From Betaproteobacteria bacterium (lineage in GTDB: Bacteria > Pseudomonadota > Gammaproteobacteria > Burkholderiales > Burkholderiaceae_C), in assembly GCA_013289985.1 (NCBI GenBank), contig JABCYW010000026.1:1-55616 (forward strand): a DNA stretch of 55,616 nt. Reading direction: 5' to 3'. The position numbers were made by a program, and so were the translations under genes. The notes under the pieces are model-generated. The model was not told the DNA's origin. It searched no databases and saw nothing but the letters and a program-made list of their open reading frames with translations. Positions 1-55,616 of the stretch are shown in pieces. Position 1 is the stretch's first letter. Every line of letters starts with the position of its first letter.

Positions 1-331
1 CGCGCTCGCGTTCGGCCGGCGGCAGGTCGGCGCGCACGAGCAGGTGCTGGTGCACGCGCACCGAGCGCTCGAACTCGCCGCGGCGGCGGAACAGGTTGCC
101 CAGCGCGAAGTGCAGCTCGGTGGTGTCCGGGTCGTTCTGCACCGTCTCGATGAAGGCGTCGATCGCCTTGTCCTGCTGTTCGTTGAGCAGCAGCGACAGG
201 CCCTTGTAGTAGGCCTTGGGCGAGCCGCTGGTCTCGCGGCGCATCTGGCGCAGGTCGAAGCGCGAGCCCAGCCAGCCGAGGATGAAGAACAGCGGCAGGC
301 CCAGCAGGAACCACTGATAGTCAAAGTCCAT
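1..331 (-). CDS. lapB: LapB (YciM) lipopolysaccharide assembly protein, N-terminal part
   Basis: The window edge cuts this gene; only about 110 N-terminal residues are visible. The protein starts MDFDYQWFLLGLPLFF, a single N-terminal membrane anchor (about residues 5-25), followed by a basic stretch and then TPR-type helices (AYYKGLSLLLNEQQDKAI, then the ELHFALGNLFRRRGE repeat). This is the architecture of LapB/YciM, which in E. coli controls LpxC turnover by FtsH and so balances LPS with phospholipid synthesis. The start codon lies inside the end of lapA (11-nt overlap), so the two are translationally coupled, as in the usual lapAB operon. The C-terminal TPRs and rubredoxin-like metal domain fall outside the window. 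Confidence 0.9.
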   Translation of the reverse strand, partial: MDFDYQWFLLGLPLFFILGWLGSRFDLRQMRRETSGSPKAYYKGLSLLLNEQQDKAIDAFIETVQNDPDTTELHFALGNLFRRRGEFERSVRVHQHLLVRADLPPAERER

Positions 332-626
332 CGCGCACCACCATCGCGTCGGGAGCCACGGGCGCGGCGGGCAGGGCCGCCGGCGCGGGCACGACCGTGG
401 TCTCGAGGCGTCTGGCGCGGCGGCGGTGGCGCCACCAGGCCGGCGTCATCGCCAGCACGCCGAACACCGTGCCGGCCACGAAGGCCGCCAGCACGATGAT
501 GACCAGGGGCGCCGTCCAGGCGTACGAGAAGAACCAGTTCACCGTCACGGGCTGCTGGTTGTTGATCGCGAACGCGACCAGCACGAAGAAGATGAAGCCC
601 CGCAGGACGTAGGTCAGGATGCGCAT
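321..626 (-). CDS. lapA: LapA-domain inner-membrane protein (DUF1049)
   Basis: A 101-residue protein with two membrane helices (about residues 5-22, VLRGFIFFVLVAFAINN, and 40-62, APLVIIVLAAFVAGTVFG), a WWRHRRRARR basic stop after helix 2 and a Pro/Ala-rich tail. The INNQQPVTVNWFF segment between the helices is typical of LapA/YciS (DUF1049). It partners LapB in LPS assembly in enterobacteria. The start MRILTYVLRG was chosen over an upstream in-frame start because the added 52 residues are low-complexity and lack family resemblance. The gene overlaps the lapB start by 11 nt. Confidence 0.88.
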   Translation of the reverse strand: MRILTYVLRGFIFFVLVAFAINNQQPVTVNWFFSYAWTAPLVIIVLAAFVAGTVFGVLAMTPAWWRHRRRARRLETTVVPAPAALPAAPVAPDAMVVRDGL

Positions 627-814
627 TGTCGGTTTGGCGCCTCCGGGCGCCGATGCAGCGGATTCTACGAAGGGTGGAGGCGTTTTACGGTCGAGTTCGA
701 ATTGTTTCTCCGCGGGGCGGGAAGAATCCCGCGGCGTCGACCCGGCCGGCCAGTGTGCCACCCGGATGCGTTGCGGCGACACTGCACCGTGTGCCCCGAA
801 CCCGCCCGCGCTCG

Positions 815-2014
815 ATGACCCTCAGAAGCTCCGCCGCCAACGCCCGCCTGATCTACACCGGCGTCGCGCTGGCCTCCGGCGGCATCGCGTTCTACGTCCC
901 GCTGCTGCTGTCGGCGGTAGGCCTGGCGCACTCGGGCGCCTGGGCTGCCGCGATCCTGTTCGGCACCAACCTGGGCCGGCTGGCCGGCTCGCACGTGGCC
1001 AGCCGGCGCGGCGCGCTCGCCCAGCGCCGCGGGGTCATCGTCGGCACCATCGTTGTCGAGGGCCTGGCGCTGTTCAGCATGGCCTTCCTGGCCGCGCCAT
1101 GGATGCTGGTGGCGGTGGCCACCGTGGCCGGGCTGGGCAGCGGCCTGTCGTTTCCCGGCATGAAGAACGCGCTGCTGCGCCTGGACGGGCTGGCGCCGAG
1201 CCGTGCGTTCGCGGGACTGTCGATGTCGCTGCGCATGGGCATGGCGGGCGGCTACCTCGCCGGCGCGCTGGTGGGTGGCAACCACCTCGTGGCGGTGTTC
1301 TCGGTGCTGCTGGCGATGTTCCTCGCCTACGCCGGCTGCATGCGCGTGGTGCTGCGAGACATCGAATCGGCGCCCGCGGTCGCGCCGCTCGCCAGCGCCG
1401 CGGGCATCGCCCCGGCCCCGGCACCGGCGCCGGCGGAGCTGGCCTGGCTGATGGCCGCCAACGTGGCGTTCTGGTTCCTGACGATCCAGCCCACCGTGAC
1501 GATGAGCCTGTACGTGCCGCGCTACGTGCCGACGCTGCCGGTGTCCACCACCTACTGGGTCACGACCGTCACCGTGCTGCTGCTGCAGTTGCGGGTGACC
1601 GCGATGGCGCGCGGCACGGCCGGGCACCTGCGCTTCCTGTTCGTGGGCATCTGGTGCATGCTGGCCGCCTTCTGCGCGATGGCCCTGGCGGGCGGCCATG
1701 TGGGGCCGGTGCTTGCGGCGGCCGTGCTGCTGGCGCTGTCGCAGGTGTTCTACGGGCCGTCGTTCGACGTGCTGGTCTCGAGCGGCGCCCGCGCGCGCGG
1801 GCTCGACACCGGCGAGGCGCTCGCGCGCCAGCACTTCTGGCAGAACCTGGGCATGATGACCGGCAGCCTCGCGGCCGGGGCCCTGTTCGACCTCGGCGTG
1901 CGCTGGGCATGGCCGGCGTTCGGCTGGCTGGTGCTGGCCGCCGGGGCGCTGGCGATGCTGGCCGGCCTGGGCCTGGCGACACGGCGCGCGGGGGCGACGA
2001 CGCAGGCAGCCTGA
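815..2014 (+). CDS. MFS transporter
   Basis: A 399-residue polytopic membrane protein with about 12 hydrophobic segments in two halves, separated by a cytoplasmic Ala/Pro-rich loop (about residues 190-210). That is the layout of the major facilitator superfamily. The first loop has NLGRLAGSHVASRRGALAQRR, resembling the MFS loop 2-3 motif. Substrate cannot be read from the sequence. The ATG at 815 starts just ahead of the first helix (NARLIYTGVALASGGIAF); longer in-frame starts back to 626 would add 63 basic residues that overlap the lapA start region and were rejected. It is divergent from lapA and shares a 188-bp intergenic region with it. Confidence 0.8.
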   Translation: MTLRSSAANARLIYTGVALASGGIAFYVPLLLSAVGLAHSGAWAAAILFGTNLGRLAGSHVASRRGALAQRRGVIVGTIVVEGLALFSMAFLAAPWMLVAVATVAGLGSGLSFPGMKNALLRLDGLAPSRAFAGLSMSLRMGMAGGYLAGALVGGNHLVAVFSVLLAMFLAYAGCMRVVLRDIESAPAVAPLASAAGIAPAPAPAPAELAWLMAANVAFWFLTIQPTVTMSLYVPRYVPTLPVSTTYWVTTVTVLLLQLRVTAMARGTAGHLRFLFVGIWCMLAAFCAMALAGGHVGPVLAAAVLLALSQVFYGPSFDVLVSSGARARGLDTGEALARQHFWQNLGMMTGSLAAGALFDLGVRWAWPAFGWLVLAAGALAMLAGLGLATRRAGATTQAA

Positions 2015-2231
2015 GCCGGCGCCGCGCGGCGCAGCGCCCGGCTCACCCGGACCGCCAGCTCCGCCATCGCGCACGCCGCGGCCACCGCCGCGCCATCGCA
2101 CAGCCAGCGCGTGAACAGCACCTCGCCGATGTCCGCGGCGGCCGCCCAGAGCGACGCCACCGCGCCCGAGAGCACGCGCGCGGCGAAGGCGGGCGAGGCC
2201 GCGGCGCCGGCGGGGACGGGCGCGCGGGCCA

Positions 2232-2654
2232 TCATGCGCCCGCAGGCGGCGCCTGCTCGGCGAGCGCCTTCAGCGCGGCCAGCACCTCCGGGAAGTCGGC
2301 GGTGACGAGCGGTCCCAGCGTCGCGGCCTCGGGCCCCTCGACGCGGATCGCATAAGTGATGCGGGTGCCGCCGGCCGGCAGCGCGTGCAGCTCGTGCGAG
2401 ACCAGGAAGCGGGTGTCCTCCAGGAGGGTCTCGTCGACGAAGGCCTCATCCGGGCGCACGTCGCGCAGCGTGCTGCGCAAGGCGTCCATGCCGGGTGGCT
2501 TCATGGCTAAGGTCGAGCCGGCGGCGAACGGGCCGTTGAGCGAGGCGCGCTCGATGCCGGCGTTCCAGTTCGTCCAGCCGGCCACGTCCTCGAACAGGCG
2601 CCACAGGGCCTGGGGCGAGGCGGCGGTGGCGATGCTGGCGGTGGCTGTCCACAT
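2232..2654 (-). CDS. SRPBCC-family (polyketide cyclase/dehydrase-like) protein
   Basis: A 140-residue protein beginning MWTATASIATAASPQALWRL, the first strand and helix of a START/SRPBCC fold, with the family's DVAGWTNWNAGIE motif near residue 25 and a long C-terminal helix (FPEVLAALKALAEQ). Such proteins bind hydrophobic ligands; the ligand here is unknown. The start at 2654 is supported by a strong ribosome site (AGGAGAG, 5 nt upstream); the longer open frame upstream has no comparable signal. It stands alone, convergent with the MFS gene. Confidence 0.8.
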   Translation of the reverse strand: MWTATASIATAASPQALWRLFEDVAGWTNWNAGIERASLNGPFAAGSTLAMKPPGMDALRSTLRDVRPDEAFVDETLLEDTRFLVSHELHALPAGGTRITYAIRVEGPEAATLGPLVTADFPEVLAALKALAEQAPPAGA

Positions 2655-2840
2655 GGTCTTCTCTCCTGGCTTTGTTGTCGTTGCAGCCATTGGACGAGAG
2701 GACTCCTGACAGCGTTCTGTCAGCAGCCGCCGGCTTCCCGGTTCGCCTCCCGCGCCTGGCTGGCGCGATCGTTCCTGACAACGACGCTCGGGAGGGCCGG
2801 ATTTGGACATCGCGCTCGCGAACTTGATGCCCGAAAATGA

Positions 2841-2861
2841 AAAAAGGCGCCCGCGGGCGCC
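2841..2861 (-). terminator. Distal copy of a tandem intrinsic terminator after ihfB
   Basis: A perfect 16-nt palindrome (GGCGCCCGCGGGCGCC) flanked on the plus strand by AAAAA, which reads as a stem followed by TTTTT on the minus strand. It is the second of two near-identical units downstream of ihfB. It may also act as a bidirectional insulator. Confidence 0.75.
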
Positions 2862-2869
2862 CAGAAACG

Positions 2870-2890
2870 AAAAAGGCGCCCGCGGGCGCC
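2870..2890 (-). terminator. Proximal copy of a tandem intrinsic terminator after ihfB
   Basis: The same 16-nt palindrome plus T-tract (minus strand), 8 nt beyond the ihfB stop codon. It ends the rpsA-ihfB transcript. The copy is identical to the distal unit over about 21 nt, so one probably arose by local duplication. Confidence 0.85.
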
Positions 2891-2897
2891 TTGGAGG

Positions 2898-3200
2898 TCA
2901 CGTCTTGTCGACGGCCGGAAGCTGCTTGTCGACGGCCTCTCGCAAGGCCTTGCCCGGCTTGAAGTGGGGCACCAGCTTTTCAGGGATGGTGACCTGCTCG
3001 CCCGAGCGCGGGTTGCGGCCCATGCGCGGCGGGCGCCGGCTGATCGAGAAACTGCCGAAGCCGCGGATCTCGATGCGGTGCCCGCGCGCGAGCGCATCGG
3101 ACATCGCATCGAGCACGGTCTTGACCGCGAACTCGGTGTCACGCGAAGTGATCTGCGTGAAACGCTCAGCGAGCTGAGCGACGAGGTCGGACCGCGTCAT
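2898..3200 (-). CDS. ihfB: Integration host factor subunit beta
   Basis: A 100-residue HU/IHF-fold DNA-bending protein. It begins [14 protein letters not shown] and contains the arm motif [13 protein letters not shown] (about residues 61-73), in which Pro intercalates into DNA, and the RRPPRMGRN segment characteristic of IHF-beta rather than HU. It heterodimerises with IHF-alpha and acts in replication, site-specific recombination and sigma-54 promoters. It lies 6 nt downstream of rpsA, the conserved rpsA-ihfB arrangement of proteobacteria, and is followed by a double terminator. Confidence 0.97.
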
Positions 3201-3206
3201 CGACGA

Positions 3207-4925
3207 TTACTCGGGCTTGCCACCATCAAGCTTGGCGCGCAGCAGGGCGCCCAGGCTCGTCGTGCCGGCGTTCTCACGTTCGTTCGTCGAGGAGATGCGC
3301 TGCATGGCTTCCTGCTGGTCGACGTTGTCCTTGGCCTTGATCGACAGCTGGATCGAACGCGTCTTGCGGTCGACGTTGATGATCATGGCTTCGACTTCGT
3401 CGCCTTCCTTCAGGATCGAGCGGGCGTCTTCCACGCGGTCGCGGGTCAGTTCCGAGGCGCGCAGGTAGCCGGTGACGTCGTCGTTCAGCTGGATTTCAGC
3501 GCCACGCGGGTCGACGGTCTTGACCTTGCCGGTGACAACCGCGCCACGGTCGTTGACCGAGGTGTAGTTGGCGAACGGGTCGCCGTCCAGCTGCTTGATG
3601 CCCAGCGAGATGCGTTCGCGCTCGACGTCGATGCCCAGGACGACGGCTTCCACTTCCTGGCCCTTCTTGTAGTTGCGAACGGCGGCTTCGCCGGCTTCGT
3701 GCCACGAGAGGTCGGACAGGTGGACCAGGCCGTCGATGCCCTGGGCCAGGCCCACGAACACGCCGAAGTCGGTGATCGACTTGATGGGGCCGTGCACCTT
3801 GTCGCCACGATGGACGTTGGCGGCGAACTCTTCCCACGGGTTGGCGCGGCACTGCTTCATGCCCAGCGAGATGCGGCGCTTGTCTTCGTCGATCTCGAGG
3901 ACCATGACTTCGACTTCTTCGCCCAGGGTAACGGTCTTGGACGGGGCGACGTTCTTGTTCGTCCAGTCCATTTCCGAGACGTGCACCAGGCCTTCGATGC
4001 CCGGTTCGATCTCGACGAACGCGCCGTAGTCAGCGATGTTCGTGACCTTGCCGAACAGGCGGGTGCTGGTCGGGTAGCGGCGGGCAACGCCCATCCACGG
4101 ATCGTCGCCCAGCTGCTTCAGGCCCAGCGAGACGCGGTTCTTCTCGGCGTCGAACTTCAGGACCTTGGCGGTGAGTTCCTGGCCAACCGTCACGACTTCC
4201 GACGGGTGACGGACACGGCGCCAGGCCATGTCGGTGATGTGCAGCAGGCCGTCGATGCCGCCGAGGTCGACGAACGCGCCGTATTCGGTGATGTTCTTGA
4301 CCACGCCGTTGACGATGGCGCCTTCGGACAGGGTCTCGAGCAGCTTGGCGCGCTCTTCGCCCATGGAGGCCTCGACCACGGCACGGCGCGACAGCACGAC
4401 GTTGTTGCGCTTGCGGTCGAGCTTGATGACCTTGAATTCCATGGTCTTGCCCTCGAACGGGCTCATGTCCTTGACCGGACGCGTGTCCAGCAGGGAGCCC
4501 GGGAGGAAGGCGCGGATGCCGTTGACGAGCACCGTGAGGCCGCCCTTGACCTTGCCGCTGACCGTGCCGGTGACGAAGTCGCCGGACTCGAGCGCGGTCT
4601 CGAGCGACAGCCACGAGGCCAGGCGCTTGGCCTTGTCGCGCGACAGGATGGTGTCGCCGTAGCCGTTCTCGACGGCGTCGATCGCGACGGAAACGAAGTC
4701 ACCCACCTGGACTTCGACTTCGCCTTGATCGTTCTTGAACTCGTCGATGGGCACGTAGGCTTCGGACTTGAGGCCGGCGTTGACGACGACGAAGCTGTGA
4801 TCGATGCGCACCACTTCGGCAGTGATGACTTCGCCGGAGCGCATTTCGCTGCTCTTCAGCGACTCTTCGAACATCGCGGCGAAGGAATCGGGCGCGAAAT
4901 CGGTGATGGCTTGGGTCTTGGGCAT
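3207..4925 (-). CDS. rpsA: 30S ribosomal protein S1
   Basis: A 572-residue protein with six consecutive S1 (OB-fold) repeats. Successive copies of the G-x-V and [24 protein letters not shown] type motifs are visible, for example near residues 200, 285, 372 and 460. S1 tethers mRNA to the 30S subunit. The start [15 protein letters not shown] at 4925 has a good ribosome site (AGGAA, 8 nt upstream) and matches the family's N terminus; the much longer upstream frame is non-coding. It is transcribed with ihfB and lies downstream of the aroA-cmk fusion, with a 205-bp gap that can hold its own promoter. Confidence 0.98.
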
Positions 4926-5130
4926 TTGTATTTCCTGAGGGCCGGCGAAGGCGGACGAAACGACGAGCGCTGCCGGCGGATTGCAACCCGGAGAGGGTGC
5001 AGGGTTAGGGTGGAACGTTCGTCGCCCCGAACCGGACGGGGAGTCTCGGTTCGACGTTTCCGGCGGCGCCTGCAAGGGCGCCTGGGGAAACCGGCGACGG
5101 GCTTCTTGGCCGCCTTGCGGCGACCGGGGA

Positions 5131-7158
5131 CTACATGCGGCGCTTGTTCCAGGCTTCGAGCACGGCCTCGACGCCTTCGTCGATGGACATGCCGGAGTTG
5201 TCGAGCAAGACCGCATCCTCTGCCGGCTTCAGGGGCGCGACGGCGCGATTCTGGTCGCGCTCGTCCCGCGCCCGGAGGTCTGCGAGAAGACTGTCGATAT
5301 TAGCAGGAATACCCCGGGAAATCAATTGGTTATGCCGGCGGGTGGCCCGCGTCTCCACGCTGGCGGTGAGGAACACCTTCAACGGCGCACCCGGGAACAC
5401 GACCGTGCCCATGTCGCGGCCGTCGGCCACCAGGCCCGGCAGGCGGCGGAAGTCCAGCTGCAGTCCGTGCAGCGCGTGGCGCACGGCCGAATGCACGGAG
5501 ATGCGCGAGGCGAGGCTGCCGGTCTCCTCCAGGCGCAGCGCGTCGGTGACGTCCTGGCCGGCGAGGAACGCGCGGCCGGCGTCGAAGCGCAGATCCAGCC
5601 GGGCGGCCAGGAAAGCCACCGCCGCCGCGTCGGACGGATCCACGCCGGCCTGCTGCACCGCCAGCGCCGTGGCGCGGTACAGCGCGCCGGAATCGAGCAG
5701 CGCGTAGCCCAGGCGGCGCGCCACCTCGGAGGCCAGCGTGCCCTTGCCCGACGCGGTGGGGCCGTCGATGGCAATGACCGGGATGTCGGCCTCGGCCACC
5801 GTCGCCAGGCCGAACAGGGCCTCGAAGTAGTCGGGGAAGGTCTTGGCCACGCACTGCGGGTCGAGGATGCGCACCGGGCGCGGCGGCGTGGCGCCGGCCA
5901 GCGCGTTGAACGCGGCCAGCGACAGGCACATGGCCATGCGGTGGTCGTCGTAGGTGTGGATGACGCCGGCCCGCCAGTGCGCGGGCGAGGCGGGCGGGGT
6001 CACCTCGATGAAGTCGGGGCCCTCGACGACCGTGCCGCCCATCTTGCGCAGCTCGGCGGCCATCGCGGCGATGCGGTCGGTCTCCTTCACGCGCCAGCTG
6101 GCGATGTTGGTCAGGCGCGTGGTGCCGTCTGCGTAGAGGCCCATCACCGCCAGCGTCATCGCGGCGTCGGGGATGTGGTTGCAGTCGAGCGTGATGGCCT
6201 TGAGCGGCCAGGCGCCGCGGCGTACCTCCAGCCAGCCGGCGCCGCCTTCCACGCGCGCGCCCATCGCGCGGGCGGCGTCGACGAAGCGGATGTCGCCCTG
6301 GATCGAGTCCAGGCCCACGCCCTCGATGCGCACGGGCGCCTCGGTGCCGGCCAGCGCGCCCAGCGCCACGAAGTACGACGCCGACGAGGCATCGGCCTCG
6401 ACGTGGATGGCGCCCGGCGAGCGGTACTGCGAGCCGCGTGGCAGCGTGAAGGAGGCCCAGGGGTCGGCCGGGTCGCGCTCGACCACGATGCCGAAGCGCG
6501 CGAGCAGGTTCAGCGTGATGTCGATGTAGGGCTTGGAGATCAGCTCGCCCTCGACTGCGATGGTGATCGCGCGGTCGGCGGTGGCCAGCGGCAGGGCCAG
6601 CAGCAGCGCGGTGAGGAACTGGCTGGACACGTCGCCGCGCACGCGCACGGGCTCGTGGGTGGACACGGGCGCCGCGCGGCCGTGGCCCACGCGCAGCGGC
6701 GGATAGCCGGCGTTGCCCAGGTATTGCACCGGGCAGCCCAACTGGCGCAGCGCGTCCACCAGGTCGCCGATGGGACGCTCGTGCATGCGCGGCACGCCCG
6801 AAAGCTCGAACTCGCCGCCCTGCAGCGTGGCCAGCATCGCCAGTGCCGCGGTGAGCGGACGCATCGCCGTGCCGGCGTTGCCCAGGAACAGCCTGGCCTG
6901 CTTCACCGGCAGCGCGCCGCCGATGCCCGTGACGTGCAGCACCGCGCCGTCGCGGCGCAGGCCGCAGCCGAGCGCCTCGAGCGCGGCCAGCATCACGCGG
7001 GTGTCGTCGGAATCGAGCAGGTCGTGCACGGCCGTCGTGCCGGCGGCCAGGCCGGCCAGCAGCAGCACGCGGTTGGAGATGCTCTTGGAGCCGGGCAGGC
7101 GCACGCGGCCGGCGGCCGAGCGAAGGGGCGGGATGTCGAGGAAGGGGATCGCGTACAT
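5131..7158 (-). CDS. aroA-cmk: Bifunctional EPSP synthase / cytidylate kinase
   Basis: A single 675-residue frame encodes two enzymes. Residues 1 to about 445 are 5-enolpyruvylshikimate-3-phosphate synthase (Aro[18 protein letters not shown] near residue 20, [13 protein letters not shown] near 90, and YDDHRMAM near 405), the sixth shikimate-pathway step. Residues about 458-675 are cytidylate kinase (Cmk: P-loop [37 protein letters not shown]), which phosphorylates CMP/dCMP. The linker is only about 12 residues and no stop or frameshift separates them. The neighbouring order tyrA > aroA-cmk > rpsA is the usual order with the two genes joined. The start codon is uncertain: ATG at 7158 ([12 protein letters not shown]) fits the family but has no Shine-Dalgarno, and an in-frame GTG at 7206 is possible. 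Confidence 0.95.
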
Positions 7159-7220
7159 GCAGGAGGAGGAATTTTGCGCTGTGACCTCGGGAAGCGAGGG
7201 TCGCACCCGAGCCTAACCGA

Positions 7221-7260
7221 GCTCCCCCTCGGGGGGGCAGCGACGGGAGGAGCGAGGGGG
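7221..7260. repeat. GC-rich intergenic palindrome
   Basis: In the gap between tyrA and aroA-cmk, a CTCCCCCTCGGGGGGG hairpin is followed by GACGGGAGGAGCGAGGGGG. This style of C-run/G-run palindromic filler is common between genes in Comamonadaceae. It could be a dispersed repeat or a weak attenuator between the two genes; I cannot count genome copies here. Confidence 0.3.
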
Positions 7261-7263
7261 TCG

Positions 7264-8121
7264 TCATTTCTTCCAGTTGGAGCGGCCGGCGGCGGCCTCT
7301 TTGATCAGCGCCTCGATGACGTCGGCCTTGCCTTCGCGCATCGCCGACTCGAACTTGAAGAGCTGCGTCTTGAACAGCTCGGCCTGCGCGAGCACCTGCG
7401 CGCGGTTGGCCAGCAGCACGTCGCGCCAGACGGCGGAGTCGCTGGCGGCGATGCGCGTGAAGTCGCGGAAGCCCGGGCCGGCCAGGTCGAGGAACTGCGC
7501 GCCCTCGGGCTGGTGCGCCACGCCCAGGTAGGCGGCGAAGGCGAGCAGGTGCGGCAGGTGGCTGACGGCGGCGAAGGCGGCGTCGTGCGCGTCGGGCGTC
7601 ATCACGCGCACCTGCGCGCCGATGCCCGTCCACGCGGCGCGCGCGCGCTCGATGAGGTTCATGTCGGTCTCGAGCACCGGCGTGAGCACGACCTGGCAGT
7701 CCTGGTACAGCGCGGCGTCGGCGTGCGTGATGCCGGCCACTTCCTTGCCGGCGATCGGGTGCGCCGGCACGAAGCTGGGCAGGCGCTCGCGCAGCACGCG
7801 GCGCGCGGCCTCGACGACGTTGCCCTTGGTGCTGCCCACGTCCATGAACAGCGTGTTGGGGTGCACCAGGTGGCGGATCGCGCGCAGCGTGGCCTCGGTG
7901 GCCGCCACCGGCACGGCGATCAGCACGATGTCGGCGCCCGACACGGCCATCAGCGCCGATTCGGCCATCTGGTCGATGACCCCCATCTTCTGCGCCGCGA
8001 TCACCGTGGACGGCGACTTGCTGTAGCCCACCACGTGCTTCACGAGGCCGGCGCGCTTGAGCGCCAGGGCGAACGAGCCACCCATCAAACCGCAACCGAT
8101 CAGCCCTAGCTGCCTGAACAT
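7264..8121 (-). CDS. tyrA: Prephenate dehydrogenase (tyrosine biosynthesis)
   Basis: A 285-residue NAD(P)-dependent enzyme with an N-terminal Rossmann motif (GLIGCGLMGGSFALAL, residues 5-20), the central VGSTKGNVV and PAHPIAGKE motifs (catalytic His in the latter) and the helical C-terminal dimerisation domain (SHLPHLLAFA). It oxidatively decarboxylates prephenate to 4-hydroxyphenylpyruvate. It is a stand-alone TyrA without a chorismate-mutase domain. The start MFRQLGLIGCG at 8121 is set by the Rossmann fold; the 74 upstream in-frame residues are spurious. It leads the minus-strand tyrA/aroA-cmk/rpsA/ihfB block. Confidence 0.95.
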   Translation of the reverse strand: MFRQLGLIGCGLMGGSFALALKRAGLVKHVVGYSKSPSTVIAAQKMGVIDQMAESALMAVSGADIVLIAVPVAATEATLRAIRHLVHPNTLFMDVGSTKGNVVEAARRVLRERLPSFVPAHPIAGKEVAGITHADAALYQDCQVVLTPVLETDMNLIERARAAWTGIGAQVRVMTPDAHDAAFAAVSHLPHLLAFAAYLGVAHQPEGAQFLDLAGPGFRDFTRIAASDSAVWRDVLLANRAQVLAQAELFKTQLFKFESAMREGKADVIEALIKEAAAGRSNWKK

Positions 8122-8513
8122 CTGAAAATCTTTTCTATTGAAGACCAAGGCATGTCGAACCGCTGCAAACCGGTGCAGACATATTCGCGCAACGGAATCC
8201 ATTCCCGACGACGCGGTCGACATGGCGTCCATCCCGGGCCGTCCGGAAATCGAAGTTACAAAAGTAACAGCCATTCGGGCGGCGCGGGCGAACGCTGGCG
8301 ATATGACCGCGCAAGCACGGTCGAATACGCAATTTTTGCACATCCCGGCGGCCCTTCAGGCGGCAGCCCTGCGGGGCGGCGGGCTCGGCATGACCAATCT
8401 CTCGCTCCGGCGGTCATTCGCGGGAGATGAACGACGCCCACGTGAAGGATTCCGCGGCTAAACTCCGTCGCAACTGGGCATATTCGACCCGGCCCACATC
8501 TCAAGGATGGGTA
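8122..8513. other. Divergent intergenic region tyrA / hns
   Basis: 392 bp between divergently transcribed tyrA and hns. No credible ORF was found on either strand. A perfect inverted repeat GTTAC-AAAA-GTAAC lies at 8255-8268, roughly 134 bp upstream of tyrA and 246 bp upstream of hns. It could be an operator; no regulator can be assigned. Confidence 0.45.
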
Positions 8514-8831
8514 ATGGCAGACCTTCAGCAGCTGATTCGGCAAAAGGCCGATCTCGAGAGACAAATCGCGCAACTGAATTCAAAAGGGCGCCAGGAAGCG
8601 ATCGACGAGATTCGCAGGATCATGAACGAGCACGGGCTGACCAGCGAAGACATCGCGTCGCCCGCGCGGGCGCGCAAGGCCGGCCTGAAGCTCGACGGCA
8701 CCGAACGCAAGGCCGTCGCCGCCAAGTACAAGGACGGCCAGGGCAACCAGTGGACAGGCCGCGGGCTGAAGCCGCGCTGGCTCACCGCGGCGCTGGCGGC
8801 GGGCAGGAAGCTGGAAGACTTCGCGGTCTGA
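8514..8831 (+). CDS. H-NS family histone-like nucleoid-structuring protein
   Basis: A 105-residue protein with an N-terminal coiled-coil oligomerisation helix (QQLIRQKADLERQIAQLN, about residues 4-22), a linker, and the C-terminal H-NS DNA-binding motif (AAKYKDGQGNQWTGRGLKP, followed by RWLTAALAAGRKLEDFAV). It probably silences AT-rich horizontally acquired DNA. The start is set by the coiled coil and an AAGGA site 9 nt upstream. It is monocistronic, followed by a strong terminator, and inserted between tyrA and pheA in the opposite direction. Confidence 0.93.
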   Translation: MADLQQLIRQKADLERQIAQLNSKGRQEAIDEIRRIMNEHGLTSEDIASPARARKAGLKLDGTERKAVAAKYKDGQGNQWTGRGLKPRWLTAALAAGRKLEDFAV

Positions 8832-8853
8832 GGCCGAGCCGGTGCGATGACGA

Positions 8854-8874
8854 GGGAGCCGCGGCTCCCTTTTT
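8854..8874 (+). terminator. Intrinsic terminator of the H-NS-type gene
   Basis: Stem GGGAGCC-GC-GGCTCCC followed by TTTTT, 22 nt after the stop codon. Confidence 0.92.
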
Positions 8875-8896
8875 CGTCTTCGCCGCGCCGGCCGTT

Positions 8897-10000
8897 TCAG
8901 TGCACGTCGACCGGATACGTCCCCAGGATCTTGAAGAAACCGCACACCTTGCGCAGTTCCTCGAGCGCCGTGCGCACGTGTTCCTGGTCGGGGTGGCCGG
9001 CGATGTCGACGTAGAAGTAGTACTCCCACTGGCCCGAGCGCGCGGGACGCGACTCGAACTTCGTCATCGAGACGCCGTTGGCCTTCAGCGGCACGAGCAT
9101 GTCGTGCAGCGCGCCGGGGCGGTTCGACACGGTCACGACGAGGCTGGTGCAGTCGTGGCCCGAGGCCTTGGGCGCGGGGTGGCGCTCGGTGTGCGTGATG
9201 ATGGCGAAGCGCGTGCGGTTGTTCGCGTCGTCCTGGATCGCGGGCGAGACCACGTGCAGGCCGTACTCGCTGCTCGCGCGCGTGCTCGCGATGGCCGCCA
9301 GCGTCGGGTCGAGCGAGGCCAGGCGCGCGCCCTCGGCGTTGCTCGCCACCGGACGGCGCTCCGCGTGCGGCAGGTGGTCGTTGAGCCACATGTGGCACTG
9401 GGCCAGCGCCTGCGGATGCGCGCAGACGGCCGAGATGCCTTCGAGCGTGTTCGTCTTGCGCAGCAGGTTGTGGCGCACGAACAGGCTGGTCTCGCCGATG
9501 ATGAACAGCGGCGTGACGAGGAACTGGTCCAGCGAGCGCGCCACCATGCCCTCGGTGGAGTTCTCCACCGGCACGACGCCGAAGTCGGCGGCGCCGGCGG
9601 TGGTCACGCGGAAGACCTCGTCGACGCTGGCGCACGGCACGCGCACGATGGACGAGCCGAAGTAGCCGAGCGCGGCCTCCTCGCTGAACGTGCCGGCCGG
9701 GCCGAGGTAGGCCACGCGCGTGGGTGTCTCGAGCGCGCGGCAGGCCGACATGATCTCGCGCCAGATCGGCGCGACGCTCTCGGTCTTGAGCGGCCCGGTG
9801 TTCTCGGCCTTGAGGCCGTCGATGACCTGGGCCTCGCGCTCGGGGCGGAAGGCCACCGAGCCCTCGCGCTTCTTGACCTCGCCCACGGTCTGCGCCAGCT
9901 TGGCGCGGCGGTTCAGCGCGGCCAGCAGCTCGCGGTCGAGGGCGTCGATCTGCACGCGCAGCGCGAGCAGGTCGGGGTTGGGGGCGTCGTTCTCAGCCAT
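8897..10000 (-). CDS. pheA: Chorismate mutase / prephenate dehydratase (P-protein)
   Basis: A 367-residue bifunctional enzyme of phenylalanine synthesis. It has an N-terminal AroQ chorismate mutase (about residues 10-90: [19 protein letters not shown], then [11 protein letters not shown]), a prephenate dehydratase domain ([18 protein letters not shown] near 98, [12 protein letters not shown] near 145, the catalytic TRF in NNRTRFAII near 262) and a C-terminal ACT domain ([11 protein letters not shown], then the ESRP phenylalanine-binding motif). Feedback inhibition by Phe is expected. Its ATG overlaps the end of serC by 8 nt, so expression is coupled to gyrA-serC. Confidence 0.97.
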
Positions 10001-11080
10001 GGCGTGCCGCGAATTCGTTGAGCCAGGTCACCAGGGCTTGGACGCCCTCGACGGGGACCGCGTTGTAGATCGAGGCGCGCATGCCGCCCACGCTCTTGTG
10101 GCCCTTCAGCGCGAGCAGGCCGCGCTCCCTCGCGCCGGCCAGGAACGCGTCGTTGAGCGATTCGTCGCGCAGGAAGAAGGGCACGTTCATGCGCGAGCGC
10201 GCGGCGGGCGCGACGCGGCTCGCGTAGAACGGGCTCGCGTCGAGCGCCGCGTAGAGCAGGGCCGACTTCTCGGCCGCGCGCGCGTCCATCGCGGCCACGC
10301 CGCCTTGCGCCTTGATCCACTTGAAGGTGAGGCCGGCGACGTAGATCGCCCAGGTGGGCGGCGTGTTGAACATCGAGCCGTGCCCGGCGACCACCTTGTA
10401 GTCGAACGCGGACGGCGTGATGGGCAGCGCGTGGCCGATGAGATCGTCGCGCACGATGACGATGGTCAGGCCGGCGGGGCCGATGTTCTTCTGCGCGCCG
10501 GCGAAGGCCAGGCCCACGCGCGACCAGTCGATGGCGCGCGAGAGGATGTGCGACGAGCAGTCGATGACCAGCGGCGTGTCGCTGCCCAGCGCCTTCAGGT
10601 CGGGCAGGGCGTGGAACTCGACGCCGTCGATGGTCTCGTTGGAGCAGACGTGGACGTACGACGCCCGCGGGCGCAGCGACCACGTGGCGGGGTCGGGGAT
10701 GGTGCCCGGCGCGGCGGCGTTGCTCGCCGCGATCGCGACGTCGGCGTAGCGGCGCGCCTCGGCGATGGACTTCTTCGACCAGCTGCCGGTCTGCACGAAA
10801 TCGACCGCGCCGCCGCGCGACAGGTTCATCGGCACGATGGCGTTCTCGCCCAGGCCGCCGCCCTGCAGGAACAGGATGCGGAAGTTCGCCGGCACGGCCA
10901 GCAGCTCGCGCAGGTCGCCTTCAGCCTCGGCCGCGATCTGCATGAACTCCTTGCCGCGATGGCTCATCTCCATCACGCCCATGCCGCTGCCGTGCCAGTC
11001 GAGCATGTCGGCGGCCGCCTCGCGCAGCACGGCCTCCGGGATGGAGGCCGGGCCGGCCGAGAAGTTGAAGGGCCGCTGCA

Positions 11081-11081
<1 letters not shown>
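9993..11081 (-). CDS. serC: Phosphoserine aminotransferase
   Basis: A 362-residue fold-type I PLP enzyme. Its N terminus [19 protein letters not shown] is diagnostic for SerC, the PLP lysine sits in [15 protein letters not shown] (about residue 198), and [14 protein letters not shown] near the C terminus is conserved in the family. It makes 3-phosphoserine and also serves pyridoxine synthesis. Start and gyrA stop share one base (TGATG), and its stop overlaps the pheA start, giving a tightly coupled gyrA-serC-pheA series. Confidence 0.97.
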
Positions 11082-13726
<2,645 letters not shown>

Positions 13727-13991
13727 GGCCTACAGACAGCGCGCAGCGTTCCCGGGTGAATCCCGGCACAGGCGGAATATGGGATTCTACGGGCAGGATC
13801 CGTGTCGCTGGCGCACAACACTCAGCGGGCGCATTCGAGGGGCGCCGGCCAAAAAGAAGCCCGTGTCATATGCCGATGGCACAATGATTTTTGTCGTTGG
13901 CAGGCGCTGGTTTGGCAGGCGCGCTCCAACGTTACTCGGATCCGATTCGGACGTTACGCAGGCGACTGCGGCTTTCCTCGAGAGGAGAATC
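13727..13991. promoter_or_regulatory. Divergent promoter region gyrA / ompA
   Basis: 265 bp between divergent highly expressed genes. A good Shine-Dalgarno (GAGGAGA) precedes the ompA ATG. Promoters for both genes must lie here, but I could not fix single -35/-10 pairs with confidence. Confidence 0.5.
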
Positions 13992-14684
13992 ATGAAGAAA
14001 TTGAACAAGGTCGCGATGATTGTCGCCACCGTCGCGGTTGTTGCCCCGTTGTCCAGCGTGTTCGCGCAAGCGACGACCGCTCCCGGCCGCATCGACAACT
14101 GGCGCAACGTGGACGGCAACGTCTGGAAGAACGGCACGCGTGAATACTGCTGGCGTGACAACTTCTGGACCCCCGCGACGGCCCTGGCCGACTGCGACGG
14201 CGCCCTGAAGCCGGTCGTGGCCGCGGCCGCCCCGGTGGCCCCGCCGCCGGCTCCGCCCGCTGCCGTGGCCCCGGCCCCGGCCCCGGCGCCCGCGCCCGCC
14301 GTCATCGCACCGGTTCCGTCGAGCGAGAAGGTCACCTACGCCGCCGACGCGTTCTTCGATTTCAACAAGGCCGACCTGAAGCAGGAAGCCAAGACGAAGC
14401 TGGATGACCTGGTCAGCAAGACCAAGGAAATCAACCTCGAAGTGATCATCGCCGTCGGCCACACCGACAGCATCGGTGGCGACGCCTACAACGACAAGCT
14501 GTCGGTCAAGCGTGCCGAGTCCATCAAGACCTACCTGACGTCCAAGGGCGTGGAAGCCAACCGCGTCTACACCGAAGGCAAGGGCAAGAAGCAGCCGGTC
14601 GCCGACAACAAGACCGCCGAAGGCCGCGCGAAGAATCGCCGCGTGGAAATCGAAGTGGTCGGCACGCGCGCCACTGGCAAGTAA
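13992..14684 (+). CDS. ompA: OmpA-family peptidoglycan-binding outer-membrane protein
   Basis: A 230-residue exported protein. It has a signal peptide (MKKLNKVAMIVATVAVVAP, cleavage after SVFA near residue 25), a short Trp/Cys-containing region (REYCWRDNFWTPATALADC), a Pro/Ala-rich linker (about residues 75-105) and a C-terminal OmpA domain (AGHTDSIGGD-type peptidoglycan-binding motif near residue 155; GRAKNRRVEIEV at the end). No beta-barrel is present, so it is of the short linker-OmpA type. It likely tethers the outer membrane to peptidoglycan. The gyrA-ompA-ubiG-gph order is typical of the family. Confidence 0.93.
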   Translation: MKKLNKVAMIVATVAVVAPLSSVFAQATTAPGRIDNWRNVDGNVWKNGTREYCWRDNFWTPATALADCDGALKPVVAAAAPVAPPPAPPAAVAPAPAPAPAPAVIAPVPSSEKVTYAADAFFDFNKADLKQEAKTKLDDLVSKTKEINLEVIIAVGHTDSIGGDAYNDKLSVKRAESIKTYLTSKGVEANRVYTEGKGKKQPVADNKTAEGRAKNRRVEIEVVGTRATGK

Positions 14685-14724
14685 TATCGAAACCCGTCGG
14701 AGCCCCGGCTCCGCGGTTTCCTCC

Positions 14725-14748
14725 AAGACCCGCTCCGGCGGGTCTTTT
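14725..14748 (+). terminator. Intrinsic terminator of ompA
   Basis: Stem AAGACCCGC-TCCG-GCGGGTCTT running into TTTT. A second small GGAGCCCCGGCTCC hairpin sits upstream at 14699-14712. Confidence 0.88.
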
Positions 14749-14804
14749 CATTTGCAAGACCGTTATATCGATATGCGGTTCAAACACGCGCTAGCATTCC
14801 GCCC

Positions 14805-15509
14805 ATGACCAATGCCGACCCCCAGGAACTCGAGAAATTCGGCGAGCTCGCCCACAAGTGGTGGGATACCGAAGGCGACTTCAAGCCGCTGCATCGCATC
14901 AACCCGCTGCGCCTCGACTGGATCGCCCAGCGCGCGCCGCTGCATGGCAAGGCCGTGCTCGACGTGGGCTGCGGCGGCGGCATCCTGGCCGAGTCCATGG
15001 CGCAGCGCGGCGCGAACGTGCTGGGCATCGACCTCTCGGTCAAGCCGCTGAAGGTGGCGCGCCTGCACGCGATGGAATCGGGCGTGAGCGGGCTGGAGTA
15101 CCGCGAGGTCGCGGTCGAGGCCCTGGCCGCGGAACGGCCGGCCAGCTTCGATGCCGTCACCTGCATGGAGATGCTGGAGCACGTGCCCGACCCGGCCTCG
15201 GTGGTGGCGGCCTGCGCGCGGCTGGTCAAGCCGGGCGGCATGGTGTTCTTCAGCACGCTCAACCGCAACGCGAAGGCGTTCCTGTTCGCCATCGTCGGCG
15301 CCGAGCACGTGCTCAAGCTGCTGCCCAAGGGCACGCACGAATACGCCAAGTTCATCCGTCCGAGCGAGCTGTCGGGCTTCGCGCGCGACGCGGGCCTGGA
15401 GACGCTGGAACTGGCGGGCATGGAATACAACCCGCTCACGCAGCGCTACTGGCTGTCCGGCGACACGTCCGTCAACTACATGGTGGCCTGCCGCCGTCCG
15501 GCGGCGTGA
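14805..15509 (+). CDS. ubiG: Ubiquinone biosynthesis O-methyltransferase
   Basis: A 234-residue SAM-dependent methyltransferase. Motif I is [16 protein letters not shown] (about residues 50-65), post-I GIDLS, motif [20 protein letters not shown] and [16 protein letters not shown]. The N terminus [20 protein letters not shown] and the [17 protein letters not shown] end are UbiG-specific. It performs both O-methylations of ubiquinone synthesis. Stop and the next start overlap (TGATG), coupling it to gph. Confidence 0.97.
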
Positions 15510-16198
15510 TGGCGGGCGCGAGCGCGCGCGCCGTGCGCGGCGTGCTGTTCGATCTCGACGGCACGCTCATCGACAGCGCGCCGGATCTCGCCGGCGCCGC
15601 CAACCGCCTGCGTGCCGACCACGGCCTGCCGCCGCTGCCGCTGGCGCAGCTGCGTCCCATGGTGGGCTCGGGCGCGCGCGGCATGGTGGGCGTGGCGTTC
15701 GGCGTGGCGCCGGGCGATGAGCGCTTCGAGCCGCTGCGCGACGCCTTCCTGGCGCACTACGAGGCCGGGCTCCTGGAACGCACGCATCCGTTCGACGGCG
15801 TCGAGGAGATGCTGGCGTCGCTGGAGGCCGCGGGCCTGCCGTGGGGCATCGTCACCAACAAGGCCACGCGCTTCACCTCGCCCATCGTGGCCGGCCTCGG
15901 CCTGGCGCGGCGTGCAGCGGTGGTGGTCTGCGGCGACACCACGCCGCATTCCAAGCCGCATCCCGAGCCGCTGTGGCACGCGGCGCGCGCGATGGGCCTG
16001 GCGCCGGAGGGCGTGGTCTACGTGGGCGACGACCTGCGCGACGCCCAGGCGGCCAAGGCCGCGGGCATGGCGATGGTCGCGGCCACCTGGGGCTACCTCG
16101 GCCTCGGCGAGTCCGTTCACGGCTGGGGGGCGGACGTCCTGCTGGACGCACCGGGCGAGCTGTCGCAGTGGCTCTCCAGCCGCGGTGCGGCCGTCTGA
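15509..16198 (+). CDS. gph: Phosphoglycolate phosphatase (HAD superfamily)
   Basis: A 229-residue HAD hydrolase of subfamily IA. Motif I is FDLDGTLIDSAPDL (nucleophile D15, acid D17), motif II is the VTNKATRF region, motif III Lys is in HSKPHPEPL, and motif IV is YVGDDLRDAQAAKAAGM. It is the usual partner of ubiG in this order. It dephosphorylates 2-phosphoglycolate or similar small phosphates; substrate preference cannot be read from sequence alone. The start is fixed by the TGATG overlap with ubiG. Confidence 0.93.
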   Translation: MAGASARAVRGVLFDLDGTLIDSAPDLAGAANRLRADHGLPPLPLAQLRPMVGSGARGMVGVAFGVAPGDERFEPLRDAFLAHYEAGLLERTHPFDGVEEMLASLEAAGLPWGIVTNKATRFTSPIVAGLGLARRAAVVVCGDTTPHSKPHPEPLWHAARAMGLAPEGVVYVGDDLRDAQAAKAAGMAMVAATWGYLGLGESVHGWGADVLLDAPGELSQWLSSRGAAV

Positions 16199-16245
16199 CT
16201 GTCGAGCGCTTTCGATTCTTTTCGCCGTATTGCGACGGCACGGGC

Positions 16246-16272
16246 TTGAAGGCGCCCCGCTTGCCCTAAAAT
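16246..16272 (+). promoter_or_regulatory. Probable sigma-70 promoter of ssrA
   Basis: TTGAAG (-35) and TAAAAT (-10) separated by 15 bp, with the -10 ending 9 nt before the mature tmRNA 5' end. Confidence 0.55.
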
Positions 16273-16281
16273 GACAGTTCT

Positions 16282-16654
16282 GGGGCCGACCAGGTTTCGA
16301 CGGGGGTACGGATCCGGCGCAGGGCATGCCGAGCACCAGTTCGCTCGTAAATCCACTGGAAACAAAGTAACTGCGAACGACTCTTCGTACGCTCTCGCGG
16401 CTTAAAACCCGTGAGCCTCTCAACGGTTGGCCGATGGGCCGGGCAAGGGATAGCAATATTCTGAGCTGAGAGGTCATTCACATTGGCTGGCACCCTGTCG
16501 GGCTACTCGGCAGGGGGCGAGATCAAGTAGCTGGCGTCACTGGTAGCGTGTTCCTGCGCGACCTGCGGCGTGAGACTCAAATCAGAGAACTACGCATGTA
16601 GAACTGTCCGGTGATGGCTTTCGGACGGGGGTTCAATTCCCCCCGGCTCCACCA
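16282..16654 (+). ncRNA. ssrA: Transfer-messenger RNA (tmRNA)
   Basis: About 373 nt. The 5' end GGGGCCGACCAGGTTTCGACG pairs with the 3' end CGGCTCC-ACCA to form the alanyl-tRNA-like acceptor; a T-loop (GGTTCAATTCC-type) precedes it and CCA is encoded. The resume codon begins the tag at 16373: GCG AAC GAC TCT TCG TAC GCT CTC GCG GCT TAA, giving ANDSSYALAA (preceded by the alanine charged on tmRNA). It rescues stalled ribosomes with SmpB. The 3' end is a classic integrase target, and a P4-type integrase relic lies directly downstream. Confidence 0.97.
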
Positions 16655-16699
16655 CTTACCAATTTCAGCTGGTTCCAAGCGGTACCAGATGATCCCGAA

Positions 16700-16733
16700 A
16701 AGCTCAAGCCAATCAACGACTTGGGCTTTTTTT
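16700..16733 (+). terminator. Intrinsic terminator downstream of ssrA
   Basis: Imperfect stem AAGCTCAAG / CTTGGGCTT with an 11-nt loop, followed by seven T, starting 46 nt after the tmRNA 3' end. Confidence 0.8.
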
Positions 16734-16855
16734 CTTGGGCCTTTGTGTTCCATGTGATCTCGTCCGGTTTCACCACTTCCATGATCCTGGGGGAGTAACT
16801 TTCGGAGTAACAGTACACTTGTCGATGTCGATGTCGACGTCGGAAAGTTGCTCCC

Positions 16856-17220
16856 ATGGCACGGCATCTGATCCCCTCCGACAAGACCATCCGAAGCATC
16901 AAGCCGTCAAGGGTGGCGCACATGGGTGGCGCTTCGATTACTCGATTGGCGGGTCGCGCAAGCTGCTCAGCCTGGGAACCTACCCCGACACGGGCCTGGC
17001 TGCTGCGCGCAAGAAGGCCGACGACTACCGCCAACTCGTGGCCCAGGGCGTCGACCCGAGTCAGCTGCGCAAGTCCGCCCGAGTGCAGTCGCAGACCATG
17101 CGGCAGGAGGCCAAGCGTGCCGATGCGGGCCTGCCGCCGAGGGGGAGCTTCGCGGCCGTAGCACGGGATTGGCTGAGCACGATCCACACGGCGAAGGTCT
17201 CCGCAGCAGGGCCGGATGTT
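16856..17220 (+). pseudogene. Broken P4-type (DUF4102) phage/island integrase
   Basis: The N terminus MARHLIPSDKTIRSIKPS is read in one frame. The continuation GGAHGWRFDYSIGGSRKLLS, LGTYPDTGLAAARKKADDYR, QLVAQGVDPSQLRK and ARDWLSTIHTAKVS is in another frame. The roughly 18 residues that normally lie between the two parts are missing, so there is an internal deletion plus a frameshift. The catalytic tyrosine-recombinase domain is absent: homology stops at about residue 120 of a protein usually near 400. It marks an old integration at the ssrA 3' end and cannot be active. Confidence 0.85.
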
Positions 17221-17510
17221 TCGCACTCGCTCTGCCGAAGACTTTCGGTCATTTGGAATTGACGGTATTTGCGACGGTATGACTTGCAAAGTTCTCACCA
17301 ATCTCGTGCCGCCAACACAGAGAAGAGACGAGTTTTGTTGACAACAGCACCCGCATGCTTGCGCGGCTGCGTTATTGAGCCGCCTCAATTGGCTTCGATG
17401 CCTCGGGATGACGCTTGTCCCGTATCTGACAGGGAAGACGAATCAGCCCATACGCCTTCAGGAAAGCCAAGGCCCTGCGCGAGGGGCGCCTTGAAGATCG
17501 ACGCAACGTC
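17221..17510. other. Accessory spacer between integrase relic and effector
   Basis: 290 bp of lower coding quality containing no recognisable gene or clear terminator. It probably holds degraded element DNA. Confidence 0.4.
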
Positions 17511-18839
17511 TCACGACGCTGGATCGGGGGCGGCAACGACAGGCGGGCGTTCCGGCATATGAAGTCGATATGCCTTGTCGATGATCGCGTCTGAGGTGGC
17601 CGGACGTGTCGCCTCGTGGATATTCAGGTTGTAGGCCGTGCGCGCTGTTGCGGCGGCCATGAGCTCTTGCGACAACGCGGGTTGCGCGGCCAGGCTCGCC
17701 GTGGTGGCCGCCGCGAAGCGGTCATCAATCGTCGAATGCTCGGTGAAGGGCGGGAATTCCGGAGGTTCGCTCGTGTAGCGCCGAAGCGCGCTCTCGGTCA
17801 TCTCGTGCAGGGGGCCGCCGGGGCCGGCGGCATCTCTCGCGTGATGCATGGCCTGCAAGTTGCGCAAGCCGGTGTCGCGCCCGAAAGTCTGGTTGAGGTC
17901 GGCGTCCCGCATCACCGAGGCCAGCGAGGAGTCCTTTGCGCGCACGGGCGGACCGTCCATCCAGGAGTCCAGCACGATCGAGTGCCTTGGCTCGGTCTCG
18001 CCGCCGGGAAGGATCTTGTCGGGCCGGTCGAGCTGGGCCCACGCGTGCTTGAGTTCACGACTGCCCTTCGAAGAAACAGTCTCGCCCCGTTCCTGCAGCA
18101 TGACGGAATACCGGCGCGAGTTGATGGCCGCATTGTGATCGCAGTTGCCGGCGTGGTATGCAAGGGCGACGCCGACGTTCGCGTTCACGCCGAACATCTT
18201 GCCGGCCTCATAGGCGACCTGGCTGCGTGCCGCGCTGGCCCAGTCTGACGCGATGAGATCGGAGAGGATGTTTCCGCGCCCATGCTTGAGATCCTGCCGG
18301 GTACGGTGAACGGTCGCCGTGGCGTTGTCCAGATGCTCGATCTCCGATGGATCTTCGATAGGGTCGCCCTGGACGCGCGAACCGAGCTGATATGCGGCTT
18401 GTTGGAGCTCATGCTGCTGCAGGGGCGAAGTCCTGTTCGGTCGCGTCGAACGGGGCAGGTCGGAACCGTTCCACTTGCCGGTGCCGACGAAGACTCCGGT
18501 TCGCTCGTCATTGCGACCGAGGTGTGCGGCACCGGCGTTCGGCGTGCCATCTTCGTCGGGGCCGGAACGGAGGCGGGGATTGCCTCTAGGCGGCTCGAGT
18601 TTCAGTTTCGCCGGTCGATTGAAGCCTGCTGCGGGAAGTGGTGGCGGCACGGGCACCCTTCGCGCCATCGAATCTGGACCGGCTGCGGCGGACGGTTCGC
18701 GCCGCATCTGTGCGAGCTCAGTCAAGGAACCCTGCGCTGGCCGGTTCGTCGGACCCTCGTTGCTCTCGTGCACGGCGGGCCGCGCGTCTCGCGGGTTCGG
18801 GACGAGTACGAGCGAGTTCGCGGCTTCTATGCGTGGCAT
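17511..18839 (-). CDS. HopX/XopE (AvrPphE) family type III effector
   Basis: A 442-residue protein. Residues 1 to about 150 are Pro/Arg/Ser-rich and disordered, as in type III secretion substrates. The conserved core carries GRGNILSDL (about residue 188) and a transglutaminase-like Cys-His-Asp set: Cys in YHAGNCDHNA (C233), His in LKHAWAQL (H265) and Asp in SIVLDSWMDGPPV (D291). Order, spacing and the D-x-W-x-(D/N)-GP-x-V motif match the AvrPphE/HopX/XopE family of plant-pathogen effectors from memory of the family. The start at 18839 (MPRIEAANSLVLV) has an AAGGA site 10 nt upstream; an ATG at 18893 would leave almost no leader after the predicted promoter. A PIP box and -10 lie upstream. It sits alone beside an integrase relic, suggesting horizontal acquisition. 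Function in this host is inferred. Confidence 0.85.
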   Translation of the reverse strand: MPRIEAANSLVLVPNPRDARPAVHESNEGPTNRPAQGSLTELAQMRREPSAAAGPDSMARRVPVPPPLPAAGFNRPAKLKLEPPRGNPRLRSGPDEDGTPNAGAAHLGRNDERTGVFVGTGKWNGSDLPRSTRPNRTSPLQQHELQQAAYQLGSRVQGDPIEDPSEIEHLDNATATVHRTRQDLKHGRGNILSDLIASDWASAARSQVAYEAGKMFGVNANVGVALAYHAGNCDHNAAINSRRYSVMLQERGETVSSKGSRELKHAWAQLDRPDKILPGGETEPRHSIVLDSWMDGPPVRAKDSSLASVMRDADLNQTFGRDTGLRNLQAMHHARDAAGPGGPLHEMTESALRRYTSEPPEFPPFTEHSTIDDRFAAATTASLAAQPALSQELMAAATARTAYNLNIHEATRPATSDAIIDKAYRLHMPERPPVVAAPDPAS

Positions 18840-18908
18840 CTCGTTTCCTTCATTGTTGCCGGGTGTCGCGCCGGCTTGCACACGATGAATCACCGTACAG
18901 ATCTGGGC

Positions 18909-18970
18909 ACTTTGGCCTGACGCTGGAATCCGATGCGCTGGCTAAACGAAGCGACGCACGCCAGAACGAA
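18909..18970 (-). promoter_or_regulatory. PIP box and -10 element of the HopX/XopE-type effector gene
   Basis: On the minus strand TTCGT (18970-18966), exactly 15 nt, then TTCGT (18950-18946), an exact match to the plant-inducible-promoter consensus TTCGB-N15-TTCGB bound by HrpX. A CAAAGT hexamer (18914-18909) fits the YANNNT -10 rule and begins 31 nt after the box, within the usual 30-32 nt. Transcription would start near 18902, about 60 nt before the chosen ATG. Confidence 0.85.
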
Positions 18971-19245
18971 TGCTCTGCGCGTTGCGTGCCACTCCTTTTT
19001 ATAGGGCCCGCGCAGCTATGCACCTCTGGCTCGATACTTCTACCAATGTTTCGGAGGTAGCAAGTTCAGGGATCTTGCCTGATCTTCCGTAACGTCTTCC
19101 AGCCTCGTCATGGATGGCAATGCGAGTCGATGAACAAGAGCTGCTTACGGTCATGAACGTCGTGCTCAAGGCCGGTGAAGCCTGGCGCAACTCATCCAGT
19201 GTCCAGACTTGACTTTGAACACGTTTGCTTGTCCATCGCATGCTT
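18971..19245. other. Intergenic DNA between effector promoter and TonB-receptor gene
   Basis: About 275 bp with only short, non-convincing ORFs on either strand. No gene is supported. Confidence 0.4.
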
Positions 19246-19269
19246 CGGGGCGACGTGGGCGTCGCCCCG
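19246..19269 (-). terminator. Hairpin after the TonB-dependent receptor gene
   Basis: Perfect 10-bp stem CGGGGCGACG / CGTCGCCCCG with a 4-nt loop, 9 nt beyond the stop. There is no T-run, so it may be a 3'-end stabiliser or a weak terminator. Confidence 0.5.
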
Positions 19270-19277
19270 ATCAGCTT

Positions 19278-21650
19278 TTACAGGGAGTCGGACAAGCTGA
19301 TCCCGATCGTCCGCGGTCGCAGGCGGTAGCCTTCATTGACGAATTCGACGTTCGGACGCTGGATCACCTTCTGGTCGTTGAAGAGGTTCTTGGCGAAGAG
19401 CGAGACTTGCCATGCGTTGTAGTTGGCGCCGGCGCTCAGGTTGATGGTGTTGTAGCCGGGTCGGGCGTAATCAGGGTCTGTCTTCACCAGGGAACCGTGG
19501 CTCGAGCCCACCCAGGACGATGACCCCCGCACGAAGCCGCTGACACTGCCGGTGATGTCGAAGCTGTAGTCAGCGGTCACGGTGACGTTGTAGCGCGGCA
19601 CTCCCGCGACAGGGTCGCCGGACTTGACGTTCAGCAAAGCCACGTCGCTGGTCACCTCGGCGTTCGTGTAGCCGCCGGCCACGCCCAGCGTCAGATTGGC
19701 GTTCGGCTTGCCCTTGACCTCGAGCTCGAAGCCGACGCTCTTGGCCCCGCCGATGTTGGTTTCATAGTCGAACCCGCAAATCGGCAGTTGCACGTCCTGC
19801 TGGAGCTTTTTCCAGTTGATATAGAAGGCAGCGAGGTTGACGTTGAGTCGGTTGTCCAGCAACTTGGACTTGCTGCCCAACTCGTAGCTCCAGAGGCTGT
19901 CGGGGCCATAGGACGCGGGGACGCCGTTGGTCAGTCCCTGGTTTTTCAGATCCTGTCCGCAGACGCCTGTCGGGATGAAGCGGTTTTCGCTGCCCAGCCG
20001 CGCGCCCTTGGCCGCGGTGCCATACACCGTCTCGTTCGGAGTGACCTCCCAGGTCAGCGCCACCTTCGGAGTGATCGCGCTTCCGTTGGCGCCACGCTGG
20101 ATGTGCTGCGGGCCGTCGGCGAAGTAGTAGTTCAGGTCCTGATCGAGCGAGTCTTTCGACTTGATGTACCGTGCCCCTGCAGTGCCGTAGAAACTGGGGG
20201 TGAAGTGATAGACCAACTCGCCGAACAGCGCGGCCTGCGTCGTCTTGTAGCGGCGAAGACTCTGGTAGACCATGTCGTTCGGCGTGGCGCTGCCAAGGAG
20301 GTTCGGATCGGCCGGGTCCACGCCGAACGACGAGAACGTGTCGGTGATGCCGAACACCGGCTCGTTGTCATAGAGCGCCGTTCGCAGGTTCGAGTAGTAC
20401 GCGCCGGCGATCCATGTCAGTGGGGTTCGTCCGGGTTCGTAGGACTTCGATGCCAGCCGAAGTTCCTGCGAGAACTGGAAGACGCGGTTGTTCAGGAGCA
20501 CCGCCGAAGGGAGAACGCCCACGGCGTCGCCCAATCCCACGGGCGAATCGGGCAAGCCGTTGAGGACGCTGCCGATATATTGGCTGTTGACTGCCGTCCC
20601 GTCCTGCGTGCGGTTGAAGATGCGCTGGAAGTAGCTCGACACCGACGTGAGGTCGGCGCCGCCGAAGTCGTAGCCCACGGTCAAGCTGGGGACGGTCAGC
20701 TTGTCGACGCCGGGCTCACGCACGGTCTTGCTGGTCTTGTTCGGCGCCAGGTCGAGATAGCTGGCGTCGATGTCGCCGGTGTGCACTTGCTGATAGAACA
20801 GCGACGGCGCGATGCTCAGCTGCGCCGTGGGCTTCCATTTGACGCCCAGCCGCAAGACCGTATCCCGCTCCCAGTTGATGTTCGAGGCGACCTTGTGGCC
20901 GCTCGAGTCGACCTGGTCGATGTAGCCGCTGGTGCGGCCCTGGAGCACGCCGACACGCACCGCCAGTTCCCCGGGAATCAAGGGTGCGTTCTGGACGGCC
21001 GTGAGTTGATAGTTGACGCCGCCACCCTGGGTGCTCGATATCTCGGACGTGAGATCGGTACTCGTTTGGTGCAGATCCGGCTGATTGCTGATGAACTTCA
21101 CGGTGCCGCCCATCGAGCCCGCACCGTAAAGGGTCCCTTGCGGGCCGCGCAGCACCTCGATGCGCTCCAGGTCGAAGAACTTCGGTTCGGCGGCGCCGAG
21201 ACTGAAGATGTTGCGCGTGGTCATCGATACGTCGTCGAGATAGATGCCCGTGGTATTCGATCCGGCAGAGGACGCCACGCCGCGCATCTCGATGTTGCTC
21301 AGTCCCGGCCCTGCGCCACCCAGGCCCTGGCCCGAGAACGACACGTTGGGAACCGCGCGGGTCACATCCGTGATGTCGGTGATGTGCTGGGCCTGCAACT
21401 CCTCGCCGCCGAGCACCGACATGCTGATCGGCACCTTGCTGGCATCTTCCTTGCGTTTCTGTGCCGTGACGGTCACCGTCTGGATCTGGTCCGAGCGCGC
21501 TGCGGGCTGCGCTGGGGTGGGCTTGGCGGCGCCGTCAGGGGCGGGGGCTTCGTCAGCATGCGCCGGCGGTAGCACGATGGCGCCGACAACGCCGGCGACG
21601 AGGGTCATCGAGGCGATTGCAGGATGGCGGGCGAGGCGGTTCTTGGGCAT
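19278..21650 (-). CDS. TonB-dependent outer-membrane receptor
   Basis: A 790-residue receptor. It has a signal peptide (MPKNRLARHPAIASMTLVAG, cleavage after PPAHA near residue 32), a TonB box region (IQTVTVTAQKRKEDASKVPI, about residue 55), a plug domain (ITDVTRAVPNVSFSGQG; IEMRGVASSAGSNTTGIYLD; ERIEVLRGPQGTLYGAGSMG) and a 22-strand barrel ending YRLRPRTIGISLSDSL. It takes up a ligand across the outer membrane using TonB energy. The plug sequence resembles the broad group of carbon-source receptors rather than clear siderophore receptors. A 12-bp HutC-type operator lies 64 bp upstream, tying it to the divergent regulator/transporter locus. The start is chosen at the signal peptide with GGAG upstream. 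Confidence 0.9.
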   Translation of the reverse strand: MPKNRLARHPAIASMTLVAGVVGAIVLPPAHADEAPAPDGAAKPTPAQPAARSDQIQTVTVTAQKRKEDASKVPISMSVLGGEELQAQHITDITDVTRAVPNVSFSGQGLGGAGPGLSNIEMRGVASSAGSNTTGIYLDDVSMTTRNIFSLGAAEPKFFDLERIEVLRGPQGTLYGAGSMGGTVKFISNQPDLHQTSTDLTSEISSTQGGGVNYQLTAVQNAPLIPGELAVRVGVLQGRTSGYIDQVDSSGHKVASNINWERDTVLRLGVKWKPTAQLSIAPSLFYQQVHTGDIDASYLDLAPNKTSKTVREPGVDKLTVPSLTVGYDFGGADLTSVSSYFQRIFNRTQDGTAVNSQYIGSVLNGLPDSPVGLGDAVGVLPSAVLLNNRVFQFSQELRLASKSYEPGRTPLTWIAGAYYSNLRTALYDNEPVFGITDTFSSFGVDPADPNLLGSATPNDMVYQSLRRYKTTQAALFGELVYHFTPSFYGTAGARYIKSKDSLDQDLNYYFADGPQHIQRGANGSAITPKVALTWEVTPNETVYGTAAKGARLGSENRFIPTGVCGQDLKNQGLTNGVPASYGPDSLWSYELGSKSKLLDNRLNVNLAAFYINWKKLQQDVQLPICGFDYETNIGGAKSVGFELEVKGKPNANLTLGVAGGYTNAEVTSDVALLNVKSGDPVAGVPRYNVTVTADYSFDITGSVSGFVRGSSSWVGSSHGSLVKTDPDYARPGYNTINLSAGANYNAWQVSLFAKNLFNDQKVIQRPNVEFVNEGYRLRPRTIGISLSDSL

Positions 21651-22087
21651 GCTGACTCCACATTGATAGACGAATGTATGGGCGACTCGAACATATCTCT
21701 TGAGTTGCCTAAGTTGTCTATACAAGTTTCGTGCCCGTTGCAAATCGATGCCTGCTCACCGCGGCAGCTCTCCGGAGCGATCCGCTCGGCGCCCATCCTT
21801 GATGCATTTCTCGTCTTGGGTCGCACCAAACCGCGCGCATTTCCGCCGGCTGACCTCAAATCGGTGCAAGACGAATGCGCGTTCGGACGCAGGTCGAGGC
21901 GGCGCGCTCGATGACTCCCCTATACGACATGACGGGAGCGCCGTCACGTGTGCCGGGTCACTCGCGCTCGGGGAAGGGCGAAGGCGTCCGTCCAGGCGGA
22001 CGCAAGTTCCGCCCCGGTTCGTACCGGCCTTGCGCGGACCGGGTCGGGAGACAAGTCGCAGCTCGGAGCCGGCCCGCGACCGCGCCC
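21651..22087. promoter_or_regulatory. Promoter region of the receptor gene and spacer to the regulator gene
   Basis: 437 bp. It contains the operator at 21714-21725. The rest (21730-22087) has only low-quality ORFs on both strands. Confidence 0.5.
21714..21725. promoter_or_regulatory. HutC-type operator, copy 1
   Basis: TTGTCTATACAA, containing GTCTATAC, which fits the HutC-subfamily GntR consensus GT-N-TA-N-AC. It is the exact reverse complement of the copy at 22884-22895. It is placed 64 bp upstream of the TonB-receptor ATG. Confidence 0.8.
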
Positions 22088-22849
22088 TCAACGTCGAGTC
22101 GAATTCTGTTCGCTCTTGATTCGCAGGCGCCGGCTCGGCACAAGCAGGCGCACGGTCGTGACGGCCACCTGATCCACCCAGGTCCGTCGCCGGATTTGCA
22201 GGCAAGGGTCGCTACGGCTGACCGCCAGAAGCTTGGCCTCCCAGTTCTCGGGCAAGACGGCCTCGATTTCGTGCTCGGCCCGGGTCCAGGGTGCAATCCG
22301 GCTCAAGTAGCTGTTGGGTGTCACCACCGCATAGTTCTGCGTGAGGTAGTCAGGCGCCATTTCCGGGTTGACGTGGCGCTCCTCCAGCTGCACGGGCACC
22401 TCGTTCTCGGTATGCACGATGACGGAGTAGTAGATGAAGCATCCCAGCTCGACGCTCAGCGCGTCGGCGACTTCCGGCGAGGCGCGCACCTGCTCCAGCA
22501 TCACCAGGCGCGCGGCGTGCTTCTGGCCGCGCTCCGCGATTTCATCTGCGATGTTGCGGATCTCGAAGATGCTCGATTGCACCTTGGGCGGCGCCACGAA
22601 CGTGCCCGAGCCTTGAACCCGCGTGAGCTCCCCCTCCTGCGCCAGTTCTCGCAACGCTCGATGAACCGTCATCCTGCTGACCCCGAACTCGGCGACCAGT
22701 TCGTTTTCGGACGGAATTCTCTGCTGAGGCAGCCATTTCCCCTCGCGGATGCGCGCCAGGATCATCTCCTTGACGCCGATGTAGAGGGCTTGCGCGTCAG
22801 GCCGATCGATGGCGAGGCTTCCAGAAAAGGCCTTGGGCGTCTTTGCCAT
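22088..22849 (-). CDS. hutC-like: GntR-family transcriptional regulator, HutC subfamily
   Basis: A 253-residue regulator. The N-terminal winged helix-turn-helix is about residues 20-85 (PSENELVAEFGVSRMTVHRA then LRELAQEGELTRVQGSGTFV), followed by a UTRA/chorismate-lyase-fold effector domain (HTENEVPVQLEERHVNPEM; a C-terminal RRTWVDQVAVTTVRLLVPS segment) as in HutC. HutC proteins sense urocanate or related ligands and repress histidine-use genes; here the ligand is unknown. It lies between the two operator copies, with copy 2 overlapping its own promoter, so autoregulation is likely. The start MAKTPKAFSG has AAAGGA upstream. Confidence 0.92.
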   Translation of the reverse strand: MAKTPKAFSGSLAIDRPDAQALYIGVKEMILARIREGKWLPQQRIPSENELVAEFGVSRMTVHRALRELAQEGELTRVQGSGTFVAPPKVQSSIFEIRNIADEIAERGQKHAARLVMLEQVRASPEVADALSVELGCFIYYSVIVHTENEVPVQLEERHVNPEMAPDYLTQNYAVVTPNSYLSRIAPWTRAEHEIEAVLPENWEAKLLAVSRSDPCLQIRRRTWVDQVAVTTVRLLVPSRRLRIKSEQNSTRR

Positions 22850-22883
22850 TTGGATCCTTTGAGTTATGCTGGCCGACAACAAG

Positions 22884-22895
22884 TTGTATAGACAA
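22884..22895. promoter_or_regulatory. HutC-type operator, copy 2
   Basis: TTGTATAGACAA, the exact reverse complement of copy 1. It lies 34 bp upstream of the regulator start and about 57 bp upstream of the binding-protein gene, so it can control both divergent transcripts. Confidence 0.82.
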
Positions 22896-22952
22896 CTCAC
22901 ATCTATGCCAAGCAGGCACTTTAACCTCGGGGAGCATCCGTCGTCGGCAGCG

Positions 22953-23846
22953 ATGTGGCGCCGCCGTCCCGGCACGACGCACGCACGAGGGCCATGGCCG
23001 GCGCCATTTTCATGGCGCTGCGGATGTCTTGTGTTCCTGGCGCTGGCCCTTCAGCCAGTGGCAGCCCTCGCCAAGGAATGGAAGCAGGTCGTGATCGCTA
23101 CCGAAGGCGGGTACGCGCCGTGGAACCTCACCCGGCCAGATGGCACGCTTGACGGCTTCGAGGTCGAACTGGCCAAGCTGTTGTGCGGCCGCTTGAAGCT
23201 CGAATGCCGCCTGCAGGCGCAGGGCTGGAACGGCATGCTGGATGCGCTTCAGGCGGGAAAGTTCGACATGGTGATGGATGCGATATCCATCACCGAAGAG
23301 CGCAAGCGCGTCATCGCCTTCTCGCGCCCCTACGCCTCGACGCCCGCCACTTTCGCCGCCTTGAAGGGCGGCGCGCTGAGTCACTTGCCCGGCACCGGAA
23401 CAAGGCTCCTGCTAAGCGGTGACGCGCAGCGCGATGCCGCCGCGATCGCATCGCTCAAGCTCGCGCTGAAAGGCAAGACGATCGGCATCCAGTCGTCGAC
23501 GGTGTACGCCAAGTTCATCTACCAGAACTTCCAGGACACGTCGCGCATCAGCGAATACCGCATGGCCGCGGAGCACGACTTCGACTTGATGGCCGGCCGG
23601 ATCGACGTGGTCTTCGACGACGCGACCTATTTCGCGTCGCTCGCGCCGGAGCCCGGACGAAGTGAGCCGATTCCCACCGGTCCGCAGCTCGCCGGGCCAG
23701 TCTGGGGTGCAGGCGAAGGATTCGGCTTTCGCAAGTCCGATCCCGAACTGAAGGCTTTGTTCGATCAGGCCATCGGCACCGCACTGGCCGACGGCAGCAT
23801 CGCGCGGCTGAGCCTCAAGTGGCTCAAGATCGACGTCGCGCCGTGA
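22953..23846 (+). CDS. Amino-acid ABC transporter, periplasmic substrate-binding protein
   Basis: A 297-residue type II solute-binding protein of the polar amino-acid family (SBP_bac_3). It has a signal peptide (hydrophobic core CLVFLALALQPVAALA, cleavage before KEWKQ), ATEGGYAPWNLTRPDGTLDG at the first lobe, the signature GFEVELAKLLC, and GKTIGIQSSTVYAKF in the second lobe. The sequence is closest in style to the lysine/arginine/ornithine/histidine binders. The start is uncertain: ATG 22953 gives a normal signal peptide, while ATG 22905 would add 16 residues. It is the first gene of the operon with hisQ/hisM/hisP-like genes and the lyase homologue, next to a HutC operator. Confidence 0.88.
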   Translation: MWRRRPGTTHARGPWPAPFSWRCGCLVFLALALQPVAALAKEWKQVVIATEGGYAPWNLTRPDGTLDGFEVELAKLLCGRLKLECRLQAQGWNGMLDALQAGKFDMVMDAISITEERKRVIAFSRPYASTPATFAALKGGALSHLPGTGTRLLLSGDAQRDAAAIASLKLALKGKTIGIQSSTVYAKFIYQNFQDTSRISEYRMAAEHDFDLMAGRIDVVFDDATYFASLAPEPGRSEPIPTGPQLAGPVWGAGEGFGFRKSDPELKALFDQAIGTALADGSIARLSLKWLKIDVAP

Positions 23847-24607
23847 TGGAACGGATCACCGGCTTGATCGCGTTGCTCGGCTTCGGCCCCGAGGGCTGGG
23901 GCGGGCTGCTCCTGGGCGCCGCGCTCATGACATTGGCGGTCAGCGTGGCGGCGCTGCTGGTGGGCGCTCTGCTGGGCGCCGCCGCGGCGGCAGCGAAACT
24001 CTCCGGGTATCGCTGGCTGCGCGGGCTGGGCGGCGCCTACACGACGGTCTTTCGCGGGCTGCCCGAGTTGCTGGTCATCTACATGGTCTATTTCGGCGGC
24101 TCGGCGCTCGTCACGAGCGTGGCGGAATTCTTCCGCATCCCGGGCTACGCGGGCTTGCCGGTGTTCGCGGCCGGGGCGATCGCGGTCGGCGTGATCTCGG
24201 GCGCGTACCAGGCGGAGGTCTTTCGCAGCGCCTACCTCGCCATCGCGCCCGGCGAACTCGAAGCGGCGCGCTCGGTCGGAATGCCGTTGCTGATGCGGTG
24301 GCGCCGCATCGCGGTGCCGCAGGTGCTGGTGTTCGCGATGCCTGGCATCGGCAACGTGTGGCAGCTCACGCTGAAGGATTCGGCACTGATCTCCGTCACC
24401 GGCCTCGCCGAGATCATGCAGACAGCGCAGACCGGCGCCGGCTCCACGCGGCAATACCTCGTGTTCTATATGGCGGGCGCAGCCTTGTATCTGGCGCTCA
24501 CGGCCCTGTCGGGCGGCGTCCTCGTCCGTGCGGAGCGACGCCTGGCGCGCAGGATTCCTTTGGCTGCCGGCGCGCACCCCGGCTCATCCATGGGCAGCAA
24601 GTCGTGA
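23846..24607 (+). CDS. Amino-acid ABC transporter permease (HisQ-like)
   Basis: A 253-residue inner-membrane permease with about five helices and the EAA loop (ELEAARSVGMPLLMRWRRIA, about residues 130-150) that contacts the ATPase. The N-terminal half has TVFRGLPELLVIYMVYF, typical of the HisQ/GlnP group. The ATG shares one base with the upstream stop (TGATG), so it is translationally coupled. Confidence 0.92.
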   Translation: MERITGLIALLGFGPEGWGGLLLGAALMTLAVSVAALLVGALLGAAAAAAKLSGYRWLRGLGGAYTTVFRGLPELLVIYMVYFGGSALVTSVAEFFRIPGYAGLPVFAAGAIAVGVISGAYQAEVFRSAYLAIAPGELEAARSVGMPLLMRWRRIAVPQVLVFAMPGIGNVWQLTLKDSALISVTGLAEIMQTAQTGAGSTRQYLVFYMAGAALYLALTALSGGVLVRAERRLARRIPLAAGAHPGSSMGSKS

Positions 24608-25335
24608 TCGACGTCGCTTTCCTCGTCGACACGATGGCGCAACTGCTGGCGGCGTTGCCCACGACGATCGCGCTCATGGTGTCGTCCGTGGCCCTGGGCG
24701 GCGTGCTCGCCGCGGGCCTGACGACGATGCGCCTCAGCGGGCGCCCCATCTACGTCGGCATGGCCCGCGCCTACGTGTTCGTCTTCCGTGGATCCCCGCT
24801 GCTCATCCAGCTGTTCCTCATCTATTACGGACTGGCCCAGTTCGACGCCGTGCGGGCGAGCCCGTTCTGGCTGCTGATGCGCTACCCGTTCGGCTGCGCC
24901 ACGCTGGCGCTCGCACTGTGCACGGCGGCCTACACCTCCGAGATCTTTCGTGGCGGCGTGCAGGCAGTGCCGCGGCGCGAAGTCGAAGCGGCGCGCGCCT
25001 GCGGCATGTCGGGCTGGCTGCTGCTGCGCCGCATCGTCGCGCCGCTGGCCTTGCGCCAGGCATTGCCCGCCTACTCGAACGAACTGATCCTGATGGTCAA
25101 GTCGACCACGCTGGCCGGCTTGGTGACGGTGTGGGAGGTGACCGGCGTGGCCCAGCGCATCATCGCCAGCACCTATCGCACGGGCGAAGTCTTCCTGTGC
25201 GCGGCAACCATCTACCTGGCGCTCAATTTTCTGATCGCCCGTGGCGCCGCGAGCCTGGAATACCGCCTGAGCGCACATCGCAGGCCGATGCTGCCGAACC
25301 TCAACCCCAACCCATCGCCTCGTCATGCCGAATGA
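24604..25335 (+). CDS. Amino-acid ABC transporter permease (HisM-like)
   Basis: A 243-residue second permease, starting at GTG (VIDVAFLVDTMAQLL), overlapping hisQ by 4 nt (GTGA). It carries VFVFRGSPLLIQLFLIYYGL and the EAA loop (REVEAARACGMSGWLLLRRI). With the HisQ-like subunit it forms the heterodimeric channel. Its end overlaps the ATPase start by 11 nt. Confidence 0.92.
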   Translation: MIDVAFLVDTMAQLLAALPTTIALMVSSVALGGVLAAGLTTMRLSGRPIYVGMARAYVFVFRGSPLLIQLFLIYYGLAQFDAVRASPFWLLMRYPFGCATLALALCTAAYTSEIFRGGVQAVPRREVEAARACGMSGWLLLRRIVAPLALRQALPAYSNELILMVKSTTLAGLVTVWEVTGVAQRIIASTYRTGEVFLCAATIYLALNFLIARGAASLEYRLSAHRRPMLPNLNPNPSPRHAE

Positions 25336-26104
25336 AGCTTCTCCCGCCGTGGCGTTGCACGACATCCACAAGAGCTTCGGCGAATTGCAGGTCTTGCGCG
25401 GCGTGTCCCTGACCGCCGCGCAGGGCGACGTGATCTCCATCCTGGGCAGCAGCGGCTCCGGAAAGAGCACGCTCCTGCGTTGCATCAATCTGCTGGAATC
25501 CCCCGACGAAGGCGCGATCTCGATCGGCGGCGAAGCGATCGAGTTGCGCCGTCGGCGCGCCGGCGGCCTGGAGCCCGCACGTGTCGCCCAGGTCGATCGC
25601 TTGCGTTCGCAGGTGGCGATGGTGTTCCAGAGCTTCAACCTGTGGTCGCACCTGACGATCCTCGAGAACCTGATCGAGGCGCCGGTGCACGTGCAGAAGC
25701 GCCGTCGCTTGGAGTGCATCGACGAGGCCATGGGACTGCTCGAGAAGGTCGGCATCGCCGACAAGCATGCGCACTACCCGGCCCATTTGTCGGGTGGCCA
25801 GCAACAACGCGCGGCCATCGCACGTGCACTGGCGATGCGCCCCAAGCTGATGCTGTTCGACGAGCCGACATCGGCGCTGGACCCCGAGCGCGTCGGGGAA
25901 GTCTTGCGCGTGATGCGCGCGCTCGCGGAGGAAGGTCGCACGATGCTGGTCGTCACGCATGAAATGAGCTTTGCCAGACAGGTTTCGAACCGCGTGGTGT
26001 TCATGCACCAGGGACAGATCGAGGCCGATGGCAGTCCGGACGAATTGTTCGGCGGTGAGAAATCAGAGCGGTTCCGCCGCTTCACCGCAGAGGTGGCGCG
26101 ATGA
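25325..26104 (+). CDS. Amino-acid ABC transporter ATP-binding protein (HisP-like)
   Basis: A 259-residue ATPase. Walker A is ILGSSGSGKSTLLRCIN, the Q-loop MVFQSFNLWSHLT, the signature LSGGQQQRAAIARAL, Walker B LMLFDEPTSALDPE, and the H-loop VVTHEMSF. The FNLWSHLTILEN and long RRRRAGGLEPARVAQVDRLR insert match the HisP group. It energises import of the operon's substrate. Stop and the next start overlap (ATGA at 26101-26104). Confidence 0.94.
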   Translation: MPNEASPAVALHDIHKSFGELQVLRGVSLTAAQGDVISILGSSGSGKSTLLRCINLLESPDEGAISIGGEAIELRRRRAGGLEPARVAQVDRLRSQVAMVFQSFNLWSHLTILENLIEAPVHVQKRRRLECIDEAMGLLEKVGIADKHAHYPAHLSGGQQQRAAIARALAMRPKLMLFDEPTSALDPERVGEVLRVMRALAEEGRTMLVVTHEMSFARQVSNRVVFMHQGQIEADGSPDELFGGEKSERFRRFTAEVAR

Positions 26105-27654
26105 GCTCGGCGACCGTTCGCGACGCCGATGCCCATGCCGCCTCCGGTGTCGTGTGGCGGGATCGGCCGCTCCATTGGCGTGACGTGGCCGCGGTTGCCG
26201 CCGGCGCGCAACTGCGGGTCGCGGACTCGGCGCGACTGCGCATCGATACCGCACGAGCCATCGTCGACACGCTGATCGCGCGTGGCATTCCCGCCTATGG
26301 CGTCAATACCGGAGTCGGCGCGCTTTGCAACCAGGCGGTGGATCGCCCCGAACAACGCCGGCTCTCGCGCAACTTGCTGATGAGCCATGCCTGCGGCGTC
26401 GGGCGGCCCCTCGATACCGTGCAGGCACGCGCCATCATTGCAGCGCAGATCAACAACTACGCACATGGACGCTCGGGTGTGCGCTGGGTCGTCGTCGAAC
26501 GCCTGTGCGAGCTTCTGCTCCGGGACTGCGTGCCCGAGGTCCCCTCGCGTGGATCGGTCGGATATCTCACCCATATGGCCCACATCGCGCTCGTCCTCGT
26601 GGGCGAGGGGCATGCGCGGCTCTCAGGGGTGCGCATGACCGGGGCCGAGGCTTCGATGCGCCTGGGTCTGCCGCCCCTGGTGCTGGAAGCCAAGGAAGGT
26701 CTGAGCCTCGTCAACGGCACTCCGTGCGTGACGGGCCTCGCCTGCCTGGCGCTGGCCCGCACCGAGCGACTGCTCGAGTGGGCCGACGTCGTCGCCGCGA
26801 TGAGCTTCGAAAATCTGGGTGGCCAATCGGCGGCCTTTGCCAAGGAAGCGCTGATCATGCGCACGTCGCCGGGCTTGGCGCGGGTTGGCGAAAACTTTCG
26901 CGCGCTGCTGGCTGGCAGCGAGATGCTCGCCGCCAGCCAAGGCGCGCGCCTGCAGGATGCGCTCAGCTTGCGCGCGGTACCGCATGTGCACGGGGCGGCG
27001 CGCGATGTCTTCGCGCATGTGGCCGAAGTGGTCAACCGCGAACTCGATTCCGCGACCGACAATCCGCTGGTCGGCGGCACACCGGAAGCGCCCGAGGTCT
27101 TCTCCGGTGCGCATGCCGTGGGCGCGGCGATCGGTCTCGCGATGGACTCACTGTCCACCGCCGTCGCCGAGGTGGCAGCAATGGCCGAACGCCGCCTCGA
27201 CCGCTTGCTCAACCCCATGGTCAGCGGCCTTCCGCCGTTCCTGTCGGCGGAGGGCGGGGTCTGCTCGGGATTCATGATCGCGCAGTACACCGCGGTCTCC
27301 CTGGTCGCCGAGAACCGCCGGCTCGCCGCCCCCTCCAGCCTGGACGGCGGCATCACGTCCGCATTGCAGGAAGACCATCTCAGCCACGCCACTCCGGCTG
27401 CCGCGGCCGCGCTCGCCATCATCGAGAACGCCGAACGCATCCTGGGCATCGAATTGCTGGCTGCGGCCCAGGCCTACGAACTACAGCCTGCTGCGCTTGC
27501 CAGGGCGCCCGGAACCGACGCGATCTACCGCCGCCTGCGCGAAGCAATCCCGACGTACAACGATGATCGTCCGCTCGCGGTCGACATGAATGCGGCGGGC
27601 CGATTCATCAGCAACGTCTCGCTCGAGTCTGTTGCGCTCCGGCCATCCGCGTGA
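26101..27654 (+). CDS. Aromatic amino-acid lyase (HAL/PAL family) homologue lacking the MIO triad
   Basis: A 517-residue protein of the histidine/phenylalanine ammonia-lyase fold. Family landmarks are AYGVNTGVGAL (Tyr66, equivalent to catalytic Tyr53 of HutH), NLLMSHACGVG, VNGTPCVTGLA (Asn205), QDALSLRAVPHVHG (Gln285, Arg291), SATDNPLV and LQEDHLSHATP (Glu424). The MIO loop, normally GSVGASGDLAPLAH, is GSVGYLTHMAH (residues 151-161): the Ala-Ser-Gly that cyclises to MIO is cleanly missing, Asp is Tyr, and the Tyr of QDPYS is Leu288. Ordinary MIO-dependent deamination is therefore not expected. The frame is otherwise intact and long, so it is not decayed. It is the last gene of the ABC-transporter operon, overlapping it by 4 nt. 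It could be a binding protein, a lyase with another mechanism, or an isomerase. No hutU/I/G is nearby. Confidence 0.9.
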   Translation: MSSATVRDADAHAASGVVWRDRPLHWRDVAAVAAGAQLRVADSARLRIDTARAIVDTLIARGIPAYGVNTGVGALCNQAVDRPEQRRLSRNLLMSHACGVGRPLDTVQARAIIAAQINNYAHGRSGVRWVVVERLCELLLRDCVPEVPSRGSVGYLTHMAHIALVLVGEGHARLSGVRMTGAEASMRLGLPPLVLEAKEGLSLVNGTPCVTGLACLALARTERLLEWADVVAAMSFENLGGQSAAFAKEALIMRTSPGLARVGENFRALLAGSEMLAASQGARLQDALSLRAVPHVHGAARDVFAHVAEVVNRELDSATDNPLVGGTPEAPEVFSGAHAVGAAIGLAMDSLSTAVAEVAAMAERRLDRLLNPMVSGLPPFLSAEGGVCSGFMIAQYTAVSLVAENRRLAAPSSLDGGITSALQEDHLSHATPAAAAALAIIENAERILGIELLAAAQAYELQPAALARAPGTDAIYRRLREAIPTYNDDRPLAVDMNAAGRFISNVSLESVALRPSA

Positions 27655-28528
27655 GGGCGCGATTGAGTTGATTGACGATCAGAGTCCGCATGACAGGATC
27701 GGGGAGGGTCAACCGTAGCACGCGAAGGTTGACAGCGTCGACCTGGTCGAGCAACTCGATGTCGAGGTCACACCTCTGTCGAGATTGCACTCGGTGACCT
27801 CGATCGGACGCTTGCGATATTGCGTCTTGTGGGCATGGCCTGCGCCCGGGCCCGGCTCGGCCCGGCCCGGCCCGGTGCGCCCGTGCAGAGGTGGCGAAAG
27901 AGGCACGCCGCTGCTGCTTGCGCGGCCATTTCGATCGCCGGTCGCGGCTCGCCGTGGTGAAATCGAGAGCGCACTGCTGCTCGATGAACGGTTGGTTGAA
28001 GCGTTCGCAGTTGCAGTGGCGCCGGTGCTGCGCAAGCTGCATGGTGAACAAGTCAGGCTGGTGGTCGAACGGTGGGAGTCTTCGCCTTCCGGGTTGGAAC
28101 TCGCGAGTTTGTTGGCCCGGGCGCGACATGACACGTCGGTCGTTCGCGCCAGAATTCGGGAAGGCAACTTTGCGCCGAATCGTCCGCCACTCGTCCTCGC
28201 GGCTGATCTCGCTTAGCGCATTGGCGTCGCGCGCCCGCGTTGGAGGGGCCTGGTCAGGAAGAGACGAACTGCTGCTCGAAGATTTAGTTCACGCCGTCTG
28301 TTCTTCCAGCCAGTGACTTCCGGGTCTGCAAGCTTCGCAACCGGACTCAACGACGATCTGGCACATTTCGCGGTTCTCAGGCGTGTCAGCCCGCCACGAA
28401 GAACATAAGGTCCAGCGCAATCGCCCCGGCAACCGCCGCCAGGCCGTAAGCCCTGATCTTGAGTCGCCGTGCCGAACAATTCAACCTCGAAGTCGCAGCC
28501 TGAATCGCTGCGATGGCTTGAAGAAGGC
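27655..28528. other. Low-coding region with a CCCGG repeat
   Basis: 874 bp between the lyase homologue and the monooxygenase. A pentanucleotide run CCCGG (one unit CTCGG) occupies 27845-27875. A plus-strand open frame (27785-28216) and an antisense frame (27608-28129) exist but neither has a ribosome site or family resemblance. The stretch IESALLLDERLVEAFAVAVA in the plus frame looks protein-like and may be a gene relic. No gene is called. Confidence 0.35.
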
Positions 28529-30094
28529 CTACGGACGTCGGGAGTCTTGCCGCGTCGGAGAGCCGAACCATCGCCGCGCGGAGAGTTCGACGTCGGTTCG
28601 AGCCGGTGCCTGGTCGGACGCCCAGGCGACGAAGCCGTCCGGGCGCACCAGCATCGCAGCCAATCCCAACCCGTCCCGCACGCTGCCCGACACGACCCGG
28701 ATTCGATCGCTCCAGCCGTCGACGGCTTGTCCCATCGATTGGCCGCCGGTGAGATCGACCAGTACTCCCGAGCCGTCGCGAAGGTGCGCCGCGAGCCGGG
28801 TGCCGTCATCGAATTCGAGGTCGGGTGCGCTGAGGCCGACCAGTGGATGATCGCCGCCGAGGTTGTAGCGCAGCGACAAGCCCCAAAGCTGCCCGGCGAA
28901 ATAGGTGGCACCGTCGCGTGTGCCCGCGAGATCGCGAACGATGCCTTCGATGGCTCTTGCGTGGGGCGTCGGCTTCATGATCACCGCTTGTGCGCGTGTC
29001 CAGTCGAGCACCCACTGGCCCACCGGATGGCGTTCGGCCTGGTAGGTGTCCAGAAGGCCGTCGGGTGCGTTGCCACGCACGGTGGCGGCCAGCTTCCAGC
29101 CGAGATTCATCGCGTCGCCCAGGCCGGCGTTCAGGCCCTGCCCCCCGAGCGCGGAATGGATGTGCGCCGCATCGCCAGCAAGCAGCACGCGCCCCCTGCG
29201 GTAGGCCGTCGCCAACATCGCGCGGTCGGTGAAACTCGTCGCGAGCCGCACCGACGACAGCGTGACATCCGTCTGCGACACTCTGCGGAGGACGGCCTGC
29301 AGGTGCTCCCGCGTGATCGCCTTGGAGCGGTCGAACGCTCCGCCGTCGAAGTCGGCGACGGAGATCTGGCCCGGCTGATTCATGTAGAAGCCGGCAGGCG
29401 TCGAGTTGCGACCCGGGCGCAGCTTTTCGGGGTCTGCAATGTCTACGACCGCGTAGTAAGCCGTGAACTCCGGCTCGGTACCCGGGAACTCGAATCCGGC
29501 CAGCTTGCGCACGACACTGCGACCACCGTCACAGCCGACCAGCCATTTCGCCTGGAACCTCGTGGCGCCCGCATGGATGGTCACGTCGTCGACACTTTCG
29601 TCGAGGCCGGTGACGGGATGCCCGCGTCGAATCTCGACCCCGAGGACAATGGCGCGTGCCGTGAGGACGGACTCGACCGATGCCATGTCGGCCGCGAAGT
29701 TGCTGGACGCAGGGTTGGGCAGGCGGTACTTCCATCCGCTCAGGTCGACCAGGGTCGGATCGATCGGAATGCCGGCGAAGTGACCGACTTGCGCCTTGCG
29801 GGCCGGGCCCGCCAACGCACCCTTTGAAGCATCGGCGCTCGCGTGACGCGAGGTATCAGCCGCTGTCAGCAGTTCGTCCAGCAATGCGCGACGGTAGAGC
29901 GCTTCGGAGGTCGACACGGATAGCCCGCGGATGCCGAGCGGTGGAAGCTTCAGCGGCGTCAGCGGACTCTCGGCCTGCTCGATGACAAGAACGTCGAGCT
30001 TGGCGAGCGCGAGTTCGCATGCGAGAAAGAGGCCGACCGGGCCGGCGCCAGCGATGATGACGTCGTGGAGACGGGGAGAAGAGGGGGTGTTCAT
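28529..30094 (-). CDS. FAD-dependent aromatic monooxygenase (group A)
   Basis: A 521-residue flavoprotein hydroxylase of the PheA/TfdB-like FAD_binding_3 family. The dinucleotide motif is VIIAGAGPVGLFLACELA (residues 12-29), the DG motif VGCDGGRSVVRKLAG and the GD motif RVLLAGDAAHIHSALGGQG LNAGLGDAMNLGWKL; a thioredoxin-like C-terminal region follows. It uses NAD(P)H and oxygen to hydroxylate a phenolic or polyketide-like substrate, unknown here. The start MNTPSSPRLHDVIIAG is fixed by the FAD motif; the upstream 44 in-frame residues are spurious. It is monocistronic, with no adjacent regulator. Confidence 0.9.
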   Translation of the reverse strand: MNTPSSPRLHDVIIAGAGPVGLFLACELALAKLDVLVIEQAESPLTPLKLPPLGIRGLSVSTSEALYRRALLDELLTAADTSRHASADASKGALAGPARKAQVGHFAGIPIDPTLVDLSGWKYRLPNPASSNFAADMASVESVLTARAIVLGVEIRRGHPVTGLDESVDDVTIHAGATRFQAKWLVGCDGGRSVVRKLAGFEFPGTEPEFTAYYAVVDIADPEKLRPGRNSTPAGFYMNQPGQISVADFDGGAFDRSKAITREHLQAVLRRVSQTDVTLSSVRLATSFTDRAMLATAYRRGRVLLAGDAAHIHSALGGQGLNAGLGDAMNLGWKLAATVRGNAPDGLLDTYQAERHPVGQWVLDWTRAQAVIMKPTPHARAIEGIVRDLAGTRDGATYFAGQLWGLSLRYNLGGDHPLVGLSAPDLEFDDGTRLAAHLRDGSGVLVDLTGGQSMGQAVDGWSDRIRVVSGSVRDGLGLAAMLVRPDGFVAWASDQAPARTDVELSARRWFGSPTRQDSRRP

Positions 30095-30784
30095 GGATCG
30101 ATCTCGAAAAGATGTGTCGTCAGCTCCAGTGAGAACACGACGGCGTCTGCCGTGCGCGATTCCTTCCGGAGTCGTGGCGCAACTGATCGAATCGAAGAGG
30201 ACATGGAGCGTCCAGCTCCCTTCCAAGTCGCAGGCATCCCGTGCGATGCAGGCGCGTGCATGCGCGAGCCCACGCCGCGCGTGGTCTGTTCGAGGACTAG
30301 GGAAGCGAGCGCGGACCTGTACCGCTCGGGCGGCTCAACAGGTGACGCAGAACGTCACGCGTGGTCTCCGGCTTCGCCTGGAAGACAACGCGGTCGATGA
30401 TTCGACAGTGCGAATGAAGCTGGATTCGCTGGACGTATAGGCCGCACCGATTGGTGGTGGGATGTAGGGAAATGGCCCCTGCAAGAGGTGCGGGACGACT
30501 ATTTTTCAGTGTAGCAGCGTCTCAAGCCGGTGTCGTGGGACGCGAACCTCGGCAGCGGCTACAACGTGAACATGGGCATCCTGCTCGCGTTCATCTTTGT
30601 CTGGAACATGGTGGGTGCCAATGCTCGTCGCGCCGCTTCAGGCAGTCGAGGCGGAGCCGCATCGCTGCCCCCGCTCCACAGGCGTTCATTTCAGCAGACG
30701 TAACGAAGCGACGCCCAAGTTCATTGTTGCGGATCGTCGATCGAGATACCTTTGGCTCCGGAAAACCTGGACGCTGGAGACCTG
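30095..30784. other. Intergenic region upstream of mdcA
   Basis: 690 bp separating the monooxygenase and mdcA starts (divergent). No complete gene. A short stretch at about 30535-30625 reads YNVNMGILLAFIFVWNMVGA, like one transmembrane segment of a lost transporter gene. The mdc promoter and any MdcR site must be in the last 200-300 bp; I could not pin the motif. Confidence 0.4.
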
Positions 30785-32443
30785 ATGCAGACCGAAGCCC
30801 CGCCTCGCGCATGGAACACGCGCCGCGCCGAAAAGGCCCAGCGCCTTGCGCGTGCGGCCGTGATCGCCGATGGGCGCGTCGTGCCGAGCTGCGATATCGT
30901 TGCGTTCCTGGAAGCGGTGATCGCGCCGCACGACCGGGTCGTGCTCGAGGGCAACAATCAGAAGCAGGCCGACTTCCTGTCGCGCTCGCTCGCGCAGGTC
31001 GACCCCGCCAAGGTCCACGGCCTGCACATGATCATCCCGAGCGTGAGTCGGGCCGAGCAGCTCGACTTGTTCGAGCGCGGCATCGCGCGCAAGCTCGATT
31101 TTTCGTATGCCGGCGCGCAGAGCCTGCGCATCTCCCAGTTCCTTGCTGACGGACTCCTCGAGATCGGTGCGATCCACACCTACATCGAGCTCTACGGGCG
31201 GCTCTATGTGGACCTGACGCCGAACGTCGTGCTGGTCGCGGGCTTCAAGGCCGACCGGGCCGGCAACCTCTACACCGGCGCGAGCACCGAGGACACACCG
31301 GCGCTCGTGGAAGCTGCGGCGTTCCGCGACGGCATCGTCATCGCGCAAGTCAATGAAATCGTCGACGATGTCGGCGACCTGCCGCGCGTGGACATCCCGG
31401 GCTCGTGGATCGACTTCGTCGTGCAGGCCGACAGGCCTTTCTTCATCGAGCCGCTCTTCACGCGCGACCCGCGCCTCGTGAAGCCGGTGCATGTCCTGAT
31501 GGCGATGATGGCGATCCGCGGCATCTACGAGCGTCACCAGGTGCAGTCGCTCAACCATGGCATCGGCTTCAATACCGCGGCGATCGAGCTGATCCTGCCG
31601 ACCTACGGCGAACAGCTCGGCCTCAAGGGCAAGATCTGCCGCCACTGGGCCCTGAATCCGCACCCGTCGCTGATTCCGGCCATCGAGAGCGGCTGGGTCG
31701 AGAGCGTGCACTCGTTCGGAGGCGAGTTGGGCATGGAGCGCTATGTCGCGGCGCGACCCGACGTGTTCTTCACGGGCTCCGACGGCTCGATGCGCTCGAA
31801 CCGGATGCTGTGCCAGCTGGCCGGCCAGTATGCGGTGGACCTGTTCATCGGTTCGACGTTACAGGTCGACGGCGACGGCCACTCGTCGACCGTCACGCGT
31901 GGCCGGCTCTCCGGCTTCGGCGGTGCGCCCAACATGGGTCACCAGCCGGGTGGGCGCCGCCATTCGAGCGCGGCCTGGCTCAGCATGTTGCAGACCGATA
32001 GCCCGCTCGAGCGCGGACGCAAGCTGGTGGTGCAGATGGTGGAGACCTTCCAGGCGGGCGGCAAGCCGACCTTCGTCGAATCCCTCGACGCGGTACAGGT
32101 TGCCAGCGACTCGGGAATGGCGCTGGCGCCCGTGATGATCTACGGTGACGACGTCACGCACGTGTTGACGGAAGAAGGCATCGCGTACCTGTACAAGGCG
32201 CAGTCGCTTGCGCAGCGCCAGGCCATGATCGCCGCCGTGGCGGGCGTGACGCCGGTGGGGATGCGCGCAGACCCGACGACGACGCAGCGGCTTCGCAGCG
32301 ACGGTTTGGTGGCTCTGCCCGAAGACCTCGGTGTGGATCGCAGGCAGGCGACACGCTCGCTGCTGGCGGCCAAGAGCATGGCGGATCTGGTCGAGTGGTC
32401 GGGCGGGTTGTACGAGCCTCCGGCGCGCTTCAGGAGCTGGTGA
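30785..32443 (+). CDS. mdcA: Malonate decarboxylase alpha subunit (acetyl-S-ACP:malonate ACP transferase)
   Basis: A 552-residue CoA-transferase-like protein. It begins MQTEAPPRAWNTRRAEKAQR and contains VVLEGNNQKQADFLSRSLA, YVDLTPNVVLVAGFKADRAG and the conserved GGAPNMGHQPGGRRHSSAAW near residue 380. It exchanges malonate for acetate on the acyl carrier protein (MdcC), the first step of biotin-independent malonate decarboxylation. GGAG lies upstream of the start. It opens a seven-gene operon in which neighbours overlap or nearly touch. Confidence 0.96.
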   Translation: MQTEAPPRAWNTRRAEKAQRLARAAVIADGRVVPSCDIVAFLEAVIAPHDRVVLEGNNQKQADFLSRSLAQVDPAKVHGLHMIIPSVSRAEQLDLFERGIARKLDFSYAGAQSLRISQFLADGLLEIGAIHTYIELYGRLYVDLTPNVVLVAGFKADRAGNLYTGASTEDTPALVEAAAFRDGIVIAQVNEIVDDVGDLPRVDIPGSWIDFVVQADRPFFIEPLFTRDPRLVKPVHVLMAMMAIRGIYERHQVQSLNHGIGFNTAAIELILPTYGEQLGLKGKICRHWALNPHPSLIPAIESGWVESVHSFGGELGMERYVAARPDVFFTGSDGSMRSNRMLCQLAGQYAVDLFIGSTLQVDGDGHSSTVTRGRLSGFGGAPNMGHQPGGRRHSSAAWLSMLQTDSPLERGRKLVVQMVETFQAGGKPTFVESLDAVQVASDSGMALAPVMIYGDDVTHVLTEEGIAYLYKAQSLAQRQAMIAAVAGVTPVGMRADPTTTQRLRSDGLVALPEDLGVDRRQATRSLLAAKSMADLVEWSGGLYEPPARFRSW

Positions 32444-33369
32444 TGAGCGCGATCGTCCACAACGCTCGTTCGATCGTCGATTCCGCCTGCCATGCAACAT
32501 GGGCGCAGGAGCTTGGCGCGCACGTGGTCGCTTCGCTGATCGACGAGGCCTGCCTGTCACCGAAGCCCGGCCTCGTGGACAGCCGGGGCAACGGCTCGCA
32601 CGCCGATCTCGACCTGGCGCTGATGCAGCGCTCCGCGCGTGCGCTGGAGCCGGCCTTCGCATCGATGGCCGCCGCCGGGGCCTTGGCAGGCGCGCCGACG
32701 GTCGCCTTGCGCGAGACCCTGGGACGCATCGGACGCGACGCCGAAGCCACGATGATGGCCACCACCCGCGGCGTGAACACCCATCGCGGGGCCATCTGGG
32801 CGCTCGGGTTGCTCGCGGCCGCCGCAGCGACCGGGCGCGGCAATGCGGACGCAGCGCGGACGGCAGCGATCGCCGGGGCCATCGCGAGGCACCCGGACCG
32901 GGGCGCCCCCGGGCGTACGGGTCACAAGGGCGAGCAGGCCTGTCGCCAGTTCAAGGTTGCGGGGGCCCGAGGACAGGCACAGGCCGGATTCCCGCACCTG
33001 ATCGAGCTGGGGTTGCCCGAACTCAGGCGAAGCCGCGCACGTGGCGACGGCGAGGCGTCGGCACGCCTGAACGCATTGCTGGCGATCATGAGCTGCCTCG
33101 ACGACACCTGCGTGCTGGCGCGCGGCGGCGTGGTGGCCTTGCGGCAGGTGCAGGACGGCGCGTCGGGTGTCCTGGCGGCCGGCGGGGCCGGCACCCTGGC
33201 CGGCCGGCGCGCGTTGCGCAGTTTCGGGCAACAGGCAGTGGCCGCAAACGTGTCGCCCGGTGGCTCCGCGGACCTGCTCGCTGCCACCCTGTTTCTCGAC
33301 CGCATCGACCCTGCCGTCGACGCGCGACCCACGCACCAACCTTTGCGGAGGCTTCATGGAGAAGCATGA
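32443..33369 (+). CDS. mdcB: Triphosphoribosyl-dephospho-CoA synthase
   Basis: A 308-residue CitG/MdcB-family protein. Conserved stretches are ASLIDEACLSPKPGLVDSRG (about residues 28-47), MATTRGVNTHRGAIWALG, HKGEQACRQF and LAIMSCLDDTCVLARGG. It makes the 2'-(5''-triphosphoribosyl)-3'-dephospho-CoA precursor of the MdcC prosthetic group from ATP and dephospho-CoA. The start shares one base with the mdcA stop (TGATG). Confidence 0.95.
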   Translation: MSAIVHNARSIVDSACHATWAQELGAHVVASLIDEACLSPKPGLVDSRGNGSHADLDLALMQRSARALEPAFASMAAAGALAGAPTVALRETLGRIGRDAEATMMATTRGVNTHRGAIWALGLLAAAAATGRGNADAARTAAIAGAIARHPDRGAPGRTGHKGEQACRQFKVAGARGQAQAGFPHLIELGLPELRRSRARGDGEASARLNALLAIMSCLDDTCVLARGGVVALRQVQDGASGVLAAGGAGTLAGRRALRSFGQQAVAANVSPGGSADLLAATLFLDRIDPAVDARPTHQPLRRLHGEA

Positions 33370-33682
33370 ATATCGCTACCCTGCCGGCGCGCCGGCGACC
33401 GGCCGAGTCATCGTCGGCGTCGTCAGCTCAGGGGATCTGGAGGTGTTGCTCGAGCCGGCGCCCGCCGGCACGACCACCGTGCGCCTGACGACGTCGGTCG
33501 ACGGCTACGGTCGCGTGTGGCAGGCACAGCTCGATCGCATCTTCCAGGGGTCGTCGGTCGGCCCGGCGGGCCCTGCGGTCGACCTCGAGATCAACGACTT
33601 CGGCGCCACGCCCGGCGTCGTCGGCATGCGCATTGCGCAAGCCTTCGGCTCGATCGGTGCGTCCCAGGGAGTCAGGCCATGA
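33356..33682 (+). CDS. mdcC: Malonate decarboxylase acyl carrier protein (delta subunit)
   Basis: A 108-residue carrier protein. GVVSSGDLEVLLE (about residues 21-33) contains the serine that carries the phosphoribosyl-dephospho-CoA group, most likely Ser25 by analogy with the Klebsiella protein. LEINDFGATPGVVGMRIAQA near the C terminus is typical of the family. A GGAGG ribosome site precedes the ATG; it overlaps mdcB by 14 nt. Confidence 0.94.
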   Translation: MEKHEYRYPAGAPATGRVIVGVVSSGDLEVLLEPAPAGTTTVRLTTSVDGYGRVWQAQLDRIFQGSSVGPAGPAVDLEINDFGATPGVVGMRIAQAFGSIGASQGVRP

Positions 33683-34533
33683 GCGGCGCTGCAGCGCTGT
33701 TGGCGCGCGACAGTTTTGTCGAGCTGGCCGCACGTGAGCGAGTCCGAGCCTTGATGGACGGCCGTGCGTTTCGCGAGCTCATCGACCCGTTCGAGCGCGT
33801 CACATCGCCCTGGCTGGCGCGTCAGGGCGTGGTCACGCAGGCGGATGACGGGGTCGTGGTCGCCAAGGGCGAGATCGCGGGCCAGCCAGCGGTGATCCTC
33901 GCGATCGAGGGGGCGTTCCAGGGTGGCAGCCTCGGCGAAGTGGGCGGCGCAAAGATCGCCGGCGCACTCGAACTCGCCGCGCAGGACAACCGGCGCGGCA
34001 TTCCGACGCGAGCGGTGATCCTCTTCGAGACCGGCGGCGTGCGCCTGCAGGAGGCTAACCTCGGCCTGGCGGCGATCGCCGAGATCCATGCAGCGATCGT
34101 CGATCTCCGACGCTACCAGCCCGTGATCGGCGTCATCGCCGGCACGGTGGGGTGTTTCGGCGGCATGTCGATCGCCGCCGGCCTGTGCAGCTACCTGGTC
34201 GTGACGCGCGAGGCACGCCTCGGGCTGAATGGCCCCCAGGTGATCGAGCAGGAAGCGGGCATCGTCGAATACGATTCTCGCGATCGCCCCTTCGTCTGGA
34301 GTTTCACGGGCGGACGACAGCGCGCGGATACCGGGCTGGCCGATGTCTTCGTCGACGACGATGCGTCTCTCCTGCGGCAGGCCGTGATCGCGCTGTTCGA
34401 GCGTGGTCGGCCGGCGACCGAGCGCAGCGACGCCTGGCGCCACTACCTCGATCGCCTGTCTCGCTACGATCCGGCGCGCCAGGCGACGCCGGAGATCGTC
34501 CGACAACTGCTCGAACCGGGAGCGTCCTCGTGA
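33679..34533 (+). CDS. mdcD: Malonate decarboxylase beta subunit
   Basis: A 284-residue crotonase-fold carboxyltransferase subunit. SFVELAARERVRALMDGRAF is at the N terminus, ILFETGGVRLQEANLGLAA is at about residue 112 and GTVGCFGGMSIAAGLCSY is at about 155, lining the decarboxylation site. With MdcE it decarboxylates malonyl-S-ACP to acetyl-S-ACP. The start overlaps mdcC by 4 nt (ATGA). Confidence 0.95.
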   Translation: MSGAAALLARDSFVELAARERVRALMDGRAFRELIDPFERVTSPWLARQGVVTQADDGVVVAKGEIAGQPAVILAIEGAFQGGSLGEVGGAKIAGALELAAQDNRRGIPTRAVILFETGGVRLQEANLGLAAIAEIHAAIVDLRRYQPVIGVIAGTVGCFGGMSIAAGLCSYLVVTREARLGLNGPQVIEQEAGIVEYDSRDRPFVWSFTGGRQRADTGLADVFVDDDASLLRQAVIALFERGRPATERSDAWRHYLDRLSRYDPARQATPEIVRQLLEPGASS

Positions 34534-35336
34534 ACATCGAAACGACAAGTCGTGGCGCCACCTGGTTGGCGGCGTTGACCGACGGCGCCGCGCCACTGAC
34601 CGGCTACCCGCCATCGGTGCAGGTGGTCGACGGAGCCCTCGCGGACCAGCGTTGTCGCTATGTCGCCGTGCTTCCGGACGCCGCCAATGCCTGGCCACGC
34701 GCCCGCACCGGCGAGATCGGCGTCATCGAGGGCTGGGAGCTGGCCCGGGCAGTGCACGAGGTGATCGACGCGGATCGCGCAGCACCGAAACGCGCGATCG
34801 TCGCCGTGGTCGATGTCACCAGCCAGGCTTACGGCCGGCGCGAGGAGGCGTTCGGCATCCATGAGGCCCTGGCCGGCGCTGCAGGCGCCTACGCACAGGC
34901 TCGCCTGGCCGGCCACCCGGTGATCGCGCTGATCGTGGGCAAGGCGATGTCGGGCGCGTACTTGGCGCATGGCTACCAGGCGAACCGGATCATCGCGCTC
35001 AACGATGCGGGGGTCATGGTCCACGCGATGGGCAAGGCGGCGGCGGCGCGGGTCACGATGCGCAGCGTCGAGGACTTGGAGCGGCTCGCGGCCGAGGTGC
35101 CACCGATGGCCTACGACATCTCCAGCTACGCCACGCTGGGCCTGCTGTGGCAACTGCTCGACGTGGATAGCGCGGATCGACCGTGCGCGGTGGACCTCGC
35201 CGATGCGCGTCACGCGCTGATCGTGGCCCTTGACGACATCCGCGCCGATCCGTCGCCGGATCTGCGCAGCCGGCTGGGCGGCCCGAATCGCGGCGCGTCG
35301 TCGTTGGTGCGCGAAAAGCTGCTCGCGCAGTGGTGA
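34530..35336 (+). CDS. mdcE: Malonate decarboxylase gamma subunit
   Basis: A 268-residue crotonase-fold partner of MdcD. Motifs: VDVTSQAYGRREEAFGIHEA (about residue 93) and VIALIVGKAMSGAYLAHGYQ then IIALNDAGVMVHAMGK. It starts at GTG (VNIETTSRGATWLAAL), overlapping mdcD by 4 nt. It completes the catalytic beta-gamma pair. Confidence 0.95.
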   Translation: MNIETTSRGATWLAALTDGAAPLTGYPPSVQVVDGALADQRCRYVAVLPDAANAWPRARTGEIGVIEGWELARAVHEVIDADRAAPKRAIVAVVDVTSQAYGRREEAFGIHEALAGAAGAYAQARLAGHPVIALIVGKAMSGAYLAHGYQANRIIALNDAGVMVHAMGKAAAARVTMRSVEDLERLAAEVPPMAYDISSYATLGLLWQLLDVDSADRPCAVDLADARHALIVALDDIRADPSPDLRSRLGGPNRGASSLVREKLLAQW

Positions 35337-35342
35337 GCCGAC

Positions 35343-36038
35343 ATGGGCGCCGCCGCTGTTGCTGATGCTGCCGGTCATCGCCCACACGACCTGTTGTGGG
35401 TCGACGATGCGTCGGCGCTGATCCCGGTCGACGTGTTTCCCGAATGGGCCATGACGCCCTGGCTCTCGGTCGCCCCGGTCGTGGTACGCAGGGCCGGCGT
35501 GCTGCGCGGCGATCGCATCCCCGTGGGCCTGCGTGGCGCGATGCGCAGCGAACGATGTGCCGCGCACGTCGCGGCCAATCGGGTCACGCGCAGCGTCAGC
35601 CCCGAGGACATCGCGCGTCGCGTGTCGAACCGCGCGCAGGTCCGCGCCTCGACGCTGCCCTGCCTGTGCACGCTGGCGCGCATCGCCCCCGCGCTCGACG
35701 GGATGTCGCTGGGTTGGGGCGTCACCGGCGGTGTCGGTTTCACGTTGGCGAGCGGCTTCGACGTCCTGCGCCCTGACAGCGATCTCGATCTGCTCGTTCG
35801 GGCGCCGCGGCGCGGCGATATCGACGCGCTCCACGCGGTGGCGGCGCTCGTCGTCGACGCCGCGTCGGGCATCGACGTGCAAGTGGAGACACCCTGCGGC
35901 GCCTTCGCGCTGAAAGAGTGGCTGCGCACTGGTGGGCCGGTGCTCCTGAAGACCACGGACGGGCCAGTGTTCTGCGACGATCCCTGGCACCCGGACGCCC
36001 TCGACATCGCCCGCGCGACGGCCGGCGCAGGCGCGTGA
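35343..36038 (+). CDS. mdcG: Holo-ACP synthase (phosphoribosyl-dephospho-CoA transferase)
   Basis: A 231-residue nucleotidyltransferase-like enzyme. The GFTLASGFDVLRPDSDLDLL segment carries the paired Asp of a metal-binding site (about residues 139-148). HDLLWVDD near the N terminus and VLLKTTDGPVFCDDPW near the C terminus are family motifs. It attaches the prosthetic group made by MdcB to MdcC. It lies 6 nt downstream of mdcE. Confidence 0.94.
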   Translation: MGAAAVADAAGHRPHDLLWVDDASALIPVDVFPEWAMTPWLSVAPVVVRRAGVLRGDRIPVGLRGAMRSERCAAHVAANRVTRSVSPEDIARRVSNRAQVRASTLPCLCTLARIAPALDGMSLGWGVTGGVGFTLASGFDVLRPDSDLDLLVRAPRRGDIDALHAVAALVVDAASGIDVQVETPCGAFALKEWLRTGGPVLLKTTDGPVFCDDPWHPDALDIARATAGAGA

Positions 36039-36970
36039 GCGTCCTCTTCACGTATCCTGGCCAGGGCGCGCAGCGCGGAGGCATGCTGCATGGGTTGCCG
36101 TCGGATCCCGTCGTCAGCCAGACGCTCACCGAAGCCAGCGACACGCTGGGCCGTGACGTCCTGGCGCTCGACACCGAGGCGGCACTCCGCTCGTCCGTCG
36201 CCGTGCAGGTGGGCTTGCTCGTCGCCGGCGTGGCGATGAGCCGCCACCTGATCGATGTCGCGGGGCCGCCCGACGGCGTGGCCGGCCTGTCCGTCGGCGC
36301 CTATCCCGCAGCCGTTGTCGCCGGTGCGCTGTCCTTTGCCGATGCACTGCGCCTGGTCGAGCGGCGCGCGCGATTGATGGAGGCGGCGTTCCCGAGTGGC
36401 TATGGCATGACCGCGATCCTGGGCCTCGACGTCTCCGTGCTGGCACCGCTCGTGGCGCAAGTGCATGCGCCGGAGTCGCCGGTCTACCTGGCGAACATCA
36501 ACGCGCCGGCCCAGCTCGTGATCGCCGGTGCCTCAGTGGCGATGGCGCGCGTCGGCGTGCTGGCCCAAGGGCAGGGCGCGCACGGCCTCAAGCCCGTCGC
36601 GATCAGCGTGCCGTCGCACTGCGCCTTGCTCGAGGCGCCGGCAGCCGTGCTGGCACGCGACGTCGCGGCGGTGCCAATGGCGGCGCCTCGGCTGCAGTTC
36701 TTCAGCGCCAGCCTCGGTCGCGAGCTGCGTGACGCGGCTCGCGTTGCCGACGACCTCGCCGGCAACATGGCGCGCCAGGTACGGTGGCACGACACCACGA
36801 CGCTGGCGCACGAGCGTGGCGTGCGCCTCAGCATCGAGATGCCCCCCGGCCAGGTGCTGACCCGGCTCGGGGCGGCGGCATTTTCGGATGCGCTATTCGT
36901 CGCGGCGTCCGACACGCGCGTCGACACGCTGGCGGTGCTGATGGAGCGCGAACGGCGGCGCGAGACCTGA
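36035..36970 (+). CDS. mdcH: Malonyl-CoA:ACP transacylase of malonate decarboxylase (epsilon subunit)
   Basis: A 311-residue FabD-like acyltransferase. It begins with GTG (VSVLFTYPGQGAQRGGML), has the nucleophile elbow GLSVGAYPAAVV (Ser near residue 90) and the active-site His in SVPSHCALLEAPA (about residue 193). It loads malonyl from malonyl-CoA to activate the carrier protein. The start overlaps the mdcG stop by 4 nt. It is the last gene of the operon and convergent with madM, with 23 bp between the stops. Confidence 0.95.
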   Translation: MSVLFTYPGQGAQRGGMLHGLPSDPVVSQTLTEASDTLGRDVLALDTEAALRSSVAVQVGLLVAGVAMSRHLIDVAGPPDGVAGLSVGAYPAAVVAGALSFADALRLVERRARLMEAAFPSGYGMTAILGLDVSVLAPLVAQVHAPESPVYLANINAPAQLVIAGASVAMARVGVLAQGQGAHGLKPVAISVPSHCALLEAPAAVLARDVAAVPMAAPRLQFFSASLGRELRDAARVADDLAGNMARQVRWHDTTTLAHERGVRLSIEMPPGQVLTRLGAAAFSDALFVAASDTRVDTLAVLMERERRRET

Positions 36971-36993
36971 GCAGCGGGCCGCGCTCCGGCAGT

Positions 36994-37758
36994 TCACGTC
37001 ATGAGCGCCCGGGTTGCGAAGAACAGCACCGACGGCCCCAGCAGGCAGCCCAGACCGGTGTGGAACGTGGCGACGAGCGCACCGTAGGGCACGAGCTTGC
37101 GGTCGGTCGCCGCGAGGCCGGCCGAGACGCCGCTGACAGTGCCCGCCAGGCCGCCGAAGACCATCGCCGAGCGCGGCGTCCTCAGCCGGAGGAACTTTGC
37201 CGCGATGGGCGTACCTATCATGACGATGATCGCCTTGATCAGGCCCGTCGCGATGCTCAGCGCCATCACGTCCGAGCTTGCGCCAATCGCGGCACCGGTG
37301 ACCGGGCCGACGATGTAGGTAATGGCGCCGGCACCGATGGTCGTCATGCTCACCGGGTCCGAATAGCCCATGCTCCAGGCCACCGAGGCGCCGACCACGA
37401 AGGGTAGGAACGTCCCCAGGAGCAGGGCGCACACGCCGACCAATCCGGCCTTGCGCGCTTCTGTCGCCTGGACTTCGAAGGCGGTGGCCACGATCGCGAA
37501 GTCGCGCAGCATCGCGCCACCCATCAGGCCGATGCCGCCGAACAGCGACAGATCGGCCAGGCCCTTGTGTCCGCCTGTCGCGAGGCCGCCCCAATAGGCC
37601 AGCGCGAGGCCGATGACGATCGCGATCGCCGAACCGTGAACGCGCCCCATCGTCAGGCGCTTCGATACCTGCATCGACAACAGCATCACGACACCCACGA
37701 CGGCAAACGCCGTGACGAGGCCGTTCTGAGCGGCCGCCTTCTGGAGAAGTTCGAACAT
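36994..37758 (-). CDS. madM: Malonate transporter subunit MadM
   Basis: A 254-residue membrane protein with about eight or nine helices. It begins MFELLQKAAAQNGLVTAFA and has GLADLSLFGGIGLMGGAMLR, TIGAGAITYIVGPVTGAAIG and the C-terminal FGGLAGTVSGVSAGLAATDR motif. MadM works with MadL in sodium-dependent malonate uptake (known from Malonomonas rubra). It is 5 nt downstream of madL. Here it replaces the single-protein MdcF carrier found with many mdc operons. Confidence 0.94.
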   Translation of the reverse strand: MFELLQKAAAQNGLVTAFAVVGVVMLLSMQVSKRLTMGRVHGSAIAIVIGLALAYWGGLATGGHKGLADLSLFGGIGLMGGAMLRDFAIVATAFEVQATEARKAGLVGVCALLLGTFLPFVVGASVAWSMGYSDPVSMTTIGAGAITYIVGPVTGAAIGASSDVMALSIATGLIKAIIVMIGTPIAAKFLRLRTPRSAMVFGGLAGTVSGVSAGLAATDRKLVPYGALVATFHTGLGCLLGPSVLFFATRALMT

Positions 37759-37763
37759 GGGGG

Positions 37764-38180
37764 TCACTCCGCTTCGGTCAGCAGGACGTTGTCGTGGCGC
37801 GCCGGCGTCGTCTCGGCGACGACCGGCCCGCGCTCGGTGCGATTGATGAGCGCGATGGCGCAGGCGCAGACGAGCACGGCACCGAATGCCGACAGCAGCG
37901 CGACCGGGCCACCGCGCAGCGCCGCGACCACGTCCTGCTGGGCTGCCATCGCCACCACCACCGGGATGTACATCGCTCCCCAGTATTCGACGCCCAGCTC
38001 GGTGAGCTTGGGCAAGAAATTCCGCTTGGCCATGTAGAGGCGCGCGAAGATCAGCAGCAGCATCGCGATGCCCACCCCGCCGACATTGGTCTTGACACCC
38101 AGCGCATGGCCGAGCAGATCGCCGAGGAAGATCCCCAGCAGGTGGCATGCTGCAAGCAATGCAGTTCCGTAGACGATCAT
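37764..38180 (-). CDS. madL: Malonate transporter subunit MadL
   Basis: A 138-residue membrane protein with about four helices. It begins MIVYGTALLAACHLLGIFLG and contains LGVKTNVGGVGIAMLLLIFA and YMAKRNFLPKLTELGVEYWG (family motifs). It forms the malonate carrier with MadM. The two lie downstream of the LysR gene on the same strand. Confidence 0.94.
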   Translation of the reverse strand: MIVYGTALLAACHLLGIFLGDLLGHALGVKTNVGGVGIAMLLLIFARLYMAKRNFLPKLTELGVEYWGAMYIPVVVAMAAQQDVVAALRGGPVALLSAFGAVLVCACAIALINRTERGPVVAETTPARHDNVLLTEAE

Positions 38181-38365
38181 TCGAGTCTCCTGTGTCTAGG
38201 CCGGTGTGCGGCATCTTGATCTCGGCCCGAGCGCACGGCGCGTTCGAAGTCCTTGAGAATGAAGATATCCGTCAGCCTGGAGGCGATCAATGAAGGGTCG
38301 ACGCGAACGCTTACGCTCGCTGCAACGATCGGGGGTTTACCCGGGCTCCGAGGGCCCCGATGGAA

Positions 38366-39283
38366 TCAGGTCCGCGGCGTGCGATGCGCCATGCGGCACA
38401 CCGATGCCAGCGCGAGGAGGTTGGGGTCGCGTTCGCGCGTACGCATGAAACTCAGCCCGATGGTCTGGCGCATCAGGTAGCACGGCTTCAGCGGGATCAA
38501 TTGCACCTTGTCCTTGAAGACGTCGCGCACTCGGCCCGGCAACAGTGTGTAGCCCACGCCACCGCTGACCAGGTTCATCAGCGAAAAGATGTCGTTCACC
38601 TTCATCACGACGTTGGGTTCGAACTGCGCGACGCGAAACGCCTCGACGAAGCCGTTGAAGGTCACAAACCCGTCGCCCAGGCTGACGAAGCGGTCCTGCG
38701 CGCAGTCACGCAGGTCGATTGCATCGACGTCGGCGTATGGCGACCCGACCGGTGCTGCGAAGAAGATGTCGTCTTCGAAGAGGGGGATGCTCTCGATGTC
38801 GGGCTCCTCGCTCGTGATGGCGGCCAGCACCGCGTCGATCTCGCCTTTCTTGAGCTTGAAAACAAGGTTGGCGTTCGAACCCAGGATCAGTTCGGCTTGC
38901 AGGTCGGGCTTGCGCACCTTGAGGTCGATGATCACGCGCGGCACCGTGGCGACCGTCAGGGAGTACAGCGAGCCGATGCGGATCAGGTCTGCGGAATAGC
39001 CGCCGGCGGCGCGCGTGGCCTGAATGCCGTCGTCCATCAGCTTGAGCACGTCGCGGCCGAACTCCGCCAGAACCTCCGCCGCGTCCGTAGGAATGAGATT
39101 GCGACCTTCGTGGCGGAACAACTGGCAGCGAACCCCTTCCTGCAGCGAATGAAGGGCGCGGTGCACGCTGACCGTGCTGACATCGAGCAGCTCGGCCGCG
39201 CGGGCAAGGTTCCCGGCCTTCAGGTAGGCCAGGAGTACTTCGAGCTTGCGGAAGGTGATCTCCTCGCTGATTCGATCTTGCAT
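38366..39283 (-). CDS. mdcR: LysR-type regulator, MdcR-like
   Basis: A 305-residue LysR protein. Its N-terminal winged helix-turn-helix (ITFRKLEVLLAYLKAGNLAR, then AAELLDVSTVSVHRALHSLQ) is at residues 8-60, and a periplasmic-binding-protein-like effector domain follows (IGSLYSLTVATVPRVIIDL; GGVGYTLLPGRV). MdcR regulators of this type respond to malonate and activate mdc genes. It lies upstream of madLM (185-bp gap) and probably regulates both madLM and the opposing mdc operon. Assignment rests on context as well as sequence. Confidence 0.87.
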   Translation of the reverse strand: MQDRISEEITFRKLEVLLAYLKAGNLARAAELLDVSTVSVHRALHSLQEGVRCQLFRHEGRNLIPTDAAEVLAEFGRDVLKLMDDGIQATRAAGGYSADLIRIGSLYSLTVATVPRVIIDLKVRKPDLQAELILGSNANLVFKLKKGEIDAVLAAITSEEPDIESIPLFEDDIFFAAPVGSPYADVDAIDLRDCAQDRFVSLGDGFVTFNGFVEAFRVAQFEPNVVMKVNDIFSLMNLVSGGVGYTLLPGRVRDVFKDKVQLIPLKPCYLMRQTIGLSFMRTRERDPNLLALASVCRMAHRTPRT

Positions 39284-39725
39284 GGGATCAGATCTCCAGG
39301 GGACGGCGCGTTGGCAAGGCTCGCTGTCAAGAAAATTCGTGGACGTCGCCGGCCTCTGCCAGCGACATGGTCGCCCACCTCAGCCGGTCCGTTGCGATTC
39401 GTCGACCCGGCCGGGACTCTGATTCGGCCAGCGCGACGCAGGCAGTTGGATCATTGATCGTCGCGACGAAGCTTACGGTGACCAGGCGTCCAGGGGACGA
39501 GCTGGAAATCTACCACGTCGTATCTCGCAAATTCCTGCAAAGCCCTGTCATGCCGGAGTTAACCCTCGATCATTTCATCTGGAGTAAATATCGCACAGGC
39601 TCGCTAATGGACGCTTCTCGCTTCAGTCGTTAAGGTAATTAAATGGACGCGTGCCGTCGATACAGGTAGTGCCGGGCCGTTCTTTGTTATCAAAACGAAA
39701 TGGCGAAACGCCAAGGAGACATTCA
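39284..39725. other. Divergent intergenic region mdcR / porin
   Basis: 442 bp. No supported gene on either strand. It is more AT-rich toward the porin (around 39590-39650), where the promoter is expected. The porin ribosome site AAGGAGA is at 39712-39718. Confidence 0.45.
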
Positions 39726-41204
39726 GTGAAGCTCAGCAGAAATCGGCTTGCCGCAGGTGAATTTCCAGCGGGCCTGGCCTGCATCGCGGTTGCAGCCATG
39801 ATGGTTGTGACGTCCGCGCAAGCGCAGAACACCGCCCCCTCGGCTTCGGACTCGGATCGCCGAGATCAGCAGATCTCGGATCTGCAGCGCCAGATCGACG
39901 AATTGAAGGCACTCCTGAAGCAAGGCGCGCAGGGTACCGTTGAATCCCGAACGACGTCGACCCCAAGCGCTTCGAATGCTCCTGCCAATATGGCGCCTTC
40001 GCCGGACCGTGTGCGCCTGAGCGAAACGCCTTCCGGCTATCGCTTTATCAATACGGAGACCACCAATATTGGTATCTACGGCCTCCTCGATCTGACCATT
40101 GGATCCTCGTCAACCGGAGGCCCCAATGCCAATCCCAACGCAGCCACTGGAGGCGTGACAAACAAGCGCTGGACCGGACTCGACGTTTCCTGGATGAACG
40201 GCAATCGCTGGGGAATTCAAGGCAGTCACGTGCTTGACAAGGAAACCGCGACGAACCTGGTGATCAAGCTCGAGAGCGAATTCGAGCTTCCGACGGGCAA
40301 TTTCGACGGAGGGTATACCGCTCCTGTCCTGTTCAATCGCGATGCGTGGATCGGGCTCCAGAGCCCGACTCTCGGGCTGTTGACCTTCGGGAGGCAGGAT
40401 TCACTCGGTCGGGATGTGAACATGATCTGGGCGAACCCCTTCAGTACCGACAAGAACGGCTATTCTGAAGGCGGTTGGATGAACAACCAGGTGATGTATC
40501 AGCTCATGGAGTATTCGGGTTCTCCGACCGGCAATCGCTGGGACAGCTCCGTCGTTTGGAAAAAGGTTTCCGGCAATTGGATGGCGTCGCTGGGATACCA
40601 GTTTGCCGGCCTGCAGAATACGCAGCCAAGCAATGGCGGAACCGACGTCGTCGACACTGGCAAGGGGCTCAAGGGAACTCAACAGGCCGTGGGGATTGGC
40701 TACAACTCCACGGATAATATTTGGCATGCCAGTGCCTCCGCCACGCACGCGAACTATGACGGGTATGGCAAAAAGGTGTTCAGCCTTGGCGGGAACTTCC
40801 GCCCGATCCATGAGTTGCGCTTGAATGGTGGCGTCTATCGCGCCGACATCGGTCAGCCGATCGCCGTGGGCAATCGCAAGGATCTTGCCTGGACGCTTTC
40901 TGCCCAAATCTATCCAGCAGGGAAATTTGACTATGCCTTGGCCTACTATCACATTTCGGCGACCAATGCCGGGAATGCGGGAGGCAACACGCTTCAACCA
41001 TTTGATCTGACCGCCAATATCGCTTCCGCAGCCAGCGGGAAGTGGGATACCTTCTACGGTGCGGCGTTCTATAGATGGGATTCTCAAACGGATTTCTATC
41101 TCGCGTGGGACACTTCACGGGTCTCCGGGGGATACAACTCCGGCTATTTCAATGGAAATCGAAATATCAACCAGGTCGGACTTGGCGCAAGGTATTTTTT
41201 CTGA
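39726..41204 (+). CDS. Outer-membrane porin (Gram-negative general porin family)
   Basis: A 492-residue protein with GTG start (VKLSRNRLAAGEFPAG). It has a signal peptide ending after SAQAQ near residue 34, a coiled-coil trimerisation stretch (QQISDLQRQIDELKALLKQ, about residues 48-66), a low-complexity linker, then a 16-strand barrel (GIYGLLDLTIGSSSTGG, KLESEFELPTGNFDGG, WIGLQSPTLGLLTFGRQDSL) ending NQVGLGARYFF, whose C-terminal Phe is the BAM signal. The coiled-coil before the barrel is less common in plain general porins and recalls DcaP-type channels. It sits between the malonate cluster and a chemoreceptor; a role in acid uptake is inference only. Confidence 0.9.
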   Translation: MKLSRNRLAAGEFPAGLACIAVAAMMVVTSAQAQNTAPSASDSDRRDQQISDLQRQIDELKALLKQGAQGTVESRTTSTPSASNAPANMAPSPDRVRLSETPSGYRFINTETTNIGIYGLLDLTIGSSSTGGPNANPNAATGGVTNKRWTGLDVSWMNGNRWGIQGSHVLDKETATNLVIKLESEFELPTGNFDGGYTAPVLFNRDAWIGLQSPTLGLLTFGRQDSLGRDVNMIWANPFSTDKNGYSEGGWMNNQVMYQLMEYSGSPTGNRWDSSVVWKKVSGNWMASLGYQFAGLQNTQPSNGGTDVVDTGKGLKGTQQAVGIGYNSTDNIWHASASATHANYDGYGKKVFSLGGNFRPIHELRLNGGVYRADIGQPIAVGNRKDLAWTLSAQIYPAGKFDYALAYYHISATNAGNAGGNTLQPFDLTANIASAASGKWDTFYGAAFYRWDSQTDFYLAWDTSRVSGGYNSGYFNGNRNINQVGLGARYFF

Positions 41205-41314
41205 TTCAGGCCTGGGTGACATCAATTGAATCGGATTGGCCCGAGTTGGTTCGGGAATAACAATCCTGGCCGATGGAACGGTTGGCCCTGTCGCGCATCA
41301 CCGGAGACTTCACC

Positions 41315-42865
41315 ATGAAATCCTTCCTGCAAGACCTCCGTATCGGTGCTCGACTAGCTCTGAGTTTTGGGGGCGTCATCGTTCTCCTGTTGGCCTTGGC
41401 AGGCTTCACGATGCTGGAGATGTCCAAGGTGCGCGGCATTGCCACGGAGGTCAGCCAAGCCCAGGCCGAGCGCATGGCGCTCGCACAGGAATGGCGTCAA
41501 AACATCGCCGTCAATGCGCAGCGAGCGCTGTCGATCGGACTGAGCTCGGATCGCTCATTGGCGTCGCACTTCGAGGCCGACATGAAACGCACGACGGCGC
41601 GCACGTCGGAGGTGCAGAAGCGTTTCAGCGAGTTGGAGATGACGCCGGACGGCCAGGCCGTCCAGGACAAGCTGGGCGCAATGCGCAAGCGCTACCTCTC
41701 CGGTCGCGACACGATGATGAAGGCCCTGAGCGACGGAGACGAGGACGGCGCGAAAAAGCTGGCCGCGGCGTTCGAGCCGATCGTCGTCGAATACGTCGCG
41801 GTCGCAACGGAGTTGGTGGACTTCGAGGCCGCGCGCAACCAGTCGCTGAGTGCGGAGGTGACCGGCGCCATGGATTTCATGCGAATGGCCACGTGGGCGA
41901 CCACCGCCGCGTGCGCGCTCGTGGCCAGCTTGCTGGGGTGGCTCCTGAACCGCAGCATCGTGCGTCCGGTCGCAGCGGCGCAGCGCGCCGCGGACCGCAT
42001 CGCAGGAGGTGACCTCAGCATCGACATCGAGCAGGTCGGGCGCGATGAAGTTGGTCGCCTGATGCAGTCGGTCGCGAAGATGCAGGACGCCCTGCGCGTG
42101 CTCGTTGGCGGCATTCGTCTGTCGGTCGATAGCATCGGCGTGGCGAGCTCCGAGGTCGCTGTGGGCAATCTGGACCTGAGCGCACGCACCGAGCAGGCCG
42201 CGGCGAACTTGCAGCAAACGGCGAGTTCCGTCGAGCAGATTGCTGGAACGGTGCGTCAGAGCGCAGACTCGGCCAAGCAAGCCGACCGCCTTGCGCAACA
42301 GGCCTCCGGTGTTGCCGCGAAGGGCGGCGAGGCCGTTATAGAGGTGGTGCGCACAATGGAAGGGATTCAGGCGAGCTCGAAAAAGATCGCGGACATCATC
42401 GGCACCATCGACGGCATCGCGTTCCAGACCAACATTCTGGCGCTCAACGCAGCGGTAGAGGCCGCTCGCGCCGGCGAGCAGGGTCGTGGATTCGCTGTCG
42501 TTGCCGCCGAAGTACGAGGCCTGGCGCAGCGTAGCGCCAGTGCAGCCAAGGAAATCAAGACCCTGATCGGTGACAGCGTCGAGCGAGTCGAGACCGGTTC
42601 CAAACAAGCGCAGCAGGCCGGATTCACGCTGAACGAAGTCGTCTCCAGCGTGAGGCACGTGTCCGACATCGTGGGGGAAATCTCCACGGCGACCGCGGAG
42701 CAATCCCAGGGTATCCGCGAAATCAACCAGGCGGTCTCGAACCTGGATCAGGCGACGCAGCAAAATGCCGCCCTCGTCGAGGAATCGGCAGCCGCCGCTG
42801 CAAGCCTCAAGGAACAGGCAAAGACCCTCGGGCATCTCGTGCAACAGTTCCGCCTCGCGATCTGA
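41315..42865 (+). CDS. Methyl-accepting chemotaxis protein
   Basis: A 516-residue chemoreceptor. TM1 is at residues 12-32 ([19 protein letters not shown]), a four-helix-bundle periplasmic domain spans about 33-190, TM2 is near 195-215, HAMP follows ([20 protein letters not shown]), and the signalling tip is [20 protein letters not shown] with [18 protein letters not shown]. Flanking heptads are consistent with the 36H class of beta-proteobacterial receptors. The ligand is unknown; adjacency to a porin and the malonate cluster suggests a carboxylate sensor. The start follows GGAGA. Confidence 0.93.
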
Positions 42866-43080
42866 AGTGTTGGCGCTGACACCGAAGTGAGTCACTGTTT
42901 GCGGCCATGCCGTCGGTCATTGCGCCATGCGGTTCGACTCCAGGGTGACATGCCAATTGAGCGCGCCGCGTGCTTTCGTGGCGCCGTTGCGCATCTGAGC
43001 GGCGGCTCACCATGGCGTCAGCGCTACCAGGGAACGATCAATCACTGGCAAAGCGCTGAAAACGGCGAGAAGGCACTTGA

Positions 43081-43752
43081 ATGCGTATTCTGATTGCGGA
43101 GGACGATCAGGTTCTCGCCGACGGGTTGCAGCGTTCGCTCCGCGGCTCCGGCTATGCCGTCGACCAGGTCTCGAGCGGCACCAAAGCCGATGTGGCGCTC
43201 GCGTCGCACGAGTTCGACCTGCTGATTCTCGACCTGGACCTGCCGCGACTGCACGGCCATGAGGTGCTACGCAAGCTGCGTGCCCGCGGATCAACGCTGC
43301 CGGTGATGATCCTCACAGCGACAGACAGCGTCGACCAGCGGGTAAAGAGCCTCGACCTCGGCGCCGACGACTTCATGGCCAAGCCCTTTTCTCTGCCTGA
43401 GCTTGAAGCACGCTTGCGTGCCCTCATGCGCCGAGGGCTGGGCACCGCATCGAACACGATCAAGCACGGTCCGCTGACGCTCGACGTCACAGGTCGCATC
43501 GCCTACCTCAATGACCAGATGATCGAGCTGTCGGCGCGCGAGATCGGCGTGCTCGAGGTGCTGCTGCAGCGTGCCGGACGGCTTGTGAGCAAAGACCAGC
43601 TCGTCAACCGCCTGTGCGAATGGGGCGCGGAAGTGAGCAACAACGCGATCGAGGTATACATCCATCGGCTGCGCAAGAAGATCGAGCAGCACCCGATCCG
43701 CATTGCGACGGTGCGCGGACTTGGTTACTCCCTCGAGAAGATCGCCAGCTGA
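43081..43752 (+). CDS. OmpR-family response regulator
   Basis: A 223-residue two-domain regulator. The receiver domain has EDD (8-10), phospho-acceptor Asp51 in LLILDLDLPRLHGHE, Thr79 and Lys101 (FMAKPFSLPELEARLRAL). The C-terminal winged helix carries LSAREIGVLEVLLQRAGRLV and VYIHRLRKKIEQHPIRI-type motifs as in QseB/TctD. No histidine kinase gene is adjacent, so it is an orphan here. It begins 215 bp after the chemoreceptor gene, in the same direction. Confidence 0.93.
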   Translation: MRILIAEDDQVLADGLQRSLRGSGYAVDQVSSGTKADVALASHEFDLLILDLDLPRLHGHEVLRKLRARGSTLPVMILTATDSVDQRVKSLDLGADDFMAKPFSLPELEARLRALMRRGLGTASNTIKHGPLTLDVTGRIAYLNDQMIELSAREIGVLEVLLQRAGRLVSKDQLVNRLCEWGAEVSNNAIEVYIHRLRKKIEQHPIRIATVRGLGYSLEKIAS

Positions 43753-44344
43753 CGGGGGTGCGAAAAAATCAGGCAGGTTGCGTGAAGTACAGCATCACGT
43801 TGGCCTGATGTATGGAGACCGCGGCGGCGAAGTCGAAATGCGAGCCCGCTGAGTCGCCGTGTTTGTGAAGACGTGCGGCGCATTGGCCGGGATGTCGACT
43901 CTCATGCCGGTCCGTCCCACCTGACTAGAGCCACCGCGCTGCCGCGTCCGCCGTATCTTGCTGTGTCGTGTTGAAGGCGATGGCTGCGGCAGGCGCGGCC
44001 TGGTGGACGGCATTTACCAGCCGCTCGAAGAGCGGCAGACTCTTCGGCGGGATGCGGATGCCGCCACCGATGACGACGGCATCGTAGACCGTGGCGGTGA
44101 GGTGCTTGGGCTGTCCGACCTCTCATCTGCGTGACAGCCCTGATGGGAATCGTGTCGATCACAATGTCGTACGACGTGCCCACCATCGCCGCCCCGAGAT
44201 TGCGCCTTCAAGAAGGGACTTGCCTGGGCGAGTTCGGCTCAGGCGGGCATGTCAAGAGCGCGACGGAGGGCGGGTGGGGGCGGTAGCAATGAGTGCTGGC
44301 ACCGCACGAGAACCAACTGCTTTGGACCCTCCATAGGTGTGAGC
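43753..44344. other. Intergenic region with gene relic
   Basis: 592 bp after the response regulator. Apart from the relic at 43925-44190 nothing is recognised; 44191-44344 has no supported gene. Confidence 0.4.
43925..44190 (-). pseudogene. Frameshifted C-terminal relic of a conserved hypothetical protein
   Basis: In one minus-strand frame, YDAVVIGGGIRIPPKSLPLF, ERLVNAVHQAAPAAAIAFNT and TQQDTADAAARWL run to a stop at 43925. Upstream in another frame is MVGTSYDIVIDTIPIRAVTQ. The first part resembles the C-terminal half of a family of about 120-residue conserved hypothetical proteins (the R-x-PP and FNTxPxDT motifs). The N terminus is lost and the frame is broken. Confidence 0.65.
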
Positions 44345-45244
44345 CTACATCCACACCCGGTAGGCCCAGAAGCTTTCCTCCTCGCGGATTCGTCGGCGCA
44401 GCTCCGCGGGCGAGAAGCCGGTCATGCGGCGCGTCGTGCGGGTGAGGTGAGATTGATCCGCATAGCCGCAGTCGGCCGCGACGTCGGCCCAGCTCAGGCG
44501 ACCGGCGTCGTCGGCGGCGATTGCGTCGAAGAACGCACGCTCCAGACGGCTGATGCCTTGGAGCTCGCGCATCGGCTGGCCAGCCCACAGTTTCACGCGG
44601 CGTTCGAGCTGGCGCAGGCTGGATCCTACCGAAGTCTGCGCGGCTCGCATCGCCAGGCCATGCGCCCAGTCGTGGTAGCGGTGGCCCGCAAGCGCGTGCT
44701 TGGGCCGCACGGCGTCCCAGCGCGGCTCAAGGAAGTCTTGCAGGCGTCCCACGCGCGTGGCGTCGTCGGCTTCCGCGGCGATGGTTTCGCACATCGCCTG
44801 CCATTCGGGTGGCAGCACCTCGCGCGCGTCGACGAGCCGGTTGAGGAATTCAGCCGGGTCGAGGCCGGTGAGCAGGCGCAGCGCGTCGGGCATCAGCAGC
44901 AGCATCATGCCGTGCCCGGGACCCGTGTTCCAGCTCACGGAGGGGCCGTTGAAAGGGCCGGCGAGGACGATGCGGCCCTCGATGGGCAGGCGCGGGTCCT
45001 CCAGGCGCGCCGGGCGTTCGGGGAAAGGGCCGAGCACGCGCTCGCTGGAGCCGCCCAACCACCAACTGATCGAGCACAGTGGCGTAGCGGGGAAGTAGTT
45101 GAAGCGCTGCTCAGGGGACAGCGCGACGCCGCGGGTATCGCGCGTCATTGCACCGCGCACGCAGGCCGACAGCGACAGGCGTGGCGTCCACAGACGGTTG
45201 AGCGCGGCCGAGACCGGCGCGGTCGGTTCGATGACGATGCTCAT
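44345..45244 (-). CDS. AraC-family transcriptional regulator
   Basis: A 299-residue regulator. The C-terminal double helix-turn-helix is at about 225-285 (LSWADVAADCGYADQSHLTR, then TTRRMTGFSPAELRRRI) and the N-terminal effector domain has PATPLCSISWWLGGSSERVL. The start MSIVIEPTAPV at 45244 is the first with a plausible domain; upstream in-frame residues overlap the P450 leader. It is divergent from the cytochrome P450 gene with 91 bp between starts, so it is the likely regulator of that gene. Confidence 0.88.
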   Translation of the reverse strand: MSIVIEPTAPVSAALNRLWTPRLSLSACVRGAMTRDTRGVALSPEQRFNYFPATPLCSISWWLGGSSERVLGPFPERPARLEDPRLPIEGRIVLAGPFNGPSVSWNTGPGHGMMLLLMPDALRLLTGLDPAEFLNRLVDAREVLPPEWQAMCETIAAEADDATRVGRLQDFLEPRWDAVRPKHALAGHRYHDWAHGLAMRAAQTSVGSSLRQLERRVKLWAGQPMRELQGISRLERAFFDAIAADDAGRLSWADVAADCGYADQSHLTRTTRRMTGFSPAELRRRIREEESFWAYRVWM

Positions 45245-45335
45245 CAGCGCCAGTTTAGACGCGTACGCATGGCCAGTGGTAGTTGACCCCGCCGTGTCGA
45301 CTTCGTTCAAGCCCGCGCGGGCGCAAGGTTGCACG

Positions 45336-46901
45336 ATGGCCACCATGAACACACGAACCGCCGCTCCTCAGGGTGTGCCGCCGCAGGCCACGCCACCGCA
45401 CGCGCCCCCGCCAGCCTTGCCCGACCCACCGCTGCCCGGTCCGGCCGACCGCCTCTGGGGCTTCCCGCTGCTGGGCGCGATGAAACGCGACTACCTCGGC
45501 TTCACGATTGGCCTGCAGCGAGAGTACGGGGACCTGGTCACGATGCGCATTGGCTTCGACCGCACCGTCGACGTCTTCGCACCGGACGCGGTGCGCGAGG
45601 TTCTGGTCGACAACGCCGCGAAGCTCGTGCGTTGGGAACGAGGCGTTGAAGTGTTCGAGGGCTTGCTGGGGCGCGGCGTGCTGGTCACCGAGGGCGCGGT
45701 CTGGCAGCGCCAGCGACGCATGCTGCAGCCGGCATTCACGCCCCGACGCGTCGCAGCGCAGGCCGGCCTGATGGTAGAGGCGATCGCGGCGACCTTCGAG
45801 CGCGAGCTGCCCGCCGCGCCGGCCGGCGGCGTCTGCGAGATCGCCACGGATACCCTGTTCGCCAGCCTCGCGATGAACGTGATCCTGCGCACGATGTTCA
45901 GCAGCAGCGAGGCGCAGGACACACGCGGCGCTGCCGCCGCAACGCAGGTGCTGTCGCAGGTCGCGCTGCGCGAGATGTTCTGGCCGGTCACGTTGCCTGA
46001 CTGGTTGCCGCTCCCGGGCAAGCGCGCCAAGCGCGGGGCGCTGCGCGAACTGCGCGCGCTCGTGCGTGGCCACATCACGCGCCGTCGCGCCGCGATCGCC
46101 GCCGGCGCGACGGTGCCGCGCGACGACCTGCTCGCCACGCTGATCGACCTGCGCGATACCGACGGCCCCGAGGCCACCGGCAAGGGCCTGTCGGATCAGG
46201 AGATCTTCGACCAGTGCGTCAACGCCTTCCAGGCCGGGCACGAGACTGCCGCCACCGCACTGCTCTGGTGGAGCCGTCTGATGGCCGAGCACCCGCAGGC
46301 GGCCGCGCAGGCGCGCGCGGAGGTCGATGCCGTCCTCGGCGGACGCGATCCGACGGCGGCGGATCTGCCCGCTCTACCGTGGCTGACGGCGACGCTGAAG
46401 GAGTCTATGCGCCTGTACCCGCCGATCGCGGGACTGATGACGCGCCGCGCGACCGCCGATCTGGTCGTCCAAGGCCGGACGATCCGGCGCGGCACGCTGT
46501 TGCGGATCACACCGTGGGTGCTGCAGCGCGACCCGCGCAACTTCCCCGAGCCGGACGTCTTCCGCCCCGAGCGCTTCCTGCCGGACGCACCGGCGCCGCA
46601 GCGCGGCGCGTCGATTGCCTTCGGCGCCGGGCCGCGGGTGTGCATTGGCCAGCACTTCGCTCTGCTAGAGATGACTCTGGCCGCGGCGATGCTGCTGCAG
46701 CGTTGGACGCTGGCGCTGCCGCCGGGGGCAGGACCAGTTGAGTTGGATATGAACGTCACTCTGCGACCCAAGGGAGGTGTGCGGCTGCGCCTCCAGGCGC
46801 GCGAGTGCATGGCTGCGGCCCTCCCGGTGCCCGCCCCTGAGCGGCACGCAGCGGCAAGCACGCGCCCATACGCACTGCCTGCACCTTCGGCGCACCCATA
46901 G
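45336..46901 (+). CDS. Cytochrome P450
   Basis: A 521-residue heme monooxygenase. The I-helix oxygen motif is AGHETAA (about residue 300), ExxR is KESMR, and the heme loop is FGAGPRVCIGQHFALLEM with the Cys ligand. A Pro-rich N terminus (VPPQATPPHAPPPALPDPPL) precedes the fold; no N-terminal membrane helix is seen, so it is soluble. By I-helix and heme motifs it resembles the fatty-acid/terpene-type bacterial P450 group (CYP102A/CYP4-like). No redox partner gene is adjacent. ATG at 45336 was chosen; ATG at 45345 is possible. The C-terminal 40 residues are low complexity. Confidence 0.92.
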   Translation: MATMNTRTAAPQGVPPQATPPHAPPPALPDPPLPGPADRLWGFPLLGAMKRDYLGFTIGLQREYGDLVTMRIGFDRTVDVFAPDAVREVLVDNAAKLVRWERGVEVFEGLLGRGVLVTEGAVWQRQRRMLQPAFTPRRVAAQAGLMVEAIAATFERELPAAPAGGVCEIATDTLFASLAMNVILRTMFSSSEAQDTRGAAAATQVLSQVALREMFWPVTLPDWLPLPGKRAKRGALRELRALVRGHITRRRAAIAAGATVPRDDLLATLIDLRDTDGPEATGKGLSDQEIFDQCVNAFQAGHETAATALLWWSRLMAEHPQAAAQARAEVDAVLGGRDPTAADLPALPWLTATLKESMRLYPPIAGLMTRRATADLVVQGRTIRRGTLLRITPWVLQRDPRNFPEPDVFRPERFLPDAPAPQRGASIAFGAGPRVCIGQHFALLEMTLAAAMLLQRWTLALPPGAGPVELDMNVTLRPKGGVRLRLQARECMAAALPVPAPERHAAASTRPYALPAPSAHP

Positions 46902-47310
46902 GGCGATGAACTGAACCGCACATTGAGGTTGCGCTGGGAATGAAGGTAGCGAGGCTGGTTAAGGAATTCGCGCAGGCTCACCGAAAGGACACGAAAATTC
47001 CGGCAAATGGGGTGCGGCGCAATTCGGACGCGGGCGGTTGCTCCCTGCTCGAGCTGCGACCCCTGGATGATGGCGTCCAGGTCGATGGCCTTGCCGCCGT
47101 CGCGAAAGGTGTAGCGCCCGTTCAGTTGGATGTGCCACCAAGCGGGGCATGTCGCTGCGTGAGTCCGTTGTGCAAGTGCGTGGCGCAGCGAGTCACTCCA
47201 GGGCTGGATGTGATGCAGCGCCGCCTCCAGGCTCTATCAAGGGAAGACGTCTTGATCTACCGTGCTCGCACCACTGCTACGCCCCTCCCCAGCATCCGGT
47301 ACCTAAACAC
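46902..47310. other. Intergenic region, possible relic
   Basis: 409 bp. The minus strand has a 70-codon open stretch (WWHIQLNGRYTFRDGGKAID then LDAIIQGSQLEQGATARVRI) that looks protein-like but has no start, ribosome site or recognised family. The plus-strand ORF 46940-47314 is not convincing. Confidence 0.35.
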
Positions 47311-47820
47311 ATGACCAAAGCGCGCGCCGTGCCCATGCCTAGCAACAGCGTGCTTGCGCCGCTTTACGCGGGAGCGGACCTTTTGGACGCCTTTGCAATT
47401 CGACTGCCGGAGGGGGCCAGCGATGATCTAGAGGTGCTGGCACGCGCCGGGTTCGAGCGGCCGGCCGGGTGGATTCGCGCGCTCACGCGTATTCGCGATG
47501 TGGTGATGGCGACGGTCGGTGTCAAATCGTCGCGTGCCATCGGTCTTGCCGCAGCGGCGCGTGGGCCGGTTATCGGCTACTTCCCGCTGCTGTCAAAGAG
47601 CGCGACGGAGTTGGTCGTGGGCGAGGATGACCGGCATCTCGACTTCCGCGTCACCATCCAACTTCGTGCCGATGCAGCAAATGGGCGCGAGCTGGTCGTG
47701 GGTACGGTGGTGCATTGCCATAGCCGACTGGGGCGTATCTATCTTGCGACGATAGCACCGTTTCATCGCGCGATTGCGCGGGCGAATTTAGAACAGGCCG
47801 CAAGAGCAATGAAGATTTAA
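47311..47820 (+). CDS. DUF2867 domain protein
   Basis: A 169-residue protein. It contains YAGADLLDAFAIRLPEGASD, a Leu-rich middle, VIGYFPLLSKSATELVVGED then DRHLDFRVTIQL, and a C-terminal AIARANLEQAARAMKI, the layout of DUF2867. Function is unknown; relatives are small alpha/beta proteins often near SDR oxidoreductases. The start MTKARAVPMPSN was chosen because upstream codons are low-quality. It is not in an obvious operon. Confidence 0.7.
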   Translation: MTKARAVPMPSNSVLAPLYAGADLLDAFAIRLPEGASDDLEVLARAGFERPAGWIRALTRIRDVVMATVGVKSSRAIGLAAAARGPVIGYFPLLSKSATELVVGEDDRHLDFRVTIQLRADAANGRELVVGTVVHCHSRLGRIYLATIAPFHRAIARANLEQAARAMKI

Positions 47821-47925
47821 GCAGATATGTCTAGCGCCCGGAGCCGGTATATCTTCCGAATTTTCATTGCGGCGCAATTCCGACAAAGCTGCGTCAAAGC
47901 GATTCGCCATATTTCGGCGCTGTAG

Positions 47926-48216
47926 AACGGCGACGTCGACCGCGACTTCGCCGCAATGATGATCCCGCATCACCAGGGCGCTATCGACATGGCGCTCGCT
48001 GAGCTACGCCACGGCAACAACGAGCAACTCAGGCGCATCGCTCAAGAAATCATCGTCGAGCAGCAGCAGGAGATCAACGCAATGCATTTGGCTGTTGGTC
48101 AGCCGTTGCTGCCTGCCGCACCGGCGCCGACACAGGTCAAGCTCCTCATTTCCCTCGCCTCTGCGACCAACGCAGGCGCCGCTACTTCACCTGTACACGT
48201 CCATCCGACTCACTGA
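47926..48216 (+). pseudogene. DUF305 protein, 5'-truncated
   Basis: The frame NGDVDRDFAAMMIPHHQGAI DMALAELRHGNNEQLRRIAQ (the HHQGA metal-type motif and QQQEI) matches the C-terminal half of DUF305 proteins (copper-linked periplasmic proteins). A stop codon lies immediately upstream (TAG near 47923) and the signal peptide and first half are missing. An ATG at 47956 would make an 86-residue remnant only. Confidence 0.75.
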
Positions 48217-48346
48217 GACGACACCTTCATGACTTCGAACATCTTTGCGCGTTCTTCGTTCCCCCTGGCGCTCAAGATTGCAGTCGCCGCTGGCCCAACC
48301 CGCGTCTGATCAATGACGTGAATCCGGAGCCCGTCCATGGCGTGCC

Positions 48347-51307
48347 TCAAATACTCGATTGCGGCGCCCCATGCGCCGACGCGGGTGCGAAACTGTTCCA
48401 TTCGATGCGGTTGCGTCCGTTGCGCTTGGCGCGATATAGCGCCTCGTCAGCTGACGCGATCAAGGCATCCACGTCGACCGGGCCTGTTCCGTTCGTCCCG
48501 GCCACGCCGAAGGAGCACGTCACGGTGCCGATACTCGTCGGCGCTGCCGCGATCGACAGATGAATCTCTGCGAGGCGCGCGCGGTGTTCCACCTGCGAGA
48601 TGTCCAGGCCAGGCATGACCACGACGAATTCCTCTCCTCCGTAGCGCCCGATCGCGTCATAGGGACGTATCGACGCGGAAAGGCGCGCGGCGAACTCGCG
48701 CAGCACGGCGTCGCCTGCGGGGTGTCCGTGCGTGTCGTTGACCTGCTTGAAATGATCGATGTCCGCCAGGGCGACCGCAAAAGGCAGGTGTTCCCGGGAA
48801 CATCTGTTCGCTTCGCGCGCCAGGATCTCCATCAGCGCCCGGCGGTTCCAGACATGAGTCAGGCCATCCTTCGTGGCTTGCTCACGCAGCAACTCTCGTG
48901 ACTCCTCGAGCTCGCGCGTGCGCTCTCGCACCAGCGTCTCCAGGTGCTGCGCCCGCAGCGTCACGACCTGCATGCGCCAGCGGTACAAGGCATAGGTCAT
49001 CGCCAATGCTGCTGCAACCATGGTGGCGATCGCCAGGCGTGACTGCCACCACGGCGGGTCGATCTCGAAATCAAAGCCCGCACCAGGTGATGGCGCTCCG
49101 AGCTCCCGATCGATCGCACGTGCCTCGAATCGGTATCGACCGGCCGGCAATCCGGTGAACCGAACCTCGGGGTGCTCGGTCGGCTTCCAGCGCTCGTCGA
49201 AACCCAGCAGCCGGTATTCCATTGCGAGTGCGCCGCGATCCCGGAAGACGGGCATCGCAAGATCGACTTCAAGCTGATCCGGCGACCACGGCAGCTGGAT
49301 CGCCCGGCCAAGGATCTGGTTGCGACCGCCCCAGGCAACGGCGCGGACCGTCGCGTGGCCCCCCAGCGGTTCGAACAAGTTGCCTGGTGCCAGGATGTGT
49401 GAAGCGCCACGACTCGTTCCGATCCACATCGACCCGTCACGATCCTCGAAGAGTGCTCCGCCGGAGGTATCGTTCCACACCAGGCCGCGGCTGTCATCGA
49501 GCAGCCGCCAGTGCTGGCGATTCCAGACGGCGACACCCGCGTCCGTGTTGAGCCAGAGCCAGCCGCGGCTGTCCTCCTGCATGGCCAGGATGTTGCGCCC
49601 ACGCAGTTCCGGCGGCGTCACGTCGCGCCCACGCAATGCCGCGCCTGCAAGCGCCAGGATCTGGACGCCGTCGGTGCCGTTCGATGTCGCCAGGGTTCCA
49701 TCGCGCAGGCACGCCAGTACGGCGACGGCCCTGGTGGAGCGAAAAAGGTGCTCCCATCGACCGCTCGCGAACCGGCTGATGCCCTTGTCCCCGGCGAACC
49801 ACATGGCGCCGTCGCGATCCTCGCAACGCCCATAGAACGCCTCGCCGTCGTTCTGCCGGCCCCTCTCGAGCAGAACCGGGCTCTCGTCGGAGGCATCCGG
49901 CAGCCGATGATGCATGCCCGTATCGGCATTGATCCAGACGTCGCCGGCGCGCTGCACGAAGAGGTCAAAGACGCTTTTCGCCCCGGGCAGCCCAATCCGC
50001 GTGCTGCGCCCGCCCCCATCGCCTGCGGGCAGGAGGCGCAACAACTGGCCGTGCGCCGTTCCGACCCAGAGCGCACCCTGCGCATCGCTGGCCAGTGCCT
50101 GCGTCTCCTGCCTGGCCGTGTCCGCAAGCGGCCGGAACCGGGCTGCGCCGACATCGAGCGACGCGACCCCCGCCCCCGTTGCGGCGTACAGCAGCTCATG
50201 TCCCCGCGGCCCGGCGCGAGCGAATCGCCAGACAGCCGTATGCGGCAAGCCGCTGGCCACCGACCAGTTCTCCCATTGGCCATAGCCACGCCACTGCAGC
50301 ACACCGGCCCCCATCATCCCGAGCCATATCCCGCCCTCGCGGTCGCGCAGAAGCGCCTGCAGCCGTCCTCCGGCGGGCAGCCCCGCACTCATTCCGAAGC
50401 GATCCCAGGTCCGCCCGTTCCAGCGCGCCACCGCATCGCGCGCCGCCCCGAGGATGCGATGCTGCGCGTCCTCGACGAGCGGATAAGTACCGTTCGGATC
50501 GGCCGGATCACGGGCGTCGGAGCGATCCGCGAAGGCCGTGGCGCCCGGCACGAGCTGCAGCACATGCGACACGCCACGTGCCCACAGCGAACCGTCGCTG
50601 CTCCGGAGCAGCCAGTGCCAGGTGTCCCGTGGAACGCCGCGATCCGTGCTCCAGGACTCGAGCCTGCCGGCGTGCAGTCGGCAGATCCTCTGCCCGCAAC
50701 CCAACCAGGCATCGCTGCTGCCGTCGGCAATGACGCTCGTGATCGTCGCGCCATCAGAGTGACCGGGCGCTTCGCGCTCGACCCGCACCTCCCGCTGTTG
50801 CCACCCGCCTCCGGTCGCGGGCGTCAGCTTGAACAGCTGCCAGTTGCTGACGACCCAGGCGCCACCTGCGCCATCCGGCGCGATCGCCTGCGGATTGCCG
50901 CTGACATCCAGGGGGCGGCCGTCAGGCTGGATGCGCTGAAGGTGCTCATCGCGCCACAACCACAGACCGCCATCGGCTGCGATCCATACTCGCCGGCCTT
51001 CTGCCGCGACCGAATTGATCGAGACGAGCTTCTGCTCGGCACCGATCCGCTCGAAGCGCGCTCCATCGAACCGATAGACGCCGTTCTCCGAGCCGGCCCA
51101 GATGAATCCGGCGGCGTCCTGCGCGAGGGCGGTCACCGCCAAGTTCCTCAAGCCATCGGCTTGGCCGAATTCCTTCAGGGACAGTTGCTGGGCCCGTGAC
51201 CGAGCCACAAGCATCACGGCCAGCAAGAGAAGAACGGTCAACTGCGCTGCGGCGCGCCGCCAAGGCAACTCACGGCGAACTTCCCGCCCGCGCTTCGTTC
51301 GCTCCAT
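48347..51307 (-). CDS. Two-component-type beta-propeller sensor diguanylate cyclase (GGDEF)
   Basis: A 986-residue membrane-bound protein. It has an N-terminal signal/anchor (AAAQLTVLLLLAVMLVARSRA, residues 20-41) and about 14 Reg_prop repeats with the D-x-x-G-x-(L/M/I)-W-(I/V/L)-G signature (DAAGFIWAGSENGVYRFDG, DREGGIWLGMMGAGVL, EDRDGSMWIGTSRGASHI). A Y_Y_Y domain follows (MEYRLLGFDERWKP, GLPAGRYRFEARAID), then TM2 (LAIATMVAAALAMTYALYRW), a coiled coil and GGDEF with GRYGGEEFVVV (active GGEEF). It makes c-di-GMP in response to a periplasmic signal. No EAL or inhibitory site is obvious. The start MERTKRGRE fits the signal peptide. It is downstream of the kinase gene on the same strand. Confidence 0.92.
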   Translation of the reverse strand: MERTKRGREVRRELPWRRAAAQLTVLLLLAVMLVARSRAQQLSLKEFGQADGLRNLAVTALAQDAAGFIWAGSENGVYRFDGARFERIGAEQKLVSINSVAAEGRRVWIAADGGLWLWRDEHLQRIQPDGRPLDVSGNPQAIAPDGAGGAWVVSNWQLFKLTPATGGGWQQREVRVEREAPGHSDGATITSVIADGSSDAWLGCGQRICRLHAGRLESWSTDRGVPRDTWHWLLRSSDGSLWARGVSHVLQLVPGATAFADRSDARDPADPNGTYPLVEDAQHRILGAARDAVARWNGRTWDRFGMSAGLPAGGRLQALLRDREGGIWLGMMGAGVLQWRGYGQWENWSVASGLPHTAVWRFARAGPRGHELLYAATGAGVASLDVGAARFRPLADTARQETQALASDAQGALWVGTAHGQLLRLLPAGDGGGRSTRIGLPGAKSVFDLFVQRAGDVWINADTGMHHRLPDASDESPVLLERGRQNDGEAFYGRCEDRDGAMWFAGDKGISRFASGRWEHLFRSTRAVAVLACLRDGTLATSNGTDGVQILALAGAALRGRDVTPPELRGRNILAMQEDSRGWLWLNTDAGVAVWNRQHWRLLDDSRGLVWNDTSGGALFEDRDGSMWIGTSRGASHILAPGNLFEPLGGHATVRAVAWGGRNQILGRAIQLPWSPDQLEVDLAMPVFRDRGALAMEYRLLGFDERWKPTEHPEVRFTGLPAGRYRFEARAIDRELGAPSPGAGFDFEIDPPWWQSRLAIATMVAAALAMTYALYRWRMQVVTLRAQHLETLVRERTRELEESRELLREQATKDGLTHVWNRRALMEILAREANRCSREHLPFAVALADIDHFKQVNDTHGHPAGDAVLREFAARLSASIRPYDAIGRYGGEEFVVVMPGLDISQVEHRARLAEIHLSIAAAPTSIGTVTCSFGVAGTNGTGPVDVDALIASADEALYRAKRNGRNRIEWNSFAPASAHGAPQSSI

Positions 51308-51442
51308 GTCAGTTGAATCGTCGAGGGTGCAAGCGTCCAAGTATGACGAAAACTTGACTGCCAATGATTGGATGGCATGCCTCGAACGCGCAATCCTCCT
51401 CGAAGTCGAGCGCCAAATAGCAGGCCGGCGCGAGCCGGAACT

Positions 51443-54400
51443 TCACACACCCTTCGAGGAGTCGGCTGCAGCGGCTTTCATTGCGCTGACGGCTTCGTCA
51501 TACGCGCCCAACGGCTCAAGATATACAGGCGAAGAGGTCTTCTGTTTTCGAACGATGCCGCGAGCCGATGTCGCGGAGGCCTCTGCCTGTTCGATGGACC
51601 CGACGGCCAGGCGTGCGCGCGCCTGCCAGGCGAGCGCTTCAGCCAAGTTGAGACTTTCGTCGCCAGATGCGCGAGCCAGCGCCACGGCACGATCGAAGTG
51701 CCGCGCGGCACGGTCCGCCTTCCCGGCTTGAAGATCCACTCGCCCAAGCACGACCTCTGCGGGTAGCGACCAAAGGCGGTAGTCCGCGGCGCTCGGCTGG
51801 TTGTCGATGAGGCTGCGCGCGCCGGCCGCAAGCGCCGCGGCGTCGTCATAGTGCTTCGTCGCCAGGGCGACCTGTGCGCCCAGGATGCGCGCGTTCAGGT
51901 CGATGGCCGACAAGGGGTGCTTCGGTTCGTCCGTTGGCCAGGCATAGGCCTTGCGCATCTTGTCGAGCGACGCTTCGGCCGCCGGGAGATCGCCGCGGGC
52001 GAGTGCGACGCCAGCCGCTGTCTCGAACAAGGCCGCGCCGTAAGGAGACTGGCTGAGGCTCCCGTTCTCCCGCAGCATCGCAAGCTCGGAGTCGACGGCG
52101 GCCGATGCCGCCGCCAACTGCCCCTGCAGCGCGAGGACGTTGGCACGGACGCCATCCGGGAGCACGAAGAACGTCTGCTTCTGGGATTTGCCGTCGGAGA
52201 TGCCGAGCTTGGCGAGTGCGCGCAGCCACCGGCCGGCTTCGACCGGCTTGCCGTCGCGTACTTGCGCGTCGGCCAACTGCACATACGTCGCGGCCAGCTC
52301 GCGCTTGCTCGATGGCGAGGATCGCGTGCGGAGCGCCGAGACTTCGTTCTCGAGCACTTCCTGGGCCTCTCGGCAGCGTCCGGCGGTCATCAGGGTCTTC
52401 GCGAGTCTTCTTGCCAGGGCGGGCGTCTCGCCGTCGATGGCGCCGTAGATGCCCAGTACCTTGTCATAGGCCTGCCGGCATTCCTGGATGGCTGCGGCCA
52501 GCTCGCCTACGTCGCGCTCGGCATCGCATAGCATCTTCATCGCGGCGAACCGGTCCGGGGCGTCTGGTGCCCCGATGCGGCTGGCTTCCTGCAAGGTGCT
52601 GATCGCGCTGGCGAGATGGCCGCTTGTCGTCTGGAAGTGAGACAGGCCGGCCAGGGCGCGCGGATAGTCGAGGGGATCCTTCGTGATTCTGAATGCGGCG
52701 ACCGAGCGCTCGATGTGGCGTTCCGCCTCCTCGGGATTCACGCGATAGAGCATATTCGCCAGGAACAGCTCGAGCATCCCGCGCCGAGTGGTGTCGTCGG
52801 GACCGAGCTCGCGTACACCGTCGAAAAGCGTGGAAACCTCCTTCAGGAGGGGGGCCGCCGATCCCTGGCTCGGGTGATTCAACAGGAAGGCGCTGTATTC
52901 CAGCAGGGCATCTACCAGGGGCCGGGGGTCCGTATCTTTCGTTCCGCGCACCAGTTCGAGCCGCTTGGTGAACATCTGCGCCGCCTGATCCGGCATGTCC
53001 ATGCCTTCATACATGCCGCCCATGAGCGTGAGCAGGCGCACCTTGGCTTGGGGAGCGTCGCGCAAGGACGTGTCGATGCGGGCCGCACCTGCGTCGATGA
53101 GTTCGCGCACGGTCATCGCAGCTACCTTGCGCTCAGGGACGATGGTCGGCGTGCTGCCGAACAGGCTTTCCATGAATGCCACCACCGCAGAGGCCGTGCG
53201 CTCGTTCTCCGACGCAATGCGGGACTGTTTGTCGGCGATGGCATGCTGTTCTTGCGCAATGCGCGCCTGCTCGCGCGCTTCGTTGGCCGAATGAATCGCG
53301 GCCAGCATGCCGCCGCCCAGCGAGGCAACGACGACGGCGGTCGAGGCCACGGCGAGCTTGTATCGTCTTACGAAGCGTGTCGTACGATAGATAGCGCTGT
53401 CAGGCCGGCAAAAAACAGGCTGTCCCGCGAGGTGACGGCGAATGTCGTCCGCGAACGCCTTCGCGCTGACGAACCGTCGCTGTGCGTCTCGATGCATCGC
53501 GGTCAGGACGATGGTATCGACGTCGCCCTGCAACTGTCGGGCCAATTTGCGCAACTCCGGCTGCCCCTTCGTCCGCGCTGCGAGCGCTTCGCTCGGACGC
53601 TGCGGCGGCGTCGCGAGCAGCGCTTCCTGCATCGATGCCCGCGTGGCGCGATCGAGCGAATAGGGGAGGCATCCTGTCAACAGTTCATACAGCAGGACGC
53701 CGAGGGTATAGATGTCCGACCTGCGGTCCACGCTGCCGCCCGCGACCTGTTCCGGTGAAGCGTAGTTCGGCGTGAGGGCCGCATCTCCGAACTGCGTGGT
53801 GTCCCCGTCGTTGCCTTGCTCGTGCAGGAGCTTGGCGATACCGAAATCCAGGAGATGCGCATGACCATCTGCGGAAACAATGATGTTGGTCGGCTTCAGG
53901 TCGCGGTGAACCACTTGGCGCTCGTGCGCGAATTGCACCGCGTCGAGGATTTGCAGGAAGATTTCCAGACGCTGCCTCAGCGTCGACGTCCGGGCGTCGC
54001 AATAGGCCATTAGCGATTGGCCATCGATGTATTCCAGAACGAGGTAGGGCTGCCCTTCGGGTGTTCGGCCGGCCTCATAGAGGCGCGCTATGTGCGGATG
54101 GACCAGACTCGCGAGGATCTCGCGCTCCGTCGCGAACCGATCCATGAAGCGCGCACTCAGCCACGGGTGGGGGATCTTCAGCGCAACAGTGCGCTGCATC
54201 AGGCCGTCCGCACGCTCTGCAAGCCACACGATGCCCATTCCGCCGCGGCCGAGTTCCCGCACCAGACGATAGTTGCCCACCTGCGTGCCCGCCTGCTGCG
54301 CGGCCTGCGGGCTGCTCATGAACTCGATGGCGTGTGGCGCGCTTCCTTTCTGCAGGAAACTGTCCTGGACGCCGCCTCTGCGAGAGAGCATGGATTCGAG

Positions 54401-54538
54401 GGCGGAACGCACGGCTGGCGACGACACCCTCAATTGCTCCAACCAACGTGCCAGATCGTCCGGCGAGAGGGCAAGTGCTTCATCCCAGAGGGCGGAAAGT
54501 TCCTTGAGCTCGTCAGGATTCAGTTGCAGCGGGGTCAT
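51443..54538 (-). CDS. Transmembrane Ser/Thr protein kinase with TPR-like sensor region
   Basis: A 1031-residue Hanks-type kinase. An N-terminal helical region (1-85) precedes the kinase domain (about 90-370): glycine loop LGRGGMGIVWLAE, catalytic Lys121, HRDLKPTNII (Asp213) and DFG 231-233; the activation-loop-to-APE region reads TPNYASPEQVAGG. One transmembrane helix (about 395-415) and a coiled coil (REQARIAQEQHAIADKQSRI) follow, then a long helical TPR-like extracytoplasmic region (about 480-1020) rich in Ala/Leu. This is the architecture of PknB-like kinases with TPR sensors common in Burkholderiales/Xanthomonadales. It lies upstream of the GGDEF gene (135-bp gap), both on the minus strand. 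Confidence 0.93.
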   Translation of the reverse strand: MTPLQLNPDELKELSALWDEALALSPDDLARWLEQLRVSSPAVRSALESMLSRRGGVQDSFLQKGSAPHAIEFMSSPQAAQQAGTQVGNYRLVRELGRGGMGIVWLAERADGLMQRTVALKIPHPWLSARFMDRFATEREILASLVHPHIARLYEAGRTPEGQPYLVLEYIDGQSLMAYCDARTSTLRQRLEIFLQILDAVQFAHERQVVHRDLKPTNIIVSADGHAHLLDFGIAKLLHEQGNDGDTTQFGDAALTPNYASPEQVAGGSVDRRSDIYTLGVLLYELLTGCLPYSLDRATRASMQEALLATPPQRPSEALAARTKGQPELRKLARQLQGDVDTIVLTAMHRDAQRRFVSAKAFADDIRRHLAGQPVFCRPDSAIYRTTRFVRRYKLAVASTAVVVASLGGGMLAAIHSANEAREQARIAQEQHAIADKQSRIASENERTASAVVAFMESLFGSTPTIVPERKVAAMTVRELIDAGAARIDTSLRDAPQAKVRLLTLMGGMYEGMDMPDQAAQMFTKRLELVRGTKDTDPRPLVDALLEYSAFLLNHPSQGSAAPLLKEVSTLFDGVRELGPDDTTRRGMLELFLANMLYRVNPEEAERHIERSVAAFRITKDPLDYPRALAGLSHFQTTSGHLASAISTLQEASRIGAPDAPDRFAAMKMLCDAERDVGELAAAIQECRQAYDKVLGIYGAIDGETPALARRLAKTLMTAGRCREAQEVLENEVSALRTRSSPSSKRELAATYVQLADAQVRDGKPVEAGRWLRALAKLGISDGKSQKQTFFVLPDGVRANVLALQGQLAAASAAVDSELAMLRENGSLSQSPYGAALFETAAGVALARGDLPAAEASLDKMRKAYAWPTDEPKHPLSAIDLNARILGAQVALATKHYDDAAALAAGARSLIDNQPSAADYRLWSLPAEVVLGRVDLQAGKADRAARHFDRAVALARASGDESLNLAEALAWQARARLAVGSIEQAEASATSARGIVRKQKTSSPVYLEPLGAYDEAVSAMKAAAADSSKGV

Positions 54539-54852
54539 TCTTCGTTTCGGGAAGGAGTGGTCGGCTGTATCGGCGCCGCACGCGGCCGTGCGTCAAGGCG
54601 CGGACAACCATGCCGGCCGATCTTTGCATCGGCGGCACCGGGAAGTCATGACGGTTTCATTTCCGCCTGTGAGTTTCTCTACGAATCCTTGAGGCGTTCC
54701 CGAGCGCTCGATCAGGGGCCAAGACGCCTATGCAGCGAGATCGCGCCATAGACAAGGGACTCACCGCAGGCCTGCCATTCGTCGCGGGCTTCACCGAGAT
54801 CGAGAGTGGACGAGCCCGATCCACAGTCGGTCGCTCGAAGCCGGCCGATCGT
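54539..54852. other. Intergenic region upstream of the kinase gene
   Basis: 314 bp with no supported gene. It lies between the kinase start and the end of the small minus-strand gene, and should contain the kinase promoter. Confidence 0.4.
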
Positions 54853-55149
54853 TCAATGCGTCGAGAGGAACAGGTGCGAGGCCAGAATATCTTCAGTCAT
54901 CTCTCCGATCGCCTGGTCAGTGTAGGGAAGCTCGCAGAGCGACGGCATCGTGCGCAGCAGTTCGACCAGCCCCCGTTCCTGGATCTCGCTGGAGGTCGCT
55001 ATGAACAGGCGTGTTTCATTCCGCGGATTGCGGATGGCGATCCAGGCGAAGGTGTACTCGGAGTCGGCATAGCCCAGTTCCAGGCACCGGGCGACAAGGT
55101 CCGATTCGTTCGGCAAGGGACTCGTCGCCGGGTCGACATAGACCTTCAA
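54853..55149 (-). CDS. Small protein of unknown function
   Basis: A 98-residue acidic protein (KVYVDPATSPLPNESDLVAR, CLELGYADSEYTFAWIAIRN, then RLFIATSSEIQERGLVELLR). I do not recognise a family. The first codon is TTG (55149), supported by an AGGAGAG ribosome site 5 nt upstream; no ATG or GTG nearby gives a better start. There is no signal peptide or membrane helix. It sits upstream of the Ser/Thr kinase gene on the same strand, separated by 314 bp. Confidence 0.6.
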   Translation of the reverse strand: MKVYVDPATSPLPNESDLVARCLELGYADSEYTFAWIAIRNPRNETRLFIATSSEIQERGLVELLRTMPSLCELPYTDQAIGEMTEDILASHLFLSTH

Positions 55150-55571
55150 TATGCTCTCCTAGGACTTGCCGTTTGCTCATCTGCGGCAACGATTCTTCCG
55201 GGCTGCTGGTGCCAACAGTCGACGAAAGCGAACTCGTATCCCGGATGGCGAAAGTCGAGTACTTCGGGTGCGGTCCCTGTGGGGCGCGTGCGACAAGGTT
55301 TGCGCATGCTCACCGAGTTCGAGATCACGGCGTGGATCGGTCAGCGGCTGGAAATGCCCTGGCTGATGCGCGCGTTCGGCAACGTCGGCGCGATCGCGAC
55401 TGAGCGCCTGACACATCGCTCGCGGTCGGCTACGGCCTTGCCACTCTGCAGGTGCAGGTTGGCGCATCGACGGTGCAGGCAACCATCAGCGCCACTCCGC
55501 GGTGGCGAAACTACACGCTAGTGGACTGTAACGTTTAAAACGGAAGTATCATTGAGGCCTCGGAGGTCGCC
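55150..55571. other. Intergenic region at the right edge
   Basis: 422 bp with no gene I can support. A plus-strand frame here reads EFEITAWIGQRLEMPWLMRA but has no start signal and no family. Confidence 0.35.
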
Positions 55572-55616
55572 ATGAAGCTTACCGAAACCGAAGCTGTGGA
55601 ATTGCAGCAGCGTGCA
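55572..55616 (+). CDS. Start of a gene cut by the window edge
   Basis: Only 15 codons are visible: MKLTETEAVELQQRA, preceded by a GGAGG ribosome site 6 nt upstream of the ATG. The short start looks like that of some IS630-type transposases or DNA-binding proteins, but too little is present to say. Confidence 0.5.
   Translation, partial: MKLTETEAVELQQRA

Follow-up and report, generated by a model that had tools for sequence, protein, structure and literature searches.

A MIO-less branch of the histidine ammonia-lyase fold and its proposed role in the breakdown of N-methylated histidine

Known relatives and a putative lyase without the MIO triad

In histidine ammonia-lyase (HutH), as is established for the family, the MIO cofactor makes the amino group of the substrate leave. 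One relative is known to act without it: ergothionase (6s7j/6s7q), which, according to PMC13405746, has no MIO, yields trimethylamine and thiourocanic acid, and has been reported in genera that include Burkholderia, Cupriavidus, and Agrobacterium. A first-pass annotation of the DNA studied here knew of no characterized MIO-less member with its motif; this is incomplete, as ergothionase is a characterized member without MIO, although its motif is a different one.

The protein considered here, a proposed N-methylhistidine (hercynine) lyase of 517 residues, is encoded at positions 26101 to 27654 (plus strand) of the window, as we call the whole 55,616-nucleotide stretch that was analyzed. It matches the Pfam profile PF00221 (Lyase_aromatic, the aromatic amino acid lyase fold family) with 510 bits, and its score with the HutH equivalog TIGR01225, 484 bits, is below the cut-off of 539. 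At residues 151 to 161 (26551 to 26583, plus strand), where HutH has GSVGASGDLAPLAH in the sequence alignment, it reads GSVGYLTHMAH. This segment is 3 residues shorter, in frame, than in 30 homologous loci of its own and related genomes, whose triad is ASG in 29 cases and VSG in 1. Two alignments fit, one in which Ala-Ser-Gly is deleted and Asp changed to Tyr and another in which Tyr replaces the triad and Asp is lost; the HMMER alignment places this Tyr on the MIO residue. Whichever is chosen, no X-Ser-Gly is left in the segment, and therefore MIO cannot form there.

HutH of Pseudomonas putida (1b8f) and the window lyase have in common the fold, which is complete in the predicted model (TM-score of 0.90 to P. 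putida HAL), the hut regulon, and the residues for imidazole and carboxylate; Tyr66, Asn205, Arg291, and Glu424 are all kept. In contrast to HutH, the window lyase has no MIO triad, falls below the HutH cut-off, and carries Leu288 for HutH Tyr280 and Ala339 for HutH Phe329, positions that were fixed via the mutant chains 1gkj (Y280F) and 1eb4 (F329A). The clean in-frame loss of the triad, the retention of Tyr66 and Glu424, the two replacements, and the completeness of the fold had all been noted in the first-pass annotation and are borne out, the last of them by the predicted model.

An ordinary HutH with ASG, 42% identical to the window lyase, is encoded on another contig of the same genome (G000:C16) within a hut cluster holding hutH, hutU, hutC, hutD, hutI, hutG, and hutF. 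The motif GS[VA]GYL is common to 87 distinct sequences, the window included. Because so many sequences share it and the genome has a separate ASG-bearing HutH, an assembly or sequencing error was rejected. Of 159 distinct homologous stretches (at least ~380 residues without a stop; shorter or stop-containing matches were dropped), 87 have GS[VA]GYL, 64 an ASG-type triad, and 8 something else. The 80 loci obtained by scanning contigs are a selected set, since GS[VA]GYL[TS]H was one of the two patterns used. When the motif pattern was left out, 4 of 399 Burkholderiales genomes gave matches at E ≤ 1e-100; all four, the window's own included, lack the triad, and the three others read GS[VA]GYL. 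The same motif was found in all 6 plasmid matches examined out of 40 listed, where these proteins are annotated as histidine ammonia-lyase. No ASG-bearing relative more than 44% identical to the window lyase was seen among the matches extracted, and those extracted from three genomes of the same genus were ASG proteins of 33 to 43% identity. The relatives examined for an intact ASG in the same context share the deletion and the same kind of context.

Tyr66, Tyr155, Asn205, Arg291, His297, Asn321, Ala337, Gln395, Tyr396, and Glu424 are invariant in the 87 sequences; Leu288 is present in 86, and Ala339 in at least 90% of 35 aligned rows. Between the window lyase and a Kaistia relative, dN is 0.22 and dS 1.15. 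The GS[VA]GYL sequences form one group in the tree, with an SH-aLRT support of 92 (100 without the Paraburkholderia panacisoli protein) and of 90/84 in a second tree.

The P. panacisoli protein (L130/L147; 7907 to 9547 in L147) is the one without Leu288: it has GSVGYLAPEAH and still the Tyr of HutH position 280, and the binding protein encoded next to it has a pocket signature almost identical to that described below. It may be an intermediate form, judging by its sequence; it lies on a long branch, and we are unsure of its place in the tree.

The operon, its regulation, and the proposed substrate

The operon is intact, as the first-pass annotation had it. The HutC-family (GntR) repressor is encoded on the minus strand at 22088 to 22850 (start read as ATG 22850) and scores 290 bits with TIGR02018 (cut-off 220). 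The other genes of the cluster lie on the plus strand: a periplasmic binding protein at 22866 to 23846, whose start is uncertain (the first ATG, 22866, precedes the palindrome described below, and the next Met, 22905, follows it); a first ABC permease at 23819 to 24607; a second permease at 24598 to 25335, with an approximate start inside the open reading frame 24298 to 25335, where a second permease match is found in many related loci; and a transporter ATPase of the polar amino acid type at 25325 to 26104, whose last 4 bp are shared with the start of the lyase gene.

A palindrome, TTGTATAGACAA, is located at 22884 to 22895 between hutC and the binding-protein gene (its start taken as 22905). 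Our first guess of the HutC site, CTTGTATNNATACAAG, gave 0 matches at up to 3 mismatches; the palindrome, taken afterwards from the stretch between the two genes, was tested next. The pattern TTGTMTAKACAA occurs at 3 places in the 5.96-Mb genome: in the hutU–hutC interval of the hut cluster, before a TonB receptor gene, and between hutC and the binding-protein gene of the lyase cluster. Read backwards as a control, it occurs at 1 place, and 100 shuffles of the window gave none. The TonB-dependent outer-membrane receptor is encoded on the minus strand at 19278 to 21650; since the hut-type palindrome (TTGTCTATACAA, 21714 to 21725) lies 63 bp before its ATG at 21650, it seems to belong to the hut regulon and is proposed as a member of the same regulon as the lyase.

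A looser pattern, TTGTNTANACAA, had 27 occurrences in the 1.78 Mb of 86 related loci, compared with none in any of five Markov controls. Of the 23 Burkholderiaceae loci with an amino acid–type transporter, 21 have it no more than 450 bp ahead of the binding-protein match; it is absent from that position in all 28 other loci with such a transporter, and it stands directly before hutU in L042, L051, L065, L078, and L084. HutC presumably binds the palindrome. The effector of HutC is urocanate; together with the shared palindrome, this makes urocanate the simplest product of the lyase. Proteins 24 to 38% identical to the TonB receptor are encoded in the stretches L056, L077, L089, L090, and L109.

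Neighboring genes were counted in the 86 loci (the 80 of the contig scan and 6 plasmid stretches) at no less than 45% of the reference length, E ≤ 1e-8, and 40 to 60% identity depending on the gene, thresholds because of which divergent neighbors were missed. We found hutC in 58 loci, hutU in 25, hutI in 27, hutF in 32, hutG in 24, and an ordinary hutH in 21; at least one of hutU, hutI, hutF, and hutG was nearby in 35. An amino acid–type transporter was present in 51 loci and a betaine-type (ProU-like) one in 9, and 14 loci had neither a transporter nor hutC nor any of hutU/I/F/G. In Aureimonas (L037), hutF, the lyase gene, hutI, hutG, hutU, and hutD adjoin in this order, and the 25-kb stretch yielded no ordinary hutH. 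In Caballeronia (L051), hutU-hutD-hutI-hutF-hutG come after the transporter and lyase genes, and the ASG protein of the genome is encoded on another contig.

In Sinorhizobium meliloti (L039 and L073), the lyase gene follows a betaine-type ABC transporter near hutC and hutF. We take these loci to be the hutXWV-hutH2 operon, in which hutH2 is called a putative histidase, and hutH2 presumably belongs to the GS[VA]GYL group. PMC3410850 names hutH2 as one of the genes under selection, in a group associated with osmotic tolerance and stress.

The nearest matches of the window binding protein are the octopine-binding OccJ (5ore, 211 bits) and the nopaline-binding NocT (5ot8, 174 bits), followed by 8hqr (143 bits), with far lower scores for the arginine-binding 3tql (92 bits) and the histidine-binding 1hpb (88 bits). 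As a control, the binding protein of a second amino acid–type transporter beside the Paraburkholderia L047 lyase gave a best score of 126 bits (glutamine-type), with 69 bits for histidine and 57 for 5ore. The pocket was mapped on Table 3 of PMC5740067, in LAO numbers, for 53 linked binding proteins, of which 51 belong to the 86 loci and two to L147 and L160. In LAO, Ser92 and Gln122 hold in place the Asp to which a free amino group binds; Ser92 is replaced by Ala in all 53 proteins and Gln122 by Tyr in 52 and Phe in 1, and the amino-group Asp itself, Asp161, is kept in all 53. Phe191 is Trp in 47 and Phe in 6. The site for a basic side chain, which OccJ and NocT, the nearest solved relatives, have in common with the linked proteins, is kept (position 30 is Glu in 50 and Asp in 3; Tyr33, Arg96, and Gln159 are present in all 53). 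Their opine keto-acid signature, as given in the table, is not: Asn111 has become Ala in 53, Thr163 Val in 49, Ile in 3, and Ala in 1, and Ala164 Tyr in 52 and Phe in 1; the linked binding protein has Ala161, Val213, Tyr214, and Asp252, with Trp280, in place of the keto-acid pocket. Eight other matches, less than 45% identical, differ at most of these places. Because Ser92 and Gln122 are replaced and the basic-side-chain site is kept, the residues suggest that the pocket receives a nitrogen bearing substituents, probably three methyl groups.

Among the possibilities raised in the first-pass annotation, a lyase without MIO is the best-supported kind of activity. We consider it probable that the enzyme acts on some N-alpha-substituted histidine and yields urocanate. 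The specific reading that we favor, with somewhat more than even confidence, is a lyase that needs no MIO and acts on N-alpha-methylated histidine, most likely a hercynine (histidine betaine) trimethylamine-lyase forming urocanate. Besides the palindrome, the hut neighbors, and the binding-protein pocket, this reading draws on the betaine-type transporter of nine loci, the N-methyl-L-tryptophan-oxidase–like gene described below, and the invariance of Tyr66, Tyr155, Asn205, Arg291, His297, Gln395, Tyr396, and Glu424.

In this scheme, the TonB receptor and the opine-type ABC transporter would import a histidine with a methylated alpha-nitrogen, most likely hercynine (N-alpha-trimethylhistidine). 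Arg291 would hold the carboxylate and Glu424 the imidazole, Tyr66 would take the beta-proton, and trimethylamine would depart unaided, without MIO, since it is already a good leaving group; by analogy, ergothionase is a precedent for MIO-free trimethylamine elimination in the HAL fold. Tyr155, Leu288, and Ala339, occupying the space of MIO, Tyr280, and Phe329, would make room for trimethylammonium together with the invariant Tyr396, and Leu and Ala at the two HutH positions would fit a larger substituent on the nitrogen. The products would be urocanate and trimethylamine; urocanate would enter the ordinary HutU-HutI-HutF-HutG pathway and induce the genes through HutC. The chances appear evenly balanced that these steps make up an undescribed hercynine route, from TonB and opine-like or betaine-type ABC uptake through the MIO-independent lyase and urocanate to the hut pathway under HutC control. 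In open-access literature searched for MIO-less members or hercynine breakdown, no listed title or displayed opening of an abstract describes a hercynine lyase. Counting against the hercynine reading are the 14 loci without context genes, the 28 transporter loci without the palindrome, and the retention of the binding-protein Asp.

If the proposal is true, histidine betaine, from which ergothioneine is formed, is a compound that soil and plant-associated bacteria can use, and the plasmid records contain a source of trimethylamine mislabeled as histidine ammonia-lyase. The HAL fold would then show how an enzyme does away with a built-in cofactor when a leaving group is already part of its substrate.

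Alternatively, the urocanate might come from a histidine with a different substituent on the alpha-nitrogen (mono- or dimethylhistidine, histopine, or a related opine). The opine type of the binding protein agrees with this, as does an N-methyl-L-tryptophan-oxidase–like gene that immediately follows the lyase gene in 15 of 86 loci (two members scanned gave 413 and 418 bits, cut-off 257). However, the 53 binding proteins have lost the keto-acid signature of OccJ and NocT reported in the table, and the betaine-type transporter of nine loci favors a quaternary amine. Secondary and tertiary amines are, moreover, poor leaving groups without MIO, and we regard such a substrate as unlikely.

Relation to ergothionase

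Ergothionase (of Treponema denticola, 6s7j/6s7q, and of Burkholderia sp. HME13, accession BAM63550) and the window lyase have in common the HAL/PAL fold, the lack of MIO, and Leu at the Tyr280 position; Tyr, Arg, and Glu are kept in both, and the proposed elimination of trimethylamine is the same. The comparison covers 6s7j/6s7q and a Burkholderia protein (L148). Searches of the PDB with a 55-residue piece of the window lyase and an 82-residue piece of an S. meliloti relative did not list 6s7j, and its alignment was therefore reached via this Burkholderia relative (L142/L148), which reads GSIGEADI and shares with 6s7j an aligned Lys.

That the window lyase is itself an ergothionase, splitting ergothioneine (or its sulfonate) into trimethylamine and thiourocanate (or sulfo-urocanate), is a reading with some attractions. 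Ergothionase is the known MIO-less relative, reported from the genera named above, Leu stands at the Tyr280 position in 9 of 9 ergothionase-like rows, and a tree joining these rows and the GS[VA]GYL group in one clade was not rejected (p 0.435 with L155 left out; p 0.305 with L155 and L143 left out). Yet 6s7j ranks only 17th of 39 PDB sequences, both for the window lyase and for its family profile, and is the best PDB match of the Burkholderia protein (E 1e-78). Ergothionase has SSIGEGDI where the window lyase has GSVGYLTH, and its GS[IV]GE[AG]D-type segment is not found in the latter. The Lys of 6s7j and L148 is not kept either, positions 395 and 396 being Gln-Tyr in 87 of 87 GS[VA]GYL sequences; in a looser alignment, 4 of the 9 ergothionase-like rows show Lys in column 396, and the remaining 5 differ, partly through a shift of the pairwise alignment. 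Filing the window lyase as ergothionase is not supported.

The gene contexts differ as well. L148 adjoins a urocanase 51% identical to reference HutU, whereas HutU near GS[VA]GYL lyases is 73 to 89% identical to the reference, as in ordinary hut clusters; the window lyase is accompanied by ordinary hut genes and HutC, with no divergent urocanase alongside. Burkholderia BCC1644 has both types of protein (L124 and L142). We know of no role of HutI, HutF, or HutG in thiourocanate breakdown. An ergothionase activity is thus distinctly improbable; should the HME13 ergothionase belong to the GS[VA]GYL group, the substrate would be ergothioneine.

The ergothionase-like rows form a separate tree group with a support of 100. 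Since the groups are separate and the joint clade is not rejected, one loss of MIO and two losses both fit. Judging from the sequences, GS[VA]GYL is possibly a second MIO-less branch of the HAL fold, with its own cofactor loss, beside the one relative already known.

The ergothionase-like protein of L148 (Burkholderia BCC1644, 5080 to 6717) has a signal-like N terminus, and with its urocanase (about 8112 to 9740) it is a candidate ergothioneine-breakdown pair. Relatives of it are encoded on S. meliloti pSymA (L156 and L157).

Remaining alternatives and surroundings of the cluster

The loss of the electrophile would also suit a pseudoenzyme, whether one that partners or regulates ordinary HutH without catalyzing a reaction or one that serves to bind histidine, and the lyase and ordinary hutH genes do adjoin in some clusters (for example, L086, L088, and L110). 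Against this, the proton-transfer and substrate residues are strictly conserved, 9 of 86 loci have hutU in the vicinity and no ordinary hutH in the stretch examined (some of the stretches are short), and the window's genome carries the two genes on separate contigs; we consider a pseudoenzyme very improbable.

MIO-less deamination of histidine or dehydration of imidazole-lactate would be in keeping with the hut context and with the S. meliloti hutH2 mutant, which Boncompagni is reported to have found in 2000 to grow ~30% worse on histidine, but it can be nearly dismissed: without MIO, ammonia and hydroxide are both difficult to release, histidine-binding proteins are not the nearest relatives of the binding protein, and an ordinary HutH is present in the genome. 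The reported hutH2 growth defect does not follow from the favored hercynine reading and counts against it.

In Rhizobium daejeonense and Ciceribacter (L036 and L072), the lyase is encoded with a fatty acid desaturase–family protein, a PhnD-like binding protein, and cytochrome c, and a two-subunit molybdenum hydroxylase is also nearby; this gene set perhaps represents another route acting on the imidazole ring.

In the window, the tmRNA gene ssrA (16282 to 16654) is directly followed by an integrase arm-binding-domain fragment (16735 to 17259), and for this reason the lyase cluster may sit in an island inserted at ssrA. An open reading frame of 460 aa with no Pfam match (17511 to 18893, minus strand) is located near the possible island border. 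Downstream of the cluster, malonate decarboxylase genes extend from 30752 to 38219, including those for the alpha subunit (977 bits) and a CitG-like protein.
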